DNA of 64,000 bases from Candidatus Rifleibacteriota bacterium (GCA_015232575.1 JADFZL010000001.1:124001-188000), one strand, 5' to 3'. Shown: positions 1-64,000, numbered from the stretch's first letter. Translations and numbers: made by a program. Notes: generated by a model not told the origin, from the letters alone.

Positions 1-489
1 TCACTTGTCAGGGAATCTCTGATAAGGGCTCTTGAAAAAGAGCTTTCGGGCGAGATTATTGATAAAATTGCGCTTGTATTCGCAGCGAATCCGGACAGAG
101 AGCTTCTAAGATCTGCTATTGCAGCGGAAAAGAAGGCAAAAGATACTATTAAACCATCGATAACAAAACTTGTGACGCTGCTTGCAGAAAAGCTTTCAAT
201 TGCGCTGGGAAAAATCAGCACACCGGAAGAACTTATCGCTGGAGAGGAAAAATCGCTTGTCGAAGAAGCTGCTGTTTCTGCAACTCAAACAGTTCAAAAA
301 GCGACAGAGTTGGCTCAAACCAAGGCTGCTGCATCCAGTCAAAAAACTGTAATAAACACTCTGCTGGTTTCAAACGATGATGAAGCAAAGCAGAAACGTG
401 CAAAAATAACAACTATAGTGCTTATTCTGGCTGCAATTGCATGGTTTGTAATGCTTGCAACTATTGTACACATGTTTTTCAGTGGATAA
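1..489 (+). CDS. C-terminal part of an unidentified membrane-anchored protein (5' end outside window)
   Basis: The reading frame is open from base 1 to the TAA at 487-489, so the true start lies left of the window; a GTG at 172 is in frame but has no reason to be preferred. The visible 162 residues are charged and Ala-rich, probably helical. They end in one hydrophobic segment, roughly TTIVLILAAIAWFVMLATIV, followed by only a few residues, which looks like a C-terminal tail anchor or last TM helix. No domain is recognised. It lies 96 bp upstream of parB on the same strand, so it may belong to the same transcript. Confidence 0.7.
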   Translation, partial: SLVRESLIRALEKELSGEIIDKIALVFAANPDRELLRSAIAAEKKAKDTIKPSITKLVTLLAEKLSIALGKISTPEELIAGEEKSLVEEAAVSATQTVQKATELAQTKAAASSQKTVINTLLVSNDDEAKQKRAKITTIVLILAAIAWFVMLATIVHMFFSG

Positions 490-585
490 ATCGACACATA
501 ATTGGTCAAAATTAGTTAATTAAATCGACAGTTACTGCCGATATTTTCACTGAGTGATTGAATCCGGGTTAAAGCAGGAAAAACA

Positions 586-1383
586 ATGAATGAAAAGATG
601 CTTGTTTCACTGCCGATAGATAAAATCAAGGCAAATCCGGGACAGCCACGAAAGAATTTCAGGGAAGATGCGCTTGAAGATCTTGCACAGTCGATTTCTG
701 AAAATGGCATTCTACAGCCGATTCTGGTCAGAAAAATTGGTGAAACTTACGAAATAATTGCAGGAGAAAGGCGTTTCAGAGCTGCAAAGATTGCAGGACT
801 GAAGGAAATTCCGGTAATAATACGTGAATTTGACGATAGGGAGACTAAGCTTGCGGCGCTGATAGAAAACATCCAGAGGGAAGATCTGAACGCAATTGAA
901 GAGGCAGAATCTCTCAAGGAAATTCTTCTGAATTATGGTCTGACACATGATCTGCTTGCAAAGCGCCTGGGAAGAAGTCGTTCAGCAATAACGAACAAGC
1001 TCAGGATTCTTCAGTTGCCAGACTCGGTTAAACAGATGATTTACGATGGCAAGCTCTCAGCGGGACATGCAAAAATGCTTGCCGGACTGGATTCCGAAAG
1101 TGAAATCAGAAGCTGGTCAAAAAAGATAGTAAAAAAGAATTTATCGGTATACGAAACTGAAAAACAGATATCGAGTGAAAAATCTGACACCAAAACTTCA
1201 AAGAGGAGTAATAACTTGCTCAGTGACCCACATTTAAAACGAACAGAACAATCTCTAATGGAAGCATTGGGTGCCAAAGTCCGCATTAAACAGGGCAGAA
1301 AGAGAAGTACACTTGAGATTGAATTCTACGACAAAGACGATCTTGAACGCGTAGTCGAAAATATTATCTGCATTAGAGATTAG
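586..1383 (+). CDS. parB: ParB/Spo0J-family chromosome partition protein
   Basis: A 265-residue ParB. The N-terminal domain has the arginine-rich CTP-binding motif GERRFRA (residues 60-66) and the preceding ILQPILVR box, followed by the ENIQRED box near residue 93. The central helix-turn-helix (about 115-145: LAKRLGRSRSAITNKLRIL) would bind parS. A short C-terminal dimerisation region follows a Lys/Ser-rich linker. Length is normal for the family. ParB loads on parS and spreads as a CTP-dependent clamp in chromosome segregation. The usual parA partner is not adjacent in the window; the next P-loop protein downstream (2345) is only distantly ParA/MinD-like. The ATG is preceded by a modest GCAGG ribosome site. 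Confidence 0.93.
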   Translation: MNEKMLVSLPIDKIKANPGQPRKNFREDALEDLAQSISENGILQPILVRKIGETYEIIAGERRFRAAKIAGLKEIPVIIREFDDRETKLAALIENIQREDLNAIEEAESLKEILLNYGLTHDLLAKRLGRSRSAITNKLRILQLPDSVKQMIYDGKLSAGHAKMLAGLDSESEIRSWSKKIVKKNLSVYETEKQISSEKSDTKTSKRSNNLLSDPHLKRTEQSLMEALGAKVRIKQGRKRSTLEIEFYDKDDLERVVENIICIRD

Positions 1384-1397
1384 CTGCGAGGAATTTT

Positions 1398-2285
1398 GTG
1401 TACGTAAAATTTTGGGGAGTCAGAGGTTCTGTGCCAGTTCCTGGGAAAGACACGATCTTTTTCGGAGGGAACACAACCTGCGTCGAAATTCACACCTCCG
1501 ACAACCAGCTGATGGTTATTGATGCTGGAACCGGAATCAGACTTCTCGGCAATGAGCTTCTCAAGGGTGATTTCGGCAAAGGGGCTGGGAATATGCACCT
1601 TTTCTTCACCCACACCCACTGGGATCACATTCAGGGCTTTCCATTCTTTATGCCGGCATATATCGGTGAGCGTGACGCAAATGGAAAAAGAGTGCCCGGA
1701 ACGTGCAATCATCTGAGTCTCTACGGTGCTTCAGATGTTGACAAAAGGCTTGATGCAACGCTCAGAGGGCAAATGGAGCATTTCTATTTTCCGGTTGATC
1801 TTGAATATCTTAATGCCAGCATTTCATTTCATTCTCTTGAGGAAAATTCAGTAAAACTGGGAAACGTACGTGTTTCAGCAAGAAAGCTCAAGCATCCTAA
1901 TGGTGTTCTTGGCTACCGTTTTGAAGATGCAGGAAAAGTCTTCGCCTTTGCTACAGACTGTGAACATCCGGAAGATGGAAGCATGGACCCGGGAATTCTT
2001 GATCTTGCAAAAGATGCTGATGTTCTGGTCTATGATGCGCAATACACTCCTGAAGAATATAATCCAGCACTGATTGGAAAAAAAGGTCTCAGCAAAGTCG
2101 GCTGGGGACATTCAACGCCTGTTGAAGGTGCAAAAATAGCAACTGTATCGAATGTAAAAAAACTTTTTCTAACGCATCATGACCCGCTTCATAATGACGA
2201 CCAGATTCACAACATGGAGAAAATGGCCCAGGAGTTGTTTCCAAATTCACTTGCTGCTTATGAAGGTCTTGTTCTGGATATTTAA
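1398..2285 (+). CDS. MBL-fold metal-dependent hydrolase
   Basis: A metallo-beta-lactamase fold protein of 295 residues. The N-terminus (MYVKFWGVRGSVPVPG, then GGNTTCVEI) matches the phosphodiesterase/RNase Z-like branch often annotated as a cyclic-phosphodiesterase-type MBL protein. The metal site is visible as HTHWDH near residues 71-76, with later His/Asp ligands in FATDCEH, in DAQYTPEE and GHST, and in a final LTHHDP. The start is a GTG with CGAGGA seven bases upstream, 14 bp after parB, so the two genes are probably cotranscribed. The substrate cannot be told from sequence. Confidence 0.85.
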   Translation: MYVKFWGVRGSVPVPGKDTIFFGGNTTCVEIHTSDNQLMVIDAGTGIRLLGNELLKGDFGKGAGNMHLFFTHTHWDHIQGFPFFMPAYIGERDANGKRVPGTCNHLSLYGASDVDKRLDATLRGQMEHFYFPVDLEYLNASISFHSLEENSVKLGNVRVSARKLKHPNGVLGYRFEDAGKVFAFATDCEHPEDGSMDPGILDLAKDADVLVYDAQYTPEEYNPALIGKKGLSKVGWGHSTPVEGAKIATVSNVKKLFLTHHDPLHNDDQIHNMEKMAQELFPNSLAAYEGLVLDI

Positions 2286-2344
2286 ATATTTTTTTTTATC
2301 CAAAGTCTTCTCAATATTGCTTCTGTGTGGTAGGATTCCCGTGA

Positions 2345-5300
2345 ATGAGCAAAAGAGCCTTTTTAACACCGCTTTTCATTTTTGGTTCCACCCATACCGG
2401 AGTTGGAAAGTCTTCGTTAATCTCAAATTGGACAGTTTTTCTATGTTCTGAGGGTAAAAGAGTTGCACTGCTCGACTTCAATGCACCATTTCCATGGCAA
2501 CTGAGATGTGCTTTCCCCAAAAACATGCAAATCGAGGAAATGAGTGATCTTTCTGAGATTTCTGGTGCCAACTGGGACAAATTTCAAAAAAATCTCACTC
2601 TTGAAACGTCGAACAACATAGTATTTTTTCCCTGCGGGTTATTAAAATCACCTGAAACCATTTTTTCGGAAGTTGGTCTGAAAAGCTTTCTGATGTATCT
2701 CAGTGCCAATTTCGATTTTATCATCGTCAATCTTCCATCTGGACTGAAAGCCCTTTCTGACGCCCGAAAGATATTTAACCAGAAGAACGGTCGCGGAGAA
2801 TTCAAGTGTCTGGGAATTCTCTGTACAGGAACAGATTCCAAATCGGTAATTTATCTTGACCAGCTTGTTAGAAAGAATCCGCTTTACAGCCATCTTGTAT
2901 CAGAAAATCTTCTGATTACATTCAATCAGCTTTTCGAAGAAAAAAATGATGAAGAACCTGCAGAAAAAACATATCCGGTTCTTGAAATCAAAAAGCTTCT
3001 GAACATAAAACACTTTTTCCAGATTCCCTATTTACAGGAAATCCAGAAACAGCCGTCGTTTCCGGAGCCTATCGTTTTAAACGACCCTTCTGCAATTCGA
3101 CAGACAATTTCTGCGTTTAATCGAAAGACCGTTGAAGCGTTTGAAAATACAGATTTTGATCTTGAAGAATTCAATGATACTAAATTTGAACCTGTTTTTG
3201 AAGATGAGCGCTATGAACTTTATCTTCCGATTGTAAACAGACTGAAACAAATTCTTGCATCAAATCTTCTGGTTAAAACAACGACTATTAACCATTTCAT
3301 CGAAGAAAAAGATGAGGCACTCAGAGTCATTCTCAGGACTGGAATTAATACGCGACCTGTTTTGAATTTCTATTTTCCCGGTAAAATGCACATAAAAATG
3401 ACCAAATCGAAGCCAGCTTCGCTCTTTGAAATATTTGAACAGGGAAGTTATGAAATCAAACCGGTCGAATTAAAAGAATCTATTCCGGACATGAATCCGG
3501 GCGTTGAGGCAATTTTCGAATTTCCTCTTGATTTCAATGTTTTTTCATCATGGAGTTCCCTTTTTGAATTGAATCAAGGAAATTCGCTTGTTCTTCGGAG
3601 ATACAGCGAAAATTTTGCTGACAATCCAAAATTAGAGGATATTCCATCATTAAATCACACTCTTGGAATTGAATCAGAAAAGCGTGCAAGAATTAGTTTT
3701 TCGGATGACCAGGGGCAGTTAAAAATTTCTGATACTTCGCTTAGTGCAAGCACTTTTCTTTCATTTATTCAGAAGTTTTCAATGAACCCAAATTTCTCGA
3801 CAATGTACAAACTGAAAAAAATCAAGAGAAGTGGAGTTGCTTCATTCAGAGCAAGCAAATTAGCATTGATTTTTTCGTTCTTTCGAAACAGAGAGATTGC
3901 ATCAGCAATTCCAGCCGTTATTAAAGCTTCCGGCACAAAGAACAATATATCAACATCAACAAGTTTCTTTAATCAGGCGCCTTCAGTACAATCTGATTAT
4001 CCGTCCTTTAATCTTCCAAATATTATCAGACCATTATTTAATCACGAGAAAGCTGATTTTTTCTCTGAAAAGATCACTCATGCTTTAACCTCTGTAAATA
4101 ATGTTGAAATATCCATTCCTGCAAGAAGTGTTTTTCATCATGAAAACGACAATTCCATTCTTAGAGCTTTAAAAAGGCTTGCGCCAAAAGACATTCTCAT
4201 TAATGAAAAGAGGCATCCGGCAGAATTCAAGCCAGAGTGTACTGCTCCCGACAGCACATGCCTGTTTATAAATGCAAAAGCCGGAAATACTGAAGAAAAA
4301 CAACCGGAAAAAAGTTTCAGAAAAACGATTTCTTTAATTCCGGGAAACTTCGGGAAAGCAACTTATCGCTGTCCGGATTACGAAGAGAAAAATGCTGAGG
4401 TGGCGGGGAAATCTTTTGTCCGCAAAAAAATTGATTTCTGGGTATTGAAGATGTTTTCCAATTCAAATACCTTTCTTACAAGTCTTTCCTTTTGTGAAAA
4501 ACCGCCTGCAATCATTTGTACATTTCAGAGAAGTGATTTGCCAGTAATATTCTCCAGGAAAATATTTTCAGATAGAAATGAAACGGAAAAAGGGCTTATT
4601 ATTCCCGATCTTCTCAAAAGTGAGAAACCCGATCTTCAATTGCACTGTGACAGCAAATTTTCTGATTTATCTTTCAACAGTTTAATTCAACAGGTTGAGC
4701 AGAATAAGTTTCCTGTTCATATTTCCCTGGAAAGAACTAATTTATCTCACACCATAATTGTAGTAAGAAATGTCTCTGATAGCACATCTGAATCAGTTCT
4801 TACATATTTCCCCAGTATTCAGGCCAAATGCATTCTGGAAATTTTCAGCCATCAGAATTTTTCATTTTCGGACAATGAATCATCTGGCACATTTTACTTT
4901 TTAAATAATATTCAATTTATCACTACTGACGATAAATGTACAACTGGTAACGTATCTCTTAATGATGAACTTCGAATGTCTGCGGAGCCTCCATCAAACA
5001 TTGCTTTAATTGTAGCTAAAGCTGAGTTGTCTCCGCAGTTTGCACAAGATTTGATTTTCAATTCAGAAAAGTTTTTCAGACCTGTTCCACAGAAGCCGCT
5101 TTCAATGCCAGAATCTGTTCAGGCAAGTCTTTCTTCGCATGTTCTTCCGGACAATTATCAGATTGAATGTCTTCTGCGCAAAGACTTATTTATTGGTAAT
5201 TATTTATTTCAGGCAAATATTCTGCCGTCTAATTCATTCATCAGAGATCAGAATTTTTCATGTGAGTCATCAGATGATATTTTTTCACTTCTCGGCTTCT

Positions 5301-5914
5301 TCTCTTCAGAAGAGTGGTTTCATTCATCTTTTTACAATATGTCGGTAGTTATTCCGGATATTACTCCCACTCAGTCATTTGCAGCATTCAATCCGGAAAA
5401 TGAGCTGAAAAAACATATTCCATGGAATCCAGTAATGCCTGTGAATTCTCTTGAAAGATCTAATTTAATAGAATTATCAATTTTTCAACCAGCAGAAAGC
5501 ATTCCTCAAAATGGGAAGTCTAAATTTTCTGAATTTGCTTTTTCACCGGAATTCTTTTCTGAAGAGTCTCCGGATCTAAATTATAATTGGGATAATCATA
5601 CAGAGTTTCTCTTTTCTGATCTATATTTCAAGCTGAAGAATTATTTTCACTACATTAAAGAAAGTAAAATTTATAAAATTCTGAGAAAATCATCGAAGTA
5701 CTCACTAGTTTTCAGGTCTCCGGCAGAAAAATCAGAAAAATCGATGTTTTTTGCTGTTCAGCCCACTGAAAAACAATACCAGTTATCAGCCAAATTGGGC
5801 ATTTCATCTCCAGAAAAATTCAAAGTCAGCAAGTTAAGCGTGAAAGACTTACTGAGCGCCGGGTTGAATGTTAAAGAGAAACTGATTGACCGTCTGAACA
5901 GGCTTGTAAAATGA
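2345..5914 (+). CDS. Giant protein A: degenerate MinD/BioD-like ATPase head plus ~900-residue unknown region
   Basis: 1189 residues. The first ~270 resemble a SIMIBI-class P-loop ATPase: Walker A GSTHTGVGKSS (14-24), a following VALLDFN strand, and FDFIIVNLPSG where MinD/ParA proteins have a DxPxG switch. The ParA/MinD signature lysine position is His17, and the DxPxG aspartate is Asn, so hydrolysis may be altered. Residues ~280-1189 match nothing I know: Phe/Ser/Asn/Lys/Pro-rich, without Cys patterns, signal peptide or TM helices, and ending in a short amphipathic tail. The gene starts 59 bp after the MBL gene and its stop overlaps the next start (ATGA at 5911), indicating translational coupling with giant B. 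I do not assign a function; an uninterrupted frame of this length in AT-rich DNA argues it is expressed. Confidence 0.85.
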   Translation: MSKRAFLTPLFIFGSTHTGVGKSSLISNWTVFLCSEGKRVALLDFNAPFPWQLRCAFPKNMQIEEMSDLSEISGANWDKFQKNLTLETSNNIVFFPCGLLKSPETIFSEVGLKSFLMYLSANFDFIIVNLPSGLKALSDARKIFNQKNGRGEFKCLGILCTGTDSKSVIYLDQLVRKNPLYSHLVSENLLITFNQLFEEKNDEEPAEKTYPVLEIKKLLNIKHFFQIPYLQEIQKQPSFPEPIVLNDPSAIRQTISAFNRKTVEAFENTDFDLEEFNDTKFEPVFEDERYELYLPIVNRLKQILASNLLVKTTTINHFIEEKDEALRVILRTGINTRPVLNFYFPGKMHIKMTKSKPASLFEIFEQGSYEIKPVELKESIPDMNPGVEAIFEFPLDFNVFSSWSSLFELNQGNSLVLRRYSENFADNPKLEDIPSLNHTLGIESEKRARISFSDDQGQLKISDTSLSASTFLSFIQKFSMNPNFSTMYKLKKIKRSGVASFRASKLALIFSFFRNREIASAIPAVIKASGTKNNISTSTSFFNQAPSVQSDYPSFNLPNIIRPLFNHEKADFFSEKITHALTSVNNVEISIPARSVFHHENDNSILRALKRLAPKDILINEKRHPAEFKPECTAPDSTCLFINAKAGNTEEKQPEKSFRKTISLIPGNFGKATYRCPDYEEKNAEVAGKSFVRKKIDFWVLKMFSNSNTFLTSLSFCEKPPAIICTFQRSDLPVIFSRKIFSDRNETEKGLIIPDLLKSEKPDLQLHCDSKFSDLSFNSLIQQVEQNKFPVHISLERTNLSHTIIVVRNVSDSTSESVLTYFPSIQAKCILEIFSHQNFSFSDNESSGTFYFLNNIQFITTDDKCTTGNVSLNDELRMSAEPPSNIALIVAKAELSPQFAQDLIFNSEKFFRPVPQKPLSMPESVQASLSSHVLPDNYQIECLLRKDLFIGNYLFQANILPSNSFIRDQNFSCESSDDIFSLLGFFSSEEWFHSSFYNMSVVIPDITPTQSFAAFNPENELKKHIPWNPVMPVNSLERSNLIELSIFQPAESIPQNGKSKFSEFAFSPEFFSEESPDLNYNWDNHTEFLFSDLYFKLKNYFHYIKESKIYKILRKSSKYSLVFRSPAEKSEKSMFFAVQPTEKQYQLSAKLGISSPEKFKVSKLSVKDLLSAGLNVKEKLIDRLNRLVK

Positions 5915-8900
5915 AAAGAGTTTCGAAGAAATTGTCTGGCGGGCAAATAAAACCGCAAATTCAAAGCGTCGAAAAAATTCCGCTATTTCACAAGGCAGAG
6001 TTTACCGTTAGCGCTCCCGCAATTAATACTCCTGAATTGAAAAAGTCGTTTATTTTTTCTACTTCAGAGAAGTCAACATTTAAAATCAAAAATAATCTGC
6101 CTAAGTCTGAATTTGCTTGTTTTTTTCAAAGTTTGAGCTCTTATTCTGAAAACAGGCTTCAGTTCATTTCACACGAATTTGGGTTTCTTCTCTTTTACCC
6201 TGCGAGCTCATTTATTAAGGCCGGTTTTTCTGACTTAGCATTAACATCAATCCCATTTAATCCGGGCTTTTCTTCGGGCTTGATAAATCAAATCCCTACG
6301 GAGAAAAAGACAAAAAAATGTGCGGAAAAGTTTGAAGATGAATTAGGAAATAATTTCATAAGTGAATTTGCAAGTGATTTTGCTGAGGTGTTTGTTTCTA
6401 GTACTGACAGTTCATCTGAATGCAGCAAATTTACTCAACCTGACATTCAATTTTCAATTAAAGACGAAGTATCGCATGATTTATTGCGAAGCAAAATATC
6501 TCCTTCTGAAAGCAACAATTCCGATGAATCGATAACCAAACTTCCTTTTCAACAAAATGCTCTAAATCTCAGAGGAAGCAAGACAATTTATCCTGATAAC
6601 GCTCAGACGACTTTGAGAAGATTCAGAACTTTTGGAACGCCGTCTGCCCGATTGTTTCCTAAGTCTTCAGTTCCAGCCGGCAATACCGATTTCCCACGTC
6701 AGGCAAAGCTTATTTCATCATCAAGAGACATTTCTTCTGATAAAAAACTTTCAATCTCTGAAAAAATCTTCAATTTTGAAGTCACCTCAGAATCACCAGA
6801 ATTGTCAACGAAACAAATACCATTCTGTAATGACCGGAGTGCAAATGATCATGATCGAAAGAAAAAAACCAACTTACCTGGCAAAATTGCACAAAATCTG
6901 CCCACCAGATTTCTTTCTGCCGGAAATGAAAAAAATAATCGATTATCAACATTTTCAAAAGACATTTTTGAAGGCTGTACAGCTCCTCTAATCAAGGAGA
7001 AGATTCTGATACCATTTTCTTCAGCTATCAAAGATAAAAACACTTCTGAATGGGACTTTGTGACTGTAATAGAAGAAAGTTTGTCTCGGGAAGAAATACG
7101 ATATGATTTTTTTTATACTCAACCAAAAGCTACTGTGGAAAAGGACTTCTTACGAAAAATCAGACTATCTGAATCGGCAAATCTGAATTTTCATTTGTAC
7201 CGTCCTGAATTGGTCTCAAAGAACTATTTTCCTGTGACACAGAAGTTGAACAATCTTAAGCATTCACAGCTCATTATTTCATTCAAAATTCATGGCTATC
7301 TGATTGTAAATTCTGCAATGACTTTTCTGATGAACGATTTGCCATATAAAAATGCAACATCCGGAAGAATTGTCTGCAAGCAAGTTAAAAACATCTCAGA
7401 GATAAGCGATTTTGAAATCGTTCAAAGAGAAATAAGTAAAAAAAATTCAGAAAAAGATCTTAATTTCAGTAAAATAAAAAAATCAGAAGATTTTATTTCC
7501 GCAGCAGCATTTACTTCAGAAAAAAACATTAAATTTACTTCAACAAAAGCTGAATTCAAATTTTGCGGAAACAAATCGCTTGCTGTTAAAGAGCCATTAC
7601 TTGAAATCGATAGTTTTTTACATTCTGAACATTATTATCTAAATTGTCTTAACAGTACAAAGTTTTCAAAACGTTTTTTTGACAGGTGGAATTTTCGAAG
7701 AGAGTTTGTTCCATTCTATAAAAAGAGTGAAGTTTTTTCTCTCTGTTTTTCAGAAAAGCCGCAGGAACATTCTTTTGTCAGCAAACTTTCTGAGCTTAGA
7801 AAAACTTGTTTTGGATATTTCCAGGTGAGTGAAACTCAAAGTCCCACGAAAAAGTTCTGGCATTCATCTGCAAAAGTTGCTTTATTTGAATCATTCAAGT
7901 ATCCAAAGAATTTTCTGTTTCCAGCACAAAGAATTGCCCACAGAAAATCAGGATTTTCGAACATTCTGTTTTTCCTGAATATTTTCAGGAAGAAATCGGA
8001 CAAATTCTTTTCTGATAATGCTAAATGGCAAATCAAGCCTACAACTGAAAAAGTGAAATTTGTCTTTCATGAATCGATTTTCCCTGCAAAGGAATGCTTC
8101 AGGAACATTTTAATTAACCCTGTCAGAAGAATAAATATCAAGTTACATCAATCATTATCAAGTTATTTTTCACGAAGCAGAATAATTAAGATTCCGTTTA
8201 TTGCCTACCACAGATACAGTTTTTCAAGGGGAAGAACAGGAAAATCTGACTTAAAACAAATTTTCTTTCCCAATGCCAATGTTGAAATTGAAAAATGTTT
8301 CTCTGACATTCTTCAGGGAGAAGCAAATCCATTTCTTTTCCTGAGTGAAAAGAAACAAAGATATGCAATTTCCAGGCTTTCATTCTGCGTTTCAACTGAT
8401 TATTCTAACATCATTTCTCTCTCTAAAGTTAATCATTCAAAGTTTAGTCCCTTCGAGCTAAAAGAAGTAATTCAAGAAAATGCTGAATACAATAGCGACC
8501 TTATCTACACTTTTAAACCATCTTACCGAAAACCTTTTCTGCCATTGATTCAATCAACTGATTCTGTCAAAAACATTCTCAGCAAAGATAATTTTTCTCC
8601 TGCATTCAATACTTTCTGCAATATTTCATCTTTTGAAATACATTCAGATGAATGCAATGCTTTTGAAAACAATCAGCCAATAACCTTTTCAGCTGTTGAA
8701 AGGGAAGTTAATAAATCAAAATATCCTCTTTGTCTGCCTCTGCACGAATTAACGTGTTTTTCAGGTGATACTGGAATTTTTACTCAGGCTGAATGTGAAG
8801 AAAATTTCTGTATTCCTCTTCCAAACGAAAAACCAATGGTACCGGGACATTCAGAATTCTCGAATGATACCGCCGAACATAAACTGCAAAAGGAAGAAAG

Positions 8901-9285
8901 GGCGTTTTTCCTGGGAATGCCTTCAGTAATTCAATTAAAAGAGAATTTCCGCAACATTTCTCAGGAATTCATTAAAATAGGCATTGCTGAAGACCGCGCA
9001 GTAAAGAGCAGTCCAGGCATGTTTGAAGAGCTAAAAATAGTTGAAGCACTTGATTCATCAGCCGGCAGGAGGAAAGTTCAGTTCGCACAGAAATTTCCGG
9101 AGGTTTCTGCTGAAAAGGAAAAAATTAAAGCAAAATCGACTGGAATAATAATGTTGCCGCGCCTTATTCAAACCGGAAAAAGTGAATCAGAAGACAAAAT
9201 TATTAAATACAAGGATCAGTTGACAGTTGCACTTGCACAAGCGAGAAGGCTTTTCGAAAAAATACGGAGTCCACGTGCTGAATGA
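5911..9285 (+). CDS. Giant protein B, unknown family
   Basis: 1124 residues, no recognised domain. It starts in the ATGA overlap with giant A and ends in a second ATGA overlap with giant C. Composition resembles A, C and D: rich in Phe, Ser, Lys, Asn, Glu and Ile, with frequent short hydrophobic stretches broken by Pro or Ser. It has no signal peptide, no convincing TM helix and no metal or nucleotide motif. The last ~90 residues change character, becoming Lys/Glu/Ala-rich and helical (roughly from ISQEFIKIG to KIRSPRAE). A cytoplasmic structural or scaffold role is one guess; nothing in the sequence proves it. Confidence 0.8.
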   Translation: MKRVSKKLSGGQIKPQIQSVEKIPLFHKAEFTVSAPAINTPELKKSFIFSTSEKSTFKIKNNLPKSEFACFFQSLSSYSENRLQFISHEFGFLLFYPASSFIKAGFSDLALTSIPFNPGFSSGLINQIPTEKKTKKCAEKFEDELGNNFISEFASDFAEVFVSSTDSSSECSKFTQPDIQFSIKDEVSHDLLRSKISPSESNNSDESITKLPFQQNALNLRGSKTIYPDNAQTTLRRFRTFGTPSARLFPKSSVPAGNTDFPRQAKLISSSRDISSDKKLSISEKIFNFEVTSESPELSTKQIPFCNDRSANDHDRKKKTNLPGKIAQNLPTRFLSAGNEKNNRLSTFSKDIFEGCTAPLIKEKILIPFSSAIKDKNTSEWDFVTVIEESLSREEIRYDFFYTQPKATVEKDFLRKIRLSESANLNFHLYRPELVSKNYFPVTQKLNNLKHSQLIISFKIHGYLIVNSAMTFLMNDLPYKNATSGRIVCKQVKNISEISDFEIVQREISKKNSEKDLNFSKIKKSEDFISAAAFTSEKNIKFTSTKAEFKFCGNKSLAVKEPLLEIDSFLHSEHYYLNCLNSTKFSKRFFDRWNFRREFVPFYKKSEVFSLCFSEKPQEHSFVSKLSELRKTCFGYFQVSETQSPTKKFWHSSAKVALFESFKYPKNFLFPAQRIAHRKSGFSNILFFLNIFRKKSDKFFSDNAKWQIKPTTEKVKFVFHESIFPAKECFRNILINPVRRINIKLHQSLSSYFSRSRIIKIPFIAYHRYSFSRGRTGKSDLKQIFFPNANVEIEKCFSDILQGEANPFLFLSEKKQRYAISRLSFCVSTDYSNIISLSKVNHSKFSPFELKEVIQENAEYNSDLIYTFKPSYRKPFLPLIQSTDSVKNILSKDNFSPAFNTFCNISSFEIHSDECNAFENNQPITFSAVEREVNKSKYPLCLPLHELTCFSGDTGIFTQAECEENFCIPLPNEKPMVPGHSEFSNDTAEHKLQKEERAFFLGMPSVIQLKENFRNISQEFIKIGIAEDRAVKSSPGMFEELKIVEALDSSAGRRKVQFAQKFPEVSAEKEKIKAKSTGIIMLPRLIQTGKSESEDKIIKYKDQLTVALAQARRLFEKIRSPRAE

Positions 9286-10769
9286 ACAGGAAAAATCATC
9301 TTGTTGGTCGTGGATTCCGAATAGTTCTTCCATTTTCAGAAAAAGTCAATATTCCAGTTCACAGAATTCGGAGTTTTACTTCCTCAACGAAACTTATCAA
9401 CAAACCTCTTATTCTTTGGGGAAAAGCCTGGTTTGCTCTAAAATGTCCTTCATTCTTCAATGCCAGCGTTCTGGAAATGGTTGTACAAAATCATCCTCAT
9501 CTGGAACACAGTGAATTTCCCCTGCCCCATCAACCCACTTTTGAAAACCTTCCCTATAATGATTTTCAATTACTTTTTAAATCAATTGATCAAATCAAAA
9601 CCTGTTTCAGACTTAGCTCAAAACTACTTACATCAACTGGTACAAACTCCTCTGACTCAATTTATTCAGGTAATACAAGACGAAATTACAATTCATTCAA
9701 AAATACATCCGAAATCTTCATTAAAACTGCGTATGATTTACTCCAGGAAAATGAAAAGCATTTCAGCATTCTTTTTCACGATAGCTTTTACTCAAAACAC
9801 TTTCTCAGCATTTCCAGAGCGGGAATCAACGCATTAAAGAGCAGCTACGCAGAAAACAGGTGTATAAAACCCTGTTTCGGAATCGCCTCGAATGAGCTTT
9901 TGAGAAGCGCCGAAACTTTTTATAATTCAATTTTGTCACGAAATCCCAAGAGCAATTACAATTCTTTCAACAATGACTCTGAAATCACCATTAAGCCTGG
10001 ATATGAGTTACTTAAATCAGCTGATAAAAATTTCGACATTATTTTTCATGAGGGCTTTAACCCGAAGCACGTTCTCATCCTTTCCAAATCTACATTCTGC
10101 GCCTTAAAGAATTATTACGCTGAAAACAGAAGCTACTCTCCTGAGATGTATTCAGAAAATCGAAAAGAGCGATTTTGGCATCAGGAGCGATATTGTTTTA
10201 ATATGTCTTACAAGGAATTTTATGTTGGAAATTCTGAAGCTTTCAAACTGCTTCTATCCAATAAATCATTTGGTTCAAATAGAATTATTACTGGCGACAT
10301 GTTTTCTTTTTTTTCATTAGGAGTAAAAAGGGAAAATCATTTTTCATTGGATTATGAACGGGAATGCAGTGTTCAAACAGACAGAATCACCCTTAAAAGT
10401 AGTCCGAAAATACCTGATTTTTTACAATACAGAGATTTCTATACTTTTCAATTATTCTTTTTTAACTGGAATATGGTATTATTTCATAGTTTTTCTGAAA
10501 TGGAAAATGCGAATCAGTTGTCTGGATGTCAATATGGATACACGAAACCTCGGATGTCTGCGGCAAGCCATTCTGCAGACAAATTTGCGCTTCAATCTGG
10601 AAAATTCATACTTCAGGAATTTCCTTTACGGGAAAGGCATACCAGTCGAAATATCAAAATGACGATAAATAAAGCAAAAATGCCGACAAATATTTTTATT
10701 CCAAATCAGTCTCAGGGCAAAAGCACTTTTAATCTTGAATACAAACTGCGGTTACAAAAAGCAGGTTAA
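9282..10769 (+). CDS. Giant-protein cluster member C, with an internal 90-residue duplication
   Basis: 495 residues, no family recognised. It starts by ATGA overlap with B. Residues ~135-224 and ~225-314 form a tandem duplication with exact 90-residue spacing. Both copies begin NYNSF, share SEI.IK..Y.LL, FH..F..KH and ALK..YAENR, and agree at 32 of the first 59 positions by eye. Each copy seems to begin slightly earlier, in a weaker S..LL.S stretch. The rest is Phe/Ser/Asn-rich like its neighbours. The frame closes three bases before the start region of giant D. Confidence 0.78.
   Translation: MNRKNHLVGRGFRIVLPFSEKVNIPVHRIRSFTSSTKLINKPLILWGKAWFALKCPSFFNASVLEMVVQNHPHLEHSEFPLPHQPTFENLPYNDFQLLFKSIDQIKTCFRLSSKLLTSTGTNSSDSIYSGNTRRNYNSFKNTSEIFIKTAYDLLQENEKHFSILFHDSFYSKHFLSISRAGINALKSSYAENRCIKPCFGIASNELLRSAETFYNSILSRNPKSNYNSFNNDSEITIKPGYELLKSADKNFDIIFHEGFNPKHVLILSKSTFCALKNYYAENRSYSPEMYSENRKERFWHQERYCFNMSYKEFYVGNSEAFKLLLSNKSFGSNRIITGDMFSFFSLGVKRENHFSLDYERECSVQTDRITLKSSPKIPDFLQYRDFYTFQLFFFNWNMVLFHSFSEMENANQLSGCQYGYTKPRMSAASHSADKFALQSGKFILQEFPLRERHTSRNIKMTINKAKMPTNIFIPNQSQGKSTFNLEYKLRLQKAG
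9684..10130 (+). repeat. Tandem 270-bp (90-codon) duplication inside giant protein C
   Basis: Two in-frame copies begin at 9684 and 9954 (both AATTACAATTC). The first 59 codons of each are clearly alignable and the remainder of copy 2 diverges. Copies differ at many third positions and many residues, so the duplication is old and the repeat unit appears to be under protein-level constraint. Confidence 0.8.
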
Positions 10770-10771
10770 AT

Positions 10772-13700
10772 TTGAGGGAAAAATTGGATAATAACAGCAG
10801 AATATTCGAAAAGAAGTCCGAAAATGAAAAAATTAAGCTTGTCAAAAGAAATCCTGGGCAAGCTTCCAGATCTGTTTTTCTCGGAAAGGAAATTCACTCG
10901 GTTGTCAGAGGAAGGCCTCAGTTCCCACTCTGCTTTCAAAGCGATTCAGATATTCCAGATTCAACATCTGCAGTTGAAACTTCCCCGTCTGAAGAAAACG
11001 AACCAAATGCAACCCTGAGTTTTCATCCGTTAAAATGGCCTGTTCAGGAAATTTCAATGCTGGATTTCTCAGAATTAATTCTTTCCAGCAAAAATGAAAT
11101 AACAGATGTTTTCAGAGGAGTTCTGAAGCCGCTTATAAGTAATATTGTTACAAGTTCACCTGAAGAGAATTTTTTTTATGAGAATGAAGGTGTTTCAAAA
11201 CTCACTGGAATAAAGCCTTTTTCAGGCCAGTCGTTCATTTTTACTGATAAGCCTGTATACGAAATGGATCCAATTTTTCCTGAAGATTCTCACTCGAAGG
11301 TCTGTGGAATAAACAAAAACTGCATTCGAAAAGATATTTCAAAATGTGAATCGAAGGCATTTCTTTTATCTCATGATTTGAATTACCCTACAGACTTGCC
11401 TTTTCCAGAACTTCCTGACGATTTTCACACTGAAATATCTTTGAATACGTTGCTCAGGGACTCTTTAAGAGAAAGAATTCAGAAAATTTACAATTATTTC
11501 TTTTCGATTGACTCGTCATGCAGGAATTTCAATTTCAGTGAACTTTCAGGATATCGTATTAAACCGATTGAGCATTCTCAGTTGCGTTCAGAAGAAAGCA
11601 GAAGTTATTTTATTCACTTTGCGGTTTCTGATTTTCGCGATTCAATAGTTGATAAACCCAGAATCGGAATTGTTGATTTAATTGAAAATTCTGCACAAAA
11701 ACTTCATGCGAAGATTCTCATGGAAAATATGTATCCACGGCATTCGAGAATAATACTTCCAGAATATGATTTTAAAAAATTCAAATCTTTTGTTCCTGTC
11801 TGGTCTTATTCAAAACAGAGGATTTTTCCGGTTTATATCAGCATTACAAACATTTCAGTGATGGGAAAATACCGACCATTTCACCTTTTCCAGGCAGATA
11901 AAGGAATAAGTGAAATATCAACTTTTACTTCAGTAATAAAGAATCAAAATGATTCACAATACCGTGTATGGCTGATAACAAGGAAAATCAACAATTTTTC
12001 AATTAAAAAGCTCAGAACAGTGAGATTTTCTTCATTGTTTTTAAAACAAAAACAGACATTTAAATCTGTTGAACTGGAATCCATTTTTCTTGTAAGCAAT
12101 TCAAATCTGGAATTACCGGAAATATCTGCTTTGCTTAATAAGAATGCTCACTCAAAAAGCATTTTAATCAGCAATATGAACCGTTCAAGCAGGGAATTTC
12201 CGGAGAAGTTGAAGAAATATTTTCTTTCAGTTGATTTGCCGTCAGGCTTTGAATTTCAGGAAAAGAATTTCAATTTCACTCCTGTTTTCGGAAAACAACT
12301 TTTCAAGCCTGATTTTGAAGGAAAAAAGAAGAGGAAGTTTTCAGCATATCTTAAAAAGCAGATCGAAACAATATCGCTTCCTAAGTATTATCCAGTAACC
12401 TTAACCAAAACAGGAAAAAAAGCTTTTACTCCTCAACCGACACCGATCCAACTGTCGGGAAAAGTTTCGATGCATCTTCCTCATTCACCTTTCATTATGC
12501 CTGTCTCAACACAAATAAGATCAGAAGCGCTGATATGTATTCCAAAAATGGCGCAGGAAGGTAAAATTACTCCTTTTCAGTTCTCAACAAAAGCTTCTGC
12601 AGGCAAAAAACCTGCTGCTCTTACCAGACTCAGGCTCACTCTGGGAAAAGATAAAAAATTCCTGTCTCAGCCTTTCAAGTGGCTCTTCAGAAAGATTTCT
12701 GCAGACAGAAAAATTATCAGGGACATCAGAATTGAATTGCCGCTGGTTGTTAAACGCGGCAACATGCCATCTCTTCCGAAAACAGAAACGATTACAAATT
12801 TCATTCCCTTCGGAATGGAATACGTTCCAATCGCCTTTGAAAATCCTGTAAAAACATTGTATGAAAAAATTGATTGCAGCAAATTGAGATTTAACATCAG
12901 AAAAAACCAGGAAAAAACAAGCGATTCAGAAAGCTTTTTCAGATTGAACTGTGCGTTATCAGAAAATCCAGACACATCATTCAATATTTTCAATGTACAA
13001 TTTGAAGCGAACTATTTTCCGACAGCAAGAATACAGCAGCTTGAAAATTTTGTATTTACGGGCAACAAAGAAAAATTATTGCTGCTTGATTCAAAAGATA
13101 TTTTCAATAATCGGGCATCCGGCTTATCAATTAACCGTTATTGGAGGCACTATCCTCCAACAAGCCTGCGATTTCCGAAAAAATGGCTGATAAATTATCC
13201 GAGTCTTTTCGAAATAGTCAAGCCATATTATGGATACTATGAAAACGCTTGTACAAGCAAGAGAACACCTTTTGAGCTTGATCGACCTGCGATGGGATTG
13301 CTTTCATCAAAGTTGTCTTTTGGAAAGCTTTCTTCCGCGTTCGAAAATATTCTACATCAGAATGTCCATCTGTCAAAAGTTTTTGATTATATTGAGACAT
13401 CAGAATCAGCAGTTGACAAAAATATTAAGCAGATCACCTTTCATAAAGAAAAAATATCTCCATTAACGAATAAACTTTCGGCCATATCGCCATTTCAGTT
13501 TCTGCAGGATTTTTCAATGGAACTGAAAGAGAGCGCCGCAAAGCAGCCTTCAGAAAAAAAGCTGCGGTTACATGGAAAACAGATAAAACCATCGCTGCAA
13601 AACAGCAGCGTGTTTCCGATTTCCGTTGCTGCCAGAAAAGCAATTACTGAAAAAACCAGTAGCGTACCACGTGCTGAAAATGCTGCAAAAAAAGACAAAT

Positions 13701-15271
13701 ACTTATCTTCAGTCATGGGTTCAAAAATTCAAATCACAGGTAATTACTCTTTCGCTGATAACAACAAAAATCTTTCATTTTCACTGTTTTCACGCGAAGG
13801 CCCAAGGAGCTTTTTCAGAATACCAGACGATTTCAACTCTTCGCTTATGCCTGACACAACTCGTACAAAAGAAACCCCTCAGGAATTGTCTGACAATCAT
13901 CTATTTTTATTGTACAATACTATATCTGTCGATTCTATAAGTTCTTTCAATCAAAAACCCTGGTCATTTGAAAGACAAAACTTGCATTACGGCACCTTTT
14001 CCCCTGAATATTTTGATAAGCACACTCCGGACAATATTTCTTTGTCTCTCAGAAAAAACTGTTTTCATATTTACAAAGCAACCGACAAAACTTCAATATT
14101 GCTGAAGAAGGTCGAATTTGAGCTTGTTCAGATAAGTTCGAAATTTTCAGGTGTGCCAATTGTCTGCCCATCTTACGGTTTTTTCCCGGAAAAACACGGT
14201 CAGCTGGTAATTCTATCGGGTAACAAAGAGCTGAATGCGATAATAGAATCAGTTAATGCCCCTTCAGTTCAATTGATTCCCGAAGGAAATTCAAGGGAAA
14301 CATCTGGATGGTCGCGTTTTTCAGAACGGTGTACTGAAAGAGAATTATTACTCTCTTCAGAAAATATGAGCAGTTTCAAACAATCTGAAGATTTATTTTC
14401 AGTTCCGGAACCCTGTTATTCTGCTTCAGAAAAGCTTCCAGCATTCAGTTCCAGAAATTTCATACATTCTCTGGAGAAGGCAGTTCAATATTATCCGCTT
14501 GAATTTGATGCCTGGTATCTTCTCAATAATTCGGAAAAAGCTTTTTTTTCTTACCAGCAGTTATCTAGAAAATACGATTTGAGTAAGTCATCTGCTTTTA
14601 AGTTTTGTGAAAATCGCCTGATCAAAAATAGCGAAGAAAATACCAGCAATGAAATTTTGCACTCAAGACACGAAATGTTCCACAAATTCTCTGTGCCGCA
14701 ACTTCCAGATTCAGTTCAGGTAGAAAAAGAATTCCGGTCTGATATCAGAATCCCGGCTTCAGTAATACAGGCTTCAGAAATGCTTTTCGACCACAGCAGC
14801 ATTGATTTATCAGACAGCAGATATATCACTGAAAATAAAACTCGTGAGATAGAGAATTCAATAATCACAGTGAGAGTTGAATTTAATGAATTTCATTTTA
14901 TTAACAGTGTAAAAGAACCCAAATTTTATGAGTATACCCGGAACATTTCGTTCAAAATTCCGGATTTTTCTGATCACATTCAAAAAATTCCTGAAAATTT
15001 ACCATTTCACGAAAGAAAGATTCCAGGTTTCAGTATATTCAAAGACGCTGATCCACAGCAGTCCTGGAAGCTTTATGAAGGAATATTCCAATACAAACGG
15101 GAAAAATTTGAAAATAATACTTATTCTGAACACTTTAAAACAATCGCAGGCTGTGATAATGTCAGAATAAGGAACTGGGATAATGGAAAAATTGATTTTC
15201 CATTTTTTGCGGTAACAGACTGGCTTGAAATAAATTCCAATAATAGAACCTGGATGTTGATAGAGAATTGA
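10772..15271 (+). CDS. Giant protein D, unknown family
   Basis: About 1499 residues, the largest of the four giant proteins; no recognisable domain, signal peptide or TM segment. Composition matches A-C (Phe, Ser, Lys, Ile, Asn, Pro). A more basic, Ala/Lys-containing stretch lies near residues 530-640. The start is uncertain. TTG 10772 has GCAGG six bases upstream, but TTG 10784 has GAGGG (10774-10778) five bases upstream; I kept the longer form. The gene follows C by two bases. A separate promoter for the next gene begins ten bases after the stop, so D probably ends the giant-protein transcript. Confidence 0.8.
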   Translation: MREKLDNNSRIFEKKSENEKIKLVKRNPGQASRSVFLGKEIHSVVRGRPQFPLCFQSDSDIPDSTSAVETSPSEENEPNATLSFHPLKWPVQEISMLDFSELILSSKNEITDVFRGVLKPLISNIVTSSPEENFFYENEGVSKLTGIKPFSGQSFIFTDKPVYEMDPIFPEDSHSKVCGINKNCIRKDISKCESKAFLLSHDLNYPTDLPFPELPDDFHTEISLNTLLRDSLRERIQKIYNYFFSIDSSCRNFNFSELSGYRIKPIEHSQLRSEESRSYFIHFAVSDFRDSIVDKPRIGIVDLIENSAQKLHAKILMENMYPRHSRIILPEYDFKKFKSFVPVWSYSKQRIFPVYISITNISVMGKYRPFHLFQADKGISEISTFTSVIKNQNDSQYRVWLITRKINNFSIKKLRTVRFSSLFLKQKQTFKSVELESIFLVSNSNLELPEISALLNKNAHSKSILISNMNRSSREFPEKLKKYFLSVDLPSGFEFQEKNFNFTPVFGKQLFKPDFEGKKKRKFSAYLKKQIETISLPKYYPVTLTKTGKKAFTPQPTPIQLSGKVSMHLPHSPFIMPVSTQIRSEALICIPKMAQEGKITPFQFSTKASAGKKPAALTRLRLTLGKDKKFLSQPFKWLFRKISADRKIIRDIRIELPLVVKRGNMPSLPKTETITNFIPFGMEYVPIAFENPVKTLYEKIDCSKLRFNIRKNQEKTSDSESFFRLNCALSENPDTSFNIFNVQFEANYFPTARIQQLENFVFTGNKEKLLLLDSKDIFNNRASGLSINRYWRHYPPTSLRFPKKWLINYPSLFEIVKPYYGYYENACTSKRTPFELDRPAMGLLSSKLSFGKLSSAFENILHQNVHLSKVFDYIETSESAVDKNIKQITFHKEKISPLTNKLSAISPFQFLQDFSMELKESAAKQPSEKKLRLHGKQIKPSLQNSSVFPISVAARKAITEKTSSVPRAENAAKKDKYLSSVMGSKIQITGNYSFADNNKNLSFSLFSREGPRSFFRIPDDFNSSLMPDTTRTKETPQELSDNHLFLLYNTISVDSISSFNQKPWSFERQNLHYGTFSPEYFDKHTPDNISLSLRKNCFHIYKATDKTSILLKKVEFELVQISSKFSGVPIVCPSYGFFPEKHGQLVILSGNKELNAIIESVNAPSVQLIPEGNSRETSGWSRFSERCTERELLLSSENMSSFKQSEDLFSVPEPCYSASEKLPAFSSRNFIHSLEKAVQYYPLEFDAWYLLNNSEKAFFSYQQLSRKYDLSKSSAFKFCENRLIKNSEENTSNEILHSRHEMFHKFSVPQLPDSVQVEKEFRSDIRIPASVIQASEMLFDHSSIDLSDSRYITENKTREIENSIITVRVEFNEFHFINSVKEPKFYEYTRNISFKIPDFSDHIQKIPENLPFHERKIPGFSIFKDADPQQSWKLYEGIFQYKREKFENNTYSEHFKTIAGCDNVRIRNWDNGKIDFPFFAVTDWLEINSNNRTWMLIEN

Positions 15272-15280
15272 TTGAATTGA

Positions 15281-15309
15281 TTGACAGTGTGGTTTTATAG
15301 TTTTAGAAT
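15281..15309 (+). promoter_or_regulatory. Sigma70-type promoter for the PP2C-TPR-SpoIIE operon
   Basis: A perfect -35 TTGACA (15281-15286), a 17-bp spacer, and a -10 TAGAAT (15304-15309, one mismatch to consensus). The predicted transcript start is near 15316. An AAGGGG ribosome site then leads into the ATG at 15334. It lies in the gap after giant D, so the signalling genes can be transcribed independently of the giant-protein genes. Confidence 0.7.
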
Positions 15310-15333
15310 GGGAAAAACGCAAGGGGAAAAAAG

Positions 15334-16110
15334 ATGAATTATTTGTGTAAAAGTGATACCGGCCTTGTCAGACAGAATAACGAGGACTATGTTGAAAGTC
15401 TTGAGATGAGCTGGTGCAACTCGTCAGGTTTTTTTCAGCGTGTTGTCCTTCTCCTGCTTGCAGATGGAATGGGCGGGGCTGCTGCTGGAGAATTTGCATC
15501 AATGCTTGCTATTAAAACCACAAAGCAGAAAGCGCTTGAAGGCTTGCTTCACAAATCTCCTGAAGATTTTCTGTCCACAAATCTTCAGGATTTTTTCAGA
15601 GAATGCTTTATTAAAGCCAATAGAGCTATTTACGAAAAGGGCACTTCTGAGCGTGAATTCAGCGGAATGGGCACAACAATTGTTGCCGGCATGGTTCACC
15701 GGGACATATTAACTCTTGGGCATGTTGGCGACAGCCGTGCATATATGCTCCGGGGAAACAAATTCAGACAGATTACCAGAGATCACTCGTTTGTACAGGA
15801 ATTAATTGACAGAGGCGACATAACTCCTGATCAGGCAAAGATTCATCCAAACAGAAATGTAATTACGAAAGCGCTGGGCGTTTCACCTGATGTTGAACCT
15901 GAATTGCAGCAAATTCTTCTTCAGAAGGATGATCTGATACTGTTCTGCACAGATGGCCTGAATGGCTACGCTGAAGACTCAGCAATTGAGCATAATTGCA
16001 AAGAATACAAAAATATTGGACTGAATGAAGTAGCTGACAGACTTATTGCTGCTGCCAAGCTCGGCGGCGGCGGCGACAACGTATCTGTCGTTTTGTACAA
16101 CCACATCTGA
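15334..16110 (+). CDS. PP2C-family serine/threonine protein phosphatase
   Basis: 258 residues, a complete single-domain PP2C (Stp1/PrpC type) without TM segment. All metal-binding motifs are visible: an N-terminal SDTGLVRQNNEDY, ADGMGGAAAGE, the GMGTT...GHVGDSRAY block, TRDHSFVQELIDRG, CTDGLNGY and the final GGGGDNVSVVL. It would dephosphorylate Ser/Thr proteins in the cytoplasm, but no cognate Ser/Thr kinase lies in the window. It is the first gene after the promoter at 15281-15309 and is 21 bp from the coiled-coil gene. Confidence 0.93.
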   Translation: MNYLCKSDTGLVRQNNEDYVESLEMSWCNSSGFFQRVVLLLLADGMGGAAAGEFASMLAIKTTKQKALEGLLHKSPEDFLSTNLQDFFRECFIKANRAIYEKGTSEREFSGMGTTIVAGMVHRDILTLGHVGDSRAYMLRGNKFRQITRDHSFVQELIDRGDITPDQAKIHPNRNVITKALGVSPDVEPELQQILLQKDDLILFCTDGLNGYAEDSAIEHNCKEYKNIGLNEVADRLIAAAKLGGGGDNVSVVLYNHI

Positions 16111-16131
16111 GAAGGAAAAAGAAAAACTTAA

Positions 16132-18147
16132 ATGGCCGTTTCTGAAGTTTTACCAAAGAAATTTGAACAGATTCTCAAGCATAGAAATCACATTATTGAG
16201 CTGTTACAAGTTGAACTGGAAAAAACCAAAAAGAATCACGAATCTGAAATCAGCACCCTGAAACATCAGCTTTCAGAGCAGAATCAGATCGTTTTGCCAT
16301 CTGATTCTGAGGAAAAACTCAGTTTACAGAAAGAAATTTCACAACTCAGAGAATTGGCAGAAAAATATCTGTCAAATCAGGAAGAACTTCAAAGAGAAAT
16401 TGTACAATTTAAAAAAGCTGCTCAGGAAGACCTTTTCGAGAAAGAACTACTGCAAAATCAGCTGAAAAAACTCAGTGAAGTAAAGGAAAACAATCCTTCT
16501 GCTGAAGAAGACCTTCGAAAACAGCTTGAAAAGTTGAAAGAAGCCTCTGAAATAAATCGTAATTCTCAAGAAGAACTTCAGCAGAAAATTTCTTCCCGTG
16601 AAAAAGAAATAAGTGATCTTCAGGAAAAGCTTAATCTGGTTGGATATGAAAGAAACCTCGCCGAAGAAAAAATTGATACTCTTACAAGTGAAATTGAGTC
16701 TATAAAAGCTGAAGCAAAAAGTCCTGAGGCAATTGATATTACCTCTTGTCAGGCAGAATTCAGAGAACTGGTTGAGCGGCTTCAGCAGATTGAAACAGAA
16801 GAAGAGAACAGAACTGAAGAACTTAATAAGCTTCGAAGCGAAAATCAGAGTTGTATGGCACTGCTTGAGTCCAGAACTTCCGAATTGGAAAAGCTGCGCA
16901 CTCAAATGCAAATCAGCCTCCAGGAACTGGATTCCATAAGAAAACAAAACAGAGAGCTTTCTGTTAATGTTAACCGACTTGAAAACAAAAATCAGTCGCT
17001 TACTGAAAACGTTGATTCAACACGAAGAGAAAGCAGTGTCCTGAAAAATGAATACGGAATACTGAAAAGCGAAGTTTCAGTTAAAGATGAGCAGATAAAG
17101 TCTTTTGAAAAACTGGTCTCAGAAATTAAAAGTGAACTTAAATCTGTTAAATCCGAAAAGGAAAAACTTTCATCTGAACTTCTGGAAAAAAGCAGACACA
17201 GCAATGCAGTAATCAACGAAAAAAACCGTACTCTGCAGGAGCGCGAAAATCTTCTCAGAAAGCTGAATGAGTTTGAATCAGAAATAGCTGATCTGAGAGC
17301 CAGAAATTTTGGATTGCACAGAATTATTTTTGAATCACCAAAAATTATCAGAAAAGAAATTGGTGTACAGAAAAACAGTATTTCCAAAATTGAATCGGAA
17401 AGCATTTCATCTGAAGAAATGGATATTCATCTGCCATTTCTTTTCCCTGACAGGCTTCCGGGCATTATTCGAATAAATCATGTTTATTCGAGAAAACCTC
17501 AAATCATCAGGACAGAAAAAATATCCCGAAATTCGTTTCCGGTAAGAAGAAGTCATACCTTTCTGAAAACTTTTCTGGAAAACGTTCCGGCAGCACCTGA
17601 ACGACTGAGAAATATTGCAGCTGGTTTTCAGATCGCAGAAAACAGATTTACTGCTGAAAACGAATATTATGAACTTTCCATATCTGAAGAAAAACATTTC
17701 CCGCATAGATTCGGTGTAATTTTTTATCCATCAACAATTTCAACGTTCAGCAGACCATCTTCTGATCTGCCTGTAAAGCTTTCACATTCACGAATTGAAA
17801 TAGACCTGCACATTAATAATTTTAACTTTTTTATCAGTCATCTGATTACTGATTCCAAAATCAGAAATGCAATGCGTCTGCAGAAAGTAATAAAATGCAA
17901 TGAAAAATTTTCCAAATCTGCAAAAAAAACTATTGAAAAATATGAGTTTAAAACATCAGTTAAATTCTCAGATTCATTCTTCCGACAAAGAATAGTGGAA
18001 TCTGTAAAAAAAATTACCTTTGAAGAAAAAACCTTTTCGTTGTATCTTCCCAAAGGCAAGCTTGGTATGTTAATGAAGAGTATTGAAAATTCAATATCAT
18101 CACTTCATTCGCGACTTGATTCGGCAAAAACGAGTGAACAGGAATAA
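16132..18147 (+). CDS. Coiled-coil protein with a giant-protein-like C-terminal region
   Basis: 671 residues. Residues ~10-395 are continuous heptad-rich coiled coil (Glu/Lys/Leu/Gln with no Pro-rich breaks), long enough for an extended rod. From about residue 400 the character switches to the Phe/Ser/Arg/Ile-rich style of giant proteins A-D (for example IHLPFLFPDRLPG, VIFYPSTISTFSRP), and the end is again helical (KLGMLMKSIENSISSL). No signal peptide or TM. It sits between the PP2C and TPR genes in one operon. The chimeric make-up is the best physical link between the giant proteins and the phosphatase module. No function is assigned. Confidence 0.82.
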   Translation: MAVSEVLPKKFEQILKHRNHIIELLQVELEKTKKNHESEISTLKHQLSEQNQIVLPSDSEEKLSLQKEISQLRELAEKYLSNQEELQREIVQFKKAAQEDLFEKELLQNQLKKLSEVKENNPSAEEDLRKQLEKLKEASEINRNSQEELQQKISSREKEISDLQEKLNLVGYERNLAEEKIDTLTSEIESIKAEAKSPEAIDITSCQAEFRELVERLQQIETEEENRTEELNKLRSENQSCMALLESRTSELEKLRTQMQISLQELDSIRKQNRELSVNVNRLENKNQSLTENVDSTRRESSVLKNEYGILKSEVSVKDEQIKSFEKLVSEIKSELKSVKSEKEKLSSELLEKSRHSNAVINEKNRTLQERENLLRKLNEFESEIADLRARNFGLHRIIFESPKIIRKEIGVQKNSISKIESESISSEEMDIHLPFLFPDRLPGIIRINHVYSRKPQIIRTEKISRNSFPVRRSHTFLKTFLENVPAAPERLRNIAAGFQIAENRFTAENEYYELSISEEKHFPHRFGVIFYPSTISTFSRPSSDLPVKLSHSRIEIDLHINNFNFFISHLITDSKIRNAMRLQKVIKCNEKFSKSAKKTIEKYEFKTSVKFSDSFFRQRIVESVKKITFEEKTFSLYLPKGKLGMLMKSIENSISSLHSRLDSAKTSEQE

Positions 18148-18167
18148 TTATTATCCCAGGAGGACAA

Positions 18168-20306
18168 ATGAAACGCACTTTTCTACAGGATGAGGCAAAT
18201 ACCCATTTTAATCTCGGAATTGCTTACTACTCCAAAGGCCAGTATGAAATGGCCATTTCTGAATGGATTCAATCACTTATCAAGAATCCGCAGAACGGTG
18301 ACGCCAGATTCAAGTTGGGCGTTGCCTATTATCAGCTTAACAGAATTGATGAAGCACTGAAAGAATGGGAAATAGCAATTTCACTTGACCCGAAAAACTT
18401 CGAGGTTCTGCACAATCTTGGAATTGCCTATTACAACAAAGGCGACGACAACAAAGCAATTGAAAACTGGGAACAATGTCTTGAATTGCGTCCGCAGGAT
18501 GCAGAAATTCATTTCAAGCTTGGAATAGCCTGTTACAACCTCGGCAAGGAAGATCAGGCAATTTCTCTCTGGGAAAAATCATCAACTTTGAATCCAGATG
18601 ATGCAGATGTCTTCTTCAGACTTGGTGTTGCTTATTACAACAAGGGTCTTGATGATAAAGCAGTTATTGCATTCAGTAAATCAATTGAACTTAACTCTAA
18701 AAACGCTGAAGCCCACAACAATCTTGCCATTGTGTATTACAGACTTGAAATGTACAGCCAATCGATTGAAGAATGGAAAAAGGCTCTGGTTCTTAATCCA
18801 AAGCAGCCTGATATATTTAACAATCTTGGAAATGCTTACAGCAAACTCAACCAGCATCGCGAAGCCATTGAAACATGGCAGAAGATTCTTGAGATTACCC
18901 CGCAGAATGCTGAAGTATACTTTAAGCTGGGTTCATCTTATGGAAAGCTTGATGAGCTGGACAAAGCAATTGAATGCTGGCAGCAGTGCATTTCTGCAAG
19001 TCCGAATGATATTGAAGCTCATTACAATCTCGGTGTGGCGTTTTACAATATGGGGAATTTCAAGAAAGCTATCACCTATTGGAACACTGTCCGTGAAAAG
19101 AGAAGTGAAGACGCAGATATCTGCGAAAAGATCGGAAACGCCTATTGTGGGTTGGAAGATTTTGCCGAAGCAGCCAAATACTGGAACCGCGCAAGCACAT
19201 ATCTGCCTGATGATGCACAGCTTCATCACAAACTCGGTATTTCGTATTCGCGCCTGAACAAGACTCAGGAAGCAATTTTTCAGTGGCAGAAAGCTGTCGA
19301 AATTGATCCGGCACATTTTGAAGCTCATCACAATCTCGGAATCGCATATTATAACTTGCAGCGTTTCGACGATTCGCTGAGAGAATGGGAAAAAGCACAC
19401 GAACTGAATCCAACTGATCCGGATATTCATTTCAAACTCGGACATTCTTATCGACAGAAAAGAAGACTTGATGACGCCATTTCCTCATGGAAAAAGGCTA
19501 TTGAACTTGATCCGAATAATCCAAATACACATTTTGTACTTGGGAATGCATTCGACGAAAAAGGACTGCTCGACGACGCAATTCTCTGCTGGCAGAAAGT
19601 TGTTGAACTTTCTCCAAATGACGTTGACGCACACAATAATCTCGGTATTGCATATTTCCAGAAAAATCAATTCGAAAAAGCTGTTAATGAATGGGAAGAA
19701 GCAGTTAAGATCACACCTGAAAACGGAGAATTGTACAACAAGCTAGCTATTTCCTATATTAAGATGGATCTCTTCGAAAAAGCTGTTGAATGCTGGGAAA
19801 AGGCACTTAAGTACAAACCTGAAGATCCGGATATTCTTTCGAATCTCTCAACTGCATACCACAACCGCGAAATGTATGACAAAGCAATTGAAATCTGGAA
19901 ACGTGTCATTAAGTACAACCCGCAGGATGCAGAAGCAAGAAACAAGCTTGGAATTGCCTATTACAACAAGGGAATGTATGATCAGGCAATCGATCTCTGG
20001 AAAAAGGCCATTGAGCTTAATCCGAAAGATGCTGCAGCATACTACAACATTGGAACAGAAGAATTTGAAAAAGGCAGAATTAATGAAGCAATTACAGCCT
20101 TCAGAAAAGTCCTTGAAATTGATCCGAAGTTCCACCAGGTCTATTACAATCTTGCAATAATCTACGCCAGAAAGCGACAATTCAACGATGCAATCGACAG
20201 TTCAAAGAGATTCCTGCAGGCGACACCAACTGGTGTTGAAGCAGAAAATCTGAAAACCCTGATTGAGCAATGCGAAAGAGAGCTGGAGCAATCTGCTGAA
20301 GTATAA
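18168..20306 (+). CDS. Cytoplasmic protein made of 20 tandem TPR repeats
   Basis: 712 residues, almost entirely 20 contiguous 34-residue tetratricopeptide repeats from about residue 11 to 690, with consensus LGIAYY(N)KG..(D)KAI..W(K)KA(L)ELNP.(D). Seventeen of the 20 have Trp at canonical TPR position 24, where most TPRs have Tyr, Phe or Leu. It should form a right-handed superhelix that binds partner proteins. No signal peptide. A strong AGGAGG precedes the ATG. It follows the coiled-coil gene by 20 bp, and its 3' end overlaps the likely start of the SpoIIE gene, so the four proteins are probably made together. Confidence 0.92.
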   Translation: MKRTFLQDEANTHFNLGIAYYSKGQYEMAISEWIQSLIKNPQNGDARFKLGVAYYQLNRIDEALKEWEIAISLDPKNFEVLHNLGIAYYNKGDDNKAIENWEQCLELRPQDAEIHFKLGIACYNLGKEDQAISLWEKSSTLNPDDADVFFRLGVAYYNKGLDDKAVIAFSKSIELNSKNAEAHNNLAIVYYRLEMYSQSIEEWKKALVLNPKQPDIFNNLGNAYSKLNQHREAIETWQKILEITPQNAEVYFKLGSSYGKLDELDKAIECWQQCISASPNDIEAHYNLGVAFYNMGNFKKAITYWNTVREKRSEDADICEKIGNAYCGLEDFAEAAKYWNRASTYLPDDAQLHHKLGISYSRLNKTQEAIFQWQKAVEIDPAHFEAHHNLGIAYYNLQRFDDSLREWEKAHELNPTDPDIHFKLGHSYRQKRRLDDAISSWKKAIELDPNNPNTHFVLGNAFDEKGLLDDAILCWQKVVELSPNDVDAHNNLGIAYFQKNQFEKAVNEWEEAVKITPENGELYNKLAISYIKMDLFEKAVECWEKALKYKPEDPDILSNLSTAYHNREMYDKAIEIWKRVIKYNPQDAEARNKLGIAYYNKGMYDQAIDLWKKAIELNPKDAAAYYNIGTEEFEKGRINEAITAFRKVLEIDPKFHQVYYNLAIIYARKRQFNDAIDSSKRFLQATPTGVEAENLKTLIEQCERELEQSAEV

Positions 20307-23280
20307 TTTGTTTAACAATGCACTGAAGGGGTCACTTTCTTCATGGATAAACCTGACCCTTTCAGTGTTGTTTTTTGCAGGTCTTCCAAATCTGCTGATT
20401 TTTTTCGCATATAATTTTGTAGAAAGTCACCGTTATCAGAATAAAAAGATCGAACTTCTCAGAGAGGCTGACAGAAGCCTTTTCAGACTGAAAAAAGACG
20501 GAGGCGATCTTTCTTACGTTCAGAATAAAACAGACAAAGCATTTGGTGAACTGAGCGAAAAAAAGATCAATTCCTCAACTATCAAACAACAGCTCGCCCA
20601 ATTCAAAAGGGATGATCTGGAATTTATTGAGTTTTACTTTTTCGACAAAAGCGGTAAAATAATAAAAACGGTCGAAGATGAGGTAAAATTTCGAACGGCT
20701 CTGGGCCGACTTTATCTTGCTCTGTCCGAACCTGAATCAAGTGGCCAGGACAAGCTTCTTCAGCAGTACAGACCCGTTTTTAAAACACTTCTGGGCGACA
20801 TGGAACCGACAAACCTTATTGGAATGAAGGGAGTCTATGTTCCAATATTTCTTAATGGAAAGCCGGGATATTTTTACTGGAACACTTTTTATCAGTCTGA
20901 AGAAAATCAGATTAAAACAAAAGCAGGTGCCGGTGACCCGGTTTTTCAGGGCGGAATGATAGCGGTTTTCGAAGAAAAGAACTTCAAAAAAAATATTTCA
21001 ATCGCAAAAATGCTGAAAGAACTGAACGTGCCGGGTACGAGTCACGCGCTCTTCGGATGTTATGATCCTTCTGACACTGATTTTTCCAGACAACTGCATG
21101 TATCTTCTTCTTCAGCGAAACTCGACATCAGGGAATGTGAAAACACGATCTGGAACATGCGAAAAACCTTTATTAACAAGGATGAGCTGAAAGGTTTTCT
21201 TATTTCCATAGTTCTATTTGAAGATGAAAAAGTACTGTATTCGCTTATACCAGCTATTCAACTTGAAAACAGGACAAATCTTTATATTTTCTTTATTGCA
21301 GCATTCATGATAACTCTGGTTGTTTTTTCCGTTTCTTATAGAATCAATATTTCAGGCGAATTCAGATATTTTTCAATCAGGAAAAAGCTGATACTGCTAT
21401 TTTTGTATGCTACTGCAATTCCTACAGGCGCTTTCGTTCTGCTGGGTTTTCAGTATGTTTCAGAGAATAAACAGGTAATGATATCAGAGAGATTTCAATT
21501 CCTGACAGATTTTATCAACAATATTGATGAAAATTATAAACTGGCATTAAACCAGCTTAAAACAAAGTATTCCCGATTAACAAAATCCGATTTTCTTTTA
21601 AAACGTGATATGACAAAGCTTTCTGAATTAGTTGAAAATTGGCGGAATGAAAGACTTATTAATTCAGTGTATCTTGGAGAAGACACCGGCGAGCTTACTT
21701 TCAAATCAGACAAAGTCGGAAAAAATGATTTTGTTCTGAAAGTCATAATGACTATGATGAAAAAGATGTTTACCAAGAAAAATCCAAATTTAAACAAACA
21801 AAAGCAGAATTTTTTCACTGAAGCAATGATGGATACTCTTGCAGATAGCCTTGGTTCACTATTTGGTGCGGGGGGAAGCAAAGCAATTTTTGAAGAATTT
21901 CTGCGAAAGACCGATGAGATGCATGAGGTAGTACTTGGAAACAGTGCTCAGTATTTTTTCCTGAGTTTTGTTCCAGGTCCGGAAGGACCTTACCAGAGCA
22001 TGATAATAATAAACCAGCTTAAACGTGATTTAACAGATATATATTTAAATTGGATTATTAAAAAGCAGGCAAAGAATCTTCAGAAACAATTTTCGGTTAA
22101 AGTGGGCTTCAGAAGGAACTTTTCAAACAGCATGCTTACTCCAAAAGACTTTTCAAAATATCCAGCTCTCACAGAATTGACAGAAAAAGCCATGAACAAT
22201 AAAAGTGCACAGACTGGCTTCATTCAAATTGCAGCTGATAATTATCTTGCGGTAGCCTCACCAATAAAAAATCTTTCGGATTATATTATATTTGCCCTTT
22301 ATCCTCAGTCTCTGATTGACAAAACAATAGACCAGATAACGTATAAAATGCTTGGTGTTGCATTCTTAAGCGGAATCTTTGCATTCATGACAGGTCTGAT
22401 GATTTCAAAACAATTTCTTTATCCGATTCGGGAACTATCAGAAGGGCTATCAGCAATTGAAATGCGTAAATTTAATCACAAAATTCCGCCTCTTGCCAAT
22501 GACGAATTTGGTGATCTTGGAAACACATTTAACCGAATGATGGAAAATCTCAGTGAAATTCAAGTAGCAAAAATTGTACAGGACACTCTTTTTCCTGCAA
22601 AGAATTTGAAAGTAGGAAATTTTGAAGTAACCGGATCTTCAATAAGCATGTCTGATCTTGGCGGTGATTATTTTGACTATTTCGTTGCTGACGATAGATA
22701 TCTTGTAATACTTATCGGAGATGTCACAGGGCACGGCATTTCAGCAGCATTGCTGATGGCAATGGCAAAAAGCGCAATAGCAAGTCTTCCGCAGGACGCA
22801 TTGTGTGATCCGGTTGAAAGCCTTCAAAGAGTTCACTCAATGGTTCTTTCAACGGTAAAAAGAAAAAAACTCATGACTTTTTTCTATTCGGTTATTGACA
22901 TGGAAAAGAATATGTTTTCATTTTCAAATGCCGGACATTGTCCGCCAATATATTTTTCCAACGCTGAGAAAAAACTTACAGCAATGGAACTGCCTTCTTT
23001 TCCGCTGGGCAGCAGAAAGAAAATAGATTTTCAGCGAATAGACAAGCAAATAAATTCCGGAGACGTAATAATTCTTTATACAGACGGCTTTCCAGAAACA
23101 ATTACAGATGATGGAAGTATGATAGGTTATCCGGGAGTAGAAAAAATAGCTTTTGATTCAATCATGAACTTTTCCTCGAGCAGTCAAGTTCACGAAAATA
23201 TTCTTAGAAAATACGACTCAATAAGGAATTTCCGCCCCCGAGAAGATGACATCACGCTGCTGGTAATCAAGTGCGAATAG
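20263..23280 (+). CDS. Membrane HAMP-SpoIIE (PPM) serine phosphatase
   Basis: About 1005 residues. Layout: TM1 near 28-48, a ~290-residue extracytoplasmic sensor region, TM2 near 345-365, TM3 near 380-402, a second ~300-residue extracytoplasmic region, TM4 near 698-717, HAMP ~718-770, then a SpoIIE/RsbU-type PP2C domain ~780-1004. Phosphatase motifs SDLGGDYFDYF, IGDVTGHGISAALLMA, FSNAGHCPP, LYTDGFPE and REDDITLLV are present. Such enzymes usually dephosphorylate STAS-domain anti-anti-sigma proteins; a STAS gene lies at 25076-25432 on the other strand. The start is TTG 20263 (44-bp overlap with the TPR gene) or TTG 20308; neither has a strong ribosome site. Confidence 0.9.
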   Translation: MSNAKESWSNLLKYNLFNNALKGSLSSWINLTLSVLFFAGLPNLLIFFAYNFVESHRYQNKKIELLREADRSLFRLKKDGGDLSYVQNKTDKAFGELSEKKINSSTIKQQLAQFKRDDLEFIEFYFFDKSGKIIKTVEDEVKFRTALGRLYLALSEPESSGQDKLLQQYRPVFKTLLGDMEPTNLIGMKGVYVPIFLNGKPGYFYWNTFYQSEENQIKTKAGAGDPVFQGGMIAVFEEKNFKKNISIAKMLKELNVPGTSHALFGCYDPSDTDFSRQLHVSSSSAKLDIRECENTIWNMRKTFINKDELKGFLISIVLFEDEKVLYSLIPAIQLENRTNLYIFFIAAFMITLVVFSVSYRINISGEFRYFSIRKKLILLFLYATAIPTGAFVLLGFQYVSENKQVMISERFQFLTDFINNIDENYKLALNQLKTKYSRLTKSDFLLKRDMTKLSELVENWRNERLINSVYLGEDTGELTFKSDKVGKNDFVLKVIMTMMKKMFTKKNPNLNKQKQNFFTEAMMDTLADSLGSLFGAGGSKAIFEEFLRKTDEMHEVVLGNSAQYFFLSFVPGPEGPYQSMIIINQLKRDLTDIYLNWIIKKQAKNLQKQFSVKVGFRRNFSNSMLTPKDFSKYPALTELTEKAMNNKSAQTGFIQIAADNYLAVASPIKNLSDYIIFALYPQSLIDKTIDQITYKMLGVAFLSGIFAFMTGLMISKQFLYPIRELSEGLSAIEMRKFNHKIPPLANDEFGDLGNTFNRMMENLSEIQVAKIVQDTLFPAKNLKVGNFEVTGSSISMSDLGGDYFDYFVADDRYLVILIGDVTGHGISAALLMAMAKSAIASLPQDALCDPVESLQRVHSMVLSTVKRKKLMTFFYSVIDMEKNMFSFSNAGHCPPIYFSNAEKKLTAMELPSFPLGSRKKIDFQRIDKQINSGDVIILYTDGFPETITDDGSMIGYPGVEKIAFDSIMNFSSSSQVHENILRKYDSIRNFRPREDDITLLVIKCE

Positions 23281-23289
23281 TAACACAAC

Positions 23290-23396
23290 GGAAAAGATTT
23301 TAACCACGGAATACACGGAAATTCACGGAATTTGAACTTGAAAGATGGGAAAAGATTTTTTAACCACGAAATGCACGGGAATTCACGGAATTTGAA
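23290..23396. repeat. Imperfect direct repeat, two ~48-bp units
   Basis: Unit 1 (23290-23336) and unit 2 (23348-23396) share GGAAAAGATTTT, TAACCACG and ATTCACGGAATTTGAA with few differences. They lie between the convergent SpoIIE and GGDEF genes and contain no ORF. Strings of this CCACGGAATACACGG type recur in intergenic DNA of many bacteria (general recollection, not checked). Confidence 0.75.
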
Positions 23397-23468
23397 AGTA
23401 TATAGATAACAACCAAAAATCCAGGCAATCCTCTTAAACCTAAACTTTGATTTTATCTTGAATCTTTA

Positions 23469-23515
23469 ATCTTGAAATCTGCGTAATCTGCGGACAAAAT
23501 CTTTTCTTGTCTTTT
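23469..23515 (-). repeat. Dispersed intergenic repeat, family A, copy 1
   Basis: Read on the minus strand, this is a near-copy of sequences at 26305-26355 and 58181-58236. The shared core is GTCCGCAGATTACGCAGATT, preceded by an A/G-rich GACAAGAAAAGA and followed by TCAAGA. All three copies are intergenic. Confidence 0.75.
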
Positions 23516-23522
23516 CTTTTTA

Positions 23523-25067
23523 TTACATTTCGAAGTCTTCTGGTGGTGCAGGAGTTACCTGGTTTCTGCCATTTCTCTTCGATACATAAAGTGCCTGATC
23601 GGCTGTTTTAATAAGAGTTTCCATGTTTTTCGCATTGTCTGGAAAAACAGAAACCCCAAGGCTGCATGTTATTTTTACACGTTTCCCCTGAAATTCGAGG
23701 TCGTCTCCCTCAATGAGTCGTCTGATACGCTCAGCCACGGCAACAGCACCAATCAAGTCTGTTTCAGGAAGAACGATGCAAAACTCTTCGCCGCCGTATC
23801 GGACAGGAATATCGTGAGTTCTGACAGTTTTTCTCATGATTGAGGCAACTCGTTTTATAACTTCGTCGCCCATCTGATGACCATAGTTGTCATTAAATTT
23901 CTTGAAGAAATCAATATCCAGCATTATAAGTGCTACATGGCGCTTGAATCTTTCAGCTCTTTTTAATTCGTCAAAAAGGCGCGTCTTAAAATATTTATGA
24001 AGATAAAGGTGTGTCATTCCATCTGTGATTGCCTGTTCATAAAGCTTTGCATTTTTGACGGCAACACCAAGCTGAAGGGCAAAAACTTTTATAAGTTTCT
24101 GATCTCTTTCAGAAAACTCAAAACCGGCGGTTTTTTCGCTGAGGTGCATTAATCCAAGGAATTCTCCCTGATGGGAAATCGGAATAATAATGTACCTTTC
24201 ACCAAAAACAGATTTCTCAATATCTGTAGCTGGCTCACTGCAAAGGTATGTACCACAGTTGTCAATCAATTCGCGCAGAAAACTGTGAGTATCGGCAAGC
24301 ATAACCTCGGGGAAAACATTCGTTCCAAGGTGGGACCTGAGTGAGAACTTTTCCTGCTCTTCATCATAAAGCCAGATTGAACCATCGCTTACTTTTGATA
24401 TCTCAGAAATAGCATTCATGGCCAAATCAAGCAAGCTCTGCAGCTGAAGTTCAGATGCAATCATCTGAGTTGCCTGGTAGAGAATGCTTACTTCCTTGAT
24501 CTTTTCATCAAGTTGTTTATTGGTATCTCTGAGTTCTGAAAGAAGGAAATAATTGTTGATTGCGACCGCGACATTTCTCGAAAGAGTTGTGATAAAGCTT
24601 ATTTCCTTGTCGGAAAACGGTTCTTTTTTTAACTTGTTTCCAATTACAAGAATTCCGATAAATTTTTCACGCACTTTAAGTACTGAAAGTCCGAAAAGAT
24701 CATCGGAAGGAAGTTCTTCGCGGATTTTCGGCAAATGCGAAAACTTTTCAATCTGAAAAGTTATTTCCTGAAGATTTTCAATAGCAGCAATATCTTCTTT
24801 TGTAAGAGCTATTACAAGCTCTTTTTTTGACAATTTCCAACTGCATTTCAATGATAAAAAATCATCCTGAGAATTAAAAAGGAAAATTCCACCACGACTT
24901 ACACCAAGCGTTCCTAAAATCAGGTGAAGAAGTGATTTAAGCTGTACATCAAAGCCAGTTACCCGGCAAAGCTCTCCTCCAATGTCGCTGAGAGCGCCGA
25001 GCACATACTCATAGCGCAAAAGCTGCTGTTGAGTAACCGAATCTTCGACTGACGATGGATTATCCAT
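23523..25067 (-). CDS. GAF-GAF-GGDEF protein, probable diguanylate cyclase
   Basis: 514 residues, no TM segment, so cytoplasmic. An N-terminal GAF domain (~15-165), a short coiled linker, and a second GAF (~190-345) precede a GGDEF domain (~350-505). The active site is intact as RYGGEEF near residue 424, and the inhibitory I-site RxxD is present just upstream as RTHD. Expected activity is synthesis of c-di-GMP from GTP under control of the GAF sensors. It is downstream of, and 8 bp from, the STAS gene, forming a two-gene operon that converges on the SpoIIE gene. Confidence 0.92.
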   Translation of the reverse strand: MDNPSSVEDSVTQQQLLRYEYVLGALSDIGGELCRVTGFDVQLKSLLHLILGTLGVSRGGIFLFNSQDDFLSLKCSWKLSKKELVIALTKEDIAAIENLQEITFQIEKFSHLPKIREELPSDDLFGLSVLKVREKFIGILVIGNKLKKEPFSDKEISFITTLSRNVAVAINNYFLLSELRDTNKQLDEKIKEVSILYQATQMIASELQLQSLLDLAMNAISEISKVSDGSIWLYDEEQEKFSLRSHLGTNVFPEVMLADTHSFLRELIDNCGTYLCSEPATDIEKSVFGERYIIIPISHQGEFLGLMHLSEKTAGFEFSERDQKLIKVFALQLGVAVKNAKLYEQAITDGMTHLYLHKYFKTRLFDELKRAERFKRHVALIMLDIDFFKKFNDNYGHQMGDEVIKRVASIMRKTVRTHDIPVRYGGEEFCIVLPETDLIGAVAVAERIRRLIEGDDLEFQGKRVKITCSLGVSVFPDNAKNMETLIKTADQALYVSKRNGRNQVTPAPPEDFEM

Positions 25068-25075
25068 TCAAAAAT

Positions 25076-25432
25076 TCAAGCTCCGCTTTTAAAAGCAGTA
25101 ACAGCCTCTGCCTCTGCATCAAAAGCTTTTGCAAACTGTAACAAACCCATCATTTCAAAAGTCTTTCTGTTTGTGGGAGTAAGGTTTGTAAAAGCGAGTT
25201 TTCCTTCTGCTTCCTCAATAGCCTCTATTACACCGATCAGGATCGATATTCCGATACTGTTTATCAGCGGAGATTTATCAAGGTTGATAACGATATTTTT
25301 TACACCGTTACCAAGAAATTCGGAACACACGGTATCAACTTTCTCTGCGCCAAGATCGTTAAGATAACCATTTGTCCGAACAACCAGTACGTCTTTATCC
25401 TGTTGATGGGTTAGCGAAAATTCATCGGCCAT
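25076..25432 (-). CDS. STAS-domain anti-sigma factor antagonist
   Basis: 118 residues, a single STAS domain of the SpoIIAA/RsbV type. The phosphorylatable serine region reads SPLINSIGISILIGVIE (about residues 55-71), matching the family's DSxG loop with Asn in place of Asp. This protein class is phosphorylated by an RsbW/SpoIIAB-like kinase and dephosphorylated by SpoIIE-type phosphatases; the latter is encoded nearby at 20263-23280, the former is not in the window. It is cotranscribed with the GGDEF gene, suggesting that partner switching feeds into c-di-GMP signalling here. Confidence 0.9.
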   Translation of the reverse strand: MADEFSLTHQQDKDVLVVRTNGYLNDLGAEKVDTVCSEFLGNGVKNIVINLDKSPLINSIGISILIGVIEAIEEAEGKLAFTNLTPTNRKTFEMMGLLQFAKAFDAEAEAVTAFKSGA

Positions 25433-25547
25433 GACAAACCCCGATTATTAAAATTTCAATCTGCCAATTTCATTCAAGGGGCATGACACTAAAATTACCA
25501 TAAAATACATTCTTTCACAACTTCAATATTACAAAAAAAAATATTTA

Positions 25548-26117
25548 TTAGATATTTTCCGGAGGTGTGAATTCACAAATCCAGTTTCTGTTATTTTCCT
25601 TCGGGTTTCCTTCCCATCTGCCGTTAGCAAAAAAAATCAATTCGATGAGGTTTTTTCCAAACTGCTTGTAATAAACGGCATTTTTAAACAAATCCCGATC
25701 AACAACTTCCCACGATTCCAGTTCTCTGACCCTTGCAATTCCATTTGAATCGGTTACCATAGGCTGCATCGAATAAATAACAAGTTTCTGTTTTCGATCG
25801 GGCATCTCATGAAGAGTTATAAAATCCCTTGAAACACCATTAAAATTCATATAAACATTCACAGGACCTTCCTGTGTAAGCATTCCCCAATATTTTACAG
25901 TTAACGCAAAGTCACCGGGTCTTTCAAGCCAGTCAAGGCTGACGCTGACATCGCCTCTTAAAACGTTCAGAGGAAATGTCTGGGAAAACAGAGGTTTTTC
26001 GGTGATATTATTCATCAATTCTGCCCCAAAGGCCTCGTTTATTGCTACAGAGAGAGTTATCGACATAATCAAAACAGATAAAACAAACATTTTTTTTACG
26101 ATGTTACTTTTCTTCAT
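25548..26117 (-). CDS. Secreted protein of unknown function
   Basis: 189 residues from the ATG at 26117, chosen because GGAGGAAG lies just upstream and a Sec signal peptide begins at once (MKKSNIVKKMFVLSVLIMS, cleavage likely after AFG-A). A longer frame to 26177 exists but lacks a ribosome site and would bury the signal. The mature part is beta-rich, with several Trp and Tyr residues and no recognised domain (for example SVSLDWLERPGDFALTVKYWG). Confidence 0.75.
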   Translation of the reverse strand: MKKSNIVKKMFVLSVLIMSITLSVAINEAFGAELMNNITEKPLFSQTFPLNVLRGDVSVSLDWLERPGDFALTVKYWGMLTQEGPVNVYMNFNGVSRDFITLHEMPDRKQKLVIYSMQPMVTDSNGIARVRELESWEVVDRDLFKNAVYYKQFGKNLIELIFFANGRWEGNPKENNRNWICEFTPPENI

Positions 26118-26565
26118 AATGCTTCCTCCAATTAAGTCAAAAAAATTCAATTTTTCTTGCGAAATAGCAATACGCATAATTCATACCAAAACTTATGTAT
26201 CAATGATTTACAATGAAAAAGACAAGGCAATACAAGAAAAGAAAAGAGAAAAAAAGAAAGGAAAGGAAATAAAAGACAAGAAAAGGCAAGACAAGAAAGG
26301 CGAGACGAGACAAGAAAAGATTTTTGTCCGCAGATTACGCAGATTTTCAAGATTTTGGATTTTGGATTCAAGATTTCTAGATTCTAGATTGTGGAATTTG
26401 GATATTTTTTGAGCAGATCATTTCTGTATCATATAGTGAGTAATTTTTGAGCACAGAATTGGGACTAGTTTTGCGTATTATTGAGAAGATACTAACTTTG
26501 CTTGAAATTACTGAGGAAATATTATATGTTGATTTGATAAATAAAGAAAAATTCGGAGGAGGATT
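26118..26565. other. 448-bp intergenic region with low-complexity and dispersed repeat DNA
   Basis: It separates the divergent secreted-protein and TPR genes. Positions 26215-26312 are almost pure A/G on the plus strand (AAAGAAAAG-like steps), merging at 26305-26355 into family A repeat copy 2 and then a degenerate GATTTT(C/G)AAGATT series to about 26395. The last 100 bp should contain the promoter of the gene at 26566, but I see no convincing -35/-10 pair. Confidence 0.7.
26305..26355 (+). repeat. Dispersed intergenic repeat, family A, copy 2
   Basis: Contains GTCCGCAGATTACGCAGATT with the same A/G-rich left flank and TCAAGATT right flank as copy 1 (minus strand, 23469-23515). Confidence 0.75.
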
Positions 26566-27768
26566 ATGAAAAAACGCTTAATATTCTCCTGTCTTTTATC
26601 TCTGGCAACATTTCCAGGAATTTCTCCAGGACAGCCATCTGCAGCCAAATTACCTGAAATTGCCAGAGCCAGACAGCTTGTTCAGGAATGCAATTACGAC
26701 GAGGCCATTCAGGCAGTTCAGCATCTACTTGAGAATCCGGAATATTCAAGCCATGCAAAAGTTGAAATCGGGAAAATAAAACTCCGAAAAGCTGAAAATG
26801 AACTTTCGAAAGCACTGAGCAGTTTCAATGATGCCGCAACAACGCTTAGCCAGGGTCTTGAAGAAGGCGGCGGTGATGATGCAGAACGTCCGAAACTTAT
26901 GTATGAACTGGCTTCGATTTATCACGATAGAATGAATAATATCCCTCTGGCTGTGTCATGCTATGAAAGTATTGTTAAAGATTATCAGAATTTCATAATG
27001 ATAGACAAGGTTACATTCAAGCTGGCATCCTGCCTTGAAAGTCTGGGCAGAACAGATGAAGCAGCAGCATATTTCAGAGACATTGTTGCAAAATATTCCT
27101 ACAGTGAATTTTTTAAAATTGCTCAGGCAAAATTGAATAAAGCTGCTCCGGGAACAAGTCTGGCGCAGGATGCAATTGAGGCTCAGGAAAAAACTCTGGA
27201 AGGTGCAAAAAACGATTCTCAGGCAGCAAAAGCTGCTTATGAACTTGCGAATCTCCATTCCAAACAGGGAAACAAAAAACAGGCACTTGAAGAGTACAAG
27301 AAGATTTCAGCTGAATATCCGAACTCAGACGAGGCTAGAAGAGCAATGCAAAAAATGGCTGATCTTCTTGATAAAGATAAAAACTATTCCGAGGCTGCTT
27401 CTGTTTTAGACGATTATGTGACAAAGTATCCAAATGATCCGGATACAGAAAAAAATCTTCTTGAACTTGGAAAAATCTACGAAAAAAACATGCAGGATTA
27501 CAAAACAACTACGAAGGAAGGACGCATCGTATACAGAAAATCGACTGAAAATGCGCAGAAGGCACTGGAATATTACGAGAAGGTCACCGAAACGTATCCA
27601 GACCAGGATTCTTCGGCTGAGGCATTTCTGAGAAAAGGTGAAATTTACGAAAATTCGATAAAAGACCCTGAGCAGGCAAAGCGCCAGTATCAGGAGTTTC
27701 TGAAGCGGTTTCCCGATCATGCGGAAGCCGGCCGAGTTTCTGAAAAGCTTAAAAAACTTGATGAATAG
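26566..27768 (+). CDS. Exported TPR protein
   Basis: 400 residues with a Sec signal peptide at the N-terminus (MKKRLIFSCLLSLATFPGIS). The rest is TPR-like helical pairs of the type found in YbgF/BamD-like periplasmic proteins (for example AAYELANLHSKQGNKKQAL.EYKKISAEYPNSDEA and KRQYQEFLKRFPDHAEA). A strong GGAGGAGG ribosome site precedes the ATG. It is followed 8 bp later by the HD-GYP gene. Probably a scaffold in the cell envelope; partner unknown. Confidence 0.85.
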   Translation: MKKRLIFSCLLSLATFPGISPGQPSAAKLPEIARARQLVQECNYDEAIQAVQHLLENPEYSSHAKVEIGKIKLRKAENELSKALSSFNDAATTLSQGLEEGGGDDAERPKLMYELASIYHDRMNNIPLAVSCYESIVKDYQNFIMIDKVTFKLASCLESLGRTDEAAAYFRDIVAKYSYSEFFKIAQAKLNKAAPGTSLAQDAIEAQEKTLEGAKNDSQAAKAAYELANLHSKQGNKKQALEEYKKISAEYPNSDEARRAMQKMADLLDKDKNYSEAASVLDDYVTKYPNDPDTEKNLLELGKIYEKNMQDYKTTTKEGRIVYRKSTENAQKALEYYEKVTETYPDQDSSAEAFLRKGEIYENSIKDPEQAKRQYQEFLKRFPDHAEAGRVSEKLKKLDE

Positions 27769-27776
27769 GGGTTAAT

Positions 27777-28430
27777 ATGCTCGTATTCCTGAATATACTT
27801 CTGGCATTGGCACTTGCTGGACTTACATATAAATACTTTGAACTTAAGGAATCAATTGAACAGGAAAATAAACCTGGACCTGATTACGTAAGAGCAATTT
27901 CTATCATAATTGACGAAAATGAATCATACCAGGTTTCTCACGCACAGCGGGTTGTCAATGAAGCGGAAAAAATTGCAGAAGGGATGAATCTTGACGAAAA
28001 TCAGATTAATTCGCTGCGTATCGCCGCATACCTTCATGATTCAGGAGAACTTCTTCCGGAATATGGCTTTTTGAAAAAAAAGGGTTCTCTTTCTGAAAAG
28101 GAGTGGAATCTATTGAAATTTCATCCGGCGGTTGCAGAAAAAACACTTCGAATGACACTTCCAGACGACAATGAAGTTCCATCAATAATAAGATGGCATC
28201 ACGAATGGTGGGATGGCTCGGGTTATCCGGACAACCTTTCGGGCAATCAGATTCCTCTTCTTGCACGAATACTGACTGTGGCAGACGCAGTTTCAGCAAT
28301 GGAATCAGAAAGACCTTACCGTCCTGCGATGGCGAAGGCTCAAATAGAAATTGAACTTGATAAAATGGCCGGAATAATGTTCGACCCTGAAGTACTACTT
28401 GCAAGAAAAAGAGTATCAGGCCGAAATTAA
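27777..28430 (+). CDS. Membrane-anchored HD-GYP domain protein
   Basis: 217 residues. One N-terminal TM segment (residues 2-22), then an HD domain with the metal pair in YLHDSGELL and the GYP signature HHEWWDGSGYP intact. HD-GYP proteins hydrolyse c-di-GMP; this one is short, with no sensor domain, so activity is likely but unproven. It is the second gene of a three-gene run (TPR, HD-GYP, unknown) and lies a few kb from the GGDEF gene, giving both c-di-GMP synthesis and breakdown candidates in the window. Confidence 0.88.
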   Translation: MLVFLNILLALALAGLTYKYFELKESIEQENKPGPDYVRAISIIIDENESYQVSHAQRVVNEAEKIAEGMNLDENQINSLRIAAYLHDSGELLPEYGFLKKKGSLSEKEWNLLKFHPAVAEKTLRMTLPDDNEVPSIIRWHHEWWDGSGYPDNLSGNQIPLLARILTVADAVSAMESERPYRPAMAKAQIEIELDKMAGIMFDPEVLLARKRVSGRN

Positions 28431-28475
28431 AGTTGGTTTACCAAATGAAATAGTATTTACTGGAGGAAAATTCAA

Positions 28476-29426
28476 GTGGGAATTGCGTCTACTGGCAGAT
28501 TTCAGCCATCATGGATATTTGAAAAGTGCAGACTTAGTGAAGGTGACAGCATTTTTTTTCCTGTTTCGCCTTCTCCTGAAAGCCTGTTGTGGTTTAAGAG
28601 AAATGGAATCCGACTTTTTGTTAATGATCCGATGCCTGAAAAAGCTATTCTTGTTAATGCAATTGTACGCAATCAAGATGAATTGTTTTCTGAAGAAAAC
28701 ATTAAACTGCTGCACGCTCATACAAACAGGAATCCGGATTTTCCGGGAAATCCATTCAGATTATGGAAAACTCCGAATCTCAACATCCTTCAGCTGGACT
28801 TTCTTTATTTCTGGCGTGAAGTAACCTTTTCATTAAGCGATATTCAAATGAATTTGCTCGCTGCTGCGGTTAAGGGTGTAATCAGCTATTGGCTTTCATT
28901 TCCTGTGGGAACGGTTCAATCAACATTTTCCCCTACAGAAATTCTGCTTTACTTTATTCAGAGAAATAACAACATGATTTTTCCGGGAAGAGGAGAGATC
29001 TTTTCGATCCAGAATGAGTTTTCTGAAATCAGTGAAGAAATAGAATCATCGCTTCAGATAATAATCCTGCGTGATTCTTCGACGGTGGTAGCTGGTCTGC
29101 CATCACCGGATCTTCTCTTTCACGCCTGGTGGATGGGTTCAAATAATCTCTCTGTTTTGTCAACCAACATATCAGAGCGGTATAAGCCCTGGAGTTACTC
29201 ATTGCAGGAAGGAAACTCTTTCACCAGCTGTGCATCAAAGTGTGGAAAATCAGTAAAAACGGCATTCTGCTGGAGCACATGCAATATTCAAACCGCAAGG
29301 TCAGAAGAAATAATTAATTCCCAATTGAAAAGGGCTCTGCAGAACAGATATAAAAATAGTTCCCTTCATTTTAAATCTGCAGCCCAGAGCCCTGAAGAAT
29401 ACGATTTCCTGTGTATTTTTAATTAA
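28476..29426 (+). CDS. Unknown protein, downstream of HD-GYP
   Basis: 316 residues, no family recognised. The start is a GTG with GGAGG nine bases upstream. It has no signal peptide or TM helix. The sequence is rich in Phe, Ser, Asn and Trp; a Cys-containing patch near residues 250-272 (SCASKCGK, FCWSTC) could bind metal or be structural. It probably ends the operon that starts at 26566, as the next gene is convergent. Confidence 0.7.
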   Translation: MGIASTGRFQPSWIFEKCRLSEGDSIFFPVSPSPESLLWFKRNGIRLFVNDPMPEKAILVNAIVRNQDELFSEENIKLLHAHTNRNPDFPGNPFRLWKTPNLNILQLDFLYFWREVTFSLSDIQMNLLAAAVKGVISYWLSFPVGTVQSTFSPTEILLYFIQRNNNMIFPGRGEIFSIQNEFSEISEEIESSLQIIILRDSSTVVAGLPSPDLLFHAWWMGSNNLSVLSTNISERYKPWSYSLQEGNSFTSCASKCGKSVKTAFCWSTCNIQTARSEEIINSQLKRALQNRYKNSSLHFKSAAQSPEEYDFLCIFN

Positions 29427-29453
29427 AAAATATCTTACTCAGATTATTTATTT

Positions 29454-29858
29454 TCAGTGTTGATTGAGATTTTCCTTCGTGAATCCCATCGGAAGCAGCT
29501 CTGCGGCTGTAGTTTCGTGCACTTTTTTCTGGCGGTTAATTAGCATAACTTTCAATTTGCTGGAAAATTCAACAAGAACCTGACGACAGGCACCACACGG
29601 GGAAATGAAATCATCAGAGTCAACGTAAATAGCCAGTTTGTCAAAATCAGTTCTACCCATTGCCACGGCAGAAAAAACAGCAGTTCTTTCCGCGCAGTTG
29701 GTAAGGCCATAGCTGGCATTTTCAACATTACATCCAAGTATGATCTGACCATCACTTAACCGCAGCGCCGCACCGACTTTAAACTTCGAATACGGTGCAT
29801 AAGCCCTTGTACTCGCCAATACTGCATTCTCAATCAATTCCTTATCTTTCTTTTCCAT
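29454..29858 (-). CDS. cdd: Cytidine deaminase
   Basis: 134 residues, the typical length of the homotetrameric CDA family. Zinc ligands and catalytic Glu are in NCAER (Cys-Ala-Glu) and PCGACRQ; the substrate-binding NVENASYG segment is present. It deaminates cytidine and deoxycytidine in pyrimidine salvage. Two ATGs are possible, two codons apart; the inner one (29858) is favoured because AAGGAA then lies at a normal distance, whereas it abuts the outer ATG. Confidence 0.95.
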   Translation of the reverse strand: MEKKDKELIENAVLASTRAYAPYSKFKVGAALRLSDGQIILGCNVENASYGLTNCAERTAVFSAVAMGRTDFDKLAIYVDSDDFISPCGACRQVLVEFSSKLKVMLINRQKKVHETTAAELLPMGFTKENLNQH

Positions 29859-29975
29859 AATCATTTCCTTTTAGATACTATCCAGGTCCATTATAAATAA
29901 ATCCCTGAGATTTAAACTCTTCGGTAATTCAAAACTAATCAACACCTTGCCCCTGCGCATCGACCAACGCTAAGA

Positions 29976-30251
29976 TTGCTCCCCAACGTTGTCCGACCCA
30001 TCAACCAGCATGATTGCATCATACCACAGCCGATGCTGCAAGGCAACACAAACTTGAGGTTTCATAACATCCTCCATATTGCGATAGCAACATATTCAAA
30101 TGCTGATGTTCTTGTCAGTTGGAATTTTAAACACATTGTCCGATTCGATAAAATCCTGCTTTATAACTCAGTAAATCTTGAGATGGGTTATCGGCCAATT
30201 CAAATTTATTCACCAAGAGAGATAACAAAAAATGGAAAAAATTCAAGTTGA
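29976..30251 (+). pseudogene. C-terminal remnant of a PIN-domain toxin-like protein
   Basis: From about 30060 the frame encodes HNILHIAIATYSNADVLV, then SWNFKHIVRF, YNSVNLEMGYRPI and IYSPREI. This is the conserved C-terminal third of a PIN-domain protein, including the HIA.AT..ADVLVSWNFKHIV block. The N-terminal two thirds, with most acidic catalytic residues, are missing; upstream sequence in any frame does not resemble PIN. The nominal start at 29976 is a TTG with no support. It ends 20 bp inside the next small gene, as in intact PIN loci. Confidence 0.7.
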
Positions 30252-30399
30252 TTGCGTCGAAATGGTTCGAAAAATCAGAGATGGTCTTTTTATTGAAACA
30301 AAGGACATGACTAAAGAAGAATTGATTGAATTCGACTCTCAACCGGCTAAAAATTTTGAATACAGTAATAATAAGAAAAGCAAATTAAAAGCAGCATAG
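30232..30399 (+). CDS. Small PIN-associated protein (antitoxin-like)
   Basis: 55 residues beginning MEKIQVDCVEMVRKIRDG, followed by ETKDMTKEELIEF. The pattern (DCV.M...I...I..ET..MT.EE) is that of short proteins encoded immediately downstream of PIN-domain genes. The start overlaps the PIN remnant by 20 bp. It appears complete although its partner is truncated, so it is either relic DNA or a solitary antitoxin-like gene. Confidence 0.6.
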   Translation: MEKIQVDCVEMVRKIRDGLFIETKDMTKEELIEFDSQPAKNFEYSNNKKSKLKAA

Positions 30400-30486
30400 T
30401 CGGGCTTGTGCGTTTTTGATTAAATAAGAATCAAGAGGGAAAAAATGAATAAAACCTGATAATTTTTACTCCAATCGATTTAGTTG

Positions 30487-31383
30487 TCATCTCGAAATTT
30501 TATCTATTTCCTCTTTTGTTAATTTTGTGTATTTAATAATCTTTTCGATGCTTTCCCCGTCTCTCAGCATTTCAAGTGCGATTTCAACTTCTCTCTCCTG
30601 CTTACCCTTTTCTATCCCTTTTTCGATTCCCTTTTCAATTCCCTTTTCGATTCCCTTTTCGATTCCCTTTGCTTCGGCTGTTCTAAGCTCTTCCAGGGTA
30701 TCAAGCCGCTTCTTTTCTTCAGCTTCGTAAATTTCTCTTTCATCGCCATTCAAATACATGATATCAAGTTTTTCGATTGCATTTTTAATATTTTCGTCAA
30801 GCGCAAGCTCTGGAGGGATTTTATCTTTGCTGTACTCATGAGCTTTATTCAAAAATGTTATCCATCTATCGAGGGTTGTTTGAAGATCTTTCAATTCCTT
30901 GCCAAATTTCTTCAATTCAATGAAATATATGTCACTCAAATTTAGCACATCATAAGTTTCATTGGTTTCAATATCCTTGTAAGTCAACCCTCTGAAATGT
31001 CTTTTGTCATTAAAATAGTTGAAATCAAGTATTGCGATACCAATGACCTTTTTTAAAGTGCTGTATTCGCCAGCAACGATAAGCTGATCGACATAAACTT
31101 TATCCAGATAATATTTTATTCTTTTGCCAAAAAATTCCTGCTCTCCAACTTGTAATTCGACATCAAACCATCTGCCATCTTCTCCCCGGGCTTTTACGTC
31201 AAGAACATTGCTTTTTCCTTTTATATAGGAAGCTAAATTATAAGGATTTTTTATTTCCAGCGTTTTGACCTGTTCATTTGCCGGAAGTACCGAATTTATG
31301 AAGCCTCTTAAAATTTCTTTGTTCTCTTCAGAACCAAATAATTTTCGGAAGGCAATATCAATTTTTGGATTCAATCTGATCAC
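30487..31383 (-). CDS. Rpn-family PD-(D/E)XK nuclease / putative transposase
   Basis: 298 residues. The N-terminal region (NPKIDIAFRKLFGSEENKEIL, then LDVKARGEDGRWFDVELQV) is the PDDEXK nuclease domain of the Rpn (recombination-promoting nuclease, old PF12784/PDDEXK_2) family, with the catalytic D...ExQ motif. The C-terminus has five Gly-Ile-Glu-Lys units in tandem followed by a helical tail ending in EEIDKISR, as usual in this family. Rpn proteins have been linked to RecA-independent recombination and phage defence, and some encode a shorter internal C-terminal inhibitor. It stands alone between gene-poor stretches. Confidence 0.88.
   Translation of the reverse strand: MIRLNPKIDIAFRKLFGSEENKEILRGFINSVLPANEQVKTLEIKNPYNLASYIKGKSNVLDVKARGEDGRWFDVELQVGEQEFFGKRIKYYLDKVYVDQLIVAGEYSTLKKVIGIAILDFNYFNDKRHFRGLTYKDIETNETYDVLNLSDIYFIELKKFGKELKDLQTTLDRWITFLNKAHEYSKDKIPPELALDENIKNAIEKLDIMYLNGDEREIYEAEEKKRLDTLEELRTAEAKGIEKGIEKGIEKGIEKGIEKGKQEREVEIALEMLRDGESIEKIIKYTKLTKEEIDKISR
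30613..30671 (-). repeat. Tandem 12-bp repeat coding for Gly-Ile-Glu-Lys units
   Basis: About five nearly identical 12-bp units (plus-strand GATTCCCTTTTC) inside the Rpn gene, in frame. Unit loss or gain would change linker length without a frameshift. Confidence 0.85.
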
Positions 31384-31708
31384 TTTTAAAAACCCTCCAT
31401 CTCAAATTTCTCACCGACAGTATATCACAGAACACCTCATTTGAAATAATGCAAGCTTGAGCCATTTGCCGAAGAGCGCTCCAGCAAAAAATTCAGCAAT
31501 GATCGGTTTTAATAAATAAAATAATACAAAGAAAGCATTTATGTTTATCATTTTAGAAGGTGCTGCTTCAGCAATTGGTAAGTGTCATAAATCAGCTTTC
31601 GATGGCGTGACGAAAATCTGGATAAAAAAGGAAACATCAGAGATGAAGCGAGCAAAAAGACCGAACATTGTATTGACTTTTGCCTCCATACGCTCACGGG
31701 AAAAAGAC
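31384..31708. other. 325-bp region with no supported gene
   Basis: Short frames occur on both strands, but none has a ribosome site, a plausible start or a recognised product. A plus-strand frame at about 31596-31773 reads like protein (DENLDKKGNIRDEASKKTE and on) without a start codon and may be a gene fragment. Confidence 0.5.
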
Positions 31709-32071
31709 TTATCTCTGTTGAAGAGTTCCAAGTGGCACTTCGCTTAAGCCATCCACTGAATGCAGTTCCTCTATAGTTGGCAGATAAGGCATGTCTGGCG
31801 GCCAGAGAATAAGAGCACAACAGATAATCAGTGTTACGAACAATATTATTGGAAAACCACGATTTCTAAGTTTAACAAATCCAATTATACTGATGATAAC
31901 ACCGATTAATGGCATTCCAAAAATATAATACGAAGCCCTATGTCCGCACATGCATTCAAATAGACTCTCAACTTTTATTGGCCAGGAAACTATCAAACTT
32001 GGCACAGAAAAGAGTAACTGGAAAATGTAAAATTCAAGTTTGCTTTTCAATCTATAGATCCTTTCAAACAA
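31709..32071 (-). CDS. Small putative membrane protein
   Basis: 120 residues with three hydrophobic segments (about 14-31, 45-63, 72-90). The start would be TTG and the ribosome site is weak. There is no homology I recognise. The hydrophobic pattern is the only support, so this could be a degraded or spurious gene. Confidence 0.4.
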   Translation of the reverse strand: MFERIYRLKSKLEFYIFQLLFSVPSLIVSWPIKVESLFECMCGHRASYYIFGMPLIGVIISIIGFVKLRNRGFPIILFVTLIICCALILWPPDMPYLPTIEELHSVDGLSEVPLGTLQQR

Positions 32072-32159
32072 ACATTATGTTTAAAGACAATAGAAAATAC
32101 TAATCAATTCAAAATTAAAGCTTGGTATCTTTCCACAGTCAATCACTTTCCATGTATAT

Positions 32160-32192
32160 GAAAAAGCTGGGTCACTTTTGGTGAACCAGCTT
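32160..32192 (-). terminator. Rho-independent terminator after rpsI
   Basis: On the minus strand, AAGCTGGTTCAC pairs with GTGACCCAGCTT around a short loop and is followed by TTTTT, 13 bp beyond the rpsI stop codon. It should end the truA-rplM-rpsI transcript. Confidence 0.8.
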
Positions 32193-32204
32193 GTAAAATC
32201 GAAA

Positions 32205-32597
32205 TTATCTCTTTGAAAACTGTGGGCGTTTTCTTGCTCTTTTCAGACCGTATTTCTTTCTTTCGCGCATTCTCGGATCGCGAGTAAGAAGTCCACCTTT
32301 TCTGAGAAGGCTTCTGAATTCCTCGTTGAACTTGAGAAGGGCTCTGGCTATGCCATGTCTGAGGGCGCCAGCCTGGCCTGATTTTCCGCCACCGTCAATG
32401 TTGGCTTCAACATTGAAGCGACCAAGCATATCGGTCGTTGATAACGGAGTTGTAATGATCTTTCTGGTAAGTGCGATAGGAAAATATTCTTCGAATGAGC
32501 GACCGTTGACAACGATCTTCCCTTCACCTTTTACCAGACGAACACGGGCGGTAGATGTTTTTCGCCGACCTGTACCACTAAATTGAACTTCAGCCAT
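32205..32597 (-). CDS. rpsI: Small ribosomal subunit protein uS9
   Basis: 130 residues, full family length. It shows the N-terminal [14 protein letters not shown], the central [23 protein letters not shown] and the basic C-terminus [20 protein letters not shown] that reaches toward the P-site tRNA. It follows rplM by 18 bp, the usual bacterial rplM-rpsI pair. Confidence 0.98.
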
Positions 32598-32615
32598 CTT
32601 TGTTTCCTCCTGCTA

Positions 32616-33050
32616 TTATCTGGCAAGCTCTAAAAGCTTAGGCTGCTGGGCTAAATGCGGATGCTTGTCATCAGAATAGATTTTAAGCTTTCTCAAAAAG
32701 ATTTTCCGCAACTTGTTTCTGGGAAGCATTCTCTTTACTGCCTGAGTCAACATGATTTCTGGCCTGTTCTCACGAAGATCGCCATAGCTGACTTTTTTAA
32801 TGCCACCCGGATAGCCGGTGTGTCTGTAATAAAACTTATCGTCTGCCTTGGCGCCGGTAAGAGTAATCTTTCCTGCGTTCACGACAACAACGAAATCACC
32901 CATATCAACATTAGGGGTGAATTGAACCTTCCCTTTGCCGCGAAGAACGCCAGCAACCAGAGAAGCAAGTCTGCCAAGAACCATGTCTTTGGCATCAACC
33001 AAAAACCACTCCCGCTTTACATCAGCAGGTTTCATAATGAACGTCTTCAC
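32616..33050 (-). CDS. rplM: Large ribosomal subunit protein uL13
   Basis: 144 residues, full length. Recognisable blocks are REWFLVDAKDMVLGRLAS, the RGKGKVQFTPNVDMGDFV region, YRHTGYPGG and the C-terminal VKRMLPRNKLRK. GGAGG-like ribosome site upstream. It lies between truA (21 bp) and rpsI. Confidence 0.98.
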   Translation of the reverse strand: MKTFIMKPADVKREWFLVDAKDMVLGRLASLVAGVLRGKGKVQFTPNVDMGDFVVVVNAGKITLTGAKADDKFYYRHTGYPGGIKKVSYGDLRENRPEIMLTQAVKRMLPRNKLRKIFLRKLKIYSDDKHPHLAQQPKLLELAR

Positions 33051-33070
33051 CGAACTTTCCTCCTTTTCGG

Positions 33071-33808
33071 TTAATACATGACTTTCATCAGGTAGAGACC
33101 ACCGGCCGGGGCTGGATTCCCCAAACGAGTCCTATCCCGATTTTGGTACAGTTCATCAATCTCAAAGGGCTGCATTTCGCCCTTCCCGATTAAATAAAAA
33201 GCTTTCGCCATGTTTCGTACCATATTGTGCAGAAATCCACTTCCAGAAACATCAAAAAAGATAAAATCACCGCTCTTTTCCACTTCGCTGGTAAATACTT
33301 CCCTGACCGTATTTTCATATCTGTCAGGTGACCTGGCGAATGCCGCAAAATCATTCTTACCGGTAAAGACCGGTGCTGCCGCCGCCATTTTTTCAAAATC
33401 CAGTTTTTCTGGAATCTGAAAACAGTATCTAGCCAGAAACGGTGAAAACTCTGCCCCGGAGCGAAAGACGTATCTGTAATGCTTACCCTTTGCAGAAAAC
33501 CTCGGATGAAAATCCTCTGGTACTTCCTGAACCGTAAGAATACGAAGCGTCTCCGGTAATCTGGAGTTCATGCACACGAGCAATTTGTCAACCGGAATCG
33601 GACAACGCGTTTCAAACGCAACAACCTGTCTGCACGCATGCACACCGGTGTCGGTCCGCCCGGAACCTGCAACCCGGACTTTTTCACCAAGTACAACCTG
33701 GAGAACTTTCTCAAGAGTTCCCTGGACAGTCGGAACTTCAGGTTGAAGCTGGAATCCAAAAAAGCCAGAACCATCGTAGGTAACAGTTAGTTTAATATTT
33801 CTCTTCAC
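33071..33808 (-). CDS. truA: tRNA pseudouridine(38-40) synthase TruA
   Basis: 245 residues from GTG 33808, which gives the family-typical VKRNIKLTVTYDG beginning; a TTG at 33817 would add three residues. The catalytic aspartate is in GSGRTDTGVHA. Further family blocks are RYVFRSG, DFAAFARS and GSGFLHNMVRNM. It isomerises U38-U40 in tRNA anticodon stems. First gene of the truA-rplM-rpsI run. Confidence 0.96.
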   Translation of the reverse strand: MKRNIKLTVTYDGSGFFGFQLQPEVPTVQGTLEKVLQVVLGEKVRVAGSGRTDTGVHACRQVVAFETRCPIPVDKLLVCMNSRLPETLRILTVQEVPEDFHPRFSAKGKHYRYVFRSGAEFSPFLARYCFQIPEKLDFEKMAAAAPVFTGKNDFAAFARSPDRYENTVREVFTSEVEKSGDFIFFDVSGSGFLHNMVRNMAKAFYLIGKGEMQPFEIDELYQNRDRTRLGNPAPAGGLYLMKVMY

Positions 33809-33827
33809 AAATGTCAAGTACTTTTTA

Positions 33828-33851
33828 GAGAGGGGGCACGCGCCCCCTCTC
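33828..33851. other. Perfect GC-rich hairpin upstream of truA
   Basis: A 10-bp stem GAGAGGGGGC / GCCCCCTCTC with a 4-base loop. Neither strand has a T-run after it, so it is not a canonical terminator, though it lies 3' of the zinc-ribbon gene and just 5' of truA. It directly adjoins the 72-bp repeats. Confidence 0.7.
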
Positions 33852-33858
33852 GCCGGTC

Positions 33859-34020
33859 GAACAAGTTCGACCGTCTCACTCCCTGCGGTCGCGCACTTTG
33901 TGCGCTCCGCTTGGTACGGTGTCTCTGCTTGAACAAGTTCGACCGTCTCACTCCCTGCGGTCGCGCACTTTGTGCGCTCCGCTTGGTACGGTGTCTCTGC
34001 TTGAACAAGTTCGACCGTCT
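33859..34020. repeat. Tandem 72-bp repeat, two full units plus 18 bp
   Basis: Units 33859-33930 and 33931-34002 appear identical; a partial third (GAACAAGTTCGACCGTCT) follows to 34020. The unit is GC-rich compared with the surrounding DNA and holds an inner inverted repeat (GCGCAC TTT GTGCGC). It lies between the zinc-ribbon gene and truA. Confidence 0.9.
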
Positions 34021-34053
34021 CTGTGTGAGTTCATCTTTCCGTTGGTAAAATTA

Positions 34054-34335
34054 TTAGTGGGCGGCGGCTGGGACGTCGTCGGCGGCGTGGAATGCTTCGT
34101 TGTGCGTGAGGGTGATGAATTTGCAGTTGCTTGAACTTCCCAGAAATTGATTTAGATACTTTGAGACTTCTGCCAATTTTTCGTGATCAGGAACTTTAAT
34201 TGATTTACCACAAAGCGAACAGACGATCTGTCCCTTTTGCTCTTCAATTGCAACGTGACTCAGCTTGATCTTATTATGGCAAATAGCGCAATCAATTGTG
34301 TAATGAAAAACCAGGGTTTCGATTTTTTCTAACAT
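34054..34335 (-). CDS. Small zinc-ribbon protein
   Basis: 93 residues with two CxxC knuckles (CAICHNK, CSLCGK) separated by ~20 residues, a zinc-ribbon arrangement. The C-terminal ~25 residues are Asn/His/Ala-rich and may not be conserved. It is downstream of rpoC but separated by a strong terminator, so it has its own transcript. Function unknown. Confidence 0.72.
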   Translation of the reverse strand: MLEKIETLVFHYTIDCAICHNKIKLSHVAIEEQKGQIVCSLCGKSIKVPDHEKLAEVSKYLNQFLGSSSNCKFITLTHNEAFHAADDVPAAAH

Positions 34336-34363
34336 TGTATTACTCTCCTATTTATTAAGTAAA

Positions 34364-34392
34364 AATAGCTCACACAGTATGTGTGAGCTATT
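34364..34392 (-). terminator. Rho-independent terminator after rpoC
   Basis: A perfect 13-bp stem (AATAGCTCACACA / TGTGTGAGCTATT) around a 3-base loop, followed on the minus strand by TTTACTT. It begins 16 bp beyond the rpoC stop codon. Confidence 0.9.
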
Positions 34393-34407
34393 CATTTTAT
34401 TTATTTA

Positions 34408-37400
34408 TCAGCTTTCGTCGTCTGTTTCCATTTCTGATTCGGCTGTTTCATCAAGCTGAGCCGTACTCAGGAAGAGCTGATCATCAGAGGACATAATTTC
34501 TCTGACGTTGAGATCTTTGAATTGATCATCTTCAGGGGCATCAGTTTTAGAAACTTCACTTGGAAGATTTGTAAACTCTATATGCTTCCTTATCGAAATT
34601 CCAGTTCCAGCAGGAATGAGCTTTCCGATAATGAGGTTTTCCTTGAGACCCTTCAGGTAATCGACCTTGGATTTAATTGCTGCCTTGGTCAATACACGAG
34701 TCGTTTCCTGGAAAGATGCTGCTGAAATGAAGCTTTCAGTTGTAAGAGAAGCTTTTGTAATTCCCTGAATCATCGGTATACCGCTCGGAGGAATTCTTCC
34801 AGATTCGTTGAGTCTGATTACAACCGGCTCAAAATGCTTCACATGCACAGTTTCATTCGGAAGCATACTGGAATCACCCGGATCAGTAATAACAACTTTT
34901 CTAAGCATCTGTCTTACAATGATTTCAAGATGTTTATCGTTAATACTGACGCCCTGATCACGGTAAACTCTCTGAATTTCATCAAGCAGATAACGTCTTA
35001 CGAATGGCAATCCAACAACTTTAACAAGTTTCTTCGGGAAGACTTTTCCGTCAGTAATAGGATCACCAGATTCGATGTATTCACCATCATGCACGACGAG
35101 ACCACTTGAACCATACTGAACGCGGATAGGCTTTTCAATCATTGTCTTTGGATCGACAATACTGAGAGCATTCGCCGCAATTCTTACGATTCCAGAGTCG
35201 TCTGAGAGAACGGCTTCTTTTTTCGGACGTCTGACTTCGAAAAGTTCTGCAACGCGCGGCAGACCCTGAATGATGTCGGTTGTTTTCTTCATTGCCAATC
35301 CCCATTTTGCGAGGATTTCGCCTTTTTTAACCTTGGAGCCGTCATCAATTCTCAATTCAGCGCCGTCAAGCACCTGATGGGCTTCACCCGGCTGAATGAC
35401 AATACTTTCGATTGTCGATCTGGTTTTTCCCTCTTTCGAAATTTTCCGCTCAAGCAAGACAACACCGTTGTTTGAAGCTTTAAAAATCGCGAGAGTCTGA
35501 CCTTCTCTTACATTGTCTCCGTCTTTTACCATAACGCCAAGAGCAGAAGCCATTTCCTTGGTAATGCGATATTTCTTTTCGCGCATTACGCGCTGTTTAA
35601 TTCTTATTCCAGTTCCAGAACCATCGCTTTCATCCAACTGCTCGTAATCTTCGAATGGAATCGGAGCAATCGTAAATTCAGAATCTTTAGCTACAGTACT
35701 GGGGAATTTCAGATTCAACGAAGCTGGATAGCTGAATTCCACACCAGAATATACAAGTATTTTTTCAATGATATCTTCACAGATAACCTTGTTGTAACCG
35801 CTCATGAAATTGACTTTACCGTTAATTTCACTGACGATCGGAGAAATATCAGTAACGAGTTTATCTCCGGCTTTAACCAGTTTTCCGGTTTCAACAACAA
35901 TAGTTGAACCTGACGGCACTGGATAAGAAACCTTCTGATCTTCGCCAACAACAAGAATTTCTTCGCGCGAATCATTCGTCTGAATATAGATTTCTCTGAT
36001 CGAATCACGATTACTCTCGATGATGTCGAATAAAGTCTCATCAATAAGAGTTCCCGCATCTGCAATCGGAGTATTGTTTTCTTTATTAAAGGCAACTCTG
36101 GCAAGAGTAGCACCTTTAATATGGCTTAATTCGTCTCCGAAAAGCTGAATTCTCTTTTCAGCCGGGGCCGTTCGAATTTCGACGACTCCGTTGATTTCTG
36201 CCTGCATTGTCAGTTTTGTTGTAAGTTCCTGACCTTCGATTACTTCACCACCGGGAACGACTTTGCAGTGTTCTCTCGGGCGAAGAATAACACCTCGGGG
36301 CACAGGATACTCAATTTCATTCTTAATGATAACGCGCTTTCGATCAAGAGTTTTGTTTCCTGCGCTCTTTTCACTGATAACTCTTACAACTCCGGAAATA
36401 GGTGCAAGAAGAGACAGGGTCTTTTTATTCTGATCTATTGCAGCAGCGAGTTCACCCTTGAATTCGTATTCTTCAACTACATCCTGGAATACAGTAATTA
36501 CAGTACCATTCGATGAAACTTCAACTTTTCCATCCATCTCAGATACAACTGACAGGAGTCTTTCGCCGTTTTGAACAGTGTCACCGTTCTTAACATTCAG
36601 AATCATTCCACCGGTTTTAAGAGACAAATCCTTGGCTTCCTTAACACCCTTGGGAAGCGGATATTCCTTGCGTCCGCCGCCTTCTGAACCTTCGGGGAAG
36701 ATGAAGACCATACCATTGTCACTGATGACCTGTTTGTTCTTGATTCTTATGTTCTCAAATTTAGCAAGACCATCGATTCTGGCGATAGCAGCATGCTGTT
36801 CTGCAGACATTTCAGCGAGAAGGTTTCCGGCATGAATAATTTCGTTATCCTCAACCTTAAGAGTGGCTCCCTGAGGAATCTTATAATCTTCAATATGGAA
36901 ATCTTTCGTAACTGGATTAAATTCCTGAGTCAGAATTCTGATAATTCCGTGTTCAGAAACGACCATACCATCTTTTTGATCGATGCCGTCAAAGATTACT
37001 TCGCCTGTGTATCCGGTTACAATATTGTTGGGGTTATATTCCGCAACACCCTTGCCTGGAGACACATGAGTTCCATCTTCAACCTTCATTTCAGCGCCGA
37101 CTGGAATATGCAGACGGTCTTTTTTACCAGCCTTACCTTCGACGGTAAGATGTCCGCCGACAACGACCGTTCTGATGTTTGCACCAAATTCGGTCTTATC
37201 AAAGGTTTCTGTTCCAGAACCGATTTCGAACTTACTTCTGTCAGAAATCTTTGCAAGTTTCAGGTTGGTAAAACGTGCGATACCACCTGTTCTTGATTTG
37301 ATGAATGATCTTTGTGCAAGTGCGACGCCGCCAAGATGGAAGGTTCTCATTGTAAGCTGAGTTCCTGGTTCACCGATTGACTGTGCTGCAATGATTCCAA

Positions 37401-40400
37401 CTGCTTCACCAACGTCAATTGGTTTTCCAGTTGAAAGATCTGATCCGTAACAGCACTGGCAGATTCCGCTCTTTGCCTGACAGGTCAATGGAGACCTGAT
37501 GTTTACAACACTTCTGACTTTTACTTCAGAAATTGCTGATTCCACAATTCTTTTCAGAACATATTCGTTCAAGGGTCTGTCCGGGCGGAGAATGATTCGA
37601 TTTGTCTTCGGATCAATAATCTGCTCAGCGTTCAACATTCCCTCGCTTAACTTTTCTATCGGAAGAGTAAATTCACAGTTGGTGGAAATTTCGCTTGCAA
37701 TGTCGTCAGTGCAATATAATCCGGCTTTGAGTTCAATTTCCTTGCCTTCTGATGTAATTTTGAGTATTTCATTTGTAAGCGGATGAACAATAGGTCTTGC
37801 AAGAATTCTTCCGGCAATTCTATATCTCAAAGGCACAACAACGTCATCGACGAGAATGTTATTAGAAGTTCTTGACTGTCTTGTGGGAGAAACATCTATT
37901 CCATTGATTGTTCCGCAGTCGTAAATGGTAATAACAACATCCTGGGCGACATCAACAAGACGGCGTGTGAGATATCCGGAATCGGCGGTTCTGAGAGCTG
38001 TATCGACGAGACCTTTTCTTGCACCGTATGTTGAAATGAAGTACTCTGACTGATTCAAACCTTCACGGAAGTTAGATTTAATCGGGAAGGCAAGAATGTC
38101 GCCGCGTGGATTCGACATCAAACCGCGCATTGCGCAGAGCTGTCTGATCTGTTGCATGTTACCGCGGGCTCCAGAGTATGCCATCATATAAACCGGGTTA
38201 AATTCACCAATCTTTGCCGTACTTTCGAATTCCTGCAACAGATCGTCAGAAACATCTTCAGTGGCTTTTGTCCAGATGTTAACTTCGGCCTGTTTTCTTT
38301 CATCACGGCTGAGTTCTCCGCGTTCATATCTGTCTTTGATCTTCAGTGCTTTTTTATCTGCCTGATCAAGTATTTCGTGTTTTTTAGGCGGATTGATCAT
38401 ATCAAATATAGCAACAGTGAGACCTGAGAGAGTTGCATAATGGAAACCGAGATGTTTCAGTCTATCAAGAGTTTCACCTACGACATTCAAGGGACAGAGT
38501 GTGAAGATCTCTTTTATCAGAGAACTCACTGTTTCTTTCCTGACATGCATGTTCTTAAAGGTGATATTTTCAGGTAGAGCATTGTTGAAAATGACCCTTC
38601 CTATAGTTGTTCTGAGAAACATCGACTTTGGATTCTGTGGCTCTCTGGGTCCAAGCAACGATATAAGCTTGTGTTCCGGATAAGCATCACGATATACATA
38701 GACCGGATATTGCAAATCTACGCCTGCAGTATCATAAGCGTTGACAGCTTCGCTCTTGCTCCAGAACATGAGAGGTTTGAATACCGATATTTGTTTCACT
38801 TTTGATGCATCAAGCTTTTCATACACTTCTTTACCATCAAGGAGTGCGTGAGCCTCGAAAAGTTTCTGACCGGCAGAATCAAGCACAGGCGCAGAAAGTT
38901 TCAAATCGAAACCGCCATGTTCAAGCAACGCGCTTTCCCACTTGGCACCTTCAGGAAGCTGAATGGTAAAGTTGGGATAGTCGTCCCTTTCTGTGTGCTC
39001 AACAGTAAGATAGAAGATTCCGATTGTCATATCCTGTGTTGGAGTCATGACTGGTCTGCCGTCAGCTGGCTTAAGAACGTTATTCGCCGACAACATGAGG
39101 AATCTAGCTTCAATCTGAGCATCAAGCAGGAGAGGAACGTGAACAGCCATCTGGTCACCGTCGAAATCTGCGTTGTATGCAGCGCAGACAAGAGGATGAA
39201 TCTGAATGGCTTTTCCTTCGATCAGGACCGGCTCAAAGGCCTGAATACCTAGGCGGTGAAGAGTTGGTGCGCGGTTGAGCAATATCGGATGATGTCTGAT
39301 TACTTCTTCCAGGACATCCCAGAGCTCGTTCTTTTCGCGCTCAATCATCTTCTTGGCACTCTTTATATTATGAGCAAGGTTTTTCTGTACAAGCTTGTTC
39401 ATTACGAACGGCTTGAACAATTCAAGTGCCATTTTCTTCGGCAAACCAGCCTGATGAACCTTCAAGGTCGGACCAACGACGATAACCGAACGTCCGGAAT
39501 AATCGACGCGCTTTCCAAGAAGGTTCTGTCTGAATCGTCCCTGTTTTCCCTTGAGCATGTCTGTCAGAGACTTTAAAGGTCTGTTATTCGGACCGGTAAC
39601 AAGTTTACCGCGTCTGCCGTTATCAATAAGGGCATTTACGGCTTCCTGAAGCATTCTCTTTTCATTCTTGATAATGATATCAGGAGCTTGGAGCTTGATA
39701 AGTCTTTTCAGACGGTTGTTGCGGTTAATAACTCTGCGGTAAAGATCGTTAAGATCAGAAGTCGCAAAGCGTCCGCCGTCGAGCTGAACCATTGGTCTGA
39801 GATCTGGTGGGATAACCGGAATAACGTCGAGGATCATCCATTCTGGGCGGCTGATAGAGTTAATGAACCACTTTACCAGCTCCATGCGCTTCAAAAGATG
39901 AGCCCGTTTAGTTCCGGTGGCGCTTTTCAGCTGTAATGAGAGCTCTGATTCAAGTTTCTTGAGGTCTATTTCAGCAAGCAACTCTCTGATTGCTTCGGCG
40001 CCCATTTTGGCAACAAACATATCGCCGTATTTTTCGCGAAGTTCGCGGAAACCCATTTCTCCGCCAACGCCTTCTTCTGAAAGCAATTGTTTCTTCGAAA
40101 GTGGAAGATTTCCAGGATCAATTACAATATAACTCTGAAAATACATTACCTTTTCGAGATCTCTTGCTGATATGTCAAGAAGGAGGGCAATATAATTCGG
40201 GCTTCCCTTTGAGTACCAGATATGACCGACTGGAGTCACAAGTTGAATATGACCCATGCGCTCACGTCTGACGGCTGCTTTTGTTATTTCAACATTACAG
40301 CGTTCGCAGATAATTCCCTGGTACCGAATGCTCTTGTATTTTCCGCAGAAACACTCCCAGTCTTTCTGTGGACCAAAAATTCTTTCACAGAAAAGACCAT

Positions 40401-40530
40401 CGCGTTCTGGTTTATGTGTTCTATAGTTAATCGTTTCAGGTTTCTTAACCTCACCATAAGACCATGACCGGATTTTTTCCGGAGAAGCTATGCTGATCTG
40501 AATCGCATCAAATTTATCCATTTCCAACAT
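34408..40530 (-). CDS. rpoC: DNA-directed RNA polymerase subunit beta' with a very large trigger-loop insertion
   Basis: 2040 residues against ~1200-1400 usually. The core is orthodox: N-terminal zinc knuckles (CFCGKYK, CERC), the catalytic NADFDGDQM with Asp455/457/459, the second zinc site ([13 protein letters not shown]), trigger-loop start [13 protein letters not shown] (M1061, R1062, H1065) and C-terminal [15 protein letters not shown] to [24 protein letters not shown]. Between residue ~1069 and ~1750 lies ~680 residues of insertion made of about seven sandwich-barrel-like repeats of the form IP.G..L.V.DG..V..G..LA. This is the position of the E. coli SI3 insert (188 residues). An AGGAGG precedes the start; 41 bp after rpoB. 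Confidence 0.98.
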
Positions 40531-40571
40531 CTTATTATTTTCCTCCTGGCTTCAGATTATCACTGTTCAGA

Positions 40572-43500
40572 TTATTCTTCATCCAGATCGTCACCGCCAT
40601 CTTCTTTCTTCTGGCGGCTCGAACCCCGGTCTGTCGAACCTTCATCGTCATCATCATCTTCCTCAACATCAGCAGTGGCAAATTCTTCGTCTTCCATTCC
40701 AGTTTCTTCTTCCCAGCCATCTTCGCTTTCACCGGCAAAAACTCTTTCGCCACTGTCCAGCAAAGCAACTTCCTTGGCATCTTTCTTCAGATCAACCTGA
40801 AGTCCAAGACTCTGAAGTTCTGAAATAACAACTTTGAAAGACTCAGGAATACCAGGTTTCATGATATTCTTGCCCTTGATGATTGTTTCGTATACTTTCA
40901 CACGGCCTTCAACGTCATCTGACTTAACGGTCAACAATTCCTGCAGAACGTGTGCCGCGCCATAAGCTTCAAGTGCCCAGACTTCCATTTCTCCAAATCT
41001 CTGTCCGCCAAACTGGGCTTTACCACCAAGCGGCTGCTGCGTAACAAGGCTGTACGGCCCTGTAGATCGGGCATGCATCTTGTCATCAACAAGGTGGGCA
41101 AGTTTTAGAATGTAAATCATGCCAACCATGATTTTCTTATGGAATCTGTCGCCAGTGCGTCCGTCGTATAGCCAGGCTTTTCCCTGAAGATCTACAAGCT
41201 TGTTTGGATCTATATCAAGGGTATTCTGGAGCTGCTGTACAACATAATCTTCGTTATTAATATCGCGTCCGGCGTTGAAGATTGATGTTCCAAAGCGCTT
41301 GCCAAGGAAACCTGCAGCCCAGCCAAGATGTGTTTCAAGAACCTGTCCAACATTCATACGAGAGGGAACGCCGAGAGGATTAAGGATAATATCAATCGGA
41401 CGACCATCTGCCAGATAAGGCATATCTTCAATCGGAACGATTTTGGAAATAACACCCTTGTTTCCGTGTCTTCCGGCCATTTTGTCACCGACTGTGATTT
41501 TTCGCTTCTGTGCAATGAATACTCTGACGAGTTTGTTGACACCATATTGGAGTTCATCGCCATTGTCGCGTGAGAATACCATTACATCAACGATTTTACC
41601 TTTTTCGCCATGAGGAACGGTCAGTGAAGTATTTCTGACTTCGCGGGCCTTTTCACCGAAAATTGCGCGGAGAAGTTTGTCTTCTGCGGTCAGTTCAGTT
41701 TCGCCCTTTGGAGTGACCTTACCAACAAGGATATCACCAGCTTCGACTTCTGATCCGATCTGAATGATACCATCGGCATTAAGGTTTTTGAGTGCTTCTT
41801 CACCAACGTTTGGAATATCGCGAGTGATTTCTTCCGGGCCAAGTTTGGTATCTCTGGCATCAATTTCGTATTCTTCAATGTGAATTGAAGTGAATACGTC
41901 ATCTTTAACGAGTCTTTCGGAAAGAATAATCGCGTCTTCGAAGTTGTACCCTTCCCACGGCATGAATGCAACCAGAACGTTTCTGCCAAGAGAAAGTTCG
42001 CCCTGAGCAGTCGCCGGACCATCGGCAATAACCATTCCGGGTTTCACTCTGTCGCCTTTGCGTACAATAGGTTTCTGATTAATGCATGTTCCCTGGTTTG
42101 AACGCATGAACTTCTGAAGGTAATAAACGTCTGTTGATTCCTGCTGTAGTCTGATTTCTGAACATATAGAAGAAATGCGGTTCAGAAAGTTTATTTCTAT
42201 TGCCATTCCAGTTTCAATGATTATTTCACCTGTCAGCGGATCAATAACAGTATCCATGATCTTCCGACCCTGATATTTACGGAAATTCTGCTCACTGACC
42301 AGGATTTTTTCATCATCTTTTCTGCGGCTGGCGCGTTTGATTTTGATAATTTCAGCATCAACGTAATCAACCAAACCTGACGATCTGCTCAGGACCATAG
42401 CTCCTGAGTCGTGTGCTGCTCTTACTTCGAGTCCGGTTCCAACCATCGGAGGTTCAGTTACGATAAGAGGAACTGCCTGTCTCTGCATGTTTGTTCCCAT
42501 GAGGGCGCGGTTGGCGTCATCGTGTTCGAGGAACGGAATCAGAGCACTGGCGACACTTACCATCTGAAGCGGAGAATACTTGAGATATTCGACTTCACTT
42601 CTCGGAACATATTCAAATTCATAATCTTCCCGGAAATACTTCATAGGAACGGTTTCCTGGTCGATCAATCCATCTGAGGTAACAGTTACGTCGGCCTGAC
42701 AGACATGATATCTGTCTTCTTCGTAAGCGTCCATGTATTCAAGATTGTGAATATCTGCGGTGCCATCTTCTGAAACACGGCAAAGCGGGGTAGTGAGGAA
42801 TCCGAATTCGTCAACCTTTGCATAAACAGCAAGACTGGCTATCAAACCTGCGTTCGGTCCTTCAGGTGTTTCAATAGGGCAGATTCTTCCGTCATGAGTC
42901 GGATGAACGTCGCGGACTTCGAATCCGGCTCTTTCGCGCTTCAAACCGCCCGGCCCGAGTGCTGAAAGTCTTCTCTTGTGAGTAAGCTCTGCGAGTGGGT
43001 TCGTTTGATCCATGAACTGTGAAAGCTGTGATGAACCGAAGAATTCTTCAACAACTGCTGTAACAGGTCTTGTGTTGATGAGGAGTTGCGGAGTATAGGA
43101 ATCAAGGTCGTGAATGGTCATTCTTTCCTTGATTACTCTTTCCATTCTGGAAAGTGAAATTCTGAACTGATTCTGAAGAAGTTCGCCGCATCTTCTGATT
43201 CTTCTGTTTGAAAGATGGTCGATATCATCCAGACGGCCAATTCCGTTTGACAGATCAATCAGATAGCGCACAACGCCAATGATGTCTTCAAAGCACAGAA
43301 CTCTGTCTTTCTGAATCTTGAGAACTTCAACCTTCTGAGCTTTCAGATTTTTTACAGTATCTTCTCTTATCGAAACGCCGCTTTCAAGAATAACTTCACC
43401 TGACTCAGGTGATAGTACAGACTGATAAGCTGAGCGTCCGGCGAGGCATACGAGGTTCTTTTCAACTTCTTCCATTTTAACTGTGGCGCATGCCGGAGTA

Positions 43501-44684
43501 TACATTACACGATATCCGGATTTTGCTTCACCCAGTCGAATGTATGCTGGAATCGCAAGTTCTTCAATAATTCCGGCAAGTTTTTTAGAAACCTTCTCGC
43601 CCATTGCAACCATAACTTCACCAGTGGCCGGATTAATAACATCCTTAAAAACCACCTGATCAGAAAGTCTGTCAGCAAGGCGAAGCTTCTTATTCATTTT
43701 GTAGCGTCCAACATCGCCGAGGTCATACTTCTTTGTGTCAAAATACAAACCACGCAACAATGTTCTCGCATTTTCTTCAACGAAGAGATCGCCCTGGCGA
43801 AGTTTTGAGAAAATGAATTTCAACGAATCTGTAACTGACTGAGCAATTACATCCTGTGAATCAGAGCGCTTTGCAGGGCTCTTGTCATATTTCAGCGAAG
43901 AAACAATTGTTTCATTGTTGTCAAAGAGTTCCAGAATTTCTTCATCTGTAGAATAGCCAAGAGAGCGAAGAAGCGTAGTGATTGGAATCTTTCTCTTGCG
44001 ATCAAGTCTGACAAATATTGCGTCTTTCATCAGATCAAGCTCAAATTCCATCCATGCACCACGATATGGAACTATTTTGGCAGAATAGATCTTTTTCGCT
44101 CTGTTGAACGAAAAATATACTCCGGGGGAACGATGCAGCTGGCTGACAACAACTCTTTCTGCGCCGTTAATAATAAAGGTTCCGCGCTCAGTCATGCATG
44201 GAAGATTAACAAGAAAGATTTCCTGTTCTTTAACTTCGCCTGTCTGCTGCATGATCAGCTGTACCCTGATGTTCAGAGGAATAGAATAAGTAAGGTCCTT
44301 CTTACGACATTGATCAGGGCTGTGTTTTACTCTGAAAGGAATATCGCCGATAAAAGCGATTTCACATTCTTTTTCAGTGAATGAACAATCATCAAAGAGA
44401 CACTTTTTATTGAGCTTGATCTGAGGACAATTCTTACACATTCCAAGCCCAAGTGTATACTCAATGAATTCCAGGCAGAGATTCCCGACATAATCCTGGA
44501 TTGGGAAGATTTCGTGAAAAACCTCCTGCAATCCCTGCTTTTTCCTTTCTGAAGGATTTTTGTTGGGTTGGATAAACCACTCAAAAGATTTCAACTGGAT
44601 GTCGATAAGGTTGGGTATATCCCTGAATACGCGCTTATCCGCCATCAGGAGTCGATCGGTACCAGGCTGCAGCATCGTCACCAT
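40572..44684 (-). CDS. rpoB: DNA-directed RNA polymerase subunit beta
   Basis: 1370 residues. It has all core blocks, including the rifampicin-pocket segment [20 protein letters not shown] then [13 protein letters not shown]. Positions equivalent to E. coli D516, H526 and S531 are the sensitive residues; the S522 equivalent is Ala. Also present are [18 protein letters not shown] and the C-terminal [24 protein letters not shown]. The last ~60 residues are an acidic low-complexity tail (EEDDDDDEG and on). Upstream on the same strand there is no rplL/rplJ, unlike most bacteria; the next gene is divergent, so rpoB starts its own transcript. Confidence 0.98.
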
Positions 44685-44980
44685 TTTCTGCCTTACTCCT
44701 TAAATAAGAATTTTACCCCGATACTTGAGTGTCCGGGAAATAGAAAAACTGACACAGGAATAAAAATTTTCTCTCTGTGCCTTGTACGACACGGTTATAA
44801 TTAAATTTTTTATACTAATGAAATTCCCCCAGCAATGTACAAAGCCAAAACGATGGAGAGGTATTATAACATACTTGCGGAGGCTGGTCAAGTTTTTCTA
44901 GCAAAAAATTTGCCAACTTGAAATTATTTTTTTCTTTTTTCTTTTTTCTTTCAACGAAAAGTACGCTATAATAAGGAATC
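44685..44980. promoter_or_regulatory. Divergent intergenic region carrying the rpoBC leader
   Basis: 296 bp between rpoB (minus) and a winged-helix gene (plus). AAGGAG precedes rpoB. On the minus strand, TTCATT - 17 bp - TATAAC around 44790-44820 is a weak promoter candidate. The plus strand has T-rich DNA at 44925-44950. No attenuator hairpin or riboswitch was recognised. Confidence 0.4.
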
Positions 44981-45652
44981 ATGGAATTATTTATTAAATT
45001 AACTGAATCATTTCTGGAATCTCCAAGTTCCGTTATTTCGATACTGCAACTTTCAAAGAAACTTGATATTCCTTATGGAACAGCATATAACCGCATTCAC
45101 CAGCTTGAAAAGATGGGTATAATATGCATTTCCCTTCACGGAAAAGCCAAACTCTGCACTCTGAATTCATCAAATCCAATGTCGTCAACTCTTCTGGCAC
45201 TCGGTTCTGCCAAGAAGACTTCTGAGTTCTTTTCAACAGCCAGAAGCGACATCACATCAAAATTTTCAAAACTTCGGGATGTTTTTGACCGAAAATACGC
45301 CGACAGCGTTCATACTGTAATTTTATTAAACCCTGAAACCCTTGCCGAAACCCCTCCAAGCGACACTGTAGCTGAATTGCCTGAAGATTTTGTTCCGCAT
45401 CAGCCTTTTGACTTCTTTCTGATTATTCCACAGGAATCTGGCCACTCTGATATGATTGAAACCGCGCTCATGACGGCCGGGGCAAATACGGTACAGATCG
45501 TTACACCGGGAACACTTCTCGGAATGTTCTGCGAGAAAGAAAACGACGCCGGACTCATAGCATATCACATGCTGCGAAAAGGTCTTATAATAACTGGCTT
45601 TGAGCGGTTCTTCAATATTGTCCTGAAAGCATTCCCGCCCCCGAATATATGA
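44981..45652 (+). CDS. Winged-helix DNA-binding protein, divergent from rpoB
   Basis: 223 residues. The N-terminal ~65 residues form a winged helix-turn-helix (SVISILQLSKKLDIPYGTAY, then NRIHQLEKMGIICI) of the ArsR/MarR style. The remainder is an alpha/beta domain; its layout (VHTVILLNPETLAE, FDFFLIIPQ, VQIVTPGTLLG) recalls minimal-nucleotidyltransferase-coupled regulators but lacks a clear catalytic motif. AAGGA lies just before the ATG. It may regulate itself or the neighbouring rpoB promoter; that is inference. Confidence 0.75.
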   Translation: MELFIKLTESFLESPSSVISILQLSKKLDIPYGTAYNRIHQLEKMGIICISLHGKAKLCTLNSSNPMSSTLLALGSAKKTSEFFSTARSDITSKFSKLRDVFDRKYADSVHTVILLNPETLAETPPSDTVAELPEDFVPHQPFDFFLIIPQESGHSDMIETALMTAGANTVQIVTPGTLLGMFCEKENDAGLIAYHMLRKGLIITGFERFFNIVLKAFPPPNI

Positions 45653-45667
45653 GGCAAAGAAAAGAAG

Positions 45668-45701
45668 GTGCTCACGCAGAGACGCGGAGGCGCGGAGAAA
45701 G
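45668..45701 (+). repeat. Short intergenic repeat-like element (family D)
   Basis: Contains CTCACGCAGAGACGCGGAGG followed by CGCGGAGAAAG, in the 200-bp space before the next gene. This string type is familiar from intergenic DNA of many bacteria (recollection only); one copy in this window. Confidence 0.5.
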
Positions 45702-45854
45702 AGAAAAGAATGAGAAAGAGTGAGGGAGAAAAACGGTCAGGGAAAAAAATGGCGTTCGTAGTTGTGACGATATTTTGCACGCCGTGATATCATGAAAAAC
45801 ATGGATTTGCCATATTTCGGAAACATGCAGAAATAAAATGATAAACCATATATT

Positions 45855-46502
45855 ATGAACAATATTAAATGTGTTATTTCAAAAAATCCTCTCTTTTCCT
45901 TTCCAGCGATTGGATTGACGTCGCTTTTGTGTTTTTCGTTACTTCACTGTTCATTTGCCCAGGATGACAAGCAGAAAAAACGGCCTGATACGACGAAGAA
46001 AGGCACATTTGCTGATTCTCCGGCACGCCAATTCATCAACCAGGGCGAATCTCTGTTAGCAGAAGGAAGAATTCCCGAAGCCAAAGAGGCGCTCAAAACT
46101 GCAATCAGACTTGATCCGATGAACACTGAAGCATGGGGCATCTACGACAGGGCAGCTGAATCACTTTACACAACGAGGCTTGCCGAGGACAAGACTAATC
46201 CAATTTTTGAAGGATTATTCAAACCAATTTTTTCATTCGATCGGGTTGAAACATACTATTCATTCGGAAATCTCTATCTTGTCGGACAACTGAAAAACAT
46301 TTCCGGAACACTTAAAAGTCAGATTGAACTTTCTGCAATTCTTTTTGACGAAAACAGGCAGGAATTGCGCCGCGCAACAGCCTCACTTCCACTCAAAGAC
46401 AGGGGACTTTTTCCGAATGAAACATCTTTTTTCGAAATTCCCTTCTCAAACCCACCCAAGGGAATAAACTCTTTCAGGGTGCGAGTCTCCAACTTCGAAT
46501 AA
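45855..46502 (+). CDS. Exported protein with a TPR and an FxLYD-like domain
   Basis: 215 residues with an N-terminal signal sequence (hydrophobic IGLTSLLCFSLLHCSFAQ; a Cys near the cleavage site makes a lipoprotein possible). One TPR motif (FINQGESLLAEGRIPEAKEA, then LKTAIRLDP) is followed by a beta-sandwich region YSFGNLYLVGQLKNISG to IPFSNPP resembling FxLYD domains. Role unknown, envelope location likely. Confidence 0.75.
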   Translation: MNNIKCVISKNPLFSFPAIGLTSLLCFSLLHCSFAQDDKQKKRPDTTKKGTFADSPARQFINQGESLLAEGRIPEAKEALKTAIRLDPMNTEAWGIYDRAAESLYTTRLAEDKTNPIFEGLFKPIFSFDRVETYYSFGNLYLVGQLKNISGTLKSQIELSAILFDENRQELRRATASLPLKDRGLFPNETSFFEIPFSNPPKGINSFRVRVSNFE

Positions 46503-46700
46503 CCAGAAAGCGGTCTATTTGCATATCAGTTCGGGCATGATAAATCAAGCCCCTACACATTTCTGCGTAGCACGTTTATGCGGAAAAACACTAAAAAGCA
46601 AAGCAAGGCACTCGCTGTAATGTCGCAAACTCCGACGAAAAGCCAAGTGCCCTGCATTTATCTAATAAATTCTGCTGCTCCGATTTAGATCAGTAGTATT

Positions 46701-46955
46701 TCAGTCTTTCGGATGTGTCAGGCGGACCAGAGTGTGCTTTCCGTCGAAGAATTTAAGCAGGTGAACCATGGAGAAAAGGAACACTGCAAAACCGGCCCAG
46801 CGTAACCATGAGTTTTCAATCATATCCACCAGATCTTTCTTGAATTCTTTCATTTCTTCCGGGAAAGCAAACATCAGAACACCACACAGAGCTAAAAAAG
46901 GAAAAGTGCAAATCCAGAAAAGTTTTTTAATGAACCACACGGCTTCTTCTCCCAT
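46701..46955 (-). CDS. Small two-TM membrane protein
   Basis: 84 residues. Two hydrophobic segments (WFIKKLFWICTFPFLALCGV; WAGFAVFLFSMVHLL) are separated by an acidic/lysine helix (EEMKEFKKDLVDMIENS). No family recognised. Its promoter region is shared with the divergent RHH gene. Confidence 0.65.
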   Translation of the reverse strand: MGEEAVWFIKKLFWICTFPFLALCGVLMFAFPEEMKEFKKDLVDMIENSWLRWAGFAVFLFSMVHLLKFFDGKHTLVRLTHPKD

Positions 46956-47098
46956 AAAAAAATTTGTATTCCCTATCTTACCAAACCCTTGCTTTTATGT
47001 AAACAATTTTATATCAAGATTTTGTTTCTTCTCAATAAATTTTGTCTAATAAGCATTTTCGTTGATTTTCCATCTATCCTCAAAATGAGTTAAAAAAT

Positions 47099-47134
47099 TT
47101 GACAACTGAATACATAAAGCCATACAATGTATTC
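47099..47134 (+). promoter_or_regulatory. Promoter with overlapping inverted-repeat operator for the RHH-ECF operon
   Basis: -35 TTGACA (47099-47104), 18-bp spacer, -10 TACAAT (47123-47128). A perfect inverted repeat GAATACA (47108-47114) / TGTATTC (47128-47134) brackets the -10 element, a position where a bound repressor would block RNA polymerase. The most obvious ligand is the RHH protein encoded just downstream, as antitoxins of this class repress their own promoters. Confidence 0.65.
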
Positions 47135-47147
47135 ACGAGGTTATTCT

Positions 47148-47369
47148 ATGCCATTAATCCAGGTAAAAAATTGTCCGGAAGATATTTATATAAAAATCTC
47201 TGCTGTCGCAAAAAAGAATAACAGAACGATCGCACAGCAGATAATTGTTTTATTGGAAAACAGCCTGAGTCTTGATCAGACAAATTTAACAAGAAGAAAA
47301 CAATTGCTGGAAAAGATCAGCAGTAGAAAGATTTCAGAGGGTCTTGTAAAGGATGTTATTCCAGACTGA
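47148..47369 (+). CDS. FitA-like ribbon-helix-helix protein, orphan antitoxin
   Basis: 73 residues from ATG 47148, chosen because GAGG lies seven bases upstream and an earlier ATG (47127) would precede the predicted transcript start. MPLIQVKNCPEDIYIKISAV, then AKKNNRTIAQQIIVLLENSL is the RHH (FitA/Arc) fold: N-terminal beta strand followed by two helices. In FitAB-type loci the next gene encodes a PIN toxin; here the next gene, overlapping by 17 bp, is an ABC ATPase. It may have become the regulator of the transporter. Confidence 0.78.
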   Translation: MPLIQVKNCPEDIYIKISAVAKKNNRTIAQQIIVLLENSLSLDQTNLTRRKQLLEKISSRKISEGLVKDVIPD

Positions 47370-48162
47370 TAACCTTTCTATCGGGCATAGCCCAGCAAGC
47401 CCATTGATGAACAATCTGAATCTTTCTTTTCAACAGGGAAAGATCAATCTTATTGTCGGTCCGTCAGGTTCGGGAAAAACCACTCTTCTCCTCACCATTG
47501 CAGGCTTTCTTCAACCCCTATCCGGGAAACTTTGTTTCACTGATTCAAAAAACCAGGCCTCAGATCATACCGAAACAAGCCTTGCATTTCAGAACCCAGA
47601 GAAAATGTTTTTTCTAGGCTCAGCCGGTGAGGAAATTACTTTTGGGCTCACAGAAAACGGCACAGACAAACAAGAAGCTATTATTATTGGCCGAGAATGG
47701 TTAAACAAATGGGGCCTGAATCCTGATATTTTCTGGAACAAGAACCCGTTTCATCTGTCAGGAGGCGAGAAACGCCGGCTTGCACTTGCAGCATCTACAG
47801 TACTTAAGCCAGATTTGATTCTTCTCGACGAGCCCCTTGCCGGGCTTGATGCATCCGGACAAATGAGCATGGCTGAGACGATTTCTGAACTGGCTGAATC
47901 ACGAATTGTAATAGTCGTTACGCATGATTTAGAAGCTCTTATTGAAGTTTCCAGTGCAATTTTTCTAACTGGAAACAATGAAATCAGGGCATTCAGCAAT
48001 CCGCAAAGTTTTCTGGAATGTGTTCTCAAAGAGCCTGAACTTTATCCGCTCCCAAAATGGTATCAGGACATTACCACCCATTTTACAAAAGAAACTCCCC
48101 TGCCCTTTCCTTCTGTATCAAGCGTAGTTAAATATTTTGAAATTGCATCGCCCGATGTATAA
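47353..48162 (+). CDS. ecfA: Energy-coupling factor (ECF) transporter ATPase
   Basis: 269 residues, one ABC domain: Walker A GPSGSGKTT, Q-loop AFQNPEKMFFL, signature LSGGEKRR, Walker B LILLDEP and H-loop VVTHD. The FQNPE Q-loop is characteristic of EcfA/CbiO. It overlaps the RHH gene by 17 bp and EcfT by 8 bp. A single A-gene suggests an EcfA homodimer. The substrate-binding S component is not in the window, so the transported vitamin or metal is unknown. Confidence 0.88.
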   Translation: MLFQTDNLSIGHSPASPLMNNLNLSFQQGKINLIVGPSGSGKTTLLLTIAGFLQPLSGKLCFTDSKNQASDHTETSLAFQNPEKMFFLGSAGEEITFGLTENGTDKQEAIIIGREWLNKWGLNPDIFWNKNPFHLSGGEKRRLALAASTVLKPDLILLDEPLAGLDASGQMSMAETISELAESRIVIVVTHDLEALIEVSSAIFLTGNNEIRAFSNPQSFLECVLKEPELYPLPKWYQDITTHFTKETPLPFPSVSSVVKYFEIASPDV

Positions 48163-48904
48163 TCAACCATCAATTTCCTGGCAACCCGGAAACAGCCTGC
48201 TGCATCGTTTAAACCCAATTTCCAAGGGACTTCTGTCTATCGGGCTTATAATTACCTCGTCACTTCACGCCGGTTCTCTTGATAGAACAATTATTATGCT
48301 CGCCGCCATATTCGTGATGTTTTTTGCCAGCAAAATTTCGATCATTCCAGCAATTTCAAGTCTGAAAAAAATCAGAATCCTTCTGCTTTTTGTTTTTATT
48401 ATTCAATATGCCGGAAATGAGCAAAGCTCACTTATTGGAGCTGTTGATTCTACACTGCGAATTGTCTGTGTTTTCCTGGCCTCTTCAATGTTTATTTCAA
48501 TTACTTCCCACTCTGAATTGCTCTATTTCTGGGAGAAAATGCTATATCCCCTTTCTTTTGCCGGCATTCCAGCGAAGGAAACAGCACTTGCAATGTCAAT
48601 TTCAATAAGGTTTTTTCCTGTGATGTTTGAAGAAATTGAACGCATAAAAATGTCGCAACAGGCCCGTGGTGCCAGGTTGAACAACTCTCCCGGTACAATC
48701 GCCGGAATCAGAAGCCTGGTTTCAATAATTATTCCGCTGGTTTCACTTTCATTGAAAAAAGCTGATGAACTCGCAACCGCCATGAGCGCAAGATGTTATC
48801 GCCTGAACCAGCCCCGCACAAGTCTATATTCATACGTCTTTCAGATGCATGATTACTTGATCATGCTCTCTTTAACGATTTTTCTGTTTTTCATCCTTTT
48901 TTGA
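48155..48904 (+). CDS. ecfT: ECF transporter transmembrane protein EcfT
   Basis: 249 residues from ATG 48155 (overlapping ecfA by 8 bp). About five TM helices (for example GLLSIGLIITSSLHAG, ILLLFVFIIQYAG, YLIMLSLTIFLFFILF). The two coupling motifs are visible: QQARGARL and a second ATAMSARCYR in which the usual Gly of the Ala-Arg-Gly motif is Cys. EcfT couples ATP hydrolysis to S-component toppling. No S component gene follows. Confidence 0.85.
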   Translation: MYNQPSISWQPGNSLLHRLNPISKGLLSIGLIITSSLHAGSLDRTIIMLAAIFVMFFASKISIIPAISSLKKIRILLLFVFIIQYAGNEQSSLIGAVDSTLRIVCVFLASSMFISITSHSELLYFWEKMLYPLSFAGIPAKETALAMSISIRFFPVMFEEIERIKMSQQARGARLNNSPGTIAGIRSLVSIIIPLVSLSLKKADELATAMSARCYRLNQPRTSLYSYVFQMHDYLIMLSLTIFLFFILF

Positions 48905-48994
48905 GGAACATTTTTTCCGAGCACTTTTGACATCATATAAGTGAGAATGGTATTCTGATGCCCTGAAAGAAAATTCCCAGTTAAGGAAGATATT

Positions 48995-50956
48995 ATGACA
49001 AAATATTGTTTAATACTTATTGGATTATTCAGCATCTGTAATAGTGCTTACGCAAGTGTTGTACTACCTAAATTTTTCTCCGACAATATGGTATTGCAGA
49101 GGAATGTCGCAATACCCATCTGGGGTTGGGCAGATGCTGATGAGGAAATAGAAGTAAAAATTAATTGCCAGACAAAAACTGTAAAAGCTGATAAAACTGG
49201 AAAATGGATGGTAAAGCTTGATGCTGAGCTTGCTGGAGGACCTTATGAATTATCCATCAAAGGCAAAAATATTATCACCATAAAAAACGTCTTGGTCGGA
49301 GAAGTCTGGATTTGCAGCGGCCAATCCAATATGGAGTTTAATGTAAAAGGCGTTATCAACGCTGAAAAGGAAATAAACGATGCGAATTATCCATTCATTC
49401 GACACTTCGCCGTTGTAAAAGACATTAGTTCGCTGCCAAAAGAAGACATAAAAGGCGGAGAGTGGGCAGTTTGCGATAAATCTACGGTAGCTAGTTTTAC
49501 AGCAGTAGGTTATTTTTTTGCAAAACAGATATACGATGAATTAAAAGTTCCAGTTGGATTAATTCACGCATCCTGGGGTGGATCAAATTCTGAAACATGG
49601 ACAAGCCGCGAAGCATTTGAAAACAGTGATGAATTTAAAGAAATGATAGCCCAAATGCCTCAGATTGATCTTGATTCCATTTCAAAACTTTATATCGAAC
49701 AAAAAGAAAAATTAGTCGAAAAATTGCAAGGTTCTAAAACCAACATAGCAGATGCGGTGAATTATAAAGAACCTTTATTTAATGATTCCAAATGGCCTGA
49801 ACTCAACGTACCCGAACTTTGGGAAAATCAGGAATTAGGCGATTTTGATGGCGTCGTCTGGTTTCGCAAGACAATGCAGATTTCCGCAAATGATGCCGGA
49901 AAAGCAGCCACTATTGAATTGTCGAAAATAGATGATGAAGACATTACCTATATAAACGGCTCTGAAATAGGAAGCATTAAAATTTGGGATGCAAAAAGAA
50001 AGTATACCATTCCTGCAGGATTATTAAAGGAAGGCAAAAATGTAATAGCCATTAGAATTGTCGATAATGGCGGAGGCGGTGGAATTCATGGGGAATCAGG
50101 CGATTTAAAAATCACAACTGAAAATTCAGTAATTCCAATAAACGGTAAATGGAAATTTCAGGTGGAGTCTGTAAAGTCAGAGGTTGATAAAAACAGTTAT
50201 CCCAGCTTGTTGTACAACGCAATGCTGAATCCGTTAATTCCTTACGCCATACAGGGTGTTTTATGGTATCAGGGAGAATCAAATGCGGGGCGAGCTTATC
50301 AATACAGAAAAGCATTTCCGTTGCTGATAACAGATTGGAGAAAAAAGTGGAATCAGGGTGATTTCCCTTTTTACTTTGTACAACTGGCAAGTTTTAACGG
50401 CGCCAACGGCAATAGCAACAATGGAAGTGCATGGGCCGAACTTCGCGAAGCACAGACCCTTGCACTGCAGCTGCCAAATACCGGAATGTGTGTAACAACC
50501 GATATTGGTAATCCAAAGGATATTCATCCAACCAACAAACAAGATGTAGGAAAACGCTTATCAGCAATCGCTCTGAATAATATTTACAAAAAAAATACAG
50601 TTTGTACTGGACCCTCTTTTAAATCAATGGAGAAAAAAGAAAATCAGATAATAGCTTCGTTTGAAAACATTGGTTCCGGATTATCAACTCCTGACAAATA
50701 TGGCTACGTAAAAGGCTTTGAAATTGCGGGAAGCGACAAAGTGTTTTATTATGCTAAAGCTTTTATTAAAGACAACAAAGTTGTCATTTACAGCGAAAAT
50801 GTTGAAAATCCAGAAGCCATACATTTTGGATGGGCAGACGATGCAGGCGACAACAATCTTTATAATGTAGAGGGCTTTCCTGCCTTGCCTTTCAGAACAG
50901 ACAACTGGAAGGATATCACAAAAGACGCGAAGTACAAGATAGAAATACCAGAATAA
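48995..50956 (+). CDS. Secreted sialate O-acetylesterase
   Basis: 653 residues with a Sec signal peptide (MTKYCLILIGLFSICNSAYA). An SGNH-hydrolase: nucleophile serine in WICSGQSNMEF, the GQGES-like block YQGESNAGR, and catalytic Asp/His in DIHPTNKQDVGKRL. A GH2-like beta-sandwich (about 275-375, WFRKTMQI...GNNVIAI-like) is inserted, as is usual in the family. It removes O-acetyl groups from sialic acids or xylan-like sugars outside the cytoplasm. An AAGGAAG site precedes the ATG. It has no carbohydrate-use neighbours here, so it may be a separately acquired gene. Confidence 0.92.
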   Translation: MTKYCLILIGLFSICNSAYASVVLPKFFSDNMVLQRNVAIPIWGWADADEEIEVKINCQTKTVKADKTGKWMVKLDAELAGGPYELSIKGKNIITIKNVLVGEVWICSGQSNMEFNVKGVINAEKEINDANYPFIRHFAVVKDISSLPKEDIKGGEWAVCDKSTVASFTAVGYFFAKQIYDELKVPVGLIHASWGGSNSETWTSREAFENSDEFKEMIAQMPQIDLDSISKLYIEQKEKLVEKLQGSKTNIADAVNYKEPLFNDSKWPELNVPELWENQELGDFDGVVWFRKTMQISANDAGKAATIELSKIDDEDITYINGSEIGSIKIWDAKRKYTIPAGLLKEGKNVIAIRIVDNGGGGGIHGESGDLKITTENSVIPINGKWKFQVESVKSEVDKNSYPSLLYNAMLNPLIPYAIQGVLWYQGESNAGRAYQYRKAFPLLITDWRKKWNQGDFPFYFVQLASFNGANGNSNNGSAWAELREAQTLALQLPNTGMCVTTDIGNPKDIHPTNKQDVGKRLSAIALNNIYKKNTVCTGPSFKSMEKKENQIIASFENIGSGLSTPDKYGYVKGFEIAGSDKVFYYAKAFIKDNKVVIYSENVENPEAIHFGWADDAGDNNLYNVEGFPALPFRTDNWKDITKDAKYKIEIPE

Positions 50957-51160
50957 TCGACTTTCCCTATATCTTCAAGACGAAGAATGTTTTGCATGAT
51001 TTATGGCACTAAGTGATAGAATTCTGGCGGTGCCAGGTGTTCATGATGGAAAAAGTGTTTCTAATGGTGCTTTTACAAGATGGAACACAATTTGCGTTTA
51101 TTCATTTCATCTAGTTTCACCTGATATTTTCTGACAATTTCGATTCTGGAGGGAAAAAGT

Positions 51161-51550
51161 ATGAGAAAAATTCTGAGCATTTCTATTTTATTTGCTTTTC
51201 TTAGTCTGGCATTTTCTGGTTCAGCTTTTGCTCTGGATGTAAAGAGTTTCCACAAAGATCTTAACGACTGGGCTTGTATAACTGCATACTTAGATGTTGT
51301 TATGCATCCTGGTTTTCCCCATAACAGTCCTATGAACAGCAATCTTCCCCAGAGACTTGAAGAACTTGATAAGGTCAAACGAAGTGTGATGAAAGTAATT
51401 AACGGAATCGAAACCACTGAAGAGCTTGCAACAGCACAAAAAGTGGCTGATGAATTCCGCGCCATGCATAGTTTTGAAAGAGAAATTGGAGAATATGTTT
51501 CCCAGCTTTTGAAAGAACGGGCAAAATATATTTCACTGCAGTTACAGTAA
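51161..51550 (+). CDS. Small exported helical protein
   Basis: 129 residues with a clear signal peptide (MRKILSISILFAFLSLAFSG, cleavage likely after SAFA). The mature ~100 residues are helical and soluble (for example LEELDKVKRSVMKVINGIE). GGAGGG ribosome site. Unknown function. Followed by a strong terminator. Confidence 0.75.
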   Translation: MRKILSISILFAFLSLAFSGSAFALDVKSFHKDLNDWACITAYLDVVMHPGFPHNSPMNSNLPQRLEELDKVKRSVMKVINGIETTEELATAQKVADEFRAMHSFEREIGEYVSQLLKERAKYISLQLQ

Positions 51551-51574
51551 TTTAAATCGAAATTTAATTATATA

Positions 51575-51616
51575 ATGATAGATTCAAAAACAAGCTTTTT
51601 GAATCTATCATATTTT
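51575..51616 (+). terminator. Rho-independent terminator between convergent genes
   Basis: A perfect 16-bp stem (ATGATAGATTCAAAAA / TTTTTGAATCTATCAT) with a 5-base loop, followed on the plus strand by ATTTTTTC. It terminates the gene at 51161 and overlaps the last bases of the convergent gene. Confidence 0.9.
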
Positions 51617-52570
51617 TTCTACTGCAATTATACTTTTTTCTATTTCGTCAAGTTCGTCTTTGAATCTTAATACCTGACTGTTCAAAAGGTTCTTTGAAGC
51701 ATCGAGAGTTTGGATATCTGCGAATTTAAGAGAATTCAGTCTGTTAAATGTACTGAATACCGTTTCTTCGATCTGCGACTTTCTTGCGCTGACTCTTCCC
51801 TGGCACATTTCAAGCTTACTAATTTCTTCATATCGTTTTTCCTTCATTTCAAGAGCCGTCTGCATTTCTTTCTGTTGAACAGCGTCTGACATGTCGGCAA
51901 TTCTTGTTTTCAGGCGCTGAACTTCAACTTCAAGAGCTGATTTTCCAGAATTTGAAATCAGATTGTCAAGATGAGCTTCCCTGAGAATAAGCCTTGAATA
52001 CTCCTCAAGAAGAGAGAAAACCATTTGCTTTGTACCACTCAATGTCTGTTCTAGAGCCTTGTCAGAACCATCAAAGAAACTGTGAATTCTTACAACTTCC
52101 TTCTCAACTGAAATAAATGAATTAATCTGTTCGTCGCTCAGATCGAATGAAAAGGGCTTGCTCTTTGCGAGTAATGCAATTCTTGAGCGGGCTTTCTTTT
52201 TCGCAATGTTCCTGGAAAATATGCTCAGATTTCCAGTAATATTTTCCAGAAAAGACATTTTCACTTTAAATTCGGGAATGCCTTTATTCATGATGTAAAG
52301 CGTTGCAACACAGACTATAAGGGAAATAATTGCCGGCATGGAAAAAGGCGAATGAACAATAAGAAAAAACACGTACAATGTCGCCATTGAAGCAAAGAGA
52401 TAACTGGCATCCCATGAAACGAGCGAAGTGATAATTGAAACGATAAATACCAGCCACACAAGAACATTCTGCTCAGTTGTGATTTTAATATCCTTGAATA
52501 CTACCATTATCAGGTAGTAGTTTATTATAAATCCGATAAATGAAACCAGAGTCCTGTTCATCTTTGTCAT
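51608..52570 (-). CDS. Membrane protein with a cytoplasmic coiled coil
   Basis: 320 residues from ATG 52570, chosen for the GAGGGAGA ribosome site; an upstream in-frame start at 52621 lacks one. Four or so TM helices in the first 110 residues (VSFIGFIINYYLIMVVF, VLVWLVFIVSIITSLVSW, YLFASMATLYVFFLIV, MPAIISLIVCVATLYIM), then a basic patch and ~200 residues of coiled coil (ALEVEVQRLKTRIADMSDAV and on). No family recognised. Confidence 0.75.
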   Translation of the reverse strand: MTKMNRTLVSFIGFIINYYLIMVVFKDIKITTEQNVLVWLVFIVSIITSLVSWDASYLFASMATLYVFFLIVHSPFSMPAIISLIVCVATLYIMNKGIPEFKVKMSFLENITGNLSIFSRNIAKKKARSRIALLAKSKPFSFDLSDEQINSFISVEKEVVRIHSFFDGSDKALEQTLSGTKQMVFSLLEEYSRLILREAHLDNLISNSGKSALEVEVQRLKTRIADMSDAVQQKEMQTALEMKEKRYEEISKLEMCQGRVSARKSQIEETVFSTFNRLNSLKFADIQTLDASKNLLNSQVLRFKDELDEIEKSIIAVEKI

Positions 52571-52690
52571 AGTATTCTCCCTCTTCTGTCCGTCAATATG
52601 GAAAAATTCTTTCTTCCTCAAATACGTCAGTGAAACGAAAGTCCCTCACCCTGCCCTCACTGCCATGAACTTAACATGGTAACGATTCTT

Positions 52691-52724
52691 TGTCATCTCG
52701 ACCGAAAGGAGAGATCTCGCTTCT
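52691..52724 (-). repeat. Dispersed intergenic repeat, family B, copy 1
   Basis: Plus strand TGTCATCTCGACCGAAAGGA then GAGATCTCGCTTCT; its reverse complement matches 55704-55738 closely and 58299-58325 partly. It sits in the 200-bp space before the VWA gene, flanked by an ATGAACTTAA / TTAAGTTCAT inverted repeat. Confidence 0.7.
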
Positions 52725-52771
52725 TAAGTTCATGACGGTGAATGTACGCAGGGATTATTAAGAAATATTCT

Positions 52772-55438
52772 TCATTTCACATCTGAGTTTTTTGAACTTT
52801 CCGGGTCATCGGGTGTTTCGCTTTGTTCAGTAATTTCATCGGAATCATATTCGCGGGTGTCATCTGATTGATTTTCTGAGGAATCCATCTGATCGGCATT
52901 TTCTGCAGGAACAGAATCGCTTTCTGAAAGAACTATTGTACCATCAGCTGCAGTTGGTTCAGAACTTCTGAAAAGATTAATGAATCCCATTAATATAGCC
53001 AGAGGAAGCTTTATCATCATGAGATAGCTGAAATACAATCCAAGGAGCAGAAGTGGGATGTTTACTACTGTTTCAACAAGAGGCTGCCATTTATTCCAGG
53101 ACTTAACACTATCGGGAGTATTATCAATAATATTTAAATTCATTTTTGAAAGATCAGTGTCATCTTCAACTGTTCCGTGAAGAGCGCAGGCTATTCGACC
53201 TTCAGGTTTTGTCAAATCGCCAGCACTGTAATAGCCACATTTATTTTCAGGCTTATTTAGGGGTCCCTTGAGATAACCACAGCTTAAATTCTTCATTGCT
53301 TCTTCGTCAATTTTGGTAATAAACACTGGATTATCCATGTTGTACATTTCAACGGCGCCAAGCAAAACACGCATGTTTGCATAGCAAGCTTTTCCTCTTG
53401 CCTGTTCACGGGATTTTCTGAAATTCGGAACGAGAAGAGCGGCGGGGAAGAATCCGGCGGCGCCCCAGAATTGAACAGGCTTTGAATTTTCACTTGTCTT
53501 GATTATTGCCTCACCCCTCGGTGTCTGTTGTGTAGGAGCAAGTGAACTATTATATGCCGCCTGATTCTGCTGATAAGAATCGTAATTGTTCTGATTCGAA
53601 ACAGTATTTTGCTGAGAAACTGGTGCGACTGGCTGATTGTGAGCATTATTAAAACGATTCTGATATGAATTGCTATTGCCCGGCAGCGCAGAATATTGGT
53701 TCTGTCTTGTTTCTGAAACTGCTACAAATGAGGTATACGGAGTTGTAAAGCTGAATTTTTTGCTGAGACTTATCACTTCCTGAATTTTTGGACTATTCTG
53801 TGAACCTTCAGCTCTGATTTGTCTGATAAGTTCGTCTGATCTGGCTTTAGCCCACAATCTTGCGACAAAAAAGTCTTCTTCCTTCTTTTGCGGAAAATTT
53901 CCTTCAACAACGTATTCCTGACGCTGTCCGTTGAGCAACCCTGAAACAACTATCTTCGCAGGTCCGCTTCCAGAGTATCTTCCCCATATTCCGACCTGAG
54001 AACCTTTGTAAATGTTAATTTTTTCCACTGGATACTGGTCATTAACCCTTATTCCGTCAATTGCAACACTTACATCTGTGAGAAGTGGCTTGCTTATTGT
54101 TTCATAGAAACTGACAAGCTTCACTTTCAGGTCTTCGTAAATACGGACATATATTGATTCACCCATGTTCTCTGCAGCCAGCTTGTCCAGAAGAACTGTG
54201 CTGAGGTCGTTTCCGACACCGAATACAAATGTCCGGATTTTATCGGTGTTAGCCTGTGAATAGTTGCTGGCAATTTTCCAGATATTAGTTTCACCAACCG
54301 TCGGAAGCCCGTCTGTAAGAAAAACTATCGCTCTGGTTCTGTCAGATGATCGAAAACAACCGAGAGCGCTTTGCAAAGCCTGATCAATGTTTGTTCCACC
54401 AGATGCTCTTATGCCGTCAATAAATTTCAACGCTTCCCTTCTATTCTGCTCAGTTGCCGGCATCATCGGCCCATTAGCCAAAAGTTCTACTTTTCCGGAG
54501 AATATAATTACATTAAAATTATCATCCGGGTTAAGCTGCTCAACAAAAAATCGAAAGGCCTCTTTTGTCTGGTCAAGCTTATGCCCCTGCATACTTCCTG
54601 AAACATCCATCACAAAAACAATGTCTCTGGCAGCGATGTCTTCGGCTTTAACAACTTCCTGCGGGGCAAGAAGCATCATGAAATAACCTTCAGAATTTTC
54701 TTCTGGTCTGGTGGTCATCAAACTGAAACCCATTTTTTCTGCCATTACTTCATAAATAATCTGAAAATCCTTTTCAGGAAGATATCCTGATTTCTCAAAA
54801 ACAAGATTCCATTCATGATCACTGTTCTTTGTTCCAGTTAAGGAATGACTTGGGGAAGTAAAATTGATGATTTTCTTCTGATCCTTCAGCAATAGGCTTA
54901 CGCTCAGCAATTCAAGTGCCTTACTCTGGATTGATGAAATATTAAGAGGAAGAGTAAAAAATACTTTGCCGCTCTTATAAGTCAGTATTTCGCTGTATGT
55001 TAAATCAACAATTGCAAAACTTTTCGGAGCAACGGTTCCAACCTTTGTTTCAAAAGTATTTTCATCTGTCTGCTTACCAATCGCCGGAGTAAAACCCTGA
55101 AATACTGCTGAAGAGTAAACCTCTTCTGCCTTGTTTTTCTCTTCTATTGCACCTGTCTGACGGTTTCCAGCGGCATCAGTCAAACCAAACTCCTGAACTG
55201 ATGCCTTTTCACTCAGAGGAAACTTCAATCGGCATTCAACAGCCGCATCACCTGGATTCAGAAACTTCTGTTCAATTCTCACAATGGCTACCTGATTATC
55301 AATCTCTATTTTGACCTGCTGCTGAACCATTGTAAGTGGATTTCCACCGCCATCACATAACATTGCAACAGCATAGTCAGGAACAAGAATTGTGACAAGA
55401 GTTACAATAATAAGGCGAATAAGTTCCTTGTTAAACAT
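52772..55438 (-). CDS. VIT-VWA protein with an embedded type-II-pseudopilin-like domain
   Basis: 888 residues. Signal peptide (residues 1-25), VIT domain (~30-165), VWA domain (~270-440) with an intact MIDAS: DVSGSMQG, the Thr in GGTNIDQ, and FLTDGLPT. A Gln/Asn/Ser-rich linker (~620-690) follows. Residues ~705-810 read VPNFRKSREQARGKACYANM, then RVLLGAVEMYNMDNP, GYLKGPLNKPENKCGYYS and CALHG, matching the body of GspG/pilin-like proteins. Then come one or two TM helices (~845-880) and an acidic Ser/Asp tail. VWA domains bind proteins metal-dependently. The gene has an AAGGAGG site. Probably a cell-envelope adhesion or assembly protein. Confidence 0.85.
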   Translation of the reverse strand: MFNKELIRLIIVTLVTILVPDYAVAMLCDGGGNPLTMVQQQVKIEIDNQVAIVRIEQKFLNPGDAAVECRLKFPLSEKASVQEFGLTDAAGNRQTGAIEEKNKAEEVYSSAVFQGFTPAIGKQTDENTFETKVGTVAPKSFAIVDLTYSEILTYKSGKVFFTLPLNISSIQSKALELLSVSLLLKDQKKIINFTSPSHSLTGTKNSDHEWNLVFEKSGYLPEKDFQIIYEVMAEKMGFSLMTTRPEENSEGYFMMLLAPQEVVKAEDIAARDIVFVMDVSGSMQGHKLDQTKEAFRFFVEQLNPDDNFNVIIFSGKVELLANGPMMPATEQNRREALKFIDGIRASGGTNIDQALQSALGCFRSSDRTRAIVFLTDGLPTVGETNIWKIASNYSQANTDKIRTFVFGVGNDLSTVLLDKLAAENMGESIYVRIYEDLKVKLVSFYETISKPLLTDVSVAIDGIRVNDQYPVEKINIYKGSQVGIWGRYSGSGPAKIVVSGLLNGQRQEYVVEGNFPQKKEEDFFVARLWAKARSDELIRQIRAEGSQNSPKIQEVISLSKKFSFTTPYTSFVAVSETRQNQYSALPGNSNSYQNRFNNAHNQPVAPVSQQNTVSNQNNYDSYQQNQAAYNSSLAPTQQTPRGEAIIKTSENSKPVQFWGAAGFFPAALLVPNFRKSREQARGKACYANMRVLLGAVEMYNMDNPVFITKIDEEAMKNLSCGYLKGPLNKPENKCGYYSAGDLTKPEGRIACALHGTVEDDTDLSKMNLNIIDNTPDSVKSWNKWQPLVETVVNIPLLLLGLYFSYLMMIKLPLAILMGFINLFRSSEPTAADGTIVLSESDSVPAENADQMDSSENQSDDTREYDSDEITEQSETPDDPESSKNSDVK

Positions 55439-55774
55439 AGATCCCTCCTTGATGAATAATAAATGAATTTTGAATAATGTATACTCTTATAGTAACAAGA
55501 AGTGTACCGTGGAAGAAAATATGATCAGGAGCTAATTTTGTGTAAATATTCGGAGTGTAACGGAAGACAGAAATAAACGCACCTGCGACACAGATGACGC
55601 AGTTTTTTTTCCGAATCATTAATTGGGTGGAACAGTCTTTTGATATGAAAATACGCGATTCGTTGGAAGGATTATATAAAAACATGCCACACCTCGACGT
55701 AAAAGAAGCCAGATTTCTCCCTTCGGTCGAAATGACAGCAGTACCACCTCTTTTCGATAATGCACTCTTTTTCT
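55439..55774. other. 336-bp intergenic region with repeat family B, copy 2
   Basis: It separates the VWA gene from the gene ending at 55775. The family B element lies at 55704-55738 (CAGATTTCTCCCTTCGGTCG then AAATGACAG). The VWA promoter should lie at 55455-55510 on the minus strand (TTGTTA - 16 bp - TATTCA is a weak candidate). No supported gene. Confidence 0.6.
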
Positions 55775-56809
55775 TTAAAATGACTCCATCTCAATGGAAT
55801 TTTCTATTCGCATGTAAGAAGGAAGGCGTTCTTTGAGGGCTTCTACCATCTGTGAGAGGTTTTTTTCTCCCCATTCCTGAAGCCCTATGATGTAATCGAA
55901 GTCATTTCCGAGAAGAGTAACTATGTACGGCGATGGAAATGCCGGTCTTTTAGGTATTTCCATGACGATTCTACGTTCGGAAATATCTATTATTTTTCCG
56001 GTTTCGCCGGACACCCTGACGGTCGGACGTGCCTTCAAAAACAGCCCATCACGCCAGCCTGCATCAGCGGTTACAAGAAAACCTTTTTCCGTCTCTGAAA
56101 GAGGATAACCCCAGAGCTTTATGCTGACTGTTGAAATCATGGGCGGCTCGTGTTGTACCAATCCAAGAATATGATCAGAAATAGTTTTCTGATGTTTGAA
56201 TCTTAACGGAAGAGGGCCCGTTTCAGCACCAAGAATTAACATTGAACGAACTTCCGGAAGATGCCTCGACACGGCACGACTGAGTTGGTCGCATTGCAGT
56301 CTTGTTTTAAAAGGTTCATCAAGGTAAATTCCGACAACTTCAAGCATCGGAAGAGAATGAATTCTTTCCACCAGCGGCAAAAAACCTGTTGGACCTGAAT
56401 CCAGATCAAGATTTCCACCACGCACTCTCAGGAGTATTTTCTGATGTCTTTTAAGAGCCTGGGCTTCGTTCGAAGCGAGTATCGCTTCGCCGATGTGTCC
56501 AATAGCTGGAATAAGCGAATTTCTTATAGCTTCCCGCAAAACTGAGCTGTCATAAGGAGGTGCCAGATAACCAGGAAAACCTGAAATACTTTCAGTCCAT
56601 CTGGGAAACTGCGAACCAGTAATGAATCCGGATATTCCACGTCGAAGAAACTCTGCAAAAAACCGCGGAGCAATGGCCGTCATGATTGGAGAACGTAAAT
56701 CTATGAGAGAATCTGCAATATCGACTCTATCAATGTTTGAAAGCAGTGCTGGAGCATCAAGAATCAGAATTCCCGGGGAATCCCAGGGTGGTTTAATGAT
56801 TTGTTCCAT
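55775..56809 (-). CDS. Alanine-racemase-like protein without the PLP lysine
   Basis: 344 residues. The C-terminal half follows the alanine racemase pattern: a beta domain with WGYP, DGLFLKARPTVRVSGETGKI and VTLLGNDFDYIIG resembling the GxxPVxGxxxMD...LLG series. The N-terminal barrel has ALLSNIDRV and LRVRGGNLDLDSGPTGF. Where racemases have the PLP-lysine segment (VKADAYGHG) this protein reads MTAIAPRFFAEFLRRGI, with no lysine. It is therefore unlikely to be an active PLP racemase. It starts directly after the stop of the PlsC-fusion gene, so it is in the same operon. The assignment is by eye and moderate. Confidence 0.55.
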   Translation of the reverse strand: MEQIIKPPWDSPGILILDAPALLSNIDRVDIADSLIDLRSPIMTAIAPRFFAEFLRRGISGFITGSQFPRWTESISGFPGYLAPPYDSSVLREAIRNSLIPAIGHIGEAILASNEAQALKRHQKILLRVRGGNLDLDSGPTGFLPLVERIHSLPMLEVVGIYLDEPFKTRLQCDQLSRAVSRHLPEVRSMLILGAETGPLPLRFKHQKTISDHILGLVQHEPPMISTVSIKLWGYPLSETEKGFLVTADAGWRDGLFLKARPTVRVSGETGKIIDISERRIVMEIPKRPAFPSPYIVTLLGNDFDYIIGLQEWGEKNLSQMVEALKERLPSYMRIENSIEMESF

Positions 56810-58126
56810 TTACGTTGTCATAATGCCCGATTGATTTTTTTCTGATACTTCAGCAGAATTTGAATTCAAAATATTGTTCTGAGGAATATCCCGGACATCC
56901 ATTCCGGTATAGTTTTTTCCAAGTTCGCAAACTTTTTCGTAAATAATTGTACCAATCTGTTCCTCAGACATTCCGCTTTTCTGAAGCGCCGGAACATCGA
57001 TTACATCTCCAAAAACGAGGTGCAGCTTTACAGGTCTGGGAAAATAACATCCATCAGGCATTAGAAGATGGGTATTAGCAATATACAACGGAACAATCGG
57101 AACACCAAGCTTTGTGGCCATGCGCAAAGCACCCGGTTTGAATGGTCTGACTTTTCCCTCTGGATTTCTTGTCCCTTCTGGAAACAAAGCTAATGGCTGT
57201 CCTTCCTTCAGATATCTGAAGACCATTTTAATTGTACCAGGTTCTGGTTTCTCACGATCAATCGGAAATGCGAAACACTTTCGCAAAAACCAGCTACTGA
57301 ATGGATTTTCAAAGGCTTCCTTTTTAACCATAATGTGAAGAGGCCTGTTAATAGCTGTCCCAATAAAAAAACCATCTATCATGCTTGCATGATTTGCAAC
57401 AACAACCATGGCTTTTTCTGAAGGAATTTTTTCAAGCCCTTCAAATGTCAGACGATTGTAGATTCCGATGAATATCCGAATGAAGGCTTTTACCATAAGA
57501 ACAAAATAATAAGAAGGTTTCGTTTCTGCTATCTTCCCCTCGTTTCCGCCTTTTTTACCAAACACCCATTTGAAAATTCTGAACATGAAAAACACTGCAA
57601 GCAAGCCCGCGAGAACAGGCACCAGAATTGTAAGAACTGTTCCGGAAAACGATAGGATTTCTTCTGTCATGCTTATTACCGGGTTTGCAAGACCGCCAGT
57701 GGTAGCTGTTGAAGTTGCTCTCAATGCAGTTTTTCCGCCATGAACCGTCATGCTTGTTCCACCGCCGAAAATAAAAGCAACAAGTAGAAACACCCATGCA
57801 TATTCGCCTGACTGCGGAATAAGAGAATAGGTAAGAAGCGTAGAAATAGCAAGTTTGATCGGTGCTTCTAGGACATCCAGGACATGATCAACTGCGGGAA
57901 TTTTATCTCCGATAAATTCAACGACTGCCGCTATTGCAAGCGCGATCAGCACGACATCATTTGTCAGCCAGGCAATCGATAGCATGTGCTTGTACACCAC
58001 CAGCCATTCAGGCCCGAATTTCAGAAACAATCCGAGAAGAAGCGGTGGCAAAAACGCCCGAAAACCCGTACAAGCCGAAAGCGAAATCCCCGTCAGAACC
58101 GCGACTGCAATATTCCAGGTATCCAT
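56810..58126 (-). CDS. DUF4126 membrane domain fused to a PlsC-type acyltransferase
   Basis: 438 residues from ATG 58126 (GAGGTG nine bases upstream). Residues 1-190 are a DUF4126-type multi-TM domain (SLSACTGFRAFLPPLLLGL, KIPAVDHVLD, GGKTALRATSTATTGGLANP). Residues ~215-400 are a 1-acylglycerol-3-phosphate acyltransferase: NHASMID (NHx4D catalytic pair), FPIDREKP, FPEGTRNPEG and a final VPIVPLYI strand. It would transfer an acyl group to lysophosphatidate in membrane lipid synthesis; what the DUF4126 part contributes is unknown. First gene of a two-gene operon. Confidence 0.85.
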   Translation of the reverse strand: MDTWNIAVAVLTGISLSACTGFRAFLPPLLLGLFLKFGPEWLVVYKHMLSIAWLTNDVVLIALAIAAVVEFIGDKIPAVDHVLDVLEAPIKLAISTLLTYSLIPQSGEYAWVFLLVAFIFGGGTSMTVHGGKTALRATSTATTGGLANPVISMTEEILSFSGTVLTILVPVLAGLLAVFFMFRIFKWVFGKKGGNEGKIAETKPSYYFVLMVKAFIRIFIGIYNRLTFEGLEKIPSEKAMVVVANHASMIDGFFIGTAINRPLHIMVKKEAFENPFSSWFLRKCFAFPIDREKPEPGTIKMVFRYLKEGQPLALFPEGTRNPEGKVRPFKPGALRMATKLGVPIVPLYIANTHLLMPDGCYFPRPVKLHLVFGDVIDVPALQKSGMSEEQIGTIIYEKVCELGKNYTGMDVRDIPQNNILNSNSAEVSEKNQSGIMTT

Positions 58127-58180
58127 TATAAACTGCACCTCAATGAATTTTCGTATCTACTCAGTAACGCACAAAAAAAA

Positions 58181-58236
58181 CAGAAAAGACAAGATTTTTG
58201 TCCGCAGATTACACAGATTATGCAGATTTTCAAGAA
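58181..58236 (+). repeat. Dispersed intergenic repeat, family A, copy 3
   Basis: AGAAAAGACAAGATTTTTG followed by TCCGCAGATTACACAGATTA and TGCAGATTTTCAAGA. It is a variant of copies 1 and 2 with an extra CAGATTA step. Confidence 0.75.
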
Positions 58237-58298
58237 TAAAGTTAGCTGCTCAATAATTCTGGGTAAGTGCTCGGGAGAAATCTGTTATTCCTCAGGAG

Positions 58299-58325
58299 AG
58301 AACTCCCTTCGTTCGAGATGACAAC
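58299..58325 (+). repeat. Dispersed intergenic repeat, family B, copy 3 (partial)
   Basis: ACTCCCTTCGTTCGAGATGA then CAACA matches the TCCCTTCGGTCGA(A/G)ATGACA end of copies 1 and 2. It lies just downstream of the orphan antitoxin gene, where a toxin gene would be expected. Confidence 0.6.
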
Positions 58326-58335
58326 ACACCACGTA

Positions 58336-58527
58336 TCATAATTGGTCCTTAATTGTCTCTTCAGCCCAATCCATTGCTTCAAATTCTCTCTCTTTGTCAT
58401 TTGCCATTTTTTCATATTCTTTTTCCCAAGTTTTATCAAGAACATGTGGCCGAAGAGTGCTACCAATTATTTGATGAAGCTTTTCATAAATATCTGAATG
58501 AACTGTTGTTGTAATTTTTTTTTTCAC
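58336..58527 (-). CDS. Ribbon-helix-helix antitoxin-like protein, no toxin gene
   Basis: 63 residues from GTG 58527, with AGGAGA seven bases upstream and a promoter further out. VKKKITTTVHSDIYEKLHQI is an RHH strand-helix start; the acidic tail (EREFEAMDWAEETIKDQL) resembles antitoxins that precede MazF-type toxins (EAEALEWAE...). No toxin follows: the next 200 bp hold only repeats. A run of ten A residues at the start codon region (58515-58524) could slip. Confidence 0.68.
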   Translation of the reverse strand: MKKKITTTVHSDIYEKLHQIIGSTLRPHVLDKTWEKEYEKMANDKEREFEAMDWAEETIKDQL

Positions 58528-58555
58528 TTGAAAATCTCCTGCACCATACACTATA

Positions 58556-58584
58556 CGTATAACACTTTTAAAAAAAATTATCAA
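58556..58584 (-). promoter_or_regulatory. Promoter of the orphan RHH gene
   Basis: Minus strand -35 TTGATA (58584-58579), 17-bp spacer, -10 TATACG (58561-58556). A short palindrome TATACGTATA overlaps the -10 element and is a plausible RHH operator. Confidence 0.55.
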
Positions 58585-58687
58585 TTGTGAAGCGAGTAAA
58601 ATCGAGCTCTGTGAAAACAAACGCGTGTTAAGTATTTTGAAAAATAATGCCGAAGTATTAAGGAGAAAATCAATTTCGGAGAATAAT

Positions 58688-58759
58688 GTGTATATTTTCT
58701 GGATGTTTGTTGTTTTTACAATAATTCTGGCAATAAGGGAGTCAAGACACCATGGCTAG
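58688..58759 (+). CDS. Tiny hydrophobic ORF 1 (23 residues)
   Basis: GTG start with CGGAG six bases upstream, encoding MYIFWMFVVFTIILAIRESR then HHG. This is a single possible TM helix followed by a basic end. It overlaps the start of the next tiny ORF by 8 bp (58752-58759). Support is the ribosome site, hydrophobicity and coupling only. Confidence 0.4.
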   Translation: MYIFWMFVVFTIILAIRESRHHG

Positions 58760-58823
58760 ACAAATGATTCTTTTCGTTCTCGTATCAATGTTCTGGGCAT
58801 CAATTCTTTCTGGATGCATGTAA
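58752..58823 (+). CDS. Tiny lipoprotein-like ORF 2 (23 residues)
   Basis: ATG start, with a GGGAG ten or so bases upstream, encoding MARQMILFVLVSMFWASILS then GCM. The hydrophobic stretch ends in a lipobox-like LSGC one residue before the stop, so lipidation and cleavage would leave only two residues. It could be a lysis- or entericidin-like peptide, a leader, or chance. It is convergent with the giant protein gene. Confidence 0.42.
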   Translation: MARQMILFVLVSMFWASILSGCM

Positions 58824-58839
58824 AAGAAATTTAAACTCA

Positions 58840-61800
58840 TTATGGAAGATCGAGAGTTGTTTCGCCCATAAACAGACCGGCTGTCGTTCCGGAAAATATT
58901 CTTCTCTCGCCCCATCCACCGGGGCTCAGGCTGAATGAGTTTATCGTTGTGTGACCTTCAAGCCCTGATTTTATCTGTTTCCATGACACACCCGCATCCG
59001 GAGATCTATAAAGGCCAGATTCAGTGCCTATGTAGACATTAACCGTATTAATCGGATCTATCAGAACTCCCCGGATATTTACAAGGGTGTTTGTACCATT
59101 CATCTTTGTCCAGGTATTTCCATCATCTGTGGTTCGATAAATTCCATCATTTTTTCCTGCCCAGACAGTCGTTGGTGTATTTGGGTCAACTGCCATTGAG
59201 AGAACCACACCACCAAGATTTTTTATAGTATATGGAATAGCCAACCACTTTCCAGCCAATGTCACAGATGTTGGAAAAGCAGGCGGCGGTGTTCCGACAT
59301 ACGGTGCAGAATATGACTCTGCAACATATTCGCCCGTTCGACATGAGTTAAATCTCAAATATCCGCTGTAAAAAACATCCGGGTTTGTTGAAATAAGATA
59401 ATTACTGACTCCGGCATATAGTACTTCAGGGTTTTTTGGATCAAGTGCCAGGCAGTTTATCTGAACTGTTCCTGATGCAGAAAAGGTTGCAACAGTTGGA
59501 GCCTGAAAAGTATAAGTTGCCGGATCCTGGTAAATTGATATGGCAGGCTGATAAACAACTGAAGTCATTCGCTGTCTGTCGTCATACAAAGTGCCACTGT
59601 ATTTGTATTGTCCAGCATCCCAGATATATCTTATTATTCCCTGATTCTTGGCAGCCACATATAAATATCTGTCATCGAGCTGATCAATAGCAACACCCGA
59701 AATAATTTTTGCAACAGAATCGTCATATCTTACTGTTCTGGAAAAAGTTAAACCAGACTGTTCATTGTAAACAATTCCTGTTCTGGTCGAACCTGGAAGA
59801 TCAAGATTAACAAAGTTTCTTCCACTGTCAGTTGATACAAACAGACCACCTAAAGTACCAGCAACAATACGCTCTGGGTTCTGCCTGCTCATTGCAATTG
59901 AATTGATAAGATACTTTGCTCCATTGCCAATACTTGTTGAAAAAAGATTTCCAGCGCCTGTCCAAGATATATTCTTCCAGTCGCCCAAAGGAGCAGCATC
60001 AACGGACGCATAATAGAATCCATTACCGTCTGTTCCGCAATACAGATTTTTTGTTCCAGCAGCAGAGGTTGTCTGGTCAATAATAATGCAGTTTATTGAA
60101 AAAGTAGCATTCGTATCAGCGATTAAGCTCTTTGAGCGGCTTGTCCAGAAATCGGGAAGATAGATGCTGCATGAACCGGAAACAGTCGGAAATTGATTAC
60201 TCACTGCTTTAAGATAGACTGGTCTTTTAATGAGATTGTCAGGAGAATAATATTTTCCGGTGGTATCGACTGTGCCATAATTTGAACTTCCACCCTCAAT
60301 ATTTTCAACCATCCATTTAACGGTCATATTCTGACCTGGTTTAAGGTTTTTCACTTCGGCAAAAAATTGAATTGTTCCCACCTCAAGAGTAGCGGTTGCT
60401 TCAGTTGCAACTCTCCCTGAAATAGCGTTGTATCCTTCGTAAATACGAACTTCTACCGGTGATAGAAGTGTAATTGTCGCAACCGAAAAACTATTCGAAT
60501 CTTCCTGGCTGACAGCTCGAATATTTACATATTTCAGAGAAATATCATTGTTAGGGAAAGTTGCAGGCGGAGTATAAACGCCGGCAGTGGTAATACTCCC
60601 GTCACTCCACTTTGTTGCTGCGCCTGCAGGAGTCCAGGTCGTGGTTGCTGAATTTTTGTATTCCCACTTAACCTGAGTTGTAGAAGCGTTTTCAACTGTA
60701 TGAGAAAAGATAAGAGTGGCTGAAGTTCCAACCCATATTTCTTCAGAAAGTGGCGACACAGAAACGCTTATAGCTGAAGTATAAGTTATTGAAGCGGTCG
60801 AAGTAATATTGGCCGAGGCTGTGGCGGAATAATAGCTCGTACTTACCCATGAATCACCCGTGGGATATTCATTTGGCGGATATACGGTAACCCTGTGAGA
60901 AGGTGAATTAGTTGTTTTTGTAGTTTGAGTTTTTTCAGCATCAAAAAAAGAATTTTTTGCAGTCCAGGTCATTGTATTGGCAACTTCAGACGGATAGGCG
61001 TCCAGATTTTTTCCTTCTCCTCTGACGCGCATTTCCAGGGATGAAGGAATTAAATTTATGTACGGTCCGGAATTAACTCTCAGTGTTGCTGTTGCAGTCT
61101 TTGATGGGTCCTGTCTTGATAATACAGTCAGTATTACCGGATTAGTAGCCGGAACAGACGAAGGTGCAGTATAAGTTACCGTTGCAAGCGTATGCGAACC
61201 TATCTGTACTGGATTCGTAATTGTCTGAATTCCACCATACGGACTATTTGGATTCAAAACAACGGTTCCGGCGTCAGATGAGTACCAGAAGGTTGCAAGC
61301 AACTGAGTCGAACTTCCAACTGAAATATTCAGATCTGAAGGAGAAACAGTAACGTAGACATCTGTCACCAGGGATATGACAACCTCATCAAAAATGGACG
61401 AATTGTCGGGCAGATATGCTCTTATCGTAATCTTTTTCTCTTCTTCGATAAGAGAAGGAGCAGTATACTTTCCGGTAATTGTGTCAAGAACACCTAATCT
61501 GGGAGACCAATCCCAGCGGACTTCACCGGAAATATTTTTCTGAGTTGCTGTAAACTGCTGCGTCTGATTAGCATGAAGTGGTTGAATATCACGCGGACTA
61601 ACTGTGAGCATCGGGCCCTGAACATCAAGCGTAATTATCTGAAAAGGTGTTGTATTGCCGACTTTATCGGAAGTTTTGTACCAGATGTTATACGCTCCGC
61701 TTCTGTTATTGAACGAATCAAATGAAAATGGAACAGGCGCAACTGGAGACGACTTCTCAATAAATACCGAAGGTGCAGGGCTTCCGGCTGTGGCAAGCTG

Positions 61801-64000
61801 ATATGTAACAGTTGCAGTACTCGCATCTTTAATATCAAAGTGAAGATAGACAGGCAGAGAACCGACGCCAACACTATCAATTGAAGAAGAATTCACTGAC
61901 GGACTTAATCTGAAAGTTGCGGTATTACTTGCCGGAGCCGTGTTTCTTACCTGAACTGCAGCCTGAACAGTTTCAGATTCAATACCATCGCTTCCGGGGT
62001 TCTTGAATTTCGCGTAAATTGTTCTTTGAAGAGCACCTGTCTGTACTATCGGAAAAACATAAGTAGACCTGAAAGGAGTCCAGCCGATGCTATTTCTTAC
62101 TGCGCCGAGATCTTCTGAAACAATCATGTCAGAAGCTCCCTCAGCCCAGATATCGAGATTGACAAAGTTGCTGTTTAATGGCTGAGAATCACGTGTTGAT
62201 ATTGATGCTGAAGCCGGACCAACTGCCAGAATGCTATCCTGTGCATAAAAATATTCACCGACTGAATTGAGAAATCTAGCATAGACAGTTCTGCTGCCCG
62301 CCTGAAAAGGAAGACTGTATGAAACTCTCGCCGGGGCAGTCGGCGTTGCGGTCGAGAATGATCCGTCATTTGAGAGCCACATTATCGACTGACCCGGAGC
62401 TGTCACATAAATCAGCACACTCGAATTGTATGTCAACGGATCTCCGTTGTTAATGGCTATCGTCGGTGCAAGGCTCGTTACAGTATGTGGTATCGAAGCA
62501 ATGAATTCAACGGAAACCTCACTGCTGTCAACTCCGCCTGAATTTCGAAACTTTGCCCAGACAGTATGTTTCCCCTGATAATCGCCGATAGTAAATGTTT
62601 TTCGTATATTGTAGGGCTGAAAAAGGGAACTATCAATCAGGCTGTTGTAGTTTTCTGTAAGCAGCATCTGTTGAGCATTCATGCAAAACAGGCTCAAATT
62701 GACATTTGTTGATGCAACCGGGGCAGAATCTACCAGGGAAATAGTCGGACTTGACGGGCCAATTACCTGAATTGAATCTGATGCAAAAAGAAAAAATCCC
62801 CCCGGAAATTCGAAGCGTCCATACACAACCTGCTCACCAGAAGTTCGCGAAAGTTGCCATGACATTGAAGATACGAATTCAATATCAGAAGCAGTCTGAA
62901 AATTCTGATTTTGTGAAAGCCTTAATCTCAGAGCACCTGAGGCTATAAAATCAAGATGGGCTGAAATATTTTCAGTTGTAGGATCTCCGCCGTTAATGCG
63001 CAGAACCGGCGTCTCAGAAGCCGGAGTTATTGCATAGATGCTTTTCGAAATTATACTGGTCGAATTAGTCGCAGCATCAAAATATTTCACATAAACAGTC
63101 TGTGTTCCATAAGAGCCAAGAGTCCAGTCTTTTTTTGTGGAATATTTTTCACTCTGAGCGCCTGAAAAGTCAGAAGAATTTGAAATAATCATGTTTTCAG
63201 CGCCTTCCGCAGACAATGCCAGAGAAACATTTAGGGATGTTGTTTCAAGCACATTGCCATTTATTGAAAGACTGGCATTCTGAGGCGGAATTGTATCAAC
63301 TGTTAATGACGCGGAAATTGGTCCATAATAGTTTCCATATCTGTCAAGGAACCTCGCATAAACTGTTTTAAGACCATCTTCACTGCTGTTGCTCCAGCTT
63401 AAGCTCCATGGAAATGAAGAAACATAATTCAGCCACGGAAGACTCGAAGAAAAAGTTGAAACATCGTTCACAATCTGCATATATATCGGTGCTTTGCCGG
63501 CTGCAAAGGAAAGATTAACCAGTGGAGAATTTGAATATTTTGCTCCCTGATTCACCTTCATCGTGACCACCGGACCACCGCGGTCAATGTCTATCTGTGC
63601 TGAAAATATTTCTTCAGGGTCCGCATTGCCGCCTTTAAACTGGACATATATTCTCTTTATCCCATCATCACCCTGGAATGTCCATTTTCGGCTTTCCACA
63701 TAGTATTCCCAATAAGCCCCTGAAAAAGAAGATGATTCCGAAATTCGAACATGAGAAGCACCCGGATAATAAAATGTCAGAGTAACTTCACTTTTATTTG
63801 TTGCAGCTGCTCCGCCTTCTATCCATACACCGATATAACCAGATTTTGTTCCGGAAAAAAGAATCGAATCATAAATTACCGGTGAAAGATTTCCGAAAGA
63901 ATCTCTGAATTGAACATAAACACGCCTTGTGCCCGGCTCTTTAGAAAGTGAAATTTGACGGTAATTTGAGAATGGCTCCCAATAGGAACCTGAAAAATCT
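58840..64000 (-). CDS. C-terminal part of a giant extracellular repeat protein (5' end outside window)
   Basis: The frame is open from the right edge to the TAA at 58842-58840, so at least 1719 residues are visible; GTG 63699 is not the start because the same repeat pattern continues upstream. First come about eight ~95-residue Ig-like repeats (anchor TVYA(K/R)F.(D/N)..GN; strands NVSLSLSA.GA..M.IS). Next, several Big-like modules (LTVSPRDIQPLHANQTQQFT, YVTVSPSDLNISVGSSTQLL). Last, a C-terminal Asp-box/BNR propeller of Ycf48 type (GLFVSTDSGRNFVNL, GIYRTTDDGNTWTKM, GLYRSPDAGVSWKQI). This is typical of large secreted or surface proteins for adhesion or carbohydrate binding; no C-terminal anchor or sorting signal is visible. 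Confidence 0.88.
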   Translation of the reverse strand, partial: DFSGSYWEPFSNYRQISLSKEPGTRRVYVQFRDSFGNLSPVIYDSILFSGTKSGYIGVWIEGGAAATNKSEVTLTFYYPGASHVRISESSSFSGAYWEYYVESRKWTFQGDDGIKRIYVQFKGGNADPEEIFSAQIDIDRGGPVVTMKVNQGAKYSNSPLVNLSFAAGKAPIYMQIVNDVSTFSSSLPWLNYVSSFPWSLSWSNSSEDGLKTVYARFLDRYGNYYGPISASLTVDTIPPQNASLSINGNVLETTSLNVSLALSAEGAENMIISNSSDFSGAQSEKYSTKKDWTLGSYGTQTVYVKYFDAATNSTSIISKSIYAITPASETPVLRINGGDPTTENISAHLDFIASGALRLRLSQNQNFQTASDIEFVSSMSWQLSRTSGEQVVYGRFEFPGGFFLFASDSIQVIGPSSPTISLVDSAPVASTNVNLSLFCMNAQQMLLTENYNSLIDSSLFQPYNIRKTFTIGDYQGKHTVWAKFRNSGGVDSSEVSVEFIASIPHTVTSLAPTIAINNGDPLTYNSSVLIYVTAPGQSIMWLSNDGSFSTATPTAPARVSYSLPFQAGSRTVYARFLNSVGEYFYAQDSILAVGPASASISTRDSQPLNSNFVNLDIWAEGASDMIVSEDLGAVRNSIGWTPFRSTYVFPIVQTGALQRTIYAKFKNPGSDGIESETVQAAVQVRNTAPASNTATFRLSPSVNSSSIDSVGVGSLPVYLHFDIKDASTATVTYQLATAGSPAPSVFIEKSSPVAPVPFSFDSFNNRSGAYNIWYKTSDKVGNTTPFQIITLDVQGPMLTVSPRDIQPLHANQTQQFTATQKNISGEVRWDWSPRLGVLDTITGKYTAPSLIEEEKKITIRAYLPDNSSIFDEVVISLVTDVYVTVSPSDLNISVGSSTQLLATFWYSSDAGTVVLNPNSPYGGIQTITNPVQIGSHTLATVTYTAPSSVPATNPVILTVLSRQDPSKTATATLRVNSGPYINLIPSSLEMRVRGEGKNLDAYPSEVANTMTWTAKNSFFDAEKTQTTKTTNSPSHRVTVYPPNEYPTGDSWVSTSYYSATASANITSTASITYTSAISVSVSPLSEEIWVGTSATLIFSHTVENASTTQVKWEYKNSATTTWTPAGAATKWSDGSITTAGVYTPPATFPNNDISLKYVNIRAVSQEDSNSFSVATITLLSPVEVRIYEGYNAISGRVATEATATLEVGTIQFFAEVKNLKPGQNMTVKWMVENIEGGSSNYGTVDTTGKYYSPDNLIKRPVYLKAVSNQFPTVSGSCSIYLPDFWTSRSKSLIADTNATFSINCIIIDQTTSAAGTKNLYCGTDGNGFYYASVDAAPLGDWKNISWTGAGNLFSTSIGNGAKYLINSIAMSRQNPERIVAGTLGGLFVSTDSGRNFVNLDLPGSTRTGIVYNEQSGLTFSRTVRYDDSVAKIISGVAIDQLDDRYLYVAAKNQGIIRYIWDAGQYKYSGTLYDDRQRMTSVVYQPAISIYQDPATYTFQAPTVATFSASGTVQINCLALDPKNPEVLYAGVSNYLISTNPDVFYSGYLRFNSCRTGEYVAESYSAPYVGTPPPAFPTSVTLAGKWLAIPYTIKNLGGVVLSMAVDPNTPTTVWAGKNDGIYRTTDDGNTWTKMNGTNTLVNIRGVLIDPINTVNVYIGTESGLYRSPDAGVSWKQIKSGLEGHTTINSFSLSPGGWGERRIFSGTTAGLFMGETTLDLP

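Follow-up and report, generated by a model that had tools for sequence, protein, structure and literature searches.

Described systems with which the present locus can be compared include the ParA/MinD ATPases (MinD, Soj/ParA, MipZ, FlhG and BcsQ), the TPR proteins OGT and SPINDLY, and the central-region proteins of the synaptonemal complex. ParA is bound and activated by a motif at the N terminus of ParB (PMC12462528). The substrate backbone is bound in OGT and SPINDLY by a ladder of Asn residues, most of them at repeat position 6 (PMC9715652). The central-region proteins of the synaptonemal complex are conserved in length and architecture and divergent in sequence (PMC8598163). Here we describe a locus, from a family of uncultured bacteria, that shares some features with each of these. 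The window, by which we mean the whole stretch of 64,000 nucleotides analysed, comes from a Candidatus Rifleibacteriota genome of 7.05 Mb.

Gene content and distribution of the cluster

The features considered below are as follows.

586..1383, + strand: ParB/Spo0J/Noc-like protein (ParB_N 1.5e-36, HTH_ParB 2.7e-33, ParB_C 2.4e-9), without the N-terminal ParA-activating peptide
1398..2285, + strand: MBL-fold hydrolase, RNase Z-like (Lactamase_B_2 9.8e-16; RNase Z 1y44 8.9e-11; NCBIfam RNase_Z 1e-18)
2345-5914, + strand: giant A, an ORF of 1189 aa
2345..3343, + strand: giant A head (residues 1-333), predicted to be a degenerate head of MinD/ParA fold, with a small alpha-beta-beta element (AlphaFold, Foldseek, profile)
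3344..5911, + strand: giant A tail (residues 334-1189), of conserved length, lacking predicted structure; a C-terminal helix is predicted at 1166-1188
5911..9285, + strand: giant B, an ORF of 1124 aa, in the window's genus only
9282..10769, + strand: giant C, an ORF of 495 aa, genus-specific by position
10772..15271, + strand: giant D, an ORF of 1499 aa with a TTG start, orthologue of the single second giant of other genera
12401..13294, + strand: the part of giant D that is conserved best (about residues 544-841), by phmmer match to genome G002 and the conservation maximum in the G004 orthologue
15334..16110, + strand: Stp1-type PP2C Ser/Thr phosphatase (NCBIfam Stp1_PP2C_phos 2.2e-71, above cut-off), 3' of D in relatives
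16132..18147, + strand: coiled-coil-like protein with weak coiled-coil Pfam matches; 472-919 aa or absent in relatives
18168..20306, + strand: TPR712, 712 aa with 20 tandem TPRs, 76-95% identity in 18 family genomes

The initial annotation had singled out four contiguous giant genes of about 4300 codons, and its account of their layout was exact. ATGA overlaps join A to B (5911) and B to C (9282), and a gap of 2 bp separates C from D, all read directly from the DNA. The four products are rich in F, S, K, N, I and L. Searches of A-D against Pfam, PHROG and NCBIfam returned zero families at cut-off, and the sole meaningful database match is a weak one to ParA/MinD in A (AAA_31, E 0.0017, below threshold). 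This agrees with the earlier statement that known domains are absent beyond an ATPase-like head in A, and none of the giants matched a separate known family. A phage or viral origin was rejected (zero PHROG matches, no credible BFVD fold match). A shared origin of the giants was also rejected, as the A tail, B, C and D showed no homology to one another when their profiles were compared; the C-terminal helices of A and B are weakly alike (hhalign E 0.013), a likeness that we do not accept as homology.

The giant frames are real coding sequence under purifying selection, more than chance open frames, because frames and gene order persist in relatives across GC3 values from 0.18 to 0.90 and because dN/dS is low. 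In G014/G020, the one pair for which dS could be estimated throughout, the A tail has a dN/dS of 0.13 and D has 0.22, against 0.055 in the A head, 0.06 in PP2C and 0.014 in TPR712; with dS near 2, the values are rough. None of these is near 1, and the coding constraint first read from the long open frames is borne out. Very rapid sequence drift and the lack of any domain are what spurious or decaying frames would display. We nevertheless regard that explanation as extremely improbable in the face of the dN/dS of the A tail and D, the constant gene order with its stop-start coupling kept, frames unbroken over the entire GC3 range, and an A-tail length with a CV of 2.3%.

Where contigs allow assessment, the conserved order in the window's family (f1) is ParB - MBL (RNase Z-like) - A - D - PP2C - (coiled coil) - TPR712. 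The cluster is present in 21 of 24 f1 genomes and entirely absent from three (G007, G008 and G013), from which ParB, A, D and TPR712 are all missing together; G008 is 91% complete, the other two only 64-70%. The D profile recovers D in 21/24 f1 genomes, including genomes with A broken by contig ends, and ParB occurs in the same 21. A (by profile) and TPR712 were each found in 18 of the 24, and the shortfalls lie in fragmented assemblies. In the same phylum, the cluster was not found in 16 genomes representing seven further families, where searches for A gave only short generic P-loop matches and the D profile gave zero matches. More broadly, in 358 genomes outside the family (382 searched), the A profile had no match at E <= 1e-12 among the best four candidates per genome.

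In every assembly that has the region on a single contig, ParB lies 5' of A, mostly at a distance of two genes, and in relatives the MBL gene is placed between them. G002 has a few extra genes between MBL and A, one of which is transposase-like. A and D are joined by a 4-bp stop-start overlap (ATGA) in eight relatives and separated by a gap of 9-11 bp in three, which supports an operon-like unit as originally suggested. The proposal that the four giants form the unit held in part: A and D occur family-wide, and are thus not absent from relatives, but B and C are located between A and D in the window's genus alone. Of the downstream genes that the initial annotation named for a check of co-occurrence with the giants, those for PP2C and TPR co-occur with them in relatives and SpoIIE does not. 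The window has a co-directional run from ParB (586) to the end of TPR712 (20306), followed by a SpoIIE-HAMP protein, which we dropped as a member of the module because it is not adjacent in relatives. The conserved unit is ParB-MBL-A-D-PP2C-TPR, and B and C are genus-specific additions.

The head of giant A and chromosome partition

AlphaFold predicts an ordered head for giant A, with pLDDT mostly 60-90 over residues 1-270 and a small element extending to residue 333. Foldseek matched this head to MinD (6riq, E 1e-7) and ParA (8ray, 1.3e-7), and the A family profile matched MinD (4v03) in the PDB at 1.4e-5. By all three approaches the head is predicted to have a MinD/ParA fold with a P-loop, and the Walker A Lys is present in 15/15 homologues. 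The Walker B Asp is replaced by Asn in 15/15, which sets the head apart from ParA/MinD proper. The signature Lys of the deviant Walker A motif is kept in only 1/15, the position being occupied in the others by Arg (nine homologues), His (two), Gln, Ser or Ala. We predict that the head is a degenerate MinD/ParA fold. From what is known of ParA and MinD enzymes, a head degenerate in this way may bind nucleotide but would not be expected to go through their usual cycle of dimer hydrolysis; by this analogy, the A head may bind nucleotide without the usual ParA hydrolysis cycle. A search of the literature on ParA proteins with disordered tails found nothing relevant.

Next to ParB in the sister family f3 is a canonical Soj that shares 58-59% identity with a Bacillus-type Soj, and this ParB carries an N-terminal GLGRGL/ALGKGL motif that is absent from the ParB of f1 and of f5. 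No Soj was found beside ParB in the window's family, which therefore does not have the canonical ParABS arrangement. The window contains 0 parS sites at up to 3 mismatches, and in relatives no consistent parS cluster was found across the family; a parS-based link of the locus to partition was not established by either search. ParB in the window's family is probably uncoupled from Soj, because Soj and the activating peptide are missing next to ParB and the parS link to the locus was not found. Family f5 is also without Soj by ParB and without the ParB peptide, but it is also without A. Therefore, Soj can be lost where there is no A.

These results bear on the idea that A is a lineage-specific substitute for the partition ATPase, acting with ParB, and that the giants form a positioning scaffold on the nucleoid or pole. 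The constant placement of ParB 5' of A argues for such a role, as do the strongly basic nature of D and the comparison with f3, which has the Soj and motif-bearing ParB that the window's family lacks beside ParB. We consider it rather unlikely, however, for a head without the signature Lys in 14/15 homologues and without the Walker B Asp in 15/15, in a window with no parS and a family with no consistent parS cluster. The case of f5, where Soj and peptide are missing and no A has taken their place, also speaks against substitution.

Drift and constraint in the giant chains

Although the sequences of the A tail and of D change rapidly, their frames stay open, purifying selection acts on them and they remain colinear. 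Homologues outside the genus are 16-21% identical to the window's A. Past residue 500, the A tail nonetheless measures 662-730 aa in 12/13 genomes (695 aa, CV 2.3%); in G002 it has 889 aa, about 190 aa longer than the others. The counterpart of D in other genera is a single second giant of 1149-1615 aa. Residues 544-841 of the window's D match residues 474-774 of the G002 protein colinearly (E 2.4e-12, phmmer), conservation in the G004 orthologue peaks at residues of about 650-800, and the D of G001 is recovered at 3.6e-14 by a D profile that did not include it. For B, a two-sequence profile searched across the phylum matches G000 and G001 only. The positional counterpart of C in G001 is a 395-aa ORF, and BLAST of C against it gave zero matches.

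The composition of the A tails and D shifts with GC content (Pro about 4-20%, Lys 0.7-13%, Arg 2-14%), but the hydrophobic fraction is steady at about 38-43%. Hydrophobic residues in the giants avoid one another at short spacing, and their periodicity has neither a helix nor a strand period. AlphaFold gave pLDDT <50 at every position from 334 to 1189 of the A tail and below 50 for 1198/1200 residues of a D orthologue, values that rest on shallow alignments of 16 (A) and 13 (D) divergent sequences and do not prove disorder. Unlike typical disordered protein, the A tails have a positive FoldIndex (mean 0.09) and a hydrophobic fraction equal to that of folded neighbours.

The giants could instead be large, folded, fast-evolving proteins of undescribed families for which prediction fails from shallow alignments. 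Positive FoldIndex and globular-level hydrophobic content would be expected of such proteins, and so would the conserved length of the A tail and a colinear D core that carries motifs. Such an account is unlikely in our view, given that composition tracks genome GC very widely and that the hydrophobic residues have no helix or strand periodicity. Moreover, essentially no secondary structure is predicted for most of the A tail and D, and the same alignment folded the A head.

D is basic in all 14 genomes (net charge +32 to +103); the A tail is nearly neutral in the window (+2) and at -10 in G010. The charge of D, together with an RNase Z-like MBL and a ParB fixed in the cluster, would suit a particle for handling RNA or DNA, in which basic giants bind nucleic acid and act with the hydrolase and the ParB-like protein. 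We judge this to be very unlikely: the MBL scores 67.5 bits against NCBIfam RNase_Z, far below the cut-off of 293, no RNA- or DNA-binding domain was found in A-D, and neither the window nor G010 has a basic A tail.

TPR712, a proposed scaffold and known counterparts

TPR712 evolves very slowly, with dN/dS of 0.008-0.014. Across nine orthologues, position 6 is invariant in all 20 repeats and is Asn or Lys in 18/20, the two often alternating. TPR712 thus has the tandem repeats of an Asn-ladder TPR protein, and its groove is lined by Asn or Lys at position 6. If the groove comprises TPR positions 2, 5, 6, 9, 12 and 13, as we assume from general TPR knowledge, then in 12 orthologues 109/120 groove positions (91%) are invariant, compared with 54/140 convex (39%) and 119/160 structural positions. 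Fisher tests gave p 1.7e-19 for groove versus convex and p 5e-4 for groove versus structural, and are indicative only since the sequences are related. The protein is acidic, with a net charge of -23 to -31.

Gene order, co-occurrence, the predicted head fold, selection and length constraint, groove conservation and the signs of charge form the observed basis on which we tentatively propose, with somewhat more doubt than confidence, that the locus encodes an intracellular scaffold, with the giants as extended chains, the TPR712 superhelix holding them and the A head anchoring them. A and D, with B and C in the window's genus, would be long chains that are not kept as folded domains of the ordinary kind, and selection would preserve their length, approximately 40% hydrophobic content, the positive charge of D and colinear short motifs. 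We infer that the A head would bind nucleotide and probably dimerise, that it is unlikely to go through the hydrolysis cycle usual for ParA, and that it could act as an anchor or as a switch for assembly. The groove of the TPR712 superhelix, which is acidic, would grip the giants along extended stretches by backbone contacts, and the PP2C phosphatase may regulate assembly. We link TPR712 to the giants because their genes are fixed neighbours, because the frozen groove would suit the binding of a backbone, and because the putative clients keep length and not sequence. Holding by backbone contacts would, as proposed, explain how the groove could be frozen while its clients drift.

Several points weigh against the scaffold. 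TPR712 could bind other clients, and its conservation might come from an unrelated essential role. Charge complementarity between A and TPR712 fails in the window and in G010. The positive FoldIndex and folded-level hydrophobic fraction of the A tails, and the additional length of the tail in G002, also count against extended chains of fixed length. A stronger claim is that the scaffold is categorically new: an ultraconserved 20-TPR superhelix would thread giants that inherit length and make-up and not sequence, anchored by a ParA fold without its catalytic signature, in lineages that have lost standard ParA-ParB partition. We find this claim rather doubtful. If the scaffold model is right, it would provide a bacterial case in which selection acts on how long giant chains are and on their physical make-up, with the partner groove frozen, and would show the fate of ParB after losing Soj and its activating peptide.

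Compared with the ParA/MinD ATPases, the A head shares the fold, the invariant Walker A Lys and a cluster that contains ParB. It differs in that the signature Lys is mostly Arg and the Walker B Asp always Asn, in its fusion to a tail of approximately 860 aa, in its translational coupling to a second giant, and in having beside it a ParB without the canonical ParA-activating peptide. TPR712 resembles OGT and SPINDLY in its many tandem TPRs, in a position 6 that is mostly Asn/Lys and in a conserved groove. However, it has no catalytic domain, nearly all of its length is taken up by the 20 repeats, and at position 6 Asn and Lys often alternate. The giants are bacterial and without predicted coiled coil, unlike the central-region proteins of the synaptonemal complex; the comparison is one of how they may work, with homology not claimed, and the two are alike in selection on length and make-up.

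Gene neighbourhood of the giants

20263-23280 (+), SpoIIE-HAMP protein, longest frame
26566-29426, TPR_6, HD-domain and unknown 316-aa genes

The longest frame of the SpoIIE-HAMP protein overlaps the 3' end of the gene for TPR712, a 712-aa protein of 20 tandem TPRs. In the genome from the same genus (G001) and in other relatives, the SpoIIE-HAMP gene does not adjoin TPR712. In the window, the genes at 26566-29426 are located downstream of the giants (long ORFs A to D); relatives carry them next to ParB, on the opposite strand.

Base composition and ParB across families

Within the family, gene order is constant despite GC3 values for the same genes that range from 0.18 to 0.90 (loci L104 of G012 and L113 of G018). 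ParB of f5, another family of the phylum (loci L238-L240), also lacks the ParA-activating peptide and has no adjoining Soj, the canonical ParA; A, D and TPR712 are all absent from f5.

RpoC

34408-40530 (-), RpoC, 2040 aa

A biotin-lipoyl-like match occurs near residue 1725 of this protein, whose length far exceeds the usual roughly 1400 aa.
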